This document shows positions 1 through 64,000 of a stretch of DNA of 64,000 bases, one piece after another (position 1 is the stretch's first letter; the number at the start of each line of letters is the position of its first letter). This DNA is from Xestospongia bergquistia (Eukaryota > Porifera > Demospongiae > Haplosclerida > Petrosiidae). The position numbers were made by a program, and so were the translations under genes. Below the pieces are notes generated by a model that did not search any database, was not told where the DNA came from, and saw nothing but the letters and a program-made list of their open reading frames with translations. The stretch covers positions 1,080,001 to 1,144,000 of the forward strand of contig OZ014420.1 of NCBI GenBank assembly GCA_963965975.1, read 5' to 3'.

Positions 1-212
1 TAATACATTGGATAATTGTAGTCAATTACCAAAGACATTGAATATATCTGGAAATTATACGTTTACTTGTTCCAGTAACTTTCTATTGAATAAGTCAGTG
101 ATCACTGGATATTATTCCAATAATGTCACAGTGATTGTTAAAGGTGAGATTTACAAAGATATAATCTTATTACTATAAAATTACCATAGGTCCTATACTT
201 CCAAATGTTCCC
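1..212 (+). repeat. Ig exon and flank duplicated (inverted) at 62022-62225
   Basis: The Ig-coding exon end (1-143), the AT-rich intron after it and the first about 23 bases of the next FN3 exon (190-212) match the reverse complement of 62022-62225 in the adhesion GPCR. Shared peptides include [21 protein letters not shown] and YYSNN followed by VTVIV or ITVIV. Both exons end in phase 1. The intron end TTACCATAG and the bases GTCCTA and CCAAATGTTCCC are also shared. The match runs into the window edge, so its true length is unknown. Confidence 0.9.
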
Positions 213-3200
213 AACATATTGAAAGTAACAGGCATTACACCTACTTCAGTTAATATCTCTTGGATAGTAACAGATGTTACATATACACCTGAAAACTATA
301 CTGTTCACTACAGCACATCTCTCAATAAACTCAGCAACATTAGTGATATTGTTAGAGGAACTACTGATATCAATGCATTTATTGAACTAAGAAACAAGAG
401 ATATTCTATTGTCCTCACTGATCTATATCCAGGTGTAAAATATAATTATTACATCTCTACAATCAACACTGTAGGAAGAGTTAACTCTAGTTATAGTAAT
501 TTTTATACCATAGATGCAGGTAAGAATGGTAATGTATAGTTAGTAATGTTACACTTTATTTTAGCACCATCTGGTGTACCACAATATTTCACTACTACTA
601 AAGTGACAGCAAATAACATTACATTTTCATGGCTTCCACCTTTGATACACTTAAGGAATGGCAACATAACTCACTATTCTTTAAGATGTAGTTATGACAA
701 CTCTACTGAAATCATCACTTTAGAACATCTTCAAATTCATGACACTTCATATTTATTGATCAATCTTCTACCTTACACTAACTATTTCTGTAATATTAGT
801 GCATTTACGAATGGTGGTGAAGGACCATCTGCTAACACTGTAGTGAGAACAAATGAAGACAGTAAGATGGTATATTTTTTAATTATTAGTATCATATTGT
901 CTTTCATAGTCCCAGGGATTCCATCAAATCTAAACATCAGTTTCATTAATTCCACTACCTTATTGCTATTCTGGTCACAACCATTAATACCCAATGGTAT
1001 TATCATTAAGTACACTATTAACTGTATAAGAGAGAACAATAAGAACCACACTGTAGTGACTAGTACTACAATGACACTAGTGTCAGATCTAAGTCCATAT
1101 ACTAACTACACATGTTCTGTATTTGGACACACAAGAGTTGGTATGGGACCACCAATAACAGGAATAGGTCTTACTGATGAAGATAGTGAGTACAGAATAC
1201 AGAGTAGCCATGTTAATTCATTTACTAATATTGTATTTCAGTTCCAGAACAAGTACAAAATGTCACAGTCATTATATTAAACAGTAGTACAGTTCATGTA
1301 CATTGGAGTAGTCCTTTTATTCCCAATGGTGTTATTATTTACTATGAGTTAAAGATATTTATTCTTGAAGATCTATTGGACACTCTTAACTCATCATTAA
1401 CTGACACTAATCATGTACTAGACATAACTCTAGGTAAGATATTGTTTGTGTTACTAGTTAATGTTCTGATCTAATAGATCCATTTATACCATATAATATA
1501 TCTGTGGCTGGAGCTACTATTAAAGGAAGAGGAGAAGTTGTTTCAAGTGCTGTGTTTTTTACACAACAAGGAAGTAAGATAGTTGTGATATATTTCTTAC
1601 TTTCAATTAACTTTTAGTTCCTCAATATGGTCCTCAGAATATAACAGGGAAATGGTTGAATGGAACATCTATTAAAGTTAGTTGGTTAGCTCTGACTCTT
1701 GTAGAGGCAAGAGGCTTCATTACAAACTACACTGTGACTGTACAACCTGTTCAGTTAACTAGTAGTAATAGGAAGAGAGAGGAGACTAGTAAATTATTAA
1801 AATTTACAACTTCATCATCTAATGAAACTAGTATTGTTATAACAAGTAGTTTAGATCCTACACTAGACTATGTAATATCAGTGTCTGCTAGTACTAAGAT
1901 TGGAGAGAGTACTAATAACACCAATATCACATTATCAGCTCTAGGTAAGACAAATAAAGCACTTATGTGTCACATCAGAGATTTTCATTCCTTTGTTTTT
2001 TAGACTTAATTACAACAACTTCAAATCTTCCAGTAGCAATATCTGTTAGCTTACTTGTTGCAACAATAATACTTCTTGTGATGATAATAATTATCATAAT
2101 AATAATGTTAGTTCATTTATTTTTATTTCAAAATTTTACATATGTTTGCCTTTCTGCAGTGTGAAATTTCAATATCATCATAAAAATGTGTTTGACAAGA
2201 AAGAAAACAAGAAATGTGAACATGAAGGAATCGAATTAAAAGAGAGTAAGTTATATTTTGTCATTGTATTTATATGTTGATGTATTTGCAAATGATCTTT
2301 TACTTGGTACATTATTATGCATTATTGAAATGTCTTTTATGTTTACATATGATGTTAATAATTCATTAAGGTAAACATGAATATGCTACTCTTAATATCA
2401 AAGAAGGTTAGTTGTGCCATTTGAAGATGTTTTATATTATTGAACACCACAGTGGAAACACATGAATATGATGACTTTAACTTTAAAGAAGGCTAGTTAT
2501 ATAATATATCATATATATATATAGTAAATTGTGTCAGCATGCTAAGTCTTACTGAGATATATTGTTAATTATAATATATACTTTTTACTAGATTCATATG
2601 TTATTATTATTATTTTTTTATTCATAATGTTATTAGATGGCAAACATGACTATACTGCTCTTAATATCAAACAAGGTTTGTTGATTTCATGTATCAATAA
2701 GATTTTGTTAAATACTATAGTGGAAATACATGATTATGACACTGTTCAGTTAAAGAAAGGTTAATTATGTAATATTGTATCCATTAAATGTTATGTTGAA
2801 TTAATAGAAGAACAACACGAGTATGATAATATTGAATTAAATCAAGGTTGGTTATCAATAAACCAATCTTATTTATACTTCTATTTGTATACTATACAGT
2901 TAATAAACCATTGTTTAATATTGTAGGCATACCATATGAAAATGTTGAAGTTATAGTTGAAGTCATGGACCATCCTTTATTTGAAGGTAAAATGAGTTAT
3001 CAATTGATATATACTATGATACTGAAAGATAGAACCCACATATGAAACAATGGTCTATGATCATGATATTGGTCATAACATTAATCCGAAGGACTTCTGT
3101 TCATTTTTTAAAAGTTCTCAACAGTTTCTTAAAAGTGAATTTAAGGTACACAATAAATGAGTCTTAAGTTTCAATTGTCTTTTTTATATGAAGGATATTG

Positions 3201-5324
3201 AAAAGTTTTCACAAATAAAGTCATCTGAGATTGGTATGTTACATCAGACAAAGAACCGGTTTCAAAACATTACTCCTTGTAAGTATACAATCATACAAAT
3301 TATTTAATTTTCTTCTCTCTTTTCAGTTGATGACAACGTTGTTCCATTATGTCCAATAGAAGGAGAGGAAGGATCAGATTATATCAATGCATCTTATGTT
3401 AATGTAAGTATATCATTAGTACTAATGACATATTGATATCTATATTACACAAACAGGGCTATAAAAGAAAGAATGCTTACATTGCAACACAAGGTCAATT
3501 ATAATCTGAGTTAATAGAAAACTCACATAACATTTGTCATTATAGGACCTCTACCAAATACAGTTGTTGACTTTTGGAGGATGATATGGGAATATAAACT
3601 ACCTACTATTGTTATGTTAATTGAAACAGGAAAAGTAAGTCAGTATTATTGTGATTCCAAAATTCTTTTGATTTGTTTAGCGAACATGTACTTGTTACTG
3701 GCCAGAACAGGAAGGCAATGAACAAGACTTTGGTCATGGTATCAATGTCACTCTACAATCAGTAAATGTGTATGAAGGATATACACAAAGAAAACTATTA
3801 ATTAGAAATGTAAATGTCGACTTCTTATTTTGACACTATTAACATTGACTATTATATATTTGCAGGCTAACAAAGGAGGTGTGTCATCTTTTGATGTAAC
3901 TCATTATCATTTTACTGAGTGGCCTGATCATGGAGTACCTACTGACAAGATGTATATGATTGAATTTATTGGTCATGTTCGTAAAGCACATCCTCCTGAG
4001 GGAGCTCCCCTTGTAGTTCACTGTAGTGCTGGAGTGGGAAGAACTGATACCTTCATTGTGTTAGATACTATGTTACAGAGACTGGAACAAGAAGAGAGTC
4101 TTAACATTTATGACTTCCTCTTAGAGATCAGACATCAAAGAGTTAAACTAGTTCAAACTGAAGTAAGTTATAATACACATCAAGTGTAATATTACATCTC
4201 TATATTATAGGCCCAGTATGTGTACATTCATGAGTGTCTATCAGAGTACATCCAATGTGGTAACACTTCCTTTCCTATCACTAGAACATATGATATTATC
4301 AGAGAACTCAGTCAGAGAAAGGAAGAAAAAAGTGGATTTGAAAGGCAATTTGAGGTTAGATTATAGAAATTGTTTCTAAATTATCCTTAATTTACAGCTC
4401 TTAAAAGAATTGTCAAACAGCACAACATCTCATTCTAATGTTCTAGAAAATTATTCTAATGCCAGCAAAGTTGATGTAGGAGATATTAATAAGCATACAA
4501 TACATTATATTTCTCTTATAGGGTTACAAGCAAAACTCAATGTTCGTAATAGCACAAGTGCCAATAAAGGAGACAGTATCTGATTTCTGGAAAATGATAT
4601 GGGAACAAGAGAGTAAAAGTATTGTATTATTGTGTACTGACAGTGTAAGTTAGTTGACATTAACTTATAATTGTTATAATGTGTTAAATATTATAGGAAG
4701 AGAACTGTCAATTTTGTCCAGATCTTGCAAATGAAGTAGTGACTTGTGAAAAGATCTCAGTTAAAATGGTATCTGAAGATCTAGAAACAGAATACACAAT
4801 AAAATGTCTTGAGTTAAATGAGGTACATACAAAATGAATGTTAGCAGTAACTGACATTAAAATATTTAGGATAATTCTGATCAGACAGTTTCAGTGAGTA
4901 TCTTCTGGTATAATAGCTGGTATGAACATACAAAACCACTGACTGGATCTTCACTTCTCAATATGTTTGATGCCATAGTTAAAAATCAAAGTAAAACTGG
5001 TAACAAACCTATTACTGTTGTATGCAAGTAAGTCATGTACTATATATATGTGTGTGAGTGTTGTATTTGTTAAAGTGATGGTGTTGGTAGAAGTGGTACA
5101 TTTGTGAGTATCTACTCTGAACTTGAGAGAGTAAAGAGAGAGGGAGTAGCTGATATATTTCAGTTCATAAAGAAAGCTAGAAGTCAGAGAGCAGGACTAG
5201 TCAAAGAAGTGGTATGTTCTAGTGTAGTAGATATAATAAGTGATAATATTGTTATTGTTAGGAGCAGTACATATTTTGTCATGAAGTTCTTGCAGAATAT
5301 GCAGAAGAAATGTCAAAATATTAG
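1..5324 (+). CDS. Receptor-type protein tyrosine phosphatase (Ig-FN3-TM-D1-D2), 5' partial
   Basis: This is a transmembrane tyrosine phosphatase cut at the left window edge. The exons I can splice encode the end of an Ig domain (to 143), then FN3 repeats (190-519, from 565, from about 915, from about 1242 and from about 1620), all joined by phase-1 introns. A single Ile/Val-rich TM helix lies at about 2020-2093. A basic juxtamembrane segment and tyrosine micro-exons (2371-2986) follow. Domain D1 has the WPD loop (TEWPDHGVP, about 3917) and the signature [12 protein letters not shown] (4018-4053), so it should be active. Domain D2 keeps a cysteine ([13 protein letters not shown], split by the intron after 5027) but has Val for the usual His, and [12 protein letters not shown] where the WPD loop should be. 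It is therefore probably regulatory. The C terminus is EEMSKY with a stop at 5322-5324. The architecture resembles LAR/PTPR receptors, but the FN3 sequences are too diverged to assign a subtype. Confidence 0.9.
2371..2986 (+). repeat. Array of tyrosine-motif micro-exons in the phosphatase juxtamembrane region
   Basis: Six small phase-1 exons lie in a row at 2371-2406, 2453-2491, 2637-2675, 2721-2759, 2808-2846 and 2927-2986. The first five are 36 or 39 nt and encode one module: [51 protein letters not shown] and [13 protein letters not shown]. The sixth has PYENV. The preceding exon ends with a tyrosine-less relative ([10 protein letters not shown]). The first pair and the second pair of exons are offset by about 267 bp with similar introns, so a two-exon unit was duplicated. 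Adjacent Y-x-x-hydrophobic motifs are separated by nine residues, which falls in the ITAM spacing range. The second exon has GC instead of GT at its donor (2492-2493). Reading through would reach TAG at once. Confidence 0.75.
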
Positions 5325-6617
5325 AAATTTAAACACGATACGTGACAGTTGTGCTACAATGTAGTCTTAAACTTAAAACTTCATTTGTTTTTATTGTTTT
5401 GGCATAAACATTAGCCAAAAATTGATAGATACAGATATTTTTGTTATATTTTAATAAAGTCATCAGTGAATGAACTAAATTTCTTATATAGCGAAAGTAG
5501 CTATGACAGTGTGATATGATCAACTGATGAGAAGTATCATTGTTTAATTAGATGTTTACCAAGACTTGGATTTACAATTCATTATGAACAAACTCTGATG
5601 TTCATTCTTTATTTCATTCTTTAGCAAGACAACTGCTGTTGAGGAGACAGCAACTTAGGAAGAAATTATGTATTAACAATTTATAATTCAAACTCAACCT
5701 CGTTTACTTCATAAAATAAAAATTGCTTTTGATTATATTGTGTAAATTGTTTCATTTTTATATTTCTTAAACCAAATAAATGTGTATAATGTATGTAAGT
5801 GTATACAATATTCATTTCATTTTCAGATTCATGTATTATCAATGCTAAAGTAAGCGAAGTTCAGCTCACACCAGTTACTGTCATATTTGTCTATGTTGGT
5901 AGTGGACTAACAATTCAACTACTTTAGAAAGATGCATTGGACTAAATGGGTTCCTCTTAGTGAAGTATATCTATAATGTATAAAGCTAAGTGGCATACAT
6001 TTTACATTAACACAGTATTGCTACACAAAAATGACTTCTGAAAGAATGCAATTAATTTCTGGTAGCACTATTCCAGTCATTGAGATGACAAATTGTATAG
6101 TATAATACGTACATCAGATATGTAGCCACCTCCACATTTCATACTAGACTAAAGAAGTTATAATGATAACAATCTACTTTGTGTCTCAGTGCATTGTATA
6201 CAAAATGGCATCTCTATGTATAACATAAGGTTAGTAGTGATAAGAAAGATAAAAAATGTGTTGGACAATTTCTTATTTTGGGTACTGCAACACACATCCT
6301 TGTGAGTTTCTCATTTCTCCCCTGACTCCATATTACTATAGGTTGTTATGGTGACCTCTATTCCAATTATTATAAAAGGAATTAAGTTATGTACATGTGC
6401 TGTTGGACTTGTGCTTCATACATTCATTGAACTACATAGTACAGTGGTGTGATAATTACTTACCAATATATGCTGCCCTCTTGTACTGTTTGTTCTAAAT
6501 TGTTTAGTTTATTTATAGACAAATTAATTATACATACAATTTGTAATTTGTCATATATAAGTTGATTCATAAGGTGCCAAAATACTAGGCCTCACCCCTT
6601 TTGCACAGTCAATTGAA
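5325..6617. other. Intergenic spacer, no gene seen
   Basis: AT-rich sequence between the phosphatase stop and the first beta-helix gene. I see no reading frame with recognisable content, no clear repeat and no RNA gene. The part near 6540-6617 probably holds the promoter and first non-coding exon of the next gene. Confidence 0.5.
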
Positions 6618-6785
6618 GTAAGTTTGTCTCTTCTTATATATATAGTGTAATAAATGCATTTACTAGTGATTTATTATATATAGTAGAGCTCTAAATAAAA
6701 AGACACTTTTCTATACCTTCATGAACCAAAGATATTAGTTATGAACAAGCTGTGTCATGGTGTCATCTTCTGACCTTTATTGTAG
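6618..6785 (+). other. Putative 5' UTR intron of beta-helix gene A
   Basis: A good donor (GAA|GTAAGT at 6618) and an acceptor after a pyrimidine stretch (CTTTATTGTAG ending at 6785) frame a 168-bp intron, 16 bp before the chosen ATG at 6802. The sister genes B and D have the same arrangement, which supports it. It also removes the in-frame upstream ATG at 6757 from the mRNA. Confidence 0.6.
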
Positions 6786-6801
6786 GCATATTGTTATCAA
6801 G

Positions 6802-9800
6802 ATGGCCACTGTTGTAACTTTACTATTGTGTCTACTACTGCAGTTAACTCATTCAATTGATATTTATCCAGATTGTAAACTGTCCTGTCAAACTAAATTG
6901 AATCAAACAAATGGTGCTACTCTCAACTCTGCACTAACTGTATTGGAATCTAACACAACACTGGTGTTACAGGAACCAGGTTGCTATTGTCTTGATAGTT
7001 TCTTTCTTTTCACAGACATATATAACATCTCTATCATTGGATCAGGAAGTACTGACGATTATATCATCTCTTGTAACAAAGATGTCGGCTTAGTGTTCAT
7101 TAGAACTGAAATCTTTCAGCTACAAAATATTACTATCAATGGGTGTGGTGTATCAGGAGACCATATTAGTCATATAACCTACGAGATAAGTCAATCTATT
7201 GTTATGTTTTATCATATCCCTTCCTCTATTGGATATGGTTTAGTGTTGGCTGATTGCAGTCATGTGACCCTTAAGAATGTAGCTATTGTTAATACAAAAG
7301 GGATTGGTCTTTTAGGTATTAATATCATAGGTACATCCATGTTTGATAGGCTTATGTTAAAAGATAACCATGCTCCATTGTGTTACTTTGAGTCAATAGA
7401 AAACATTACTTCAATGGAGACTATTGGCGGTGGTGCATTCTTGTTATATCAGGACTACATAGGTCCTGATAATAACTTTTTTGTTGTTCAGCTATCTATG
7501 AACGACATGTACATTTATAATAATTCCTATTGTGGATCCTTCAATAGAATATCTGCTTCTTACGAGGAATCTATTACTGCTAATGAAATTGGGTATACTG
7601 TTGGTTCTTCTGGCGGCATGGGAATTTCACTAGCTCAATTGAACTATTCTGTTAATGTCATGATAACATCATCTCAATTTAGTAACAATACTGGATGGGT
7701 CAGTGCTGGAATATATGTAGGAATATTTGAAGGAGCCAGAAGCTCTAGTATCAACATTTCAAATTGTGAATTTTCTAACAATGGATTCAAAGGCTATGAT
7801 TATCGTCCATTTGGAGTGGAGTCTGCTACTTCAGGTCTGTTATTGTTTAATAACCTTCATTTCCCTAATGAAACCATATACAACCTTTGCACCTTAGGCA
7901 AATTAAGTGATCTTGTATCAGTCAATGTTATGAACTCTGTTTTCACTGGAAACCAAGCTTATGTGTGTGCTGCAATGAAAATAAGTTCCTACAGATCACC
8001 ACTTGTCACCAATAGCAACCGGAATGTATTTCGATTAATAAATAGTATTCTTAAAAACAATCAAGGTGCTTTGGGACCTGCCTTTTGTGGAATAAGTGAA
8101 GAAACTTCAGGTTCTCATCCAAGTATGATAATGCAATTTGTTAATGTAACAGTAACTAGGAATAATGTTAACTCATTCAGTGATGGTATTCCTAATATGC
8201 TTGTCGAAAACTCTGGACAAATATTACTAGTTTCTGTCAATTTTACAATCAGTGGGAATTCATTGTTTGTAAACAATTCTGGTGTAGTTATAGTAGCTGT
8301 ATCAAGTGTAATCAATTTCTTTGACAATGTTATGTTTGTCAATAACAGAGGTGTGTTTGGAGGAGCCATTAGGATGTTGACTCGATCTTTTCTTGTCATT
8401 AAAAACCACACTAAATTAACGTTTTTAGATAATAAAGCAACAGTTCAAGGTGGAGCTATTTACTACACATCAGTATCATCTAATCCCTTAGTTGAACATT
8501 ATGACTGCTTCCTCTTCTTTGATTATGTTGATTTATTGTGTAATTTCTTCTCATGTCCTGATGTGTTAAATATGGATATCAATGTGACATTCTGTGGCAA
8601 TACTGCACCCCAAGGTGGCACAATATATGGATCAACTCTTAACAGTTGTCCTTGGTACTATCCACTAAACAAAAGCCTCAATTGCAGTAGTAACAATAAG
8701 ACTGCACTACAACTTCTGGCTTTAATAAGTGATAAGTTTTTTTTTGATCCTCTCCTTTTTAATGCAACTGTAATAAGTACTAATGCCGACAAATTGACTA
8801 TTGATGGATATAATAATACATCAGGACCACTTGAAGCTAGTCCAGGTCAAAGGTTATCTTTAACAGTCTTTGCATATGATGCATTTGGTTATCGTGCATC
8901 CACACCAATATCTTCTTATTCAAATGATAGTTCTGTCATCAGCACTCGTCTAGGTCGTTCAGTCTACTGGTTTGTTAGTTCTGATGATGACAATGGTACA
9001 CATGTACCATTAGAAGTCACTGGATTTGAAAACAATTTAGTCCATGTGGAATTGTTTTCTATTGATTCCTACTCGCAGACTGTTTTTGCTATACAGACAA
9101 GGAATTGTGGGGATGGATTTTATTATCTTGAGAGCAATTCTTCATGTGCTTGTCTTAAAGAATTACAGAATTATCATGTCAGTTGTGACATTAGGGCACA
9201 GACTGTTATTGTTCCTGATAACTCTTGGTTTGGGGAGTTAGATCAACAACCAGTGTATGCTGTCTGCTTCTACGACTACTGTCGCCCAGGCATTAAAAAT
9301 GTTTCAGCTTATGATCTGAACAATCAATGCAATATTAATTATAATCGTACTGGTTTAGTGTGTGGTAAATGTGTAGAAAACACTAGTGCTGTGTTTGGTA
9401 CCTCAAGATGTCGTGTATGTTCTAATTATGGTTTATTTTGGATCCCAGGTTTAGCTATAGTTGGAATTATTATAATCTTTGGCATTTCCTTTCTTGGGAT
9501 CACAATTACAGAGGGATACTTAAATGGCTTCTTGTTTTATTGTAATTGTCTCAATTATCTTTTTGTTTACTTATCACCCAATTATCCGCTAGATCATATC
9601 TTTACACCTATTGCTTGGGTTAATTTAGCAATTGGCATAGAATCCTGTTTCTATAATGGTATGACAACATTGGACCGTATTGGATTCAGGCTCATATTTC
9701 CATTCTACTTGTTTTTTCTAATGGCATTGATTATTTTAATGGCACGAAAGTTTAAGTATTTTGCTCGTTTAAATTTCTCTGCTAGTAAAACATTTGCGAC

Positions 9801-10665
9801 ATTAATTCTTGTTTGTTACTTCAATATTTTTGGCACATGTGTAGAAATACTTGGAGTTGCTCAAATCTTTTTTTTGCACGACAATGTTTCATACACTGGA
9901 TGGCTCCTTGATGCCTCTGTACCATATGGTCATGGCCTACATGCTCTGCTAATAATTGTTGCATTGATTTTGAGTCTGGTGTACATTCTACCACTGCCAA
10001 TTCTCTTTCTTTTTCCAAAACCACTTTATAGTTGGCGCTATACCTGCAAATTTAAACCAATATATGATGCGTTCTGGAATCCTTTTAAGCCCAAGTTTAG
10101 ATTCTGGCTTGGTGTACGAGCTCTACTTCGTTTTGTTCCATTTTTACTCAGTCTATATGTACAATATCCCAAAAATATTCTTTGTATGGCCATCTTTACA
10201 GGTATAGTATGGTTTGTACAGGAGCGTATCTCACCAATGGAAGGATACTGGCAAAACTCTTTCGACTCCTTTTTCCTGTTAAATCTAATACTCCTTTTAG
10301 TGGGCAACATTTATTTTGAGCCATTACAAGATGAATTCAAGCAGTACCCAATAGGATATAAGGTATTTGTCTATGTCTTATTGTGCAGTGCCTATATTGC
10401 TTTGTTAGCTATTTTAATAATTCATATTTTCATTCGATTCCCTAAGTTGAAACTGAAAATCATTCAAGTATATAATAATATTATCTCTCGAAGAAAACAA
10501 GCCTTAACATTGTCAACATCAATTAATGATGTGACTAGTGAATTGACTGAAACTTCTCCGACTGTTGAGAATCCTAAAGTAGTTAAGTTTTCTGAGTTAC
10601 GAGAACCTTTACTTGCTACTTTTGGTACAATGGATTTGAACACACATGAAGTGGTTACAAATTAA
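6802..10665 (+). CDS. Beta-helix ectodomain / multi-TM receptor-like protein, copy A
   Basis: A single-exon frame of 1287 codons, the most diverged of three tandem paralogs. I start at 6802 (ATGGCCACT) because it opens a signal peptide (MATVVTLLLCLLLQLTHS) just after a splice acceptor; 6757 is the alternative. About 650 residues follow with right-handed parallel beta-helix character: short repeats of the type F-x-x-N and GGAI, with many N-glycosylation sequons. Next come a beta-rich segment and a Cys-rich stalk (CGDGFYYLESNSSCAC, then NRTGLVCGKC ... CRVC). From about residue 890 to 1235 there are about eight hydrophobic helices, and the loop PIYDAFWNPFKPKFRFW lies between helices 5 and 6. A short charged cytoplasmic tail contains ELREPLL. 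I know this as a recurrent but uncharacterised layout; receptor, adhesion or channel roles are all possible. Confidence 0.8.
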   Translation: MATVVTLLLCLLLQLTHSIDIYPDCKLSCQTKLNQTNGATLNSALTVLESNTTLVLQEPGCYCLDSFFLFTDIYNISIIGSGSTDDYIISCNKDVGLVFIRTEIFQLQNITINGCGVSGDHISHITYEISQSIVMFYHIPSSIGYGLVLADCSHVTLKNVAIVNTKGIGLLGINIIGTSMFDRLMLKDNHAPLCYFESIENITSMETIGGGAFLLYQDYIGPDNNFFVVQLSMNDMYIYNNSYCGSFNRISASYEESITANEIGYTVGSSGGMGISLAQLNYSVNVMITSSQFSNNTGWVSAGIYVGIFEGARSSSINISNCEFSNNGFKGYDYRPFGVESATSGLLLFNNLHFPNETIYNLCTLGKLSDLVSVNVMNSVFTGNQAYVCAAMKISSYRSPLVTNSNRNVFRLINSILKNNQGALGPAFCGISEETSGSHPSMIMQFVNVTVTRNNVNSFSDGIPNMLVENSGQILLVSVNFTISGNSLFVNNSGVVIVAVSSVINFFDNVMFVNNRGVFGGAIRMLTRSFLVIKNHTKLTFLDNKATVQGGAIYYTSVSSNPLVEHYDCFLFFDYVDLLCNFFSCPDVLNMDINVTFCGNTAPQGGTIYGSTLNSCPWYYPLNKSLNCSSNNKTALQLLALISDKFFFDPLLFNATVISTNADKLTIDGYNNTSGPLEASPGQRLSLTVFAYDAFGYRASTPISSYSNDSSVISTRLGRSVYWFVSSDDDNGTHVPLEVTGFENNLVHVELFSIDSYSQTVFAIQTRNCGDGFYYLESNSSCACLKELQNYHVSCDIRAQTVIVPDNSWFGELDQQPVYAVCFYDYCRPGIKNVSAYDLNNQCNINYNRTGLVCGKCVENTSAVFGTSRCRVCSNYGLFWIPGLAIVGIIIIFGISFLGITITEGYLNGFLFYCNCLNYLFVYLSPNYPLDHIFTPIAWVNLAIGIESCFYNGMTTLDRIGFRLIFPFYLFFLMALIILMARKFKYFARLNFSASKTFATLILVCYFNIFGTCVEILGVAQIFFLHDNVSYTGWLLDASVPYGHGLHALLIIVALILSLVYILPLPILFLFPKPLYSWRYTCKFKPIYDAFWNPFKPKFRFWLGVRALLRFVPFLLSLYVQYPKNILCMAIFTGIVWFVQERISPMEGYWQNSFDSFFLLNLILLLVGNIYFEPLQDEFKQYPIGYKVFVYVLLCSAYIALLAILIIHIFIRFPKLKLKIIQVYNNIISRRKQALTLSTSINDVTSELTETSPTVENPKVVKFSELREPLLATFGTMDLNTHEVVTN

Positions 10666-11345
10666 AAAGATTTTTAGTTTATTATTTTATGTAACATATA
10701 TGTATTACTAAACTGCACAAGTCTATTCTTGGAAGTATTTTTTCATTGATGCTACAGACTGATCGATATTGCTTGTATTTGTTTACTGTGTGTGTGTGTG
10801 TGTGTTAGGTCTGTGTAAGTATCTGTGCAATTTCAATAATTTTGATATTTTTTGAATTAAATGAAATTTTAACTTTTTTAGAATAAAAGGATTTTGAACA
10901 CTATTAGTTATTGCTACACAGCCTTAACATGTAAAACAATTTATGACTTTAAAATTGTCACATTGCTATAAATCAGAGTGACAATGTAAGACAGGTTATA
11001 CTAACTAAGATATGTGAGTATAACCTATGCTTGTGTATGTACAGATATCCATGTAAGATATGTATTTATGTAGGTATCTTTATAATTATGATTGGGTAAT
11101 TTAACCAATATGCAGTTATACAAAATTATGCGATGTCCACAAAAGTATAATGTTTTAATTACTATCCTAGTACACAGGACTGACAAAACTGTGAAATGCA
11201 TAGTAGACAACAGATGTTGCATCATATGACTACAGACATCCAATTATGGTCAACTGTTTTTATAGAGTACTAAATTTAATAATCAATGCTATATACAGCA
11301 GCCAATTAGTGCTTCTAGTTTTATCTCCCTGATGCTATTTCAAAG
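10666..11345. other. Spacer with 3' module of gene A and upstream module of gene B
   Basis: It holds a short (GT)n run at about 10789-10806 and a poly(A) signal AATAAA at 10882-10887 inside the phrase TTTTTAGAATAAAAGGAT. The same phrase recurs after gene B (about 15396-15414), so the 3' flank was duplicated with the gene. Near 11220-11245 lies TATGACTACAGACATCCAATTATGG, a block repeated in related form before the other copies. Confidence 0.6.
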
Positions 11346-11406
11346 GTAAGTAAGAGAATACGGTATATTGACATCTAATGTTTTTCTTTTTATAAATAGT
11401 TGGAAA
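11215..11406 (+). promoter_or_regulatory. Duplicated upstream block and 5' UTR intron of gene B
   Basis: The block around 11223-11245 (ATGACTACAGACATCCAATTATGG) resembles 15778-15796 and 16346-16373. It is followed by a short first exon ending CAAAG, an intron 11346-11399 (GTAAGTAAGAG ... TTTATAAATAG) and TTGGAAA before the ATG. The same order and nearly the same bases occur before gene D. Conservation in three places suggests promoter or leader function, though recent duplication alone could also explain it. Confidence 0.5.
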
Positions 11407-14400
11407 ATGATTGCTTATTATGCTCTGATACTGTTGACCCTTAAGTTGTTTGTAAAGGCTGATGAGTCTGTAGTGATTCCAGCTTATGAGAGTGACTGTG
11501 TTACAAAGAAAACAGACTTCTCTTACAACACCAGCCTGGATATACTGTTAAACATGTTAGAAAGCAATACTGAGTTAATTCTCTCTGTGGGCTGTCACAA
11601 GTTGACAGAGTATAGGTTAGTACGTAATTTAACTAATATTACACTCAAAGGTGAAAGTAATGAAGTAATTATTACCTGTGAAAGAGGAACAGGTCTAGCA
11701 TTTTTTAACATTTCTAACTTGGCTCTAGAAAATGTCATTATCAAGGGCTGTGGTTTAGTTGGCAATAAAAACTTAAGAGATGCACTTGCAGTAGTCAACA
11801 AGACAATAGCCATATTTCATCAGGTTATTGACAACACCAAAGTGGCCATGTTCCTTGCAGATATTGATGGTCTATCAATGAGGAATATGACAGTGAAAGA
11901 CAACACAGGAATTGGTGTATTAGCAATAAATATAATGGGCACTTCTCTCATAACAGAGGTAACATTCATGAATAACAAACCACCTAATTGCCCACTAAAT
12001 ACTAGTATCTATATTTTGTTAAATCAACTTGACAGTGTTGGAGGTGGAATGTACCTTATATATACTGATTATATTAATAACACAGATGTCTTAATTCCAT
12101 CACTTACAATCATCAACTCTGTTTTCCTTGACAATGAGCATTGTAATCCTTCTGAGGCTGTTCCTCTTGTTTATGAATTGTCATCAACTGTCAGAAAGGC
12201 AGGATTTATGATAGGAGGTGGAGGTGGAATGGGACTTATTCTCTCTCCAATTTATTTCTCTGTCAATGTCACTATTTTATATACTGATTTCAAAATGAAC
12301 AAAGGATTGTATGGAGGTGCTATTCATATCGATCAATATCAAGGATCAAGTGGGTCTCATATTTTTATTAATCATTGCTCGTTTGAAGAAAATGGCTTTG
12401 AACCTCTCTATTCACCTGATGGCATATACTCAAATGGTGGTGCTATTGCAGTTATTATGAATGTTGAATATCTGGAATACTTGGACAATTTAGAGAAGAT
12501 TTTTTCTGAACTAAAGCCAAACATTATATTAATTAGAAATTCTACTTTTGTCAAAAACAGAGGTATCACATCAGGAGTCTTGTATTTGTATGCACTAAAC
12601 TCACCATTGACAACAATAGAGAATGAAAATCAAGTCATATTCAGTGACTGCGAATTTAGCGAAAACATTGCCATTGTGTCACCTGTTTTAACTGCGGTTG
12701 AAAATAAATTTGATGCTAATGAACCTGGAGTACAACTACATATGCACAACATCAAAGTTTGCAATAACAGTGTTTCTCAGGAACAAGTTGATCTAAATGC
12801 TCATGATGCTATCATTGTTCTAATATCAATTAATGTAACTATTAGTGGTGATTCAGTATTCAGTAACAATGAAGGATCACCACTGTATACTGTTACAAGT
12901 GTTGTTAATATTATGGACAATGTGAGATTTGAAGACAACAGTGCCTCATCAGGAGGAGCAATATACCTCTTTACAAACTCTTTTATTGTTATAAAAGACA
13001 ACACTAACCTTAAATTTGTTAACAATTCAGCTACTAGATACGGAGGTGCAATATTCGTGCTATTACCTGGTACAGGAGCAGAATTTTCTGGCTTTAACAA
13101 TTGTTTTTTCTGGTTTGAAGAGATCGATTTCTATTGCAACCTCTTCACTAGCAATTGTACTGATCCAGGTACATTTAACATAACAGTGGAGTTTCAAGGT
13201 AACACAGCACCTTTAGGTACAGTTATGTATGGTTCAACATTACGAACATGTTCATGGTATACCCAATATAAAGAAAGGTATGGAGGTATGTCTGGGTTTG
13301 AACTTTTAAGCCATATACCAGGTGACAAATTCATATTTCAACCAGGCCTTGATAATAATCGTGCCATCAACACTGATGCCTTGTATCTTAATGTCTCTGA
13401 CATAGTTGGTAACAATGATAGTAATCCTATCTCTGTATTTCCAGGAGAGACAATCATTATCAATGTCACTGCACTTGATGGTCTTAATCAAACTGTACCC
13501 CTAGCTATTGCATCTCAAACATCTGCCAGTACTAATGGATCTTTCACATCATCACAACTAGGACTCTCTGGATATTGGTTTTTATCTGGTAATAATGTAG
13601 CAGAGCCTGTCCAAGCTACTATATTTGGTAGTAATAGCATCAATGTCTCTATTTCTCTTTATAGTATTACATCCTCTGCATCAGGTACTCTTTATGTTGA
13701 GCTTCAAGATTGTCTGTATGGTTTTGAATTTCGAAACGATTCTTGTGTTTGCAATCCTAATTTCCTACAAGAACATGATCAATTTGATGACTCATTTGTT
13801 GGGTGTAATCAAACTTCTGGTTATATTACTGTTTCACGATTCTTTTGGCTTGGAATGACTCCAGTGAACAAGTACACACTTCATTCTTGTATTATGGATT
13901 ACTGCACTCAAGGTGCAGTATCTTTTAGAGGAGAAGAAAACATTAATACTCAATGTGATAACAATCGAACTGGAATTCTTTGTGGTCAATGTGCAGGAGA
14001 ACTGAGTATTGTATTTGGTTCTAACAGATGTTTAACTTGTTCTACTGATGCAAGAATTTTTGGCTTCATTCTGTTATTTCTACTAATGGGCGTTGTTCTT
14101 GTTGTTGCTATAGCCTTCCTGAATTTCACAGTTACAGAAGGATATTTAAATGGAGTCATTTTCTACAGCAACATCATAAGCTTCTTTATACCAATGTTAG
14201 CACCTTTCATTGGTGATGGCACTGCTATCTTTATATTCATCTCATGGATCAATTTCGATCCTGGTGTGGAAACTTGTATCTATAATGGCATGGATTCTCT
14301 GGCACGAACAGGTCTCAGATTTTTGTTTCCATTATATTTATTTTTTTTAATGTTTGTGATTGTCTTCTTAGCTAGACGTTCAAAAAGAATTTCTAAGGCA

Positions 14401-15267
14401 GGGTTCTCAGCTACAAGAGCCTTTGCTACACTTTTGTTACTTTGTTATACCTCCATTGCAACAACATGTGTTGAATTGTTGAGTTTTATTAGAATTCATG
14501 GTCCCTCTGGTACATATGTTGGCTGGCGTACTGATCCTAATGTTATATATGGTAATAAAGTGCATGGTTTTCTAGTATTTGTAGCAGTGTGTTTCTTAGC
14601 ATTTTATATTATTCCATTTTCATTGATTCTTCTATGCCCACCGTATGTACTAAGTAGGACTAGACTTGGACAGTATTTAGTTCTACATTTCAAACCAATT
14701 TTTGATGCATTTTGGAATCCACTCAAACCCAAATTTACTTTTTGGATTGGATTTCGTTGTATAATTCGAATTGCTCCTTTGATTATTGCAGGAATTACCA
14801 ATTATCCTGATAATTCCTTTAGCATAGCAGTATTTGTAGCTTGCTTGCTCTTTCTTCATGAAAATCTTCAACCATTTCAAGGAAGAACTCAGAACAGAAT
14901 TGAAACATACCTCATGATAAATTTGCTCCTTTTGGCTATTGGAGGACTCTATTATCCACAGAAAGCAGAAGAGTTTGATGACCCTTCATCTGATTTCTAC
15001 ATCATCATTTTAGTTTTGTTTGCTTACTGTGGCTTCGTATTTGTTGTCATTCTCCATATACATATTCGATTTCCCCAAATATTGCCAACTTTTAAGAAAA
15101 CTTTAAAGAAATGTTACAAGTGTAGGTGTTGCAAGAAGAAAGAGAAATTAGATTATGATAATCATACTGAAAGTTCTGAGATAGATGAAATTCCTAAAGT
15201 ATCTTCTTCTGAACTCCGTGAATCTATTCTTGAAAGTGGTTTTTCATTGGTACCTTATACTGATTGA
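11407..15267 (+). CDS. Beta-helix ectodomain / multi-TM receptor-like protein, copy B
   Basis: A single-exon frame of 1286 codons. ATG 11407 is the first ATG after the leader intron and opens a signal peptide (YYALILLTLKLFVKA). The ectodomain has repeated beta-helix motifs (SSGGAIYLFTNSF, TRYGGAIF) and dozens of N-x-S/T sites. The stalk is Cys-rich (CLYGFEFRNDSCVC, NRTGILCGQC, CLTC). About eight TM helices follow, with PIFDAFWNPLKPKFTFW in the loop before the last helices, then a Cys/Lys cluster (KKCYKCRCCKKKEK) and an ELRESIL motif in the tail. It is very close to copy D over residues 1-200 and from about 600 to the end, but clearly diverged between. Function unknown. Confidence 0.8.
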   Translation: MIAYYALILLTLKLFVKADESVVIPAYESDCVTKKTDFSYNTSLDILLNMLESNTELILSVGCHKLTEYRLVRNLTNITLKGESNEVIITCERGTGLAFFNISNLALENVIIKGCGLVGNKNLRDALAVVNKTIAIFHQVIDNTKVAMFLADIDGLSMRNMTVKDNTGIGVLAINIMGTSLITEVTFMNNKPPNCPLNTSIYILLNQLDSVGGGMYLIYTDYINNTDVLIPSLTIINSVFLDNEHCNPSEAVPLVYELSSTVRKAGFMIGGGGGMGLILSPIYFSVNVTILYTDFKMNKGLYGGAIHIDQYQGSSGSHIFINHCSFEENGFEPLYSPDGIYSNGGAIAVIMNVEYLEYLDNLEKIFSELKPNIILIRNSTFVKNRGITSGVLYLYALNSPLTTIENENQVIFSDCEFSENIAIVSPVLTAVENKFDANEPGVQLHMHNIKVCNNSVSQEQVDLNAHDAIIVLISINVTISGDSVFSNNEGSPLYTVTSVVNIMDNVRFEDNSASSGGAIYLFTNSFIVIKDNTNLKFVNNSATRYGGAIFVLLPGTGAEFSGFNNCFFWFEEIDFYCNLFTSNCTDPGTFNITVEFQGNTAPLGTVMYGSTLRTCSWYTQYKERYGGMSGFELLSHIPGDKFIFQPGLDNNRAINTDALYLNVSDIVGNNDSNPISVFPGETIIINVTALDGLNQTVPLAIASQTSASTNGSFTSSQLGLSGYWFLSGNNVAEPVQATIFGSNSINVSISLYSITSSASGTLYVELQDCLYGFEFRNDSCVCNPNFLQEHDQFDDSFVGCNQTSGYITVSRFFWLGMTPVNKYTLHSCIMDYCTQGAVSFRGEENINTQCDNNRTGILCGQCAGELSIVFGSNRCLTCSTDARIFGFILLFLLMGVVLVVAIAFLNFTVTEGYLNGVIFYSNIISFFIPMLAPFIGDGTAIFIFISWINFDPGVETCIYNGMDSLARTGLRFLFPLYLFFLMFVIVFLARRSKRISKAGFSATRAFATLLLLCYTSIATTCVELLSFIRIHGPSGTYVGWRTDPNVIYGNKVHGFLVFVAVCFLAFYIIPFSLILLCPPYVLSRTRLGQYLVLHFKPIFDAFWNPLKPKFTFWIGFRCIIRIAPLIIAGITNYPDNSFSIAVFVACLLFLHENLQPFQGRTQNRIETYLMINLLLLAIGGLYYPQKAEEFDDPSSDFYIIILVLFAYCGFVFVVILHIHIRFPQILPTFKKTLKKCYKCRCCKKKEKLDYDNHTESSEIDEIPKVSSSELRESILESGFSLVPYTD

Positions 15268-15276
15268 TTAATTGAT

Positions 15277-15289
15277 TGTGTGTGTGCGC

Positions 15290-15320
<31 letters not shown>

Positions 15321-15331
15321 TGTGTGTGTGT
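15277..15331. repeat. (TG)n-(CG)n-(TG)n alternating purine-pyrimidine tract
   Basis: An unbroken 55-nt alternation of pyrimidine and purine with a pure CG core at about 15286-15304. It starts 10 bp after the stop codon of gene B. Such tracts can adopt Z-DNA. A run of CpG this long is conspicuous in AT-rich sequence. The corresponding spot after gene A has only a short GT run. Confidence 0.9.
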
Positions 15332-16338
15332 AGTCAGTTATACAATTCAATAATTTTACATTCAAATTTTTTTCTGAATTTAGTTAAATGTTAACATTTT
15401 TAGAATAAAAGGATATTGGTTTTGACTTTCTTAAATATTACAACTTTAACACATGACAATTTGTGACATCAAAACTCTCACTGTTACTATCTTGCTATAT
15501 GTCAGAGAATGTTAGATGAGTCATATATACTTATTAAAAAACTCATTTACATGTCTATAATTATTAACATTTAATTTCATCTTTTGCAATGCCTTATGTT
15601 GTAACACAAAACACTGTCAATATAGTGAATTAGTGACCTTCTGTGTAATCCACACTAATGGAATGTGATTGAATAAACTGTTACATGTCACACTGATCAG
15701 GTGCTCTAAGTGTTACATAGTAACTGCTCATTAGTGGACAAATATGCTGACGAAGAATAAAATATATATGCGTATACTTCTTGTGACCACAGACATTTAT
15801 CTTAAAAGTTGTTTTCAATGATATCACAAAATTGATATTGTAACATCTGTTAGGGTTGTAATGTTTCATGTACAATTTTTAGATATTTGATATATATAAT
15901 ATACCATATTGACATTGTTTAACAAAAGTAGCTTTTGACAATTGATATCAATAGTTTATCGCTATGCAGTTTTACAGTTGATGTCATACTCACAAGGAGA
16001 TTTATCAACATCAAGGATCTTAAATCATTATTGATAATAGCTCATAAATGTTGAAGAAAATGGCTATTTTCTCCTGAATTTCGCAATCAATTGGTGGTGC
16101 CATAGTCATTCTCATGAATGTTCAATAAGTTTGAGAGGAGAGTTGGAAATAACATTCAGCTGGAAAATAATATGCTACCAACTTTTAATTGCACACATGA
16201 ATATTTAATCTATATTCAAACAAAATATATTTACTGTACACCTTGTCAGTGTGACTGACTATAAAATGTGAAGTGTTACATGTGATAAGGTGCTCTAGTG
16301 AGGCAAATTAATTGTATAAAGTTTAATAATCCCCATAC
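15332..16338. other. Spacer between copies B and D with a relic copy
   Basis: It contains the duplicated 3' phrase with AATAAA (15404-15409), an upstream-like block at 15770-15796 (TTGTGACCACAGACATT), and the decayed coding fragment annotated separately. The rest is AT-rich with no frame of interest. Confidence 0.6.
15998..16165 (+). pseudogene. Relic of a fourth beta-helix/multi-TM gene
   Basis: The stretch aligns by eye with copy D at about 17410-17585. Shared blocks include TTATCAACATCAAGG (compare TTGATCAATATCGAGG), TTGAAGAAAATGGCT, and CAATTGGTGGTGCCAT followed by ATTATGAATRTT-like sequence. The frame is broken by small indels and stops. Its own upstream block at 15770-15796 suggests that a whole gene once stood here and lost most of its body. 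Confidence 0.75.
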
Positions 16339-16521
16339 TAGGAAGCCTCATGTGACCACAGGCATCCATTTATGGAGTAATTAATAACATTCTAGTGTAT
16401 TATTATGAACAGTCCATAACAATAGTTCATTGACTTCTTTCTCTAATGTTATTTTCAAGGTAAGTAAGAGATTACTGTACATTGAGATCTAGTGTCTTCC
16501 TTTTCTATAAATAGTTGGAAA
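16339..16521 (+). promoter_or_regulatory. Duplicated upstream block and 5' UTR intron of gene D
   Basis: CTCATGTGACCACAGGCATCCATTTATGG (16345-16373) is the third copy of the upstream block. A leader exon ends TTCAAG. The intron begins at 16460 (GTAAGTAAGAG) and ends at 16514 (TATAAATAG). TTGGAAA precedes the ATG exactly as in gene B. Confidence 0.5.
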
Positions 16522-19500
16522 ATGAGTGCTTATTATGCTCTGATACTGTTGACCCTTAAGTTGTTTGTAAAGGCTGATGAGTCTGTAGTGATTCCAGCTT
16601 ATGATAGTGACTGTGTTACAAAGAATACAGACTTCTCTTACAACACCAGCCTGGATACAATGTTAAACATGTTTGACAGCAATACTGAGTTAGTTCTCTC
16701 TGATGGCTGTCACAAGTTGACAGAGTATAGGTTAGTACGTAATTTAACTAATATTACACTCAAAGGTGAAAGTAATGAAGTAATTATTACCTGTGGAGGA
16801 GGAACAGGGCTAGCATTTTTTAACATTTCTAACTTGGCTCTAGAAAATGTCATTATTAAGGGCTGTGGTTTAGTTGGCAATAAAAACTTAAGAGATGCAC
16901 TTGCAGTAGTCAACAAGACAATAGTCATATTTCATCAGGTTATTGACAACACAAAAGTGGCCATGTTCCTTGCAGACATTGATGGTCTATCAATGAGGAA
17001 TATGACAGTGAAAGACAACATAGGAATTGGTGTATTAGCAATAAATATAATGGGCACTTCTCTCATAACAGAGGTAACATTTATGAATAACAAACCACCT
17101 TCATGCATTGGGTTTCTTGGTTTTGCAGGAGGTGGACTACTTCTTTTATACACAGACTATAAGAATGATAGCAATGTTCCAACTCCCACTCTTATAATTG
17201 CCAACTCTTATTTCCTTGATAACGAGCAATGTAGTGTTTTTGTTGTTGCCCCTCTTGTTTATAATTTGTCACCAAGTGTTAGGAATTTGGGATTTCGTTT
17301 GGGAGGAGGTGGTGGAATGGGACTAATTCTCTCTCCAAGTTACTTTTCTGTCAATGTCACTATCGTAGGAACTGAATTTAAAAAGAACAAGGGATTCAAT
17401 GGAGGTGGTATCCATATTGATCAATATCGAGGTTTGAGTGGATCCTATATTGTTATTGATGATTGCTCATTTGAAGAAAATGGCTTTGAGGATCTTTTTT
17501 CTCGTGATATGTTTATACACTCAATTGGTGGTGCCATTGCAATTATTATGAATATTGAATATAATAATGAGTTAGAGGGGAATGTTGAAGAAGTACAGCC
17601 AAATGTCATATTAGTGACAAATACCAGCTTTATTGAAAACAGAGGTTATTGGTCAGCTGGTGTTTTTGTGTATGGCCTAAACTCACCATTGACAACAATA
17701 GAGAATGAAAACCAAGTCATATTCAGTGACTGTGAATTTAGTGAAAACATTGCCACTCTATCACCTGTTATAACAGCAGTTGAGAAAAAATTTGATGCTT
17801 TTGAACCCGGAGTTCAACTACATTTGCACAATATCAAGATAAGCGATAACAAGGTTTCTCAGCTGCAACGGATAAATCAAGAAGCTCATGATGCTATTAT
17901 TACTTTAGCATCAATAAATGTAACTATTAGTGGTGAGTCTATATTTAGCAACAATAAAGCATCACCATTATTGTCTGATAAAAGTATTATTAATTTTAAG
18001 GATAACATACGATTTGAAAATAATAGTGCCACATCAGGAGGAGCAATAGTTGTTCTTACAGATTCATATCTGGTTATAAAAAACAATACCAACCTTAGCT
18101 TTGTTAACAATTTAGCTACTAGTTATGGAGGTGCAATATACTTTATTCGTTCTGGTCCTGGAATAGAGATCAGTGATTCAGGTTGCTTTATGTGGTTTGA
18201 GAAAATTGATCCTTATTGTGGTTTCATCACGCCAGATTGTATTGATCCAGGTACACTAAACATTACAGTGAATTTTAAAGATAATGTAGCACAGTTGGGC
18301 TCAACTATATATGGTTCTACATTACAAACATGTTCATGGTACAATCAATATAAAGTAAAGTATGGAGGCATGTCTGGGTTTGAACTTTTAAGCCATATAC
18401 CAGGTGACAAATTCATATTTCAACCAGGTCTTGATAATAATCGTGTCATCAACACTGATGCCTTGTATCTCAATGTCTCTGACATAGTTGGTAACAATGA
18501 TAGTAATCCTATCCCTGTATTTCCAGGAGAGACAATCATTATTAACCTTACTGCACTTGATGGTCTTAATCAAACTGTACCCCTAGCTATTGCATCTCAA
18601 ATATCTGCCAGTACTAATGGATCTTTCACATCATCACAACTAGGACTCTCAGGATATTGGTTTCTACCTGGTGACAATGTAGCAGAGCCTGTCCAAGCTT
18701 CTATCTTTGGTAGTAATAGCACCAATGTCTCTATTGCTCTATATAGTATTACATCCTCTGCATCTAGTACTGTTTATGTTGAGCTTCAAGATTGTCTGTA
18801 TGGTTTTGAATTTCGAAACAATTCTTGTGTTTGTAGTCCTGACATCCAACAAGGACATGACCAATTTGATGACTCGTTTGTTGGGTGTAATCAAACTACT
18901 GGTTATATTACTGTTCCACGATTCTTTTGGTTTGGAATGACACCAGTGAACAAGTACACACTTCATTCTTGTATTAAAGATTACTGCACTCAAGGTGCAG
19001 TATCTTTTAGAGGAGAAGAAAATGTTGACACTCAATGTGATAACAATCGAACTGGAATTCTTTGTGGTCAGTGTACAGGAGGACTGAGTATTGTATTTGG
19101 TTCTAACAGATGTTTAACTTGTTCTACTGATGCAAGAATCTTTGGCTTCATTCTGTTATTTATACTAATGGGAATTGTTCTTGTTGTTGCTATAGCCTTC
19201 CTAAATTTTACAGTCACAGAAGGATATTTAAATGGAGTCATTTTCTACAGTAACATTATAAGTTTCTTTATACCAACTTTAGCACCTTTTATCGATAAAG
19301 CCACTACTATCTTTATATTCATCTCATGGATCAATTTCAATCCTGGTGTGGAAACTTGTATCTATAATGGCATGGATTCTCTGGCACGAACAGGTCTCAG
19401 ATTTTTGTTTCCATTATATTTATTTTTTTTAATGTTTGTGATTGTCTTCTTAGCTAGACATTCAAAAAGAATTTCCAAGGCAGGGTTCTCAGCTACAAGA

Positions 19501-20379
19501 GCTTTTGCTACTCTTTTGTTACTTTGTTATACCTCCATTGCAACAACATGTGTTGAATTATTGAGTTTTATTAGAATTCATGGTCCCTCTGGTACATATG
19601 TTGGCTGGCGTACTGATCCTAATGTTATATATGGTAATAGAGTGCATGGTTTTCTAGTATTTGTAGCAGTGGGTCTCTTAACATTTTATATTATTCCATT
19701 TTCATTGATTCTTCTATGCCCACCATATGTACTTAGTAGGACTAGACTTGGACAGTATTTAGTTCTACATTTCAAACCAATTTTTGATGCATTTTGGAAT
19801 CCACTCAAACCTAAATTTACCTTTTGGATTGGATTTCGTTGTGTGATTCGAATTCCTCTTTTGATTATTGTAGGAACTACCAATTATCCTGAAAATACCT
19901 TTAGCATAGCAGTATTTGTAGCCTGCTTACTGTTTCTACATGAAACTCTTCAACCATTTAAAGGAAGAGGTCAGAACAGAATTGAAACATACTTCATGAT
20001 AAATTTGCTTCTCTTGGCTATTGGAGGACTCTATTACCCCCGGAGAGCAGATGAGGATTTCGATGATCTTTCATCTGATTTCTACATCATAATTTTAGTT
20101 TTGTTTGCTTACTGTTGCTTTATATTTGTCGGTATTTTTCATATTCATATTCGATTTCCCCAAACTTTGCCAGTTCTTAAGAAAACTGCTATGAAATGTT
20201 ACAAGTGTAGGTGTTGTAAGAAAGAAGAAAAAAAAGATGATACCACTGTTCCGACAACAACAATTACCATTGAAAAAAAAGATATAATTATTCCCAAGGT
20301 ATATAATGCTTCCTTATTGCGTGAACCTTTACTTGAGTGTGGGGGAAGTATTTTATTAACAGAAATAACAACAAAATAA
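16522..20379 (+). CDS. Beta-helix ectodomain / multi-TM receptor-like protein, copy D
   Basis: A single-exon frame of 1285 codons, the closest paralog of copy B. ATG 16522 follows the leader intron and opens the same signal peptide as B. It has the same order of parts: beta-helix with GGA motifs (SGGAIVVLTDSYL, SYGGAIYF), stalk with CLYGFEFRNNSCVC and NRTGILCGQC, about eight TM helices, the PIFDAFWNPLKPKFTFW loop, a KCYKCRCCKK cluster and an LLREPLL tail motif. The tail motif is shared with copy A (ELREPLL), which hints at a cytoplasmic interaction or sorting signal. It differs strongly from B at about residues 205-460, with changed loops and insertions. The stop lies only 66 bp from the stop of convergent COQ4. 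Function unknown. Confidence 0.8.
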   Translation: MSAYYALILLTLKLFVKADESVVIPAYDSDCVTKNTDFSYNTSLDTMLNMFDSNTELVLSDGCHKLTEYRLVRNLTNITLKGESNEVIITCGGGTGLAFFNISNLALENVIIKGCGLVGNKNLRDALAVVNKTIVIFHQVIDNTKVAMFLADIDGLSMRNMTVKDNIGIGVLAINIMGTSLITEVTFMNNKPPSCIGFLGFAGGGLLLLYTDYKNDSNVPTPTLIIANSYFLDNEQCSVFVVAPLVYNLSPSVRNLGFRLGGGGGMGLILSPSYFSVNVTIVGTEFKKNKGFNGGGIHIDQYRGLSGSYIVIDDCSFEENGFEDLFSRDMFIHSIGGAIAIIMNIEYNNELEGNVEEVQPNVILVTNTSFIENRGYWSAGVFVYGLNSPLTTIENENQVIFSDCEFSENIATLSPVITAVEKKFDAFEPGVQLHLHNIKISDNKVSQLQRINQEAHDAIITLASINVTISGESIFSNNKASPLLSDKSIINFKDNIRFENNSATSGGAIVVLTDSYLVIKNNTNLSFVNNLATSYGGAIYFIRSGPGIEISDSGCFMWFEKIDPYCGFITPDCIDPGTLNITVNFKDNVAQLGSTIYGSTLQTCSWYNQYKVKYGGMSGFELLSHIPGDKFIFQPGLDNNRVINTDALYLNVSDIVGNNDSNPIPVFPGETIIINLTALDGLNQTVPLAIASQISASTNGSFTSSQLGLSGYWFLPGDNVAEPVQASIFGSNSTNVSIALYSITSSASSTVYVELQDCLYGFEFRNNSCVCSPDIQQGHDQFDDSFVGCNQTTGYITVPRFFWFGMTPVNKYTLHSCIKDYCTQGAVSFRGEENVDTQCDNNRTGILCGQCTGGLSIVFGSNRCLTCSTDARIFGFILLFILMGIVLVVAIAFLNFTVTEGYLNGVIFYSNIISFFIPTLAPFIDKATTIFIFISWINFNPGVETCIYNGMDSLARTGLRFLFPLYLFFLMFVIVFLARHSKRISKAGFSATRAFATLLLLCYTSIATTCVELLSFIRIHGPSGTYVGWRTDPNVIYGNRVHGFLVFVAVGLLTFYIIPFSLILLCPPYVLSRTRLGQYLVLHFKPIFDAFWNPLKPKFTFWIGFRCVIRIPLLIIVGTTNYPENTFSIAVFVACLLFLHETLQPFKGRGQNRIETYFMINLLLLAIGGLYYPRRADEDFDDLSSDFYIIILVLFAYCCFIFVGIFHIHIRFPQTLPVLKKTAMKCYKCRCCKKEEKKDDTTVPTTTITIEKKDIIIPKVYNASLLREPLLECGGSILLTEITTK

Positions 20380-20445
20380 TGCACAAATGATCTGATAGTT
20401 TGTTTGTATTTGTTTAATTACATATTATTTCTGGAGTAAAGAATG

Positions 20446-21689
20446 TTATGTTTTTTTAATCCATACTAAATTGTTATTAAGTGAACCAGAAGGTGGTGGG
20501 GTAATGTTTAATTTTTTATATAGCTGATCTAACGGTTCTTCTAGATGTCTTTCAAAGTACACATTCAACAAAAATTGACTCTGTAATCCAGACTTTAATG
20601 CCCATGGTGTATAAACCCTTAGCATCTCTAATTGGTCCCTGTGAACAACATAATAATTATATAATAGAGTGTATGTATCTCATACTTGTATGACAACGTT
20701 GCTGGAGCAACTAGTCCTCCCAAAACACACAATGGTAGTCCAGTCTGTACTGCTTCAAATTGTTTGACCACAATCTCTCCGTAAACACTGAGGGAGAGAG
20801 AAGGAGATGAACAGTTGTTCCTTAAGAACATATTACCTTGTAGGCATCTGTAATAAAGTATGCACAAAGTCATGTATTTCTCTGTATCTCTGCTTGACAT
20901 AAGCCAACTCTGGGTCATCGACATATTTTACATGTGTCCTACCTTCAGGAGTATAACCCTATAAATTATAAAAGATATTAAGTCTCATTAATGACATGGG
21001 CTCACATAGAAGTCCATAAATCGTACATACTCTCTCCCTAATAACCCATCTGGTAACTGACGAAGAGATGGAAGATCTAGACTGGAACTGGTAATTCTGG
21101 GTTTGGTTCTATGTAAAGAGAACTGAATGAAGCAATATGTTTCAATAGGAATTATGTTTTAGTCACAAACACTGAAACTATTTACAATATATGATAGAAT
21201 TCTGGTGGCTGTATGATATAATAATTAACATACTCAAGTATTTCTTGACCGACTTCATCCAGTAACATTTTAGCACGCATGCATTGCAAAGCATACCATC
21301 CTGTAGTCTCTCCAAATGTAAAGACCAAATCTGTAGAAAACAAACAATTGATGTAACTATTGAGAGCATGTGGAGTATAGCCGACAGACACAGACTTGAA
21401 GGCTAAGGGAGTACATTTACTTACCAGCTCTTTCTGGATGTGTAATACCACCAATGGCTGACCCAGCTATCAAAAACAGTTTCTCTAACCATGCTGTCGG
21501 GACGTGTTCCTTATATAACTTAGTCTGGGGTGATGTGGAAGGATTGTCAGTAGAACTGGTCTCTTGACACTGATCCTTAACAGTACTGGTTAGATGTCTT
21601 CCACTCATTATAAAAGACTTGCTGCATCTTGCATTAAGTGATCTGAGCCACAGAGCTTTCTGAAATAACCTCAGTGTTGTTGTAGACAT
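20446..21689 (-). CDS. COQ4: Ubiquinone biosynthesis protein COQ4
   Basis: Mitochondrial scaffold/enzyme of the coenzyme Q synthesis complex. Six exons splice cleanly: 21425-21689, 21234-21330, 21006-21108, 20837-20958, 20686-20787 and 20446-20638, total 882 nt, 293 residues. Diagnostic stretches are [67 protein letters not shown] and the C-terminal YTPWALKSG ... [13 protein letters not shown]. The metal-binding HDxxH motif is present as [14 protein letters not shown]. The N terminus ([22 protein letters not shown]) looks like a mitochondrial targeting peptide. It ends 66 bp from the stop of gene D on the other strand, and starts 230 bp below the stop of the paracaspase gene on the same strand. 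Confidence 0.95.
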
Positions 21690-21918
21690 TAGTGAGTCTT
21701 TGTAGCTATAAAGGTTAAAGGTCTACCGTATTGTTCTATTTGTAGTTCAAGATATAGTAATGTTTGAAATGATTATTAAAAGAAAGATACAAAAAAACTT
21801 AATATTATAACGTTGCGGATTTATTTAATTTTTATTTTTAATCTAGCTATGTCACATTAACATAATATTATATGGATATAATTAAATTAAAGTATAAAAA
21901 CAATTTATATTTAGGGGA

Positions 21919-24900
21919 TCAGTTCACATGCGGTATTTGTAATGGAATGGGTCCGGGAGACATAAAAAGATGTCCTGGAGGGGGTGGGGCCTGCTGTTGC
22001 TGCAATTGTTGTTGTTGTTGTTTAAGTCGTACTTGTTCATGAGCTGTGACTTTCCCATAGAGAGGTGAGTCCATACGATAGTCAATAAAGTCAGATTGAA
22101 ATTGCCATTTCGAGTCATCAAACTCTTTATCTCTCCAACGATAATTGGCAGAAATTCTAAGAGTGACTTCAGGAGTCTATTTAAATTAGAAAGAGGGAGA
22201 GAGAACACAATATTACTACTCAATGATAGCAGTATTGATAAATTAAATATGTAATTATTCCAAACAATTAAAATTCATGATAACTGACTTACTGTGATTT
22301 TTTGAAGATCTGGTATCTTAAAATGAAGCAAGTTCTTTTTTGCTATACTCTATAAATAGAATGCAATAAACAATAAAAACTAATTAATTACTAAAAACAT
22401 TCCATATCATTATTGTACTAGGAGTTGAAATGACTCACTTTTTGAACAGCCATATGAGGTGATTGAAAGTCAGGAGAATCAGAGTAGCTAGCTAGAATCT
22501 GAGGAAAGAAAATCAGATATTTATCACTTTATTAACAATGACAACACCTACCCAGGGTACTGGTCGTTCTTGTAGTACCAAACTCATGTCCATAGTTTCA
22601 ATTTCAGTTTCAGTCAAGCAACCTTGTAATACTTCAGCTTGTATAACGAGTACATTAGTGTGTTCTGCGCGAAAATGAAGACGAAGTGCTAATTGTCCAT
22701 ATCTAGAGCTGATCACTGTAGCATCAGGAATAGCTGGAACAGAAAGAATTAGTAATGCTTCTCTGTGTGTGTGTCTCTCTCTCTTACTATGAGCATCTTT
22801 CCATCTTCTACTTCGTATTTCTTGCTGTTCAGGTAGTAAAGTAGGATCAACTGGGTCATCTATTGAGAGATCTTCTGCCAAATTGCTAGAGATTTGTGGT
22901 CGTTGCCATTGGTTTTCAACACCAGCTGGCTTATGTTTGTAAACATCTGAAGAATGAACAATTAATCAAATATTTAACATTCTCCCTCCCACTAAACGTA
23001 CTTTTAGCTGTGGCATTCAATAAAGATTGAACTGTATCTTTCAGTGATCCTCTCTCAGCTTGAAGATGCTCTTTTAGAGCAGCCACAAAAATACTGTTGT
23101 CTTTACCAACTAATCCAAGTTGGTCTTGTCCTTCTAATCCAGCATCTCCATTACTGGCTCCAACTTCATAGGCCTTCTCAGCTGGTGAACTACAGAATAA
23201 CATTATTACAAAAATGGTATCAATATCCAAACTTATTCAAAGACACTCCCTAATCATAATGCAAAGGTACCAAACAAAATCAAAAATATCCAAACATATC
23301 CAAAGATATTCCAGTTATTTCTACAGTGATAAGATCTTAAATTTACCATGAAAATGCATAAATGTGATATCCAGGGTAACTTCTTATAGGATGAGGGTGT
23401 TCATAAACTCCTGTCATATCAGTAATAGGTCTGTGAAAGAGATAACATGAACAAATTGACGAAGAGATAAATGAATGTTATAAGAGAATGAAATAATGAG
23501 TTAGACATACACTTGAGGAGCAACTACACGGCACATGTCCAACAACACCATACTCAATTTAGCTCCTTTTTCCTGCATCATTCGTGATACCATTTGAGCA
23601 CATACACAATAAGATGGGTTCTTTTGTTTAGTGCAGTCAACAGCCATCATATAGTTCATATTGTTCACTTCAAAACCGTGACCAGCAAAGAAGAACAGTG
23701 CATATACATTAGGACCAATTAACTGAGTAAAATAGTTCACAGCATCATCCATCTCTTTCTTTGTCAAGTTGACAAGACTGACAACTTTAAAATCAGCACT
23801 ACGCAAAATGCCAGCAAGATCTTGAGTGTCATATTCTGGTGTGTTCAGTTTTAGACTTTTTACGTGATATTCTTTGTTGCCGATCAGTAAAGCCACTTTA
23901 TCTGAACAAGGTCTGTGCATTTCACAGTCACGGTGATCTGTATAACAAGTATATGTATAGCAGTAAATTTTATCATTTATATCAACATTTATGAATTGAT
24001 GTGCAGAGTGATAAGGGGAGTGTGCCTTACCCATTCCCATAGGTACTTCATCTCTGCTCTCTCTATGGTCTGGTCGAAGCATTTGAATTCCATTAACAGG
24101 TGAACCAGATCGTATTGGTCTAGTTTCTAAGAGAGAAAGAGAGAAATGATGACATTTAAACATGATGGCATACCACATGGTCTTGAAGATACTGGTGGTT
24201 CTGAAGAAGGACCATTATGCATTGGGTTATGACCTGTAGGAAGTGGATTTTCTCCCACTGTAAAGAGGAGATACTGTAAATACATTGTACATTGATGTAA
24301 GCTTATTGGTATGGCATGGAATTATGAAGTATTGAGTATGAAGTAATGACACTAGAGTATGACATAGAATGGGATTATGAAGTATGGAATGTGAAGTAAT
24401 GAGACTGGAGTATGAAATATGAAGAATGAAATTATGTAGTAAGGAAGTAAACAAATATTGAACTTACTAGGACTCAACATTGGAGATCCAGCATTAACTA
24501 TTGTTGGCACTTTGAAGAGGCTATCGAACCGAGGATCACCCACAGGGATATGATGATTCACAGGAACATGTTGAAGTTGAGCAGGAAATCCACCAGGACC
24601 AGGAAAAGGACCAGGTGGATGAAAAGGAGGATCTCCTGGCATAAACATCCCTGACAAACAGATTACTAGCTATAGAAACACAGTGATGAGGTCTTACCTG
24701 GTCCATTACTGGCTGGTTGCATTCCAGGATGAGGACCATGCTGTAAAATTGGTTGACCAAGAGGAATAGGTGGAGGAGAGAAAGGACTTGGTTGTTGATG
24801 ATGATTCACTAAACAAAGATAATCTCAGTACCTGTCAATATTTGAAAATCTACCTATTATCTCTGCCCCTTTAGAGAGTGTGCTAGATCCATTGTTAGAT

Positions 24901-26778
24901 TTAATACAACATACATATACTCCTTGATCAGCCATTTGAACCTCAGGTATAACTAACTCTTGTTTGGTACCATATATCAGAGCTTCTCCATTACGGAACC
25001 ACTGGTATTCTAATGTTCCAGGACCGCTTGCTTGGCATGTGAGAAAGAGCTTTTGCCCAACTTCTAAAATTTGAGGTTGTGGGTGATCATTAATTACTGG
25101 GGTATCTGTATATGTGTGTGTTATGGAAGGGAAAGTGAGAGAGGAGGTGAGGTAATACATTAGGTGCATATATGAAGGATGATATACCTTGATTCAAAGC
25201 TCCATGAGGGACAGGCCCTAAAAGAAGGAAATAGAAACTGATACAAGAATATTCCCAATAACCAATTACTATAGTATAATATATGATTTAGTAATGACTA
25301 TATTACTACTATAATATAATATATATTTATATAACACTAATAGTATAATATATGACTTAGTAATGACTATATTACTACTATAATATAATATATATTTATA
25401 TAACACTATAGTATAATATATTACTTAGTAATGACTATATTACTACTGCAATATAACATATACTCACTAAGGCATAATATGCTATATACTCTACCAGACT
25501 ATCATTACACTAACTGCTACAGTATAATGTGTGGCATGATAGAACTGTCATTATTATGATCATTATACCTTTCTTTGGTATAGGACTAGTCACCTTTACT
25601 TCCACCCATTGACTAAAAACAAAATTAGCTTCATTTTCAGCACGACATACATACAGTCCACTATTTTCCATGGCAATCTAGCAACAAAGATACTCATCAT
25701 ATCTAAAGATACATCATATCTCATACATTTTCTATCACAAGTCTCGGTCCTCTTTGATCCATCAATGGAGTTTGACCTTTAAACCACATATATTTAGGAC
25801 GAGGTACACCCTCAGCACGACATTCAAGTTCTACCTTTTGTCCTATCATCACAGGAGTGGAAACCGGCTGTTTAATGATACGTACATCCTCTGGGAAGTA
25901 ATAAAAGTTATGTAGTAAGTTATCTACTGAAGCAATAACTTTCACTATGTCACTAAAATTAATTACTACATGTACCTGTACAACATGTAACATGTATACA
26001 TGTACATGTGTATAAAATCTAACACGTACATTTACAACCTACATATGTACACAAGTTTTGTTTACAAGATAAGTAGTAATTAGGTGCATGAATAGTTAAT
26101 AAAAAACCCAGGGACATTCCATTACATCATAACAAAATAGGACTTGTTACGCCATGATTTCCTAACTTAGAATATGACGACGGAGTAATCATGTCCCCTC
26201 AACTATTGATGATGTAATGCTTTAATAATGGGAAAATCCTGATTCGTCTATTTTGGATCTGTCTATTAAATTAATAAGTGTTATGATTATATTTTAGAAG
26301 TGAAAAACAAGACAAAATATATAAAGGTAATAATGGGGAGATGTAAACAGTAGACAAAACATAAATAAATCTAATAAATGTTACAATATTAAAGGGAAAG
26401 ACCCTTATACCTTTCTATAGCATATATACTAAGTAATATAGCAATATTCAACTCACCTTTATAACCCAATTGGACAAGAGCCTCATACATCTGGAGTTTC
26501 TTTAAATGGGCCACCAACTCTTCATAACTTGTACCTCGATTACTCATATCTAGTAATAACGAATAGCCTGGACTACCGTTTGGTTTGGTAGCACTAAGGC
26601 CAAAATTCTCCACTGTGATGGAGTTGTAATCCATTTCACGTGCCAGCTCTCGCCAGTAAGCTGTCTTGCCATCTTTCAGGAGGTCCAGACGGTCAGCGAG
26701 GTCTTTCATAGCCTTGTAAGGCAAGTCACTCATCATATTGTTCTCTGTAGAAGTTCTAGAGCTTTTTTTTGACGCCAT
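21919..26778 (-). CDS. MALT1-like paracaspase (death domain, Ig, caspase-like protease)
   Basis: A type-1 paracaspase, the Arg-specific protease of NF-kB signalling complexes in vertebrates. The first exon from 26778 (MASKKSS) encodes a death domain (about residues 16-110: PYKAMKDLADRLDLL, YWRELAREMDY). Two Ig domains follow (25721-25890 with the next exon near 25600; 24850-25110), then Pro/Gly-rich linkers (24465-24820). The caspase-like fold at 23501-23940 has the catalytic His in FFFAGHGFE and the Cys in LLDMCR. A third Ig-like segment lies at 22550-22740. The C terminus is Q- and P-rich (QQQQQ ... APPPPGHLF), with a stop at 21919-21921. The proline-rich linker between Ig2 and the protease and the polyQ tail differ from the vertebrate layout as I know it. 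I see no clear TRAF6 motif. The gene has many short introns, several with local tandem repeats. Confidence 0.88.
24296..24440. repeat. Degenerate tandem repeat in a paracaspase intron
   Basis: Units containing ATTATGAAGTATTGAGTATGAAGTAATGA recur about every 60 bp, with variants such as GGAATGTGAAGTAATGAGACTGGAGTATGA. The repeat is intronic. Confidence 0.6.
25265..25480. repeat. Three-copy AT-rich tandem repeat, unit about 70-75 bp
   Basis: The unit begins TAGTATAATATATGACTTAGTAATGACTATATTACTACTATAATATAATATATATTTATATAACACTA. Three copies run in a row, the last diverging after TACTACTGCAATA. It lies in an intron of the paracaspase gene between the two Ig exons. Confidence 0.85.
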
Positions 26779-26924
26779 ACTTCTTTTAAAGTGAGAATAT
26801 GATCAGTTCTAAGTCAGATTTCTTGTAAATAGCAACCTTATTGGGATATCCCTAATTACATCATGGACACACCCACATCCTAGTTTAATATTATTCATTG
26901 ATATGGAAGTATTTTTAAAGTTAA

Positions 26925-27140
26925 TAAAATCATGGTTTCCTAAAAAGTTAATTAAATCAAAAACAAAGCAATAATATTTAAAAATACAGCGATTAATTGT
27001 TCAAATTTTTGTTGTAAAGATAATTTTCAAAGTTTATCCAAATATTTATCAAGACTTGGAATACTTTCTGAGAGACCCTTCTCTATCTGGTTGCCTTGAT
27101 AACAGCAGCTGGCTTAGAGCTTGGGTCAAAGGGATCCTGT
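26925..27140 (-). pseudogene. Dead copy of the EF-2 last coding segment and 3' UTR
   Basis: 27021-27136 matches 27355-27473, the C-terminal part of EF-2 on the minus strand, and 26925-27020 resembles the 3' UTR at 27250-27350. Read on the minus strand it gives [17 protein letters not shown] and then a TAG stop where the intact gene has RQRKG. A one-base deletion follows. The copy begins right after CTTAACAG, which resembles a splice acceptor, so an alternative terminal exon is possible but would truncate EF-2. Confidence 0.85.
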
Positions 27141-27362
27141 TAAGTCAATGTACATAATGCGTGGATATTATTGTAATGTTTATGTCATACACTTTGTGAG
27201 AGTGACTGTATTACAAAAGATTAATTAATTGATGTAGGAATAATTATATTTAAAAAATCATAGTTTTCTAAAAAGCAAAAACAAAATGATAATATTCAAA
27301 AATGCAGCAAATTAATTGTTCAAAACATGTATTCTTGTTCAGTTTTCTCTCAAAGATAATTT

Positions 27363-31566
<4,204 letters not shown>

Positions 31567-31887
31567 TTTTGAAATTTGGAGAGAAGTTCTAATCCAATCA
31601 AATAACGAAAATCCAAAACAATTTTCTCTTTCAGTAAAGAATAACGCAAGTCTTCAATGAAAATTCAGTGTCCTAATGTAGAACTTACAAGATCACATCT
31701 TTAACAAAAGTAACTAATAACCAATAGCCCCGAGTCACTCATCTTTTATACAAAAATCAAATTGTGTCGCTAACATGGTGCAATAACCGTCTTCTATGAT
31801 TAGGTTCAAATGGTGCAATAGCAGACAGCTCCACCCACTCTGAGCTTTGCTGAAGCTCCGCCTATTGTTAGAACAACTCCAGTAATA

Positions 31888-33210
31888 TTGGATTTGTGAT
31901 TTTTGCTGTCTCAGCCATGCTGGGTTTGGTGATACTTTTAATCTTCTATTATTTGTCCAAATCAAAAGTGTATGAATGATAACCAGCTAAGTACTTTAAA
32001 ATAAATAAACACCAATACATTACAGCAGAACATTGCATCTTTTAATAGTATACACTTGATTTCAATATAAAATCATATAAATAGTTACTATGTGATTATA
32101 AGCAATTTTGGTATTGTCATAGTTATTATTGTATATTTTATGTGTTAACAGAAGCATTCGAAAGTGAAGAAGAAATATGTAAAATGGCCAAGTCTTATCA
32201 CTCAGTGAGACTACATTTAATGGAGTATTTTTATTACTTCATATCTACCATTAGGTATGGCATGAAATGGAACAACGACTCCATGTTGGTCCTCCTAAGC
32301 CAGGCAGCGAGAGAGAGAAGACATTCAATGATCAATTAAAGAGCATGAGAGATACTGTGTTGCATGTAATTAAATCGAGAGAAGAAGGTACTGAACGAAC
32401 AGAGATACCATTTATTGATGCTCTCCTTCAGTCTCAAGTACCAGAGGATCAAGTATGTGATATGCATCTTGAAATATTCAATTCAAAGTTGTCATTTCAG
32501 ATGGTATCTGATGGTATTACATTTATGGTTGGTGGTTTACATACTTCAGGTTATCTCTTAGTGTGGGCTATCTACTACATGAATCTGTATCCTGAAGTAA
32601 AAGCTAAGGTTATTCAGGAGATGAAAGATTTAGTGGGAAGTGATCGAGACAAGAAACTGAAGGCTATGTTTATTCAACAACTACATATGTTGCTCTTCAT
32701 TTAGGGGTTAAAAAACTGGTATTGTTTTTGTTCATAGATTTATGTGTCAAGTTTTAGATGAAAGTTTATGAATGTCAGTTTTAGCTCCTTATGCTACCTG
32801 GTATTGTGATCACGATATTGTTGTGGGTGGGTACTGTATCCTAGCTGGTACACCCATCGTTCTAGCTTTGGGTGTGTCTCTAAAGAACCAATGTATCTGG
32901 AAAGACACTGAAAAGTAAGAGAATAAATTTTGAATTCTAAATCAAATTTTGATATAGATTTGATCCTGCACACTGTGCAGCTGGAGCTCTACAAGGATGA
33001 GATTCATTAGCTTTTTCTCCATTTGTTATCGGTCATTGTAAAAATGTCCTGCTTATCTTTTTTTCTACATTGAAGTTAGTATTTTCCTGACTATTCTCCT
33101 TCAGCAGTTTTCCTTGGAGCCTGTGGGAGGAATTAAATCTGTTGGTCAAGTCCATGGACTAGTTACTAGTCCCAGTGAAAAGCTCCATTGTTATGTACAA
33201 ACTCTGTAGC
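31888..33210 (+). pseudogene. CYP20-like cytochrome P450 pseudogene
   Basis: A decayed duplicate of the intact gene just downstream. 31888-31971 matches its first exon, but the ATG is ATA and one base is missing from the GATTTTGTG run. The middle exons are deleted. 32150-32690 matches the I-helix region, including GGLHTSGYLLVWAIYYMNLYP, with a lost base in GACTATG. The ESLR motif of the K helix is broken by TGA (about 32769). The exon before the haem loop has TGA instead of CGA (about 32998). The haem loop itself is frame-shifted, so the ligand cysteine context is gone. Introns are retained, so it arose by segmental rather than retro-duplication. Confidence 0.9.
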
Positions 33211-33371
33211 ACATTGACAGTGAAATAATGATTACTAATAGAATCACTAAAATAAATCAAGTTATTTTTATCGAAAAATCATGACTAAAATTCCTTGCAA
33301 ATACAGGAGCACTCCAAGCTCTGCCCAGAGGAGTGGGCGTGTGGGCACTATTGTCGGGACAAAGCTCAGCC

Positions 33372-35641
33372 ATGTTGGATTTTGTGATCTTTGCGGTCTC
33401 GGCTATACTAGGCTTAGTGATACTATTGGTTTTCTATTTCTTCTCCAAATCGACAGTAATTGATAACCAGCTAAGTAGATTCTAGATTAGTTCTATTTAA
33501 CATGATAAAATGCTACTAATTCCTAGTAAAAATACCAGAGTCTCCTATGCAACTTCATAGTGATGTAAAAGTGTATTGAAAATAGAAAGCAACTATTATA
33601 TTTATATATGATTTTCAATTGTTATTGACAAAATGTAATTTTTATAGTCTTCTAGTTCTGCGGTCACTCCGACTTCTAAATCTCCAGAAAAATCAAAAAC
33701 TGTTCCTGGTTGGGACAAAGAACCCGCAGATCCTGAGTAAGTAGTTATTGTATAGTCTTAATATAATAATCTCATTTTCCATAGGCTTGGTGATCTAGGT
33801 CAGTTGAGTAAACATGGAAGTCTACATGAATATTTGCTCCATCTTCATGATCATGGTCGTCAGTCAATAGTCATGTTTTGGTGGGGGAAACAGAAAGTAG
33901 TCAGTATTTGTAGTCCAGAGATGTTTAAGGATACAATGAAATTAACTTACAGACCAAGTTAGCAACCCAACATCTCATTGATCAAATATCATTTTTAATT
34001 TCTTGATTCCAGAGTTGCTCTTTGAACTATTTCATCCAATGTTAACTGACCAGAGCATACAATATGCCAATGGACTTGACTGGGAAGAACGGCGCAAGTT
34101 CCTTTATCCAACTTTGAGAGATGAGTTTCTAGAGGGATACATACCCTGTTTTATCAAGGTATTTATGTATAGCCATTTGCACATTACCTTAGCAACAGTA
34201 ATGGACTTGTTCTCTTCATACGATATCTGTACCCAAGAAAATAATGTAATAGAACTTTGGTGGCTAAATGACCTTTAACCTTATTGACCTCTGTTGTTAC
34301 ACTGTCAGAATACTACAAAAAATAATACACACAAGACATAAGAGATGTATGTACAAAGAATGTCTTTCAACTGTGACCAGAATTTGTAGCATTACTGTAT
34401 TTATTACTGGAGTAGTGAATTTTAATATACTCCTTACTCTAGATTGCAGACGAGACTGCTAATAACTGGTCTCAGTTACCATCAAATGGTCAAATAGAAT
34501 TACAAGAAGAGTTTTTTATGATGACTATAAAAGGTATAACTCGTACTTGTTATGGAGAAGCATTTGAAAGTGAAGAAGAAATACGTAAAATGGCCAAGTC
34601 CTATCACTCAGTGAGACTACATTTAATGGAGTATTTTTATTACTTCATGTCTACCATTAGGTATGGCATGAAATGGAACAGCGACTCCATATTGGTCCTC
34701 CTGAACCAGGCAGCGAGAGAGAGAAGACATTCAATGATCAATTAAAGAGCATGAGAGATACTGTGTTGCGTGTAGTAAAATCGAGAGAAGAAGGTACTGA
34801 ACGAACAGAGATACCATTTATTGATGCTCTTCTTCAGTCTCAAGTACCAGAGGATCAAGTATGTAGTGTGAATTTTCAAATTTTATGTTTCAAATTTTGA
34901 ATTTTAGATTTTCTCTGATGGTCTCACATTTATGGTCGGTGGTTTACATACTTCTGGTTATCTCTTAGTATGGGCTATCTATTACATGAATCTGTATCCT
35001 GAAGTAAAAGCTAAGGTTACTCAGGAGATGAAAGATTTAGTGGGAAGTGATCGAGACAAGAAACTGAAGGACTATGTTTATTCAACAACTACGTATGTTG
35101 CTCTTCATTTAGGGGGTTAAAAACTATTGTCTAAAGTAATTAAGTATACTGGTATTGTTTTTGCTCATAGATATCTGCGTCAAGTTTTAGATGAAAGTTT
35201 ACGAATGTCAACTTTAGCTCCTTATGCTGCCCGTTATTGTGATCACGATATTGTTGTGGGTGGGTATTGTATCCCAGCTGGTACACCCATTGTTCTAGCT
35301 TTGGGTGTGTCTCTAAAGAACGAATGTATCTGGAAAGACACTGAAAAGTAAGAGAATAAAATTTTGAATTCTAAATCAAATTTTGATATAGATTTGATCC
35401 TGCACACTGTGCTGCTGGAGCTCTGCAAGGACGAGATTCATTAGCCTTTTCACCATTTGGTACTGGTCGCCGTAAATGTCCTGGTTACCTCTTTTCCTAC
35501 ATTGAAGTCAGTGTTTTCCTAACTGTCCTTCTCCAACGTTTTTCCTTGGAGCCTGTGGGAGGAGTTAAATCTGTTGGTCAAGTCCATGGACTAGTTACTA
35601 GTCCCAGTGAAGAGCTCCATTGTTATGTGCAAGCTCTGTAG
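33372..35641 (+). CDS. CYP20A1-like: Cytochrome P450, CYP20 family
   Basis: A membrane-anchored haem monooxygenase of the orphan CYP20 family. Exon 1 (33372-33455) encodes MLDFVIFAVSAILGLVILL, which resembles the anchor of vertebrate CYP20A1 from the first residue. Exons 33648-33736 and 33785-33957 give a short linker and GSLHEYLLHLHDHG, again CYP20-like. Later exons carry the I helix (GGLHTSGYLLVWAIYY, about 34937), the K-helix E-x-x-R (DESLRM, about 35190) and the haem loop FSPFGTGRRKCPG (about 35449-35487). The stop is at 35639-35641. The haem loop is canonical, unlike the degenerate loop I recall for vertebrate CYP20A1. The substrate cannot be read from sequence. Confidence 0.9.
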
Positions 35642-35875
35642 AACTGACAGTAAAATAGTGGGATTTATAGTAGAAATAAACTTTTTCCTAACAAGTTTTG
35701 TTATGTCATAGCAACATTGACCACAACATCATCATTGAAAATCCCCAGCTAATAACATTGCTAGGTACAAATATACAGAGGTAGTAATACTACTGTAAGA
35801 AAGAACTTAAAAATCAAACAAGAGACACAACACTTAAGGGAAACCCCTAATAGTTAGTTATTGATTACTCTTAAG

Positions 35876-36705
35876 TTACAGGTCTGGTGGCTCCCTGTGT
35901 GACGTCTGTTCCTTGTCGCTGCTGTCTTCAGAAGATTCTGAATTTCTTTTTCTTAATTTACTGTGTCGATCTGTACTAGAGCTACTACTACTAACTCGTT
36001 TAACCGGTTTCTAAATGATTAAGAATATGTTACATGATCTACTAGTTTGAAAGAGTGTCTGCCTTACTTTAGTTTTTTTGAGTCTTTGCATTTTCTCAAG
36101 TTCATATCTTAAGACACTTTGTTTGTCCATTTCAATAACTAGTAATAAAAGTCTCATGTTCATACCATCAGACAAGTCTTGTACCCAAACCCCATAACTA
36201 ACTATTGATCATTACAATATTATAATTATGCTAACAAAATGAGACATAAGTCTCACACCCATACTATTCAGTGTAAAGTATGGTCTCATACTTATGCTCC
36301 AATGAGGTATGGGTCACATACCCATACACATACTCTCATGAGAATGATGAGATATGGGTCTCATACCCACACAGGTCTCATACTCATACTCTTAGCTTAT
36401 GAGGTACAAATTTCACACATGGTATGCAATCATAAAGTACATTTGATGTAATATAAATCAAGTCACCTTGAGCTTGAGCAGTGTCATTTTTATCTTTTAA
36501 TCTAACATATCTCTTAACTTCAGTGCACTAAAGGCAAATAGAATTGATAATTTCCATAACAGGAGACCAACTGATTTATTTCAATGGTGATCATATTCAC
36601 CTTATAACTGCCTTGACTATAATGTGAAAAATGGCAACTATTTCTGCTTGGTAGATCCTTGAGTAGATCTGAGGCAGCTGTTTTCCCTTCCATTACAGCT
36701 TCCAT
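35876..36705 (-). CDS. Small basic/serine-rich protein, unrecognised
   Basis: Four exons splice in frame to 123 residues: 36601-36705, 36467-36527, 36068-36138 and 35876-36010. The N-terminal third (MEAVMEGKTAASDLLKDLP) is followed by SRNSCHFSHYSQGSYK. A mixed-charge, probably helical middle comes next (VLRYELEKMQRLKKTKK). The tail has a run of six serines and basic/acidic clusters (RKRNSESSEDSSDKEQ). I do not recognise a family. The composition suggests a nuclear or scaffold protein, but that is inference. It is head to head with SUFU across 99 bp. Confidence 0.7.
36237..36412. repeat. Short direct and inverted repeats in an intron
   Basis: The motif ATGGGTCTCATACCCA and its relatives (TCTCATACTCATAC, GGTATGGGTCACATACCCATAC) recur in both orientations within the second intron of the small minus-strand gene. 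Several copies are near-palindromic. Confidence 0.6.
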
Positions 36706-36804
36706 TACACTTACATTGGGTAACGCCCATCAAGTTTGGGTGTGTGTATTTACTAAACATAGGTGGGGGCCTTGGGAATTGATAGTAAAGCGTAGTCAAA
36801 AAGT
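36706..36804. promoter_or_regulatory. Bidirectional promoter region between the small gene and SUFU
   Basis: Only 99 bp separate the two divergent start codons. The segment is less AT-rich than its surroundings (GGGTGTGTG, GGTGGGGGCC). No TATA box is evident. Shared transcription control is inferred from the spacing. Confidence 0.5.
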
Positions 36805-38931
36805 ATGGCTACGAAGCGACCAGTGGGTTTAGACGGGATCTACGGTGTTTGTCGAGATATCTACCCAGATCAACCTAACCCACTGCAAATTACAGCTTTG
36901 GTAAAGTTTTGGTAAGTGGGGGGTGACCTGATGGGTGAATTGATAGAGAGATGAATGATTGATTACTGGATGGATAGATAGATGAATGTATGAAGGATGG
37001 ATGAAGTGTTAGATGAATGGACAGATGAATTGATTGATGGACAGATACATGAGATGAATGGACAAACAAAACAATAGAGTTAATTGTTTGGTCATCGTAA
37101 TAAATTTCAAGTTATACTCCATCTTGTAGGCTGGGTGGGCCAGATCCACTTGATTTTCTCAACATTTATCGCAACCCTGGTGACAGTACAAAGGGTATTC
37201 CCCAACACTGGCATTATGTAACATGTGGGTTGTCTGATCTTTACGGAGATGGACGTGTTCATGAGTAAGTAGTAATCATTATTTGTAGAGCAACATATAC
37301 TATCTGGCTTTGTTCTTATAGGGTTGCTGGACCTGATCAACCTAGTGGTTTTGGATTTGAGTTGACATTTCGTCTCTTTTCAGATGATTGTACAAGCACT
37401 TCTCCTCCAACATGGCCAGCAGAGTTGTTACAATCTTTAGCACGTTACGTTTTTCAAGTAAGACGTCTCTATCAATCATCACTTCTCATAAAACGGTTAA
37501 TACTTTAGTCAGAAAATCTTCTTTGTGTTGGAGATCATGTCTCCTGGCATGCACCACTTGACCAAGGGGACTCTCGCATTCGACATATGTTATTAGCACC
37601 AGATCCTCAACTTGGACAGGTTAACACTCAATTGGGCTACGTCAATTTTATACAAGTGAGATTAAAATCATAAACTTATATTTTTACCAGCAAATATGTA
37701 TACAAAATGAAGCTTAAAGTCAAACATTAGTAGATCATTTGCTCCATACGTTATTGCCCAATGTATCTTTGAGGATCTATATTGTTTAGGTAGTGGGTGT
37801 GACTGATGAGGAGTTAGAAGCAGCTCAACAATGGAATGTACAAGGCGTTCTTGATCTCCTCAAGCGAAGACCACTGTGAGTGATACTATCACTCTTTCTT
37901 CAGTATTGAATTTATTGTTATGAGTCATTGCCCCCGATATTTGATATAGTTATTATTGATTGGAATATGATATGCCTTTTGATATACGATATGCCTATGA
38001 TTATAATTCAATGCTATTATGATATTCATTGCACATTCTTTGTAGTTCTGGTGGTGAGTGGTTAATTACCAATATGAGAAGAGGAGAATCATTATTTGAA
38101 ATCGATGCAGATAATCAAGTAAGCATTACCAGAACCTATGTACACTAATTATTTTCTGGACCCTTAATAATTCCCTTTTAATTATTTTTAGAGCTTATTA
38201 ACAAAGGGTATCGCTCAAGATGGTAGTAATTTGAGTGGTGTTAGTGCTGTGTGTAGTTGGGAAGATGGTGCTGGCCAAAAAGCTGCTGGAACTATTATTA
38301 CAGATCTTCCTGGAATGGAAGGCACAGCTATTGTTGGAGGTGTGGCTCATGGTGAGAGAGGCGCAAGCACCGAGTTGGAATTGTTGAGAACACAAACACT
38401 AGATCATGTTGATATGCTGTTCAATTGGGAGGCGGGCAAGTTAATTCTACTAGCACTAAGGTTAATATAGAGCGGTTGATCAATAGTGACAATGTACATT
38501 CCTTTCATTCCTCAGAGGAAGACTACAACATGGTAGACATTTTACCTTCAAGAGTGTCACAGGAGATGTAGCTATTACATTAGTATCTCCTAATATTGAG
38601 GTAGAAATGACAGAGCCAGTCATTGTATTGTATTTTTTATAGGGTGCCTTTGCTGATGAGGATCATCCTTTGGCCTCTCAAGGTCCTTGGTTGCATGTCT
38701 ATTTGTCACATCAAGATATTGAGATGATTCTTAAAGATATTAGTGTATTAGATGATGTAAGTGGATGACAAGTAATAGATTTATTATCTCTCTAATTTGT
38801 AGCCTAAATTGACTTTACCTCATAAGTTTGAGTGGAAAGACAAACATTTATCTATTACTGTCTTTAGTAATGATCAGTCATTACTTATATCACAAGTCCA
38901 ACCAACTCTACCACAAAAAACTACACATTAA
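36805..38931 (+). CDS. SUFU: Suppressor of fused (SUFU)
   Basis: An intracellular negative regulator of Hedgehog signalling that binds GLI proteins. ATG 36805 gives MATKRPVGLDGIYGVCRDIYP. Spliced exons then read YPDQPNPLQITALVKFW, LGGPDPLDFLNIYRNPG, HWHYVTCGLSDLYGDGRVHE, SGFGFELTFRL, WPAELLQSLARYVFQ, GDHVSWHAPLD, GGEWLITNMRRGESLFEID and SNLSGVSAVCSWEDG. The C-terminal domain continues with LRGRLQHGRHFTFKSVTGD, and the protein ends LPQKTTH (stop 38929-38931). The loop between the two SUFU domains (from about 38260) is short and lacks the long serine-rich insertion I know from vertebrates. The gene is convergent with the coiled-coil gene, with 194 bp between the stops. Confidence 0.95.
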
Positions 38932-39125
38932 TCCTGCTGATCTCCTTAACAGTAATATTGATTGTTTCTCCTTCCCTCCCTATATTTTTCTCTTTCTCTC
39001 TCTATCATTGTTTCATTTTTATTATAGAAAAGTGATATATCAAATCCTATTTTTCCCTTTGACATTAAACATTATAAACTGTTTACTGCAGTGTATTATA
39101 TTTGACCAGTATATTACAAACAATT

Positions 39126-42100
39126 TTAAGATGCAACAATTTGTTCCTCTTGATGATTAGGAATGTGGATTGGCGGCAATACTGCAGATGATGGAGATAT
39201 CTTCTGCAATGAAGCAACTTCATTTCGTTTAGGATGTAGAACTCTTCCCTTTCGAGCTAAAGAGCCTAAGAGAAGTTCAGGTTCTCTGAGTCTGGTAGTT
39301 TCCAGTTCTATGAGTCTGGGCAGTATTGGTGAGAAGGTAGCCGACTGAGCCCTAGAACTAGCTACAGTCCACTTATGACCACCCTCAGTAGATGGTCTAG
39401 ATTGTTGTAGTGGTGATGTATCTGCTATTAGGTCACTGTTGTCCTGATACTGTTGCTGTCTGCTAGTTAAAGTGGAACGGATATCATTTATAAGACGCAT
39501 GGTTGGATGAGGTGTGCTCTGTCCACTCTCTAGGACTCTCTTGCGAGTTATGATTGATGGGGAGAGGGGTGTTCTACGAGAAGGAGGGTTGCGGTGTAGT
39601 GGCATCATGATAGAGCCTGGAAGAGGTGTTTGAGTTGGGTACTTGGGCTTGATCAAGAAAACATCTGTTGTTTTTTCTGCTTTTGTCAGTGCAGACTGCA
39701 AGTTATTAGCTAACTGCAGTCTTTTTGATGTTAGGTTGTTCATTGCATCATTGAAATCCAGTTGTCGTTTCTCTTGAAGTTGTTGTATCATATTTATCAC
39801 ACGACTTGTATGCTCAGGTGAAGCAGACGACTTTTGGATGCTTTCAATAGCTTTTTGAACTTGAGTCTCGTGGTTTATCTTTTGAGCTATTTTCTTGAGA
39901 CGTTGACCAGGAATGGCCAAATATTCATTCATTTTGGATGATATAGACTGGTAGTCCTCTTGACTCATTTGTTGATCTATGACAGCATCTTGCAATGCCT
40001 TTTCATTTCTATCTGCATCAAGTCTTGTGAAAAAGATGACTCCTTTACTTTCTTCATGCCTATGATCAACAAAATGTCTAAGATGAATGATTTCAGCTTT
40101 GAGACTGTCAACTTTAGCAGAAAGGTTAGCAATGGTATCCTGATTCTTCTGCAGCTCAACTTGATGTTGTTCTTTAGCTTGATGTAGAAGTCGTTGAAAA
40201 TGAGCAAGCTGTAAACTCGCTTCATTTGATGCTCCTTCGACTTTTTCAGTTACAATTGGTTGTGGAGTTAGACACTCTTGAAGGGCAGTTTCCAGTTGAT
40301 GGAGTGTAAGTGCCAATGTGAATCTCATTTGTGTCACCTGACCTTGTATATCTTTGTCTCCATTGAGACTGAGAGTCGATTGACACATCAGATCTTCAAT
40401 CACTTCACCCACTGTAGTATTAGATGGATAATGAGTTTGAATTATCTCAACAATAGCCTCTTTAAATTTCATGACTTGTTCATATGCTTTGCTCCATTCT
40501 TGGACTAAAGGATGATCAAGAGATATGCGATCAGATCCTTGACTATGGCGAGACAAACGAGAGAGAGCAAGACCTGGAAATTCAATAGTTGCTGGCTTAT
40601 CATTACTGCTGCTATGAAGAGGGGATGCATGAGGATGAATATTAGATTGGCCTGAAGCTCCTCCACTGCTAAGTACAATGCTGTGACTGGAAAGAGGTGT
40701 TGCTCCTTGAGCATTGTGGAGAACTTCTTCCATAGATATGAGTGGCCTGTCTGTGGATAATATAGAGCGTGGTGTGCTGACTATGGAGAAAGCACCATCT
40801 GACCATTGAGTACTGTGTGTAGAAAAATCTTTATGTTGAGGAGTCTGCTGGTGTGCATTTAATGTCATCTGCTGCATTTCTTGGTGAAGCTGTTCAATTG
40901 TTTGTTCAAGCTGAAATACTCTTGATAACTGCAGATCCTTTTCTCCAACCAATTCTTCTTTTTCTTGTTTAAGTTGGTGTACTTGTTTTTCCAGTTCTTC
41001 TCTTTGTTTCTTATAATCTTGAACAATAGCAGTTAACATTTCGATTTGATTTGTTTGCTCTGATTGTTGGCCCTGCAGCCTGTTCTCAGCTTCAGCCAAC
41101 TGTGCTTTCAAAGATGTCACCATTTTACGAGATTTGTTTTTGATGTCTGTTATCTCTGATTTCAAGGCATTCTCTGTTTCGGCATGTTTTCTTTGTAGCG
41201 TTGCTATCACTGTGGCTTCATCTGATGGTGAGACATCATGTTGGACTTCATCACTTGTTGGACTCTCCTCTTCAATTCCATCAATTGTTTCAATTGGAGT
41301 TTCAGTTGATTCCCTATCTTCTTCCTCTATTTTCTCCACTTCTTCTGCCTCTATTTCCCCTTCTTCCTCAAACAAGTCAGCTTCAACTACCAGACTTCGT
41401 AACTGTTCTTCATGATGTGCCTTCATTTCTGCCATATCATTTTCAAATTGACTTTTCAATGCTTCTAGTTCTTGTTGAAACTCACTCTCACGCTGGCCTT
41501 TTTCTGCTTGCAACTTCTGACAAGCAGTTTGACTTGCTTCCAATGCTTGCTCTAGTTCCTTCACTTTAATCTCATTCACAACAGGTTGAGACTGGATCAT
41601 AACTGATGGATTAGTCTGAAGCTCCTTGAATTCCTTCTCTGTCTTTTTAAGCACTGTTGACACATTTTCTAATTCAGCCTTAAGACTATCGTTGCTGGTC
41701 TGAAGTTTTTGGACTTGATCTGCTGTTTTACGTAGCTTGCCACATTCTGCAGTTTTAGCTTCTAAAGACTTCTGAAGTTGGTCAGATTTCTCCTTGCTCT
41801 GATCCAACTCAACTTGAATAGTTTGCAATGTTGTAGTCATTTTCTGGACTTCATCTTGAGCTTTGACTAACGCTTTTTCCAACTTCTTACGTCCCTTTTT
41901 GTTATCAGGGAACGCAGCAGCCACAGCAAGCAATTGACTTATTTCATTCTTTATAGCCATTAGTTTTGTGGCTGCCTGAGTAGCTGTTTCCATAGCACTC
42001 TCCAACCCAGCAGTAACATCTTCGAAATCTATCTCTTCACCTTCCAGATCTTTCAATAGTTGTTCTGTATTTCCTGCTCTTGTTTCCTGAAAAAAGCTGT

Positions 42101-42660
42101 CTAGGGAAAGAAGAACTTGTTCTTTAGCCTGACACTTCTCTTCAAATCCAACTAGAACAATTGTCAGATGCTTTTCATACTTTGATCTTATACGAGTGTC
42201 ATTTAATAGCTCATAAAGTTGGACTGGATCACTGATATGCTCAAAACTCACTTCAACAGACTCTTCTGTGCTGCCATTTGGATCAGTTATAGTCTGTCCA
42301 GCAGTTTCGTACTCGACTAAAGTGGTTGCAATTCTTTGCTGGATACGTTCTAGGGAAATTAGTGTCTCCTCTTGCTTGCGACGTTTCTTTGCTTCTTCCT
42401 CTTGTAACAAGATCTATTATAAGAACATATTGCATGAGTCAGGAAGAACAACTATTATATAATATGTATGTATCAACATCACTACAAAAAGTTTACAGAA
42501 AATGACTGCAAACACAAAGTATTTTGCAGCATTTGCACATTTTTCAGCTGTCAATGTACTAAATAGTACAATATACTTCATCAATAACTGTCCTTGAATT
42601 TACCTTTTGTGCTGGATCCAGATCAAGTATATCATTAAGATAGACCACTTTCAGCGACAT
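39126..42660 (-). CDS. Large coiled-coil protein, unrecognised
   Basis: Two exons: 42604-42660 (MSLKVVYLNDILDLDPAQK) and 39126-42413, together about 1114 residues. Much of residues 130-520 is heptad-like coiled coil rich in E, K, Q and L (for example KLEKALVKAQDEVQKMTTTL). Acidic linkers follow (EEEGEIEAEEVEKIEEEDRE). A second helical region lies at about 640-900. The last 200 residues are Pro/Ser/Arg-rich (RRTPLSPSIITRKRVLESGQ) and probably disordered. The single 3.3-kb coding exon is unusual next to its intron-rich neighbours. Cytoskeletal, centrosomal or ciliary roles would fit, but I cannot name a family. The ATG lies 224 bp below the RPAP2 stop. Confidence 0.8.
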
Positions 42661-42883
42661 TGTTTACGTATAAGAAAGACAACACACAACACTAGTAGCT
42701 GCTCTAGTCGTTAGCTCCTTCATTTATTGTTATTTGTACCTCAGCTCCAGTTGATTGATAATTCATCAACACATTGTCTCCATGGTAACGCAACGCTTAC
42801 CTCATCGTTGACCAATCGTAATATGTAATTCACGTGGTGCAAAATTTGGATATACATATTATGTATAATTTATTCATTAATAA

Positions 42884-44716
42884 TTACTTAATTCTTGCTG
42901 ATAGATATTGAACTAAATCTGTCATATCTGATTTCTGGAGATCAGCTGTTTCTAGCCACTGTAGTACTACTGGGTTATCTTCTATATCAGCAAGATCTAA
43001 ACTGAATAAAATATATTACTGATTAATTTTGGCCAACAAAAAATAAGGCAAAGTGATTACTTGTCTATCTAGTCCTAACTTCTTTATGTGCAATGTTAAT
43101 ATTTAAAGTTAGGGATGTATGTTTAAGCACAGACATAACAAGTACTCATTGTGTTCAAAGAATTATGAAAACATTAAAGGTTAAAATTACCTGCTGATCA
43201 TAATTGATATAAGAAGTCTCCATTCATTTGGTTTGAATGTAATTGTATCTCTTGTTAAACTATATATCATATTTACCAGTAGTTTAATATTTTATAATGG
43301 CATTATGTTTCATACCTGAATGTCTTAGCTAGTGAAGTAAGTTCTGGTAAGATAGCATGGATTGTTAAATCCAACTTGCTTGAGATCTGTGTTAAACTGA
43401 GAAACATGATTAATAAGTGCTTAATTAATACAATTATTTCTGCTCACTTTGTTTTGAGCTGATTCAAGAAAATGTTCTGTTGAATTTGAGATGTTTCAAT
43501 GTTATGAACTACAGGTAGGAATATAATAGGATCAACTTCAACCTCTTGTGTCTTCTCTGTCTCTACAATTTTATCATCACATCTTGAATGTGCTCTATTA
43601 ACAGTCCATGTTGTAAAGGCATGATATAATTTGTCTTTAACAGAGAACTCATCTACTTTAGTTAATGTTTTATTGCTGTATTGGTTTCGGAAGGCTCCTA
43701 CAATAATAGTCTCTCCTTCCTCCTCCTCCTCTTCGTCAGTACCTTGATGGGACAAGTTTATACTGTCAACTTTGTGTTCAATTATTTTGATATCTGATTT
43801 CATTGGAGAAGACTCGTTACTCTTCCCATCTTGTCCTGGTATTTCTACTGATTTTTGTAGCAATGTTAACATTGGATCAGGTCTCTTAGTATCACTTGCT
43901 AAACTTCTTAAAAGAACTGTTTTTTCTGTCAAAACAGGTTTGTCCTGTTCAGTAGGCTTTTTTTCATCTTGAGTGGGTTCATCGCTATAGCAACAAATAA
44001 TAGATCTCATAACAATAAATAATGTACTTAGTTGATTCTTCTTGGACTTCTAATAGTTTAATTGTCACGCTAAACCTACAAACACATAACATCATAAAGT
44101 AATGATTATCAACTAACTCAGATGTCCTGGTCCATATTGGCTCCATGGAGAGTTGAGAGGCAAAATATTTTGATGAATGGTAGCAACTTGAGCTACAGAA
44201 TTTCTATAACACATGTAGAAACAAAGACATTAAAAGACTTCACTTAATAAAATACTCAAAATTGATATAATTACAAAATAAATCCTTAAAAAGTCACTTT
44301 GCTATTACTACCTTTCTTTCTGAAATATCTAGAACTTTCTTCTGTTTTACAGATATATGATATTGCGCTGAAGGTACATTAACAAGATGTTTATCACACT
44401 GTGGCCAACCACATAATTTCTCGATAAATCTCTCCTCGACAACATCATTGTAGTGTCGTGGCTCAAGATATTGTGCCTGAGAAAAAATGTGATATGGGAA
44501 TTAAATACAATAAGTTAAGAACACACAGCTTGTAATAAAGTATTGTAAGTTATGGACGGTTCTAATAATTGCTCCACCCATTGAACAGCACGACTCTCAG
44601 CATCTTGTTCCTAACATCAGAAAACTATATATAATTTTTTGAAAATATTAGTTAGCTGTTACCTTTTTTAAATGCTGCAAAAAGTTAGTGTTACTTGTAC
44701 TCCCTTCTTGTGCCAT
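42884..44716 (-). CDS. RPAP2: RPAP2 / Rtr1-type RNA polymerase II CTD phosphatase
   Basis: An RNA polymerase II associated protein that removes Ser5 phosphate from the CTD and assists polymerase import. ATG 44714-44716 gives MAQEGSTSNTNFLQHLKK. The RTR1 domain reads YLEPRHYNDVVEERFIEKLCGWPQC and then, across an intron, KFCSSSCYHSSKYFASQL, so the C-x4-C and C-x3-C zinc ligands are complete. The acidic middle exon (43444-43980) has DEEEEEEGETIIVGA. C-terminal exons at about 43313-43398, 43195-43252 and 42884-43003 encode a helical region ending YLSARIK (stop 42884-42886). By hand-splicing it is roughly 420 residues, shorter than the human protein, mainly through a shorter disordered middle. Confidence 0.88.
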
Positions 44717-45045
44717 TTTAACCGTAATTATTATATCGAACGTTCTAATTATCAGTAAACAAGTAATATTGAAAGACAGCAGCATCTTAAAGGTTATGAT
44801 TTTTGTGGCATAAATATTAATTCAGTTTGCAAGCTCTGTGTTATCAAGATCATAATGAAAATTGATGGTCTATGTCTGTAGTATTCGTTTAATTGTGTTT
44901 ATTTTACTGCAAGACTTCATTACAGGTACGTGTCCAAAACATTGTTGTGTTGCTTGTAAATAAACATAGTGATAAGTTCTTGTAAACACTTATATGGATT
45001 TGTTATCCTAGAGCCTCATTCTCTTCCTTTGTAGATTATTAGATA
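44717..45045. promoter_or_regulatory. Bidirectional promoter region RPAP2 / DENND4
   Basis: 329 bp separate the divergent start codons. The part before DENND4 contains a likely leader exon and intron (TTACAG|GTACGTGTCC near 44926 and TTTGTAG near 45035). No other gene is visible. Confidence 0.45.
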
Positions 45046-48000
45046 ATGGAGGGACGTCCTGAACGTATTGTCGACTATTTTGTTGTCGTTGGTTTGGGAG
45101 AAAATGTATCGCCTTTCAGGGTGGAGACATTTGGTGAAGTCGGAGAGTCACTACATTTGACCACACCCACTAACGTAGAGCCTATTACCGAGGTTGCTGT
45201 AATAGCAAAGAAGTATGAAGCATGTCCAAAAGGATTTCGGTAAGTAGCCATATCTACTGGTTATTAAATTTAATAAACCATTTCCATTAGGTGTATCGAT
45301 ACTACTCCCAATGGTAACAGTGGTAGTCTGACTGGCGGAGGTCTATTTGGAACGTCCCTCTTCCTTTGTTATCGACAAGGAGGAGATAGACCTCCAATTA
45401 CAGAGATAAGGTGCATTTTATTATGCATCTATTTGTTATTCATTCCTTTAATCTATTCATCCATTTTTCTCTCCATTATCCAAATATTTATTGTACTATT
45501 ACTTCTATAGTATTTATAGTGCAGAACATAGTAAACACTTTCCAGCTGGTCACGAAACTATTGCAGTTACAACAAGTGGGAGATCAGCTGATCTTAGCGG
45601 AGGTGGACGCTATCCAATTTATCTGACTGTGAAAAGAGGTTTAGCTCATGGATATAATACGTCAAGTGCTATTACTGGATTAAGTGTGATTGTAGGAAAC
45701 AAGGTATGATACAAGTTAGAATGGGTGGATCAGGGAGGGATAAGGGGTCAATAAGAGGGTTGGACAGATAGATGAGTGGACAGGCGGATGGATAGATGAA
45801 CTGACAATATATGATGATGGTTCGTACTTCCTCTAATTACAGGAAGATCCTCCATCTGGTTACAAGCCCCTCCCAACTCCATTAGGTAGAGGATATTTAA
45901 GTTCAGGTGTCAAAATCTGCTACAAGTCCAGTCTTCTTTGCCCACCATCAGTAGCATACACGGCAGGTAAGGAGACTGGTTTAACGTCAAATCTTATCCT
46001 TCTCTTTGATTTAGAGATTCTCAGTCGCTATCCCATGGCAGACTATCCTGAGTTTCCTTTACCAGAGAGTGTACCATTGTTTTGTTTACCATTTGGGGTC
46101 TCTGTTGAAGCATGGGAAAGACACGCCTCCTTTCCTTTGCCAACCTTCTCAACATTTGCTCTAACAAGTGCTGTTGGACAATGTGTAGGTTTAATATAAA
46201 GTGGAGTTCTACTACATATACATTAATAGCTCATTTATCACTCGATGAATAGGATATGTATTCATAATACAATAGAGAGTATAGAGAGCCATAGTGTCAT
46301 TCAGTGTTATTGCAAACTCATGTCTTGCTGCATGTGGGTGTACTTCTGTCATGTTTGTACATCATTGACTAATCAGATTACTCTATTACATGTCTTTAGA
46401 TGTATGGAGCATGTGTTGTGTTCTATGAGAGAGTACCTGATACTGTCTCAGCAATACAAGATATGAAAAGAGCTCTAGGTCTTGGTATTGAGGTAAATGA
46501 TGATCACTCTAAACTGGACAATAAAACAGGCACTTTTTGTCTTTCTCTAGGGTATACTTCATATGAGTAAGTGTGTCTGTCTTCTCTCTCATTGGCCCTT
46601 CTTCTCTGCCTTCAAAGCTTTTCTCTCTGCTCTCTATCGTCTGTCAATTTCCAAAAATGTCTTTCTACCACTAGAAAGGTTTGAAAGAAGAATTTTTTTG
46701 TAATAATTACTCCCTCCTTCTTTTCATATCTCTCTGTCTCTGATTGTCTGTCTGTCTGTCTCTCTCTGTCTCTGACTGTCTGTCTGTCTGTCTCTCTTGC
46801 CTCTCTCTCTCTTTCTCTCAGATATGTTGCTAATCTTATGTTTCATGTTCCTTTTCCATCTGTGGAGAGACCACGAGTTCAGATGTTAATAGGTCCGGAG
46901 ACTATTGTATTTTCCTTACCAGTCCAGACACCCTTACCAATGGGGTATGTTGTTAAAGAAACACCATAATACAATTTAAACAAATTAAAGTCAACAATAA
47001 CAGTTTTTCTCTTTTGCGTTAACAATTTTGTTAATCAAGTGTTATTTAAACATATTGTATTATATACTAATAGTATAATATTATCCTCACCTTGTCCTTC
47101 ACCTGAAGGACAACCAGAAAATAAGCAAACTTTCATATTAATGAACAATACTACTACTTTCACTTTCATTATTGCAGAGTCTCCACCCACTGGACATTGT
47201 TGACCTGTCTTGATGTTGAGAATTGTCTAACGCTTATGCATTTAGTTTTACTAGAACAAAAAATTGTCCTTCACTCAACTCGTCCAGCTCTACTCACTAG
47301 TGTCGGTGAGGCCCTACGTTCAGTCCTTTTCCCTCTACAATGGCAATGTACTTATATACCTATGTGTCCTCTGGCATTCTCATCCTATTTACAAGCTCCT
47401 GTACCATTCATCATAGGTAAGATTACTGACTTTATGTTATAGTATACTGAGTTATACAGTTAATATACCAAAGCAATATACTGAATTTTACTGAATTGTA
47501 TACACCATTTTTACCTAGCTATTAGATATTCTCTCTTTCATAAAGGTATGGATAGTCGATATTTTGATAATTATACGGCACCTCCTGGTGTGTGTGTCAT
47601 TGATTTAGATGTTAATACTATCACAATGTAAGTATGTGTATATATTACTATAGAGATATAAATATCAACATTTTATTATGAGGCCTACATCTCCTCTCCT
47701 ACATCATATATTTACTGAGCTATGAATATTGAAATAGCAATGCCAACATTTTTCAAAAAATTAACATGCAAAAAATCCACTATATTATACCATGGTAATG
47801 ATGTTCAATATCTGACATTGGTATTAACACTTAATTGGTATTAACTCTTAATATGTAATAATACACAAAGATATATTGTACTATATTAATATCCTATTTA
47901 ATATAGTGGTAATGATATGAAGACATTCATTTCTATGAATCCTCTTCCACTGGTAAGAGATCTCTGACAACAATTCAGTAACATAATTGATTTTGTTCTT

Positions 48001-49392
48001 TTGTTACAGAAAGCTGTTAGATTGTTAAGGAAAAATCTCACTGCACTAGCCAGTGAAGTGTCCAGTATGTTTATTTATATTCGTTATGTTGGATAATTAC
48101 TAACTGATTTTTCAATTGTTAAAATCATTTTTTAAGTACAAATAATTTTAAAACTTGCTACCACAAATTATAGTAATATTGTGACATAAAATAATTTATT
48201 ATATATATCTTAGGTTTGAGTTTTGGTGGAGATTTTGCTGTTGAAGTTGCACCACTTGACTTTGGAGATCAATATAAAGCAGAGCAGGTAAAGCTCTATA
48301 TATAGAAACATTGATCTTGGCTCACTCTATTTATAGTAACATTGTTAATTTTTTGTTTATTTGTAGGAGCGAGTTGACGTGACTATTCGTGAGGTCTTTC
48401 TTAAATTCATAGCTCTATTACTTGCTAACTACAGGTACGTAATAGAACAGTATTATTCACAAGTACAAGTGAAACAACTCCACTTTGAGACCTTAGAAAC
48501 TGTCCTTAGTGTAGAGGTATCCTCTATATAGAGGTTGTAAAATGAAGTATTAATGTGAAACTATTTATCCAACCTAAGTGAGAGGAGTTCTTTTAGGCAT
48601 GCAATAACAGTACCTATATAAGGGATGGCCTGAATTGTCATTGAACTACTTCTTGGAAGCCTTTTTTATGAATAATTAATATTAATGACATGTAAAAAAG
48701 AATATTAGTCTACTTCTGGAAGTAAGTATAGACTATTGCCTGCTTGATCTTAAAAGAAATAATTACTGTATGACTGATAAGCTAATGACTGTAATCCTTG
48801 TTATGATGCATTGAATTAAGTATCATTACAACTTCTTATTGTATTTTGGAGGACCTCCTTGTTGATAGAACTATTCCAAGTGTCTGGCTAATCACTGTAG
48901 TCATAATGATTATTGTTTCTTCATCACAATATGTAAGAATTCTTTTTTGTGAGCTCGTTAAAGATGGAACCTCACTGCCTTGCAACAAGCTACAGCTTTT
49001 TCTATATTGGCTATCAAAACACTTGCATTTTAAAGAAAATTAAGCAAACAAATAAATAAAAACATTTTCTAAAAAAGAAGTAAGTGTAAGGATGACTAAT
49101 GTCAGTCCAATACAAAGAATATAGTAGGGATGGAAATTGTATCATTTCTACATAATAGTACAGGAATAGAATGCAAAAATATGTTACTGATGTGATATAG
49201 TTGGCAAATATCCTAAATTTTTTCTGCCACCTGTGTTATTATGTAGGAATGATACAACTGCCATCCGCCTACTATCTTGTTTGCTTTCTTTGTGTTTGAC
49301 TGATATTAACCTTCCCTACATTTACTTCATTCTTTAGGAAATGTTTTTTATTTACTTACAGCATCTCAGAGCCAGCTCTCACTCAGTATAAT

Positions 49393-49463
<71 letters not shown>

Positions 49464-50948
49464 GGTCATATCTTTGTCCATTAATGGCTCCCCCTTCCTG
49501 TTGTGTCCAAGACATTTCAGAACTCTTCAATTTAGATTTGTTTATTAAGCAGAAACCAACAATTGAAAGATCCTTCTATAAAACTTTCTGTGATACACAA
49601 ACATTTACCTCTTTCATTGAACAACGTTCATTCTCTCATGCAGAGAGTAATGCTTTGGGCTTCTTTGATGAGTGTACAGAAAAAGTAAGATTAATAGCGA
49701 TGACATGTATAGCTTATTAATACTCTCTCTCTCTCTTTCTATCTCTCTCTGTCTCAGATAATAGCTGATTCCAATGCAAAGTTACTCAACATTGACGCAA
49801 TAGTTCACAGGTTTGTATCTTTAATTGAATGTTCTATCTTTATAATAATTATATTATTTCAGACGTCATGATCTTCCTACTGTGGTCACACCCCCTCCAG
49901 ACGAATCAGGTCTTCCACAAGGAAAGCGATACAGGTATCCAATATACTTAATAATGAAATCAATATGACTGTTCTTCCATTTATCTATCTCTCCTTTTCT
50001 CAATTTTTTTTTAGTTATCCCTTCTTTCCAGCACTTGATCCTACTCTTTTCCATTCTCCTCTCACTTCATCCACTAAATCTCCTTATCAGAAAACTCCCA
50101 CACCTACTCGTTTAACCACTCAATCTTCGCTTGTAAACATGGCTGTTAGAACACAGGCAGAAAAAGCTAAGAGCAAGGCAGTAAGTAGCAAGATGCTCTA
50201 TTACTAATACTGTATGTATAATGACTAATACTACAGACAATGTAGTTAATGGGTTCAGTGATGACCTAGTATTCTAGTCTTCTAATTATAACTGAAGTTA
50301 AGCAACACTGAGCAAAACCATGGGTGACTGGTCGGTGTGAATGAATGGAATGGACCCAGTCTTATCCTTTAATTGCCAATTTCACATCTATCATTAGCTA
50401 ATTAACTAGCTGGTAGGATGATAAATTCCTATATAAATAACTCTGTAGTAGTAGATATTTCACCAAACTAGAAAGCTGAGAAATCAGCTTTCTAGTTAGT
50501 ACAACTTTCCTCTCTAATATTAGAAGTACCCTATGTAGTGGAACCTCCTCTTTATAGTGGGCACTTGGAGACCTTGAAATGATAGAAGTGAACTGTAATG
50601 ATGTGTCTTTAAGATAGGGAGAGTATCCTTACTTTAGTTTATAGTACCCAGTATAATGTTTGTTGTTGTGAGCCTTTATTTCTATTTCTCTAGCTAATTC
50701 AAAGAGCATCAGGTAGTGATGCACTATGGGCTACTGTTCTGTTAAGTCATGCCTGTAGTCTGTGGTACATGTTACTGTCATATCACTTAAGATCACAATG
50801 GAATAAAGTAGAAGTCTTATCTCAAGCTATGGATCTTCTTGATGCACTTCGTACAAGACAGGCTCTCCCAAATGATGAGGTGTGTGCGTGAGAGAGAGGT
50901 GTATGAGAGTGAGTGAGTGAATGAGAGAGAGGGGGGGGGGGAGAGGGA

Positions 50949-50996
<48 letters not shown>

Positions 50997-53730
50997 GTTT
51001 GTATATAAGCAGTTTAATATTTAATTACTAAGTCAACTAATAACAGTTCCTTTATCTGTAGGTGTGTTATAGAGCTTTGATGGAGCAGTGTGTTGAGATA
51101 GGTAGACCAGCACTAGCAGTCAAAGTTTACTCAGAGATGCAAAAGGCTGGCATTCATCCCAGTGCAGTTACCTATGGGTTCTACAACAAGGCTATCATGG
51201 AGGGCAAATGGCCAAGCACAAAGAGAAGATGGAATGTGTTACGTATAGTTGTATATGCCTGTTTTTACCTTCGAGAAATGAGTCAAAAATCAGAAAAAGA
51301 AGGTCAAAAAGGATCTATTATTTCTCTTGATGAGGCTCAAGCTAATTTTCGCTTACTTCGTCGCTCTTCAAGTAGTGAGGTCAGTGTCAATGCACTTGAT
51401 GTTGGAGTGGAGACAATACAAGACCCACCACAACGTAGAGACAGTATGGGACGTATCACTCGAGGGTCAGTTTATCGGCTTTCTTCTGGACATACTCAAA
51501 GTGATTATGCTGTACGAGGGGACTCCTTTTATATTGCAGATAAATTACCACTATTACAATCTCGTGATAGTCCAATACGTAGTGGGTGGGGCTTACAATC
51601 TTTTCTGGGACATACTCCAACTAGACAAACTGAGAAGGCTTATCGTCGTTCTACAGCTCGTGATGCAGATGGGGCACTTTTAGAGGTGTGGTTATGTTCG
51701 TGTAGTCAATGTCCTGAATGTCATTCGTTGTTGTACGATGAAGAGATCATGGTGTCTTGGAGTGAGGGCTCTGCTGAAGAGTACAACATTAGCTGCCCCT
51801 ACTGTAATAACTCATTAGTACCATCACTTACTGTTACCACTAGAAAGGTAGAGTTAGTTGATAGAGCATGGGAGAAAGAGAAGTAGTAAGGAAAGGAGAG
51901 GGATAGGAAGAGATTTAATTTAAGGGAGGTGGCGACAAAATATAGAGAACAAGGGACTGATTATGAGAGGGGGAGGAAGAGAATAGATTAGGAGAGAGAA
52001 GAGACAAAATAGAGAGAACAAGGAAGTGAGGGAGGGAGGAATGTAGGAAGAGAATTTATGTTTTAATTTGTTTGTTTTTTAGATTTTGCCATTCACCCCA
52101 AGTGATACTGGATCAGCCAAATCACTGACTAGTTCACCTGAGAAAATCATAGAAGAGGGACCTAAGGAACCAGTCTGTCAAGACCAAGATTTTGAGCATT
52201 CAACATCAGCTAGTAACTCACCTAAAAAGCCACATAGTGAACCAATGCATCGCAAAAGTCTAAGTATGGGTGGTTTGATTGAACCATCAATTGATGATTT
52301 TGATGATGAGCAACTGTTATATCCTTCAACTCCAAACAGTACTAGTGTAGAACAGCATGCTGATACATGCTCTCCTCTCTCAGGAACAAGCTCCCCTTCA
52401 ATTGAAGAGCAAGATGGTGGTATAAGTCAGTATATAGCTCTTTTAAGAGCTCGTGGTCATAAAAGAGTGTCTAGTGCTCCTACTGCATTGTCTCCTTTAA
52501 ATACATCGTCTCTGAAGCAAAGCGCTACTGTTAGTAATGGCAGTAGCAGTAGTATAAATGTTAAAACTAATGAACAAAAGGATGATGACTCTGATCATGT
52601 TAAAATGAGACCTAGAAGGTAATGTCTCTAGACATCTGTTTGCCATTGATTCATCTATAAATCCCTTACCTTTCTGTGTAGATCTAGTTTTCGTATTGAA
52701 GACGGAGATCCTCTCACTGTACCCTATCTTAGTCCAATTGTACTACGTAAAGAGTTAGAATCTCTTCTCACTCAGGGTAAAGGCTCTATTTTAAGTTCAG
52801 AGAGTGTAGCACTTGACAAACCAATTCTCTATTGGAATTTGGTTTGGTATTTTAGTCGTCTTAAACTTCCTACATATCTACCATTGTTGACACTGAGAAG
52901 ATTTATTAAAGAACATCCTGAACTCAAACAGGTGTGTGATGTTGTCTTTGTGTCAGTTGAATTTACTTTCTCTCTCTCTCTCTCATAGTCTGGAGTTCGT
53001 ATGCTTGTCAAAACATTATGGGACAGACGATTACCTGGTATTAGTGATCCTCTTTACATGATCTGGATGGGTAAAGGTAATACTAGTACTATTATTATAA
53101 AGTGAACTATCAGTGATATTACATTAGCACCAGGAGTTATACAAATGCCAATGGACAGAAGAAGAAGAGTAAGAAAAGACTCAAACTCGTAAGACCTCTG
53201 CTAGTCAACTTAACAAGTTTAATTTTATGTTTAAAAATTTTTTATTGCTGGTTTGGGTATCAATCTACTGAGGGATTTGAGAATGAAACTTGTTTGTATT
53301 TAGCAGCTCTCTTATTTTTTCCATTTACTAGTCAACTGCAGCCTCTGGTAGCTCGTATGCATTGTGGTGATTTGCAGTATATAATGCGAAGCTTATTAAC
53401 AGATCGTCTTGATGCACAGAAAGGAGAAGAGAGAGAAGAGAAAGTTGGTTGTATTAAAAGAAGTATATATCGTCAAATGTTATTTCTCAAATGTGTACTC
53501 TTTCCTGATTCAATTGATATAGGTAGGCGTGTGTGCTATAAGTTTGTTAAGTGATGGTGTGACGTGTGACATGTTATCTTCTTATTTTAGACCTGTTTGA
53601 CAAGGAGTACCAGTTATGTTTACAGCGATTACCTAAAGAATTAGCTATCTTGTTACAGTCCTGGGATTATCCTCCTACTCTCAAAGCTATAAACTGTAGG
53701 AAAGAATTTGGTCATCTACAAATCATTTAA
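45046..53730 (+). CDS. DENND4: DENN domain protein 4 (DENND4/Crag), Rab GEF
   Basis: A guanine-nucleotide exchange factor for Rab GTPases (Rab10 in flies and mammals). The N-terminal MABP domain starts [17 protein letters not shown] and continues to about 45960. The uDENN/DENN core includes [37 protein letters not shown] and [19 protein letters not shown], ending with [21 protein letters not shown]. dDENN follows ([10 protein letters not shown] ... FFDECTEK). A PPR-like unit lies at 51062-51235 ([28 protein letters not shown]). A zinc-ribbon-like segment [19 protein letters not shown] ... CPYCNN follows. A Ser-rich exon (52082-52619) precedes the conserved C terminus ending [13 protein letters not shown] (stop 53728-53730). 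It has more than 20 exons. Several acceptors sit directly behind CT microsatellites. Confidence 0.93.
49395..49462 (+). repeat. (CT)n microsatellite serving as polypyrimidine tract
   Basis: About 34 uninterrupted CT units run straight into the acceptor CTAG at 49461-49464 before the dDENN exon of DENND4. Shorter CT-rich runs sit in the same place at about 46780-46821, 49723-49758 and 52968-52989. Confidence 0.9.
50466..50497. repeat. Perfect 14-bp inverted repeat with GAAA loop
   Basis: AACTAGAAAGCTGA, GAAA, TCAGCTTTCTAGTT. The stem has no mismatch and the loop is a GNRA tetraloop. It lies inside a 500-bp intron of DENND4. The stem is too short for a typical miRNA precursor. The surrounding 48480-48545 and 50525-50570 stretches look like related transposon debris (GAGACCTT, TATAGAGG or TATAGTGG phrases). 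Confidence 0.8.
50922..50996 (+). repeat. (GA)n microsatellite with a G10 run
   Basis: A GA-rich tract with a run of about ten G residues (50931-50940 area) and pure GA at about 50951-50992. It starts soon after the donor at 50881 in a DENND4 intron. It is complementary to the CT tract at 49395-49462 in the same transcript. Confidence 0.9.
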
Positions 53731-55158
53731 TTTTTGTAATCTTTTTTGGCATTTTCTTTTTGTTGTTATCTATTAAATTTTTTATTATTTAAGACTTATG
53801 TTCACAACTTGAGAACCTAGCTTTAAACCTCTTACATAGTAATTTAAATAATAAAATGTGTTTTTATTGTAAAATGTACCTCAGTTCAAAAGGTACATGG
53901 GGAGACCCAGGAAACGTTTGACAACAATAAACTTTGAAAAAAGAAAAACTAAACAGTAGAAATGATATCATTTGATTGCATTAATGTCATTGTATTGTTC
54001 TAATTTCAAGTACACAATATATAGCAAAACTACATGTAAACTTTAGCAAGTAAAGTACATCCACATATTTGTATTTTAGTTTTGTGCTGTATGATGATGA
54101 TGAGAACTGCCTGGTGTTCCATCTCTCCCTGATGGAGACAAATCCATTGCCTGGTGCCAAGAACTACCCAGTGTGCCATCTTCTACTGATGGAGAGCTGC
54201 CTGGAGGCACCTTCTACTGTTATAAATTTAGAGGAGGAGCCTTCTACTGCTAATGATTGTAATGATGGAGAGCTGCCTGGAGGCACCTTCTACTGATGAG
54301 AGTTGTAAATTTAATAGGAATGATTTGTTTGATGATCTACTACATACTAAACCCTACTAACATTGGTCAACCATGATGACTCAAGATTCCAGTGATACCT
54401 AATTCATTACAAGTTTATACTCATTAACTTATCTGGATCTTAATCTTATTAAACATAATTGCCAGGAAATAGTCTCCTATAGTTTTGCTCTACAATACAT
54501 TTCTCAATGGATAATCTGGGCCATCCTTACTAGTATACCTAGCATAGGTAAACATTATAGGTGGATAGACCAGATTACGTAAATAGAACAGATGTAATCT
54601 AGCCATCCCTGTATGATATATTATGGGTGGTAGTAAGATAGTTAATAGGGATTAATAATTAATATACTATAAGTATAGTGTTAGTATACTTTCATTTGTA
54701 ACCTAGAATTGGTGGATTATATATTTCCATTTTAACCTAGTATAGGTAAACAGTATAGGTGGATTCTAGAATAGGGCAGTTTATTTCATTTATAACCTAG
54801 TATAGGTGAAAAGACCAAATGTAACCTGGCATTGAATAGAGTAGATTGAAACAGGTGGATTAGAATAGGCTAGTAAATTCTTTGACAAGAGTCTATCATG
54901 ACATTGCTTTCTCAATGTGGTTATATGCCTAAAAAGCAAGAGTCTACAATTTCATGAGTACTATCATGAAGATTGAATTTCTCAATGTGGTTATTAAATG
55001 AGTACTACCATGAAGATTGAATTTAGTATTACCATGAAGATTGAATTTCTCAATGTGGTTAGATGTTCTGTTCACAATTAAAACAAGTGAGTGCTTTTGA
55101 CCTAATTGGTAACTAAATTTTTATAGTTAAGCTAGGTAGGCTGGCAAATAATTCTTAC
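53731..55158. other. Repeat-rich spacer, no convincing gene
   Basis: Three repeat families occur. A 32-bp exact direct repeat (GATGGAGAGCTGCCTGGAGG...) lies at 54188-54219 and 54264-54295. A degenerate family around AACCTAGTATAGGTAAACAGTATAGGTGGATT lies from about 54530 to 54870. A family around ACCATGAAGATTGAATTTCTCAATGTGGTTA lies from about 54900 to 55075. Open frames here are short and follow the repeats. Confidence 0.7.
54188..54295. repeat. 32-bp exact direct repeat pair with partial copies
   Basis: The 32-bp unit recurs exactly 76 bp apart. Partial relatives precede it (ACTGATGGAGAGCTGCCTGG, GAGCCTTCTACTG, and at 54106-54170 CTGCCTGGTG, TGCCTGGTGCC). Confidence 0.85.
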
Positions 55159-56597
55159 CTGGACAAGTATGTCGATTACAGATATCATACCACACTGGTT
55201 GCCCATAAAAGAAATATTGATTGAAGTTACAGCAGTGCTCAGTACAGTGATCATCACAAATTGGATATATAATACCAAGTTGATCGACACACTCAACATT
55301 TCTAGTCATGATGCCTCCACCACAAGTGACTGTACACTAAAGAAAAGGAAAGTAAAAATGATTATAATAATTACTGGTTAACGACATCATTGTAATGTGT
55401 GTGTTATGTAGCTCAGGGATGGTACAACTACTGTCTCTATACTACATTGTTTATATTGATCTAAGAACTTGTGTATGCAATGTGTTAGGTATTATGTTGT
55501 CTCAGCATATAAGTGCAAGCTGCATGCTCCTTCCTTTATTTGCTAGGCTTATAACATTTAAACAAACAAATTAAGACTACCAAACTATATTGATCTAAGA
55601 ACTTGTGTATGCAATGTGTTAGATATTATGTTGTCTCAGCATATAAGTGCAAGATGCATGCTCCTTCCTTCATTTGCTAGGTTTATAACATTTAAACAAA
55701 CAAATTAAGACTACCAAACTATGATGTTGCCATTACAATGATTAAGGTTAGGAACATTGTAATGACAATATCATAGTATAGTAGTCTTGATTTCTAACAC
55801 AACTTACATTTATGGCTGGCTATATAAAGATCAAGATGTATACATCTTTCTGCCAGGCATGCTGCAACAACAGTACCATCAAAATAATCTTAGGATGATT
55901 TTTTATAATTATGATCTTGTTATAATTATAGTTAGTAACAGGATCTAGTAACAGACTGTGTGTTGTGCACAAATTAATGTAGTACTACTACTCATTAGTT
56001 TAAGGGATATCACTATATACACACATATGTACTGTATACATTGTATATGTAAGGGATCACCTAAAGCATATATTAAATCATACAGTGTTTATATTTAAAA
56101 TTTTAATATACTCACTGATGAGGGATCACTTAGTCGCAAAGATAATATTCTTGATGCTAGCATTTTCTCCTAAAATAACAATAACAGTAGTTTCTTAATA
56201 ACATCTTACTAATCAAAAAATGACAAAGCTCTTTTTAAGTTTAAACTAGTCTCTATACAAAGGAACATAACATAGTGACACATGCAAGTCCACACACATA
56301 GATTCTAGCTCTAACCACTAAACCTGAGACCTTACCCACAAATATGTGTATATATAATAAAGATAAAAATAGAAAACAATGACTTCATTACGAAATACTG
56401 ATAATAATATTAAAATGAACTCATAAACTATATTTTTCATAGATATAAATTATTATTTCAACAAGCACATACTTTTGAATTTGGTGTTACTATGACCACT
56501 TTCACTGCTGCAAGCATTAACTAAATAGATAGAGATTTTAAATCATGTATTATCAAATTAAAGTAATCCTTACCAAAGTTATAATAAAGGTAGCCAT
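55159..56597 (-). CDS. Secreted TSP1-like small protein, 3' part unresolved
   Basis: Four exons join in phase 0: 56574-56597, 56473-56520, 56116-56169 and 55159-55336. The start MATFIITLLMLAAVKVVIV is a plausible signal peptide. The last exon encodes CTVTCGGGIMTRNVECVDQ, the core of a thrombospondin type-1 repeat, followed by a Cys-rich stretch (CDDHCTEHCCNF) and CNRHTCP before a GTAAG donor. The tryptophans that usually precede CxVTCGGG are absent in this splice model, so an exon may be missing. I could not find the continuation toward 54000. The TSP1 exon itself is solid; the gene model is tentative. Confidence 0.5.
55453..55720. repeat. Two tandem copies of a 134-bp unit
   Basis: 55453-55586 and 55587-55720 differ at only about four positions. 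The unit starts ATATTGATCTAAGAACTTG and ends AAGACTACCAAACT. The array lies in the large intron of the TSP1-like gene. Confidence 0.93.
55707..55788. repeat. 34-bp inverted repeat, possible MITE remnant
   Basis: The arms 55707-55740 and 55755-55788 are complementary at about 30 of 34 positions, with a 14-nt loop. The left arm starts inside the end of the second 134-bp repeat copy. This suggests a hairpin element whose end includes part of that unit. Confidence 0.85.
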
Positions 56598-57331
56598 GTC
56601 ACGCTGATATTCTGTCCTCCAGAGTTAAACCTGAATATCAGTAGACCCCGTTGATTATGAAAATACTTCCATGAGGGCGTGTCTGGTATTATTATACGAA
56701 ATAATGTAGCTTGTAAAAGCTGTAGCTAAAATTGAAGTCAATTAACAAATTAGTAAAGTGAAGTAAAGGAGCGTAAAATGTTAGATTGAAATGCTATGAT
56801 TCTTACAAAATGACAGAGCCAAGCTGAACACTATATAAAGATAGCTTGATATTTTAGTACATAATTAATGTAAACAATGCAAACTTGTTGCTGAAGTAAG
56901 TTTGCTAATTAATGGCAACTAACTTAATAAAGTAATGTTATTTTCCGTTAGTATTAGCAAAATTACTTATAGGTTCATTCGCTAAGCAATATAGGAGGCA
57001 GTACGAATAAGCAGTCTACGCGCATGACGGTGTATAAAATCATAATTAAAGTAGATATCTATAATGTTGAGTTTTCTAGACAGACACAACCACAGTTTTT
57101 GTTCTGCTATTGTTACGTGAATCTACCATGATTTTTCTCAATGTGGTTAGGTGTTCTGTTTGGTCTAAAATTGTTGTCTACCATTTATATCTAGATGGAC
57201 ACAATATCAATAATTGACAAAAACAAAAACTATTAGTTTGGCTAGTAAAAACTTATGGCTACTAATAAAAACTTAAGGCTACTTTAGCAAGAAACAACAT
57301 CTATAAAAGTAGTTCATGAATTTTGAACTGT
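56598..57331. other. Spacer upstream of the TSP1-like gene
   Basis: AT-rich, no gene seen. TTTCTCAATGTGGTTAGGTGTTCTGTT at 57134-57160 repeats 55046-55072 with one change, so the dispersed family of the 54.9-kb region also occurs here. Confidence 0.6.
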
Positions 57332-60300
57332 TCATTTCTTTTCAGATTGATATTGCTCTTCTTTTTGTAGTTTCTTCTTTTCATCTACTTCATCTTTAGT
57401 GAATGAAGTCTCAACTGACACATCAACTTCTATATCTTTATCAATCTCCATGTTGTCTAGTGCTATGGTAGAAGAGGGAAGATATTCACCCTTTTTCTCT
57501 ACATTCAATTGAAGAGTTCCAGTATTTCCTGAATTCTTCTTTAAAGTGGAATTGTCACGGCCATGGACAAAAGTCCCTCTTAAACTACCACCTTTTCGGT
57601 TTTTAATGGAAAATGTTGACAATCCTAGTTCACTGATATCTTTGCCTGTAATACCAAAGAACCATCGCTTCCAGTCATTTCTCACTTCTTTGGAACGAAG
57701 ACACTGCATAATAAAAATGAACAGACCATGGAAAGCAGTGATGATCACAAACAATGCAGCAAAGAGATCTCGCACTGTCTTATTGGTGTAGATATCTTGA
57801 GTAGCTAACAGTCCAATACCCCATCCTAACCCAAATAAGACTGACAATGTTAATGCTATGATTAGTTGTTGGTTAAAAAAAACTTTGTTGTCTTTCTTTG
57901 ATTTGGCATCTTTTACACGTGGTTGGAAGTTTTTGTGAAGAAGAGAGACAATGATGATAAAAAAGACTACCCAATTGAACAAGTAGATAATCAGAAATGG
58001 AACTATCATACCAATATAGTAAGGTTCATTAAAGGCTCGACAGCTGTGTATAAAAAGTACAAACATTTTGTAATAAACTAGAAAATGATACTACTTACAA
58101 ATGATCACTCAAGTAGTTTTTGTAGTTGGGAGCAAAACAGAACAAAACAATAAAGAATGGAGTAACTATAAAAATGAAAGATCACAACTAATATTATAGT
58201 CAATTATTACATTTGAGTACTTACCCCAAGATGAAATCATAGCTTTCAATACAAAATGATGAACTTTTTTTCCAAGAACAATCACTAAATTCATATACAA
58301 ATTAATAGCTTCAGCAGCCATTATCATGAAAGTCACTAAGAAGAAATACTGCAATACAGCAGCTGTAAAGACACAAAGACCTGGGACAGTTCGACTGTGG
58401 ACAGCAAAAATAAAGGTAATGTAGAGACCCATTAAAGCAAAACACAAGTTAAGAAGAAGTTGTCCATGATCAGAAGTACGTAGTTTTCTAATAATAATAT
58501 AATGTAATAAGATGTTTATAAATCTAAAGTGCTTACTTGTTAAGGAGATAAGAGATGATTGTAAGAGTCAGACAAAAGAGGGAGATAATAATACCAATAT
58601 AAGTCACTGAATCTAACAACAATGTCAGTTCTGTTTTCTCTGTTGGCTCATCAATAACAGGAGATACATCCTATAATATCATAATAATGATGATGTTCAT
58701 TATTCTTATTAACTAACCAATAATATAGCAAAGCTAGTAAGATGATTACACTCACAGATAACCTCTGTTTTATTATTAGTAATGTTATGACATCCTTCTC
58801 TTGACCAGTCTCCATATCCATCTTTAAAAAGATACAAATAAACCTCAGCTAGTAAGTACTCTCTGAACTTACTATCTAAAGATTGATTCCAGAATGAACA
58901 TACTGGAAATGATCCATTTACATTCTGAAACAAGGAAAAAGAGATAAAGCATTACAGCTAAGTTAATCCTGTCTACTTACTGGATTAGCCAAAAATCTGA
59001 GACCTACTGGAGGATTAAGTCCTCTTAGGTTGTCTTTTTCAACAACAGTAGTTGAGATGACAACACTACTAACTTCTAAGAAGTTATTATTTCTTCGCAG
59101 AAATAGAGAGTCAGTGGTAAAGACTGAATGAGTAATTCTAGTATTATTAGTAACATTTGGAAGTGTACTTAGTAAATTGTTTGGTAAATAAATAGCTGCA
59201 CTAGTTGGTAGTTGACTATCCATTCCAAACACCAAATCATTGGAGGTGATAATTTTATTTCCATCTGTAAACCCTAAATAATTTACACTGAATGTTTGAC
59301 CAAATTGTTTGAATTCTTCAATATCCACTTGTTGTATGGAAACAGCAAATGATTTCTGCGTGATAATCACAGGTTCAGAAATATTTGTGATTGGAATATT
59401 CTCCACCACTGACTCAATGGCTTCTAAAATTCTTAACAAAGATATAATATAGAGTATATCTATTATTGTTTTAAACTAACTTAGCTGATGTGTTGGATGT
59501 TTCTTGACTATCCTGTAAAGTGTCTTTATCAACATCTAAAATATTGTCCACAACTTTCAAAAATGTTGTAGAGAGCTAAATGTTAATGACAAATAGTCAC
59601 ATGTCACATTAAGCTATTTCTTACGCTAAGATTCCCTGTGGTATCTTCAGTAGCTGTTAACAGTATACTTACACTTGCTGCTACTTCAGTAGAACCTAAT
59701 TTGTTGCTATCACTTGTGAGGTTCTCCAGTCGTTGTACTTTTTTAGCAACAGGTAGCTAAAAAGAAGTCAAGTATATTATGGACATTTTTCATGTTATTA
59801 ATTAACATTTCTTAGCTGACATATTTCACGAGCTAAATCACTAAAATTACAAGCTGCTACACTTTGTTCAGACCACATAGCTCCACTGCTAAAGTCTCCT
59901 CCACAATATCGAGTAGCTTGGAGTATTCCATCTCTCCTTGAATCACCATTTCCACAAGGACAGCTCACTACAGCTTTTACTCCAACATTAGTTTCAGGCC
60001 ATGAGATAGATATATTGAGATCTTTTCTACCAGAATATGATGGTATCATAGTAGTAATACTTGGACATCCATCTGATGTAGAGAAAAGTAAATATCATTG
60101 TGTTAGATGTATGCCATACCAAATCGGTCCACTTCAATTACTGAGATATTTATTCTAAGATATTCATTTAATCCTGCCATTTGTTGTGTCACTCTATTTT
60201 TGAGTTGTTCTGAGGTTCCATTCTTTGTCACCAAAGTAATAACAATAGGAATTGTATAGAGTTGTGCAGTATAACTATATATGAGAGATGAGATCACAGT

Positions 60301-63300
60301 GTATTGTAGTAGGTAATACAAGCTCACTTTATTGCAGATGAATCAAGAATCTCCACAAAGAATAATGAGGCATTAGGTAAATTGCTATCAGTAAGATAGT
60401 CATTGGTCTATAGTAGAGATAATTTATTTTTGTGTACTGATGTATAGTACCTGATGAATAAGAGTAGAGATTATCTCTGATGTTGTCTGATTTATTGCCT
60501 CATAATAGTCTTTTGGTAGTTGTAGTTCAGCTCCATATTGAACAACATCTGTGTTTACAATTAAATGGAAAATGCCATTCACATATATCAATAACTATAT
60601 AATACCTGAAATGTTTAGTATAACACTTGAAGAGTTAACAGAGATAACATGCCCATTAATAATACTTCTAGCTTCACAGTGATAAAATCCTCTGTCATTT
60701 AAACTCAATTCAGAGAACATCAATACAGAAGGATTATTGTTGTCATTTGAAATTAACACATTCTCTTTATACCACAAAATAGTAGGAATAGGATTACCAG
60801 TAGCTCTACAGGTAAGACTGACAGTGGAATAGAGGTTTCCTGAAGTAGCTACAGGAGGTTGGGTTATTGTTGGTGGGATTGACACTATTACAACTGTATT
60901 AAGGGATAAGTGATTTTACTTATGATCTTCAATTTATTAAAACTTGCCTTGTTCACAATTGATACCAGTATATCCATTTGAGCAACTACATATGTATCCA
61001 TTACTCAAACTATGACATTTACCATGTTCACCACATGGAATACTCAAACAATAGTTAGTTGGTAAAGCTAAAAGACAATCATAAATTGTTAATGAGTATA
61101 TATTAACTTACGTTCTACTACTTTAAGTACATATGGTGTTGTTAATACAGCTCCAACATAGGCTTTATTATCAGCTCGACAGAAATAATTACCATTATCA
61201 TTTCCAGTTAAATCAGTGATAGTTAACACACTGGTAAGTTGCAAAACTCCAGGAGTAATGTTTGAGTGAAAACCATTGAAGTTTTCTAAAGATACGATTT
61301 TCACTCTACTGGTGTTTAGTAAAAGTTGTCCATTTTTTCTCCATACAATAAAAGGTCGTGGAATACCATCAGCAGTACAGTTAAACTTTACACTTTGTCC
61401 TCTCTCTTTGGTTACAAATCCTCCAGTATAGTTCAATAATTCTGCCTTAACTAAAAAGTAGCAAGGTATAAATTTAGTGAGCTGCTTTGTTTAGCTAATA
61501 ATAGCCTGTAAAATGTAGTATAACATGTAGGTGTGTTGTGATAAAGCTCATACAATTCAATTCAAAGTACTGTTTTGATTAATTCAAGCATATAACATTT
61601 GTACTTAGTAAAGAATGGACTACACAAACAAGTAATTCCAAAGCAAACAGGTAAGTTATTATCACAGCATTAGTATGTTGAAACTGAAAAAATTGGATTT
61701 ACCATAGACATCCAAAAAGACAGTTGCTTCTTTGGTCCCCATTTCATTGGACACAATTATTTTATATACACCTCTGTCTTTCAACTGAACATTGAAGATA
61801 GTTAGAGAAAGACGATCAGGAGATAAGAATCTAGAATTGATAGTATAATTAAATATTTCAGAACCCAATGGCTTGAATTTCCAATTGATGTTATCCTTTT
61901 TGGCATTTTTGATATTAAAATCAATTGTTATAGTTTCATTTATTAGTCCAACAATTTCTTTATGAACTGGTAATACTGTAGGTAGTGCTAGAGTAAAGAA
62001 AAAGCAAACAAAAGACATCATGGGAACATTTGGAGCTTAGGACCTATGGTAATTTAATAGTCTAACACAATTACATTCTCACCTTCAACAATCACTGTGA
62101 TATTATTGGAGTAGTATTCTGTGATCACTGATTTATTCAGTAGAAAGTTACTGAAACAAGTAAATGTATAATTTCCAGATATATTCAATGGCATTAGTAA
62201 TTGACTACAATTATCCAAATTATTACTGTGTTCAGTAACATTATGTGAAGTACTTCCACTGTGTATATATGACCATTCAGTTTTTATTAGTCTCAGTAGT
62301 TCTGTTGATTTATAATAAGAACAACAGTTTATAGTTACTTCATTATATCCTGGATAATCCAGTAGTATAGGATGACTTGTATTAATGACAACTCTAATAT
62401 CTACAATATGAATTACTCTAATAATGAGAATGAAATAATTAAATACTTACCAATCACAGTTAGTTTGACATTAGTTGTAGCATTTCTTCCAATAACAAAA
62501 GGTGATTCCTTAGAGACAGTAACTAGACAAGTGTACACTCCTGTATTTGATACATTCAGATTATATAGTTGAAGTAATGAGGACTGTGATATGTTATTAG
62601 GAGATAGTGTGGTTGTGTAATTCTTTAATAGTTCTTGTTTATTTCTCCATTCAAAGTGTGCAGTGACTCTCTCATCAACAATATTGTAGGTATCATTTAA
62701 TGTAACATTACAAGTTAGGTTAATATTAGTACCAGTATTATAATAGAGCTCCAATAAAGATATTGTGATAACAATATCAGGTACTAAAATAGTACACAAA
62801 TATACACAATATAATTATAGTAACTTACTTTTGTCTCTCACATCAATACTCTTACTAGTTTTACTTGACAGAACATAAAGAGTATTACTAGAAACATTAA
62901 CATGACAAGTATAAGTTGTTGCATCTGATAATTTTAAGTTCTTTATTGCAAATATTGCTGAAGATGATAAGTTAGTTGGAGTAATGTGTGTTGTATAGTT
63001 TTTCACACTAATATCTCCTTTCTTCCACTCAAATAGTGCAGTAGTATTGATATCAACATTATCATTTAGTTTAATATCACATATCAAAGTGACACCATTC
63101 TCACTGTTATAATGACTTACAACAGTGATATCCACTAATACTATAATGTAAGTGATAAGACAGTGAACCTAAAAATATCACAACTCACTTTGTACAGTTA
63201 CAGTGGTATTAGCTGTCTTATTTCTTGTCTTATCATTACCAATCCAAGCTACACAGTAGTATAAACCAGCTAAGGAAGTTTTTATTGAATTGATTTGTAA

Positions 63301-64000
63301 TGTTTGTCCAAAAATATAATCAAACCCGATTAGTTTAAGATCAGTAAGAGTGTAATGAGAAGTATTATCAATTTTTTGACCATTCCTTTGCCACTCAATG
63401 TTGATCAGATGAATACCACGAGAATCAATTTTAGTATTCAGGAAACCAATGCACACTAGACCCTCAGTAAAGTAAATGATACTGACATAAGTGTCTAAAA
63501 TAATACAAATAATTTTTGGGCAATATTTGAGTACATTACTAACCTTTAACAGTGACAGTAATAGTTCTGTTCTGTACTTCACAACTTGATGGATTTCTAT
63601 TTACTGATATAGTACATGTATATTGTGTATTATTAAGAGATGGTATCACTGTAGGTAGAACTAATGTATTGTCAACAACCACAATACTACCACTTGAGTT
63701 ACTCCATCTTATACTTAGATCTGTCAATGTACTGTTCACACACTGTATTTCAGCTCTACCACCCAGTATTAAGTTTGTAAAACTAGTTTTATTCTTGTCA
63801 ATGCTATTGATATCTGAAACAAAATTAGCATTAAATTAAATTTTATTTAATTTACCTTTTAAACACAGATCAGTAATGTTAGTAGTAACATTATGTCCAA
63901 CAATATTAGCACTACAGGTATATATTCCAGCATCTCTTGTCTGTACTTGTGAGATAGTTAGTGTAGTAATAAAAAATGATGACACAGTTGATGTTGGTGA
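57332..64000 (-). CDS. Adhesion G protein-coupled receptor with Ig repeats, EGF, HRM, GAIN/GPS and 7TM (5' partial)
   Basis: A cell-surface receptor of the adhesion class, cut at its N terminus. From the right edge inward I count nine Ig-like exons, roughly at 63845-64000 (partial), 63545-63815, 63190-63495, 62832-63135, 62452-62785, 62085-62400, 61703-61990, 61110-61450 and 60607-60890. One EGF module (IPCGEHGKCH ... CSCSNGYTG, 60948-61069) sits between the last two. A hormone-receptor domain (CPCGNGDSRRDGILQATRYC) lies at 59800-60045, then a GAIN region. The GPS has CSFWN ... DWSREGC ... CECNHLTSFAILL (58711-58900) with an intact HLT cleavage site. Seven TM helices lie at 57700-58640 (TM6/7 FGLGWGIGLLATQ and FHGLFIFIMQCLRSKEVR). 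A roughly 110-residue Lys/Glu-rich tail ends in EKK. The intron after the EGF exon uses a GC donor. Confidence 0.93.
62022..62225 (-). repeat. Copy of the phosphatase Ig exon and a vestige of its FN3 exon
   Basis: The reverse complement of 62085-62225 encodes an Ig end nearly identical to that at 1-143. The following GPCR intron still contains ATTACCATAG and then GTCCTAAGCTCCAAATGTTCCC (62022-62050). In the phosphatase this is an acceptor and the start of an FN3 exon. Here it is followed by a stretch that leads to the acceptor of the next Ig exon (CTCTAG at about 61991). Confidence 0.88.

Follow-up and report, generated by a model that had tools for sequence, protein, structure and literature searches.

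Tandemly duplicated symmetric exons encode a candidate SH2-docking juxtamembrane segment in sponge receptor phosphatases

ITAM receptors are read by Syk and ZAP-70, the consensus being two YxxL/I motifs with a narrow spacing of six to eight residues (x6-8), and GRB2 prefers YxN sites. The cytoplasmic exons of PECAM-1 are not known to be copies of one module. They are alternatively spliced, and variants without exon 14 fail to bind SHP-2 (PMC5664058). ZAP-70 and CD3 epsilon provide an example of ITAM reading (PMC3507883), and ITAM-type signalling has been discussed for the allorecognition receptors of ascidians and cnidarians (PMC12065747). Among the receptor phosphatases themselves, the R3 members PTPRJ, PTPRH, PTPRO and PTPRB, together with a member from a sponge, have predicted YxN sites in their tails, for which a docking role has been proposed (PMC5336234). 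Regulated exon skipping, measured by RNA, is described for kinase genes of Capsaspora, where it often falls inside domains (PMC3870316). Among the titles and abstract openings listed by word searches of an open-access library, none names a receptor phosphatase whose array is repeat-built like the one presented here.

This array occurs in a gene (gene A) of the sponge Xestospongia bergquistia, lying in a stretch of 64,000 nucleotides that we call the window (C10:1080001-1144000, C10 being contig OZ014420.1) in a genome of 146.5 Mb on 21 contigs. Our spliced model of the part of gene A in the window begins at position 190, exons further upstream (including window 1-144) being outside it, and runs open through 28 exons, specifying 1,203 residues and a stop. 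Pfam recovers five FN3 stretches (fn3, E 1.6e-50) and two Y_phosphatase stretches (E 4e-128) in this model. In window coordinates, its features are as follows:

190..1944, forward strand: FN3 ectodomain part, six exons, open in the spliced model, with the five FN3 stretches (Pfam)
2004..2106, forward strand: membrane-helix exon, its hydrophobic stretch judged by eye in the spliced model without a TM predictor
2160..2245, forward strand: JM1, the first juxtamembrane exon, its final 10 residues module-like without a tyrosine
2371..2406, forward strand: module exon M1, 36 nt, phase 1-1, donor GTTAGT
2453..2491, forward strand: module exon M2, 39 nt, phase 1-1, GC donor (GCTAGT)
2637..2675, forward strand: module exon M3, 39 nt, phase 1-1, donor GTTTGT
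2721..2759, forward strand: module exon M4, 39 nt, phase 1-1, donor GTTAAT
2808..2846, forward strand: module exon M5, 39 nt, phase 1-1, donor GTTGGT
2927..2986, forward strand: E6, exon with PYENV, 60 nt, its tyrosine 11 residues past that of M5
3033..3145, forward strand: E7, exon with TYETMVY, a positional match by eye to the YQNV exon of array-less paralogues
3194..5324, forward strand: exons for the two PTP domains, D1 with HCSAGVGRT and WPD, D2 with VCNDGVGRS

The receptor phosphatase context given in the original prediction is borne out by the five FN3 and two PTP stretches and by HCSAGVGRT: gene A has the ectodomain, the membrane helix (by eye) and the HCx5R signature in D1 of a receptor protein tyrosine phosphatase. 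In a comparison with a set of solved structures, the best relatives of its PTP part are PTPRS, PTPRA and LAR. With two PTP stretches, it falls outside the R3 subtype, which is defined by a single PTP domain, and it has the FN3 and two PTP components of the R2A (LAR) type, the Ig region of which would fall upstream of the modelled part. The array had been described as a tail; it sits instead between the membrane-helix exon and the first PTP domain and is hence a juxtamembrane segment.

Elsewhere on the forward strand of the window, three adjacent frames run without a stop for about 1,300 codons each (6745-10662, 11350-15264 and 16486-20376), and the second and third of them begin alike; a PMP-repeat match (Pfam) passes its cut-off in the second frame, falls just short of it in the first, and is not found in the third. 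A cytochrome P450 stretch (Pfam) occurs on the same strand at 32255-32701. On the reverse strand are a stop-free frame of 1,095 codons (39129-42413) that matches no Pfam family at E 0.001, and stretches assigned by Pfam to a Death domain (26392-26802), a secretin-type 7TM (57335-58090) and an Ig domain (61092-61490).

Each of the exons M1-M5 is preceded by AG, has phase 1 at both ends, and encodes one module of the form (H)(E/D)Y-x-x-(L/F/V/I), so that the five phase-1 exons of 36-39 nt, one module apiece, are found just where they had been predicted; the loose exon scan also gives many unrelated exon-like stretches on both strands of the window. In the spliced product, the tyrosines take the relative positions 3, 16, 29, 42 and 55 in the modules, 66 in PYENV, and then 86 and 91. 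The expected period of exactly 13 residues thus holds for M1-M5 in the spliced model, followed by steps of 11 and 20, and PYENV is supplied by the sixth exon (2927-2986, 60 nt), as had been proposed. The name micro-exon, applied at the outset, does not fit: a size range of 3-15 nt is given for that class in PMC4739763, versus 36-39 nt here. The earlier account had also passed over the donor of M2, which is GC and not GT.

Exon duplication accounts for the regularity of the array, and chance is therefore not the rival to be weighed. Alignment of the M1-M2 unit, intron included, with the M3-M4 unit yields a score of 51 versus a maximum of 24 in 2000 simple shuffles, and the offsets between the units are 266 and 268 bp, which agrees with the prediction that a two-exon unit was duplicated about 267 bp apart. 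Among single exons, the pairs M1-M3 and M2-M4 score 23 and 19, the other scored pairs 8 to 16.5. The match of the introns alone between the two units is equalled by 3 of 2000 shuffles, and the intron M3-M4 aligns with the intron M4-M5 at an equal or better score; since other intron pairs are equally similar, the introns do not single out the pairing of M1-M2 with M3-M4, and it is the exons that do so. Being alike beyond chance and symmetric in phase, the neighbouring exons have the hallmarks of tandem exon duplication. In our best explanation, a small symmetric exon was duplicated in tandem, which gave the receptor phosphatase a longer juxtamembrane segment.

A search of the whole genome at the DNA level locates the array at four places, and a search for the single exons, using a query in the correct frame, recovered the same four:

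Window, forward strand: gene A, 5 modules
C10 1054.2-1057.5k: gene B, 5 modules
C10 1071.7-1074.6k: gene C, 3 modules
C10 1224.6-1222.0k, reverse strand: gene D, 3 modules, the end of the second PTP domain not found adjoining

Looking for the module in other receptors of this genome hence brings up three further phosphatase genes with the array. None of the four segments matches a Pfam family above its cut-off. A protein search with the module array gave nine places, eight of them inside A or B; the ninth, at C13:4863703-4863912, is a weak match (26%, E 0.0036) in an open frame of 218 codons.

Receptor phosphatase genes, at least 14 in number and with a near-identical catalytic exon, cluster on both strands of C10 between 973k and 1247k. 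In the stretches surveyed for paralogues (C10:960001-1154000 and 1190001-1250000), 14 genes have the long first-domain PTP exon, a count that leaves aside places near 1031k, 1044k, 1218k and 1230k with the second PTP part only or without the long first-domain exon. Among the ten array-less genes, three of which were inspected by eye, five have a single YQN(V/I) at the similar place and five have none in the 2.4 kb scanned. In a tree built from one first-domain PTP exon of 99 residues (14 sequences of this exon, partly of 83-96 residues, with supports of 0.57-0.95), the array genes do not form one clade, and D joins two array-less genes (support 0.92; both 83-residue matches). A single origin of the array is unsupported by this one-exon tree, in which gene conversion may have played a part. 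Judging from these sequences, one gain with losses, gene conversion, and repeated gain are all possible histories.

Across A-D, the Y-x-x-hydrophobic motif is retained in 15 of the 16 module exons and an E/D residue precedes the tyrosine in 13 of them; at the position of the end of JM1, gene C has CENEKYELKD. For M3-M5, the three modules shared by all four genes, constraint is significant in three of the six gene pairs, namely A-D (dN/dS 0.103/0.665, Fisher p 0.0009), B-D (0.114/0.854, p 0.0002) and C-D (0.155/0.780, p 0.003), and not significant in A-B (p 0.13), A-C (p 0.18) and B-C (p 0.09), the p values being uncorrected and the pairs not independent of each other. These data bear on the idea of a near-neutral process, whereby symmetric exons multiply harmlessly in a flexible linker and their tyrosines have no special role. 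Consistent with it, M4 of gene B has lost its tyrosine (HDNDTV) and M2 of B has the same GC donor as in A, which together make single modules seem dispensable; moreover, gene D has lost the E/D before the tyrosine in both M4 and M5. The three pairs without significant constraint also speak for it, as does the nucleotide identity between A and D, which is about equal in the module exons (96/114 aligned) and the introns (142/171 aligned), such that the greater identity of exons over introns that we looked for in this pair is not seen. In E6 the A-D identity is lower (43/60), and most gaps are in the introns. However, the constraint in all three pairs involving D, the retention of the motif in all but one module exon, and the persistence of four arrays without any stop or frame break argue against mere drift of the linker, and we regard near-neutral multiplication as unlikely.

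The reading that we favor, and hold to be rather probable, is that the array is a modular SH2-docking juxtamembrane segment of a receptor phosphatase, which would act once phosphorylated. Each copy of the module would contribute one acidic-Y-x-x-hydrophobic site that, when phosphorylated, docks an SH2 protein; the modules, along with the probably older YEN(V/I) site of E6, would then make up a platform with several docking sites, next to the PTP domains of the receptor itself. The exon anatomy, the duplication, the open frames, the four genes with three or five modules and the candidate reader genes are seen in the sequence; phosphorylation of the modules, their binding of SH2 domains, and any change of their number by splicing are inferred.

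The genome encodes several proteins that could read such sites. Among solved structures, ZAP-70 and Syk are the best relatives of two SH2 stretches at C5:8491401-8494700, downstream of which lie kinase pieces that are seen as separate pieces. SH2-kinase genes were also found in the genome, and a tandem cluster of SH2-plus-kinase genes, many of which have the SH2 and the kinase in a single open frame, lies at C6:1621k-1697k. Two SH2 matches occur just upstream of a PTP match on the same strand at eight places, and at seven of these the whole set is contained in a single open frame; one of the seven was set against solved structures and aligns with SHP-2 along its length (655 bits). At C6:199640-201523, a set of two SH2 and a PTP is found in pieces. 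The SHP-2-like places (C3:1265k-1283k, C3:916k and C7:8318k) have the look of an intron-poor expansion, and six of these eight cluster together on C3.

These SHP-2-like frames raise the possibility of a more specific, inhibitory or adaptor-type role, in which the tyrosines, above all that of E6, would attract phosphatases of the SHP-2 type or an adaptor of the GRB2 type (YxN sites YDNI and YENV). The presence of YEN(V/I) at E6 in all four array genes points this way, as do the seven open frames with two SH2 and a PTP and the YxN sites predicted in R3 tails, that of a sponge included (PMC5336234). Yet, the ITIM-like motif (S/I/V/L/T)xYxx(I/V/L) is found only at E6 of A, B and D, with none in C or in the modules themselves. 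We therefore take this role to be a possible one, though on balance doubtful.

The neighbouring modules had also been likened to ITAMs, and this comparison holds only in part. We defined a strict ITAM-like pair as two YxxL/I motifs at the narrow spacing of x6-8 or a wider one of x6-12. In the full form of A there is none at either spacing: M2 and M4 end in F or V, and hence no pair of neighbours is YxxL/I twice. The pair formed by M5 and E6 does qualify in the full forms of the other three genes, as YDSI-x7-YENI in B, YDII-x7-YENI in C and YDVI-x7-YENI in D. Strict x6-12 pairs turn up in 3.6 to 5.3% of shuffled segments, which makes these YxxI-x7-YxxI pairs suggestive but not strong. Relaxed YxxPhi pairs at x6-12 number five in A and three each in B, C and D, figures matched in 0 to 0.2% of 5000 shuffles. 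The ITAM family of Pfam was not detected in A at E up to 1 nor in B, C or D at E up to 10, in a search whose HMMER filters drop most weak matches. Going by these motifs, the clearest candidate ITAM-like site is the M5 and E6 pair in three paralogues and not the 13-residue array.

Module number differs between genes, and it possibly differs between transcripts as well. All 80 exon combinations across A-D (32, 32, 8 and 8) are free of stops, including the 32 of A, so that skipping is frame-safe as originally claimed. At least one strict x6-8 pair is present in 0/32 forms of A, 21/32 of B, 5/8 of C and 5/8 of D. A strict x6-12 pair arises in 8 of the 32 forms of A, each time where modules of the L/I type become neighbours: there are none in the full form, one without M2, one without M4 and two without both. 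Hence, one might envision a splice-switchable ITAM, wherein the skipping of M2 and/or M4 in A creates YxxL-x9-YxxL/I pairs readable by a Syk-like tandem-SH2 kinase. The alternation of M1, M3 and M5 (L/I type) with M2 and M4 (F/V type), the resulting rise from zero to two strict pairs, the GC donor of M2 in both A and B, the Syk/ZAP-70-like SH2 domains encoded in the genome, and the x7 pair at M5 and E6 of B, C and D are all in line with such a switch. Against it, a spacing of x9 lies outside the narrow consensus, which no form of A fits; B, C and D already have a pair in their full forms and would need no switch; and strict x6-12 pairs also arise in the shuffled segments, at the frequency given above.

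The splice sites add a further consideration. The donors of M1-M5 match the U1 consensus at 8, 7, 7, 7 and 7 of 9 positions, compared with a mean of 6.8 for the other 22 exons, the GC of M2 being scored as one mismatch only. Weak donors, which we considered as a sign of alternative splicing, are thus not a feature of the modules overall (one-sided p 0.88); the sequence accordingly makes no overall argument that exons are skipped, M2 with its GC donor being a possible exception, and this too tells against the switch. A T at donor position +3 occurs in 5/5 modules versus 2/22 other exons, an excess due to shared descent, and upstream pyrimidines number 8-11 of 17 for the module exons and 6-16 for the others. 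On the whole, we give the splice-switchable ITAM little chance. Its fuller version, in which splicing of the phosphatase (of M2 first, via the GC donor) would switch it between a platform of the SHP/GRB2 type and a Syk-recruiting array with one or two YxxL/I-x9-YxxL/I pairs, appears more improbable still.

If the array is a docking segment, as we favor, then the paralogues with three or five modules would illustrate how the docking capacity of a phosphatase grows by exon duplication, in a genome that also has SH2 domains like those of Syk and, as potential readers, several SHP-2-like proteins. Set against known systems, gene A shares tandem PTP domains with the R2A phosphatases LAR and PTPRS, which are among its best solved relatives, and we know of no repeat-built juxtamembrane tyrosine array in these. 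With the R3 phosphatases, as described in PMC5336234, it has in common an FN3 ectodomain, a receptor PTP and (predicted) YxN-type tyrosine docking sites; however, R3 members have one PTP domain with the sites after it, whereas A has two, with a duplicated array before them. PECAM-1 is not a phosphatase, and its splicing is a reported one, whereas that of A is a possibility. With the Capsaspora kinases, A would share a link between exon skipping and phosphotyrosine signalling genes, measured by RNA and often inside domains in the former, and in A inferred and placed in a linker. Finally, ITAM receptors share with these genes the Y-x-x-hydrophobic pairs, and with B, C and D the YxxI-x7-YxxI form, but the pairs of the array in A are spaced by x9, have F/V in every second module, and are borne by a phosphatase. 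Were splicing to tune this array, ITAM-type logic could be put to a direct test in a sponge phosphatase, in addition to the allorecognition receptors of ascidians and cnidarians where such signalling has been discussed (PMC12065747).
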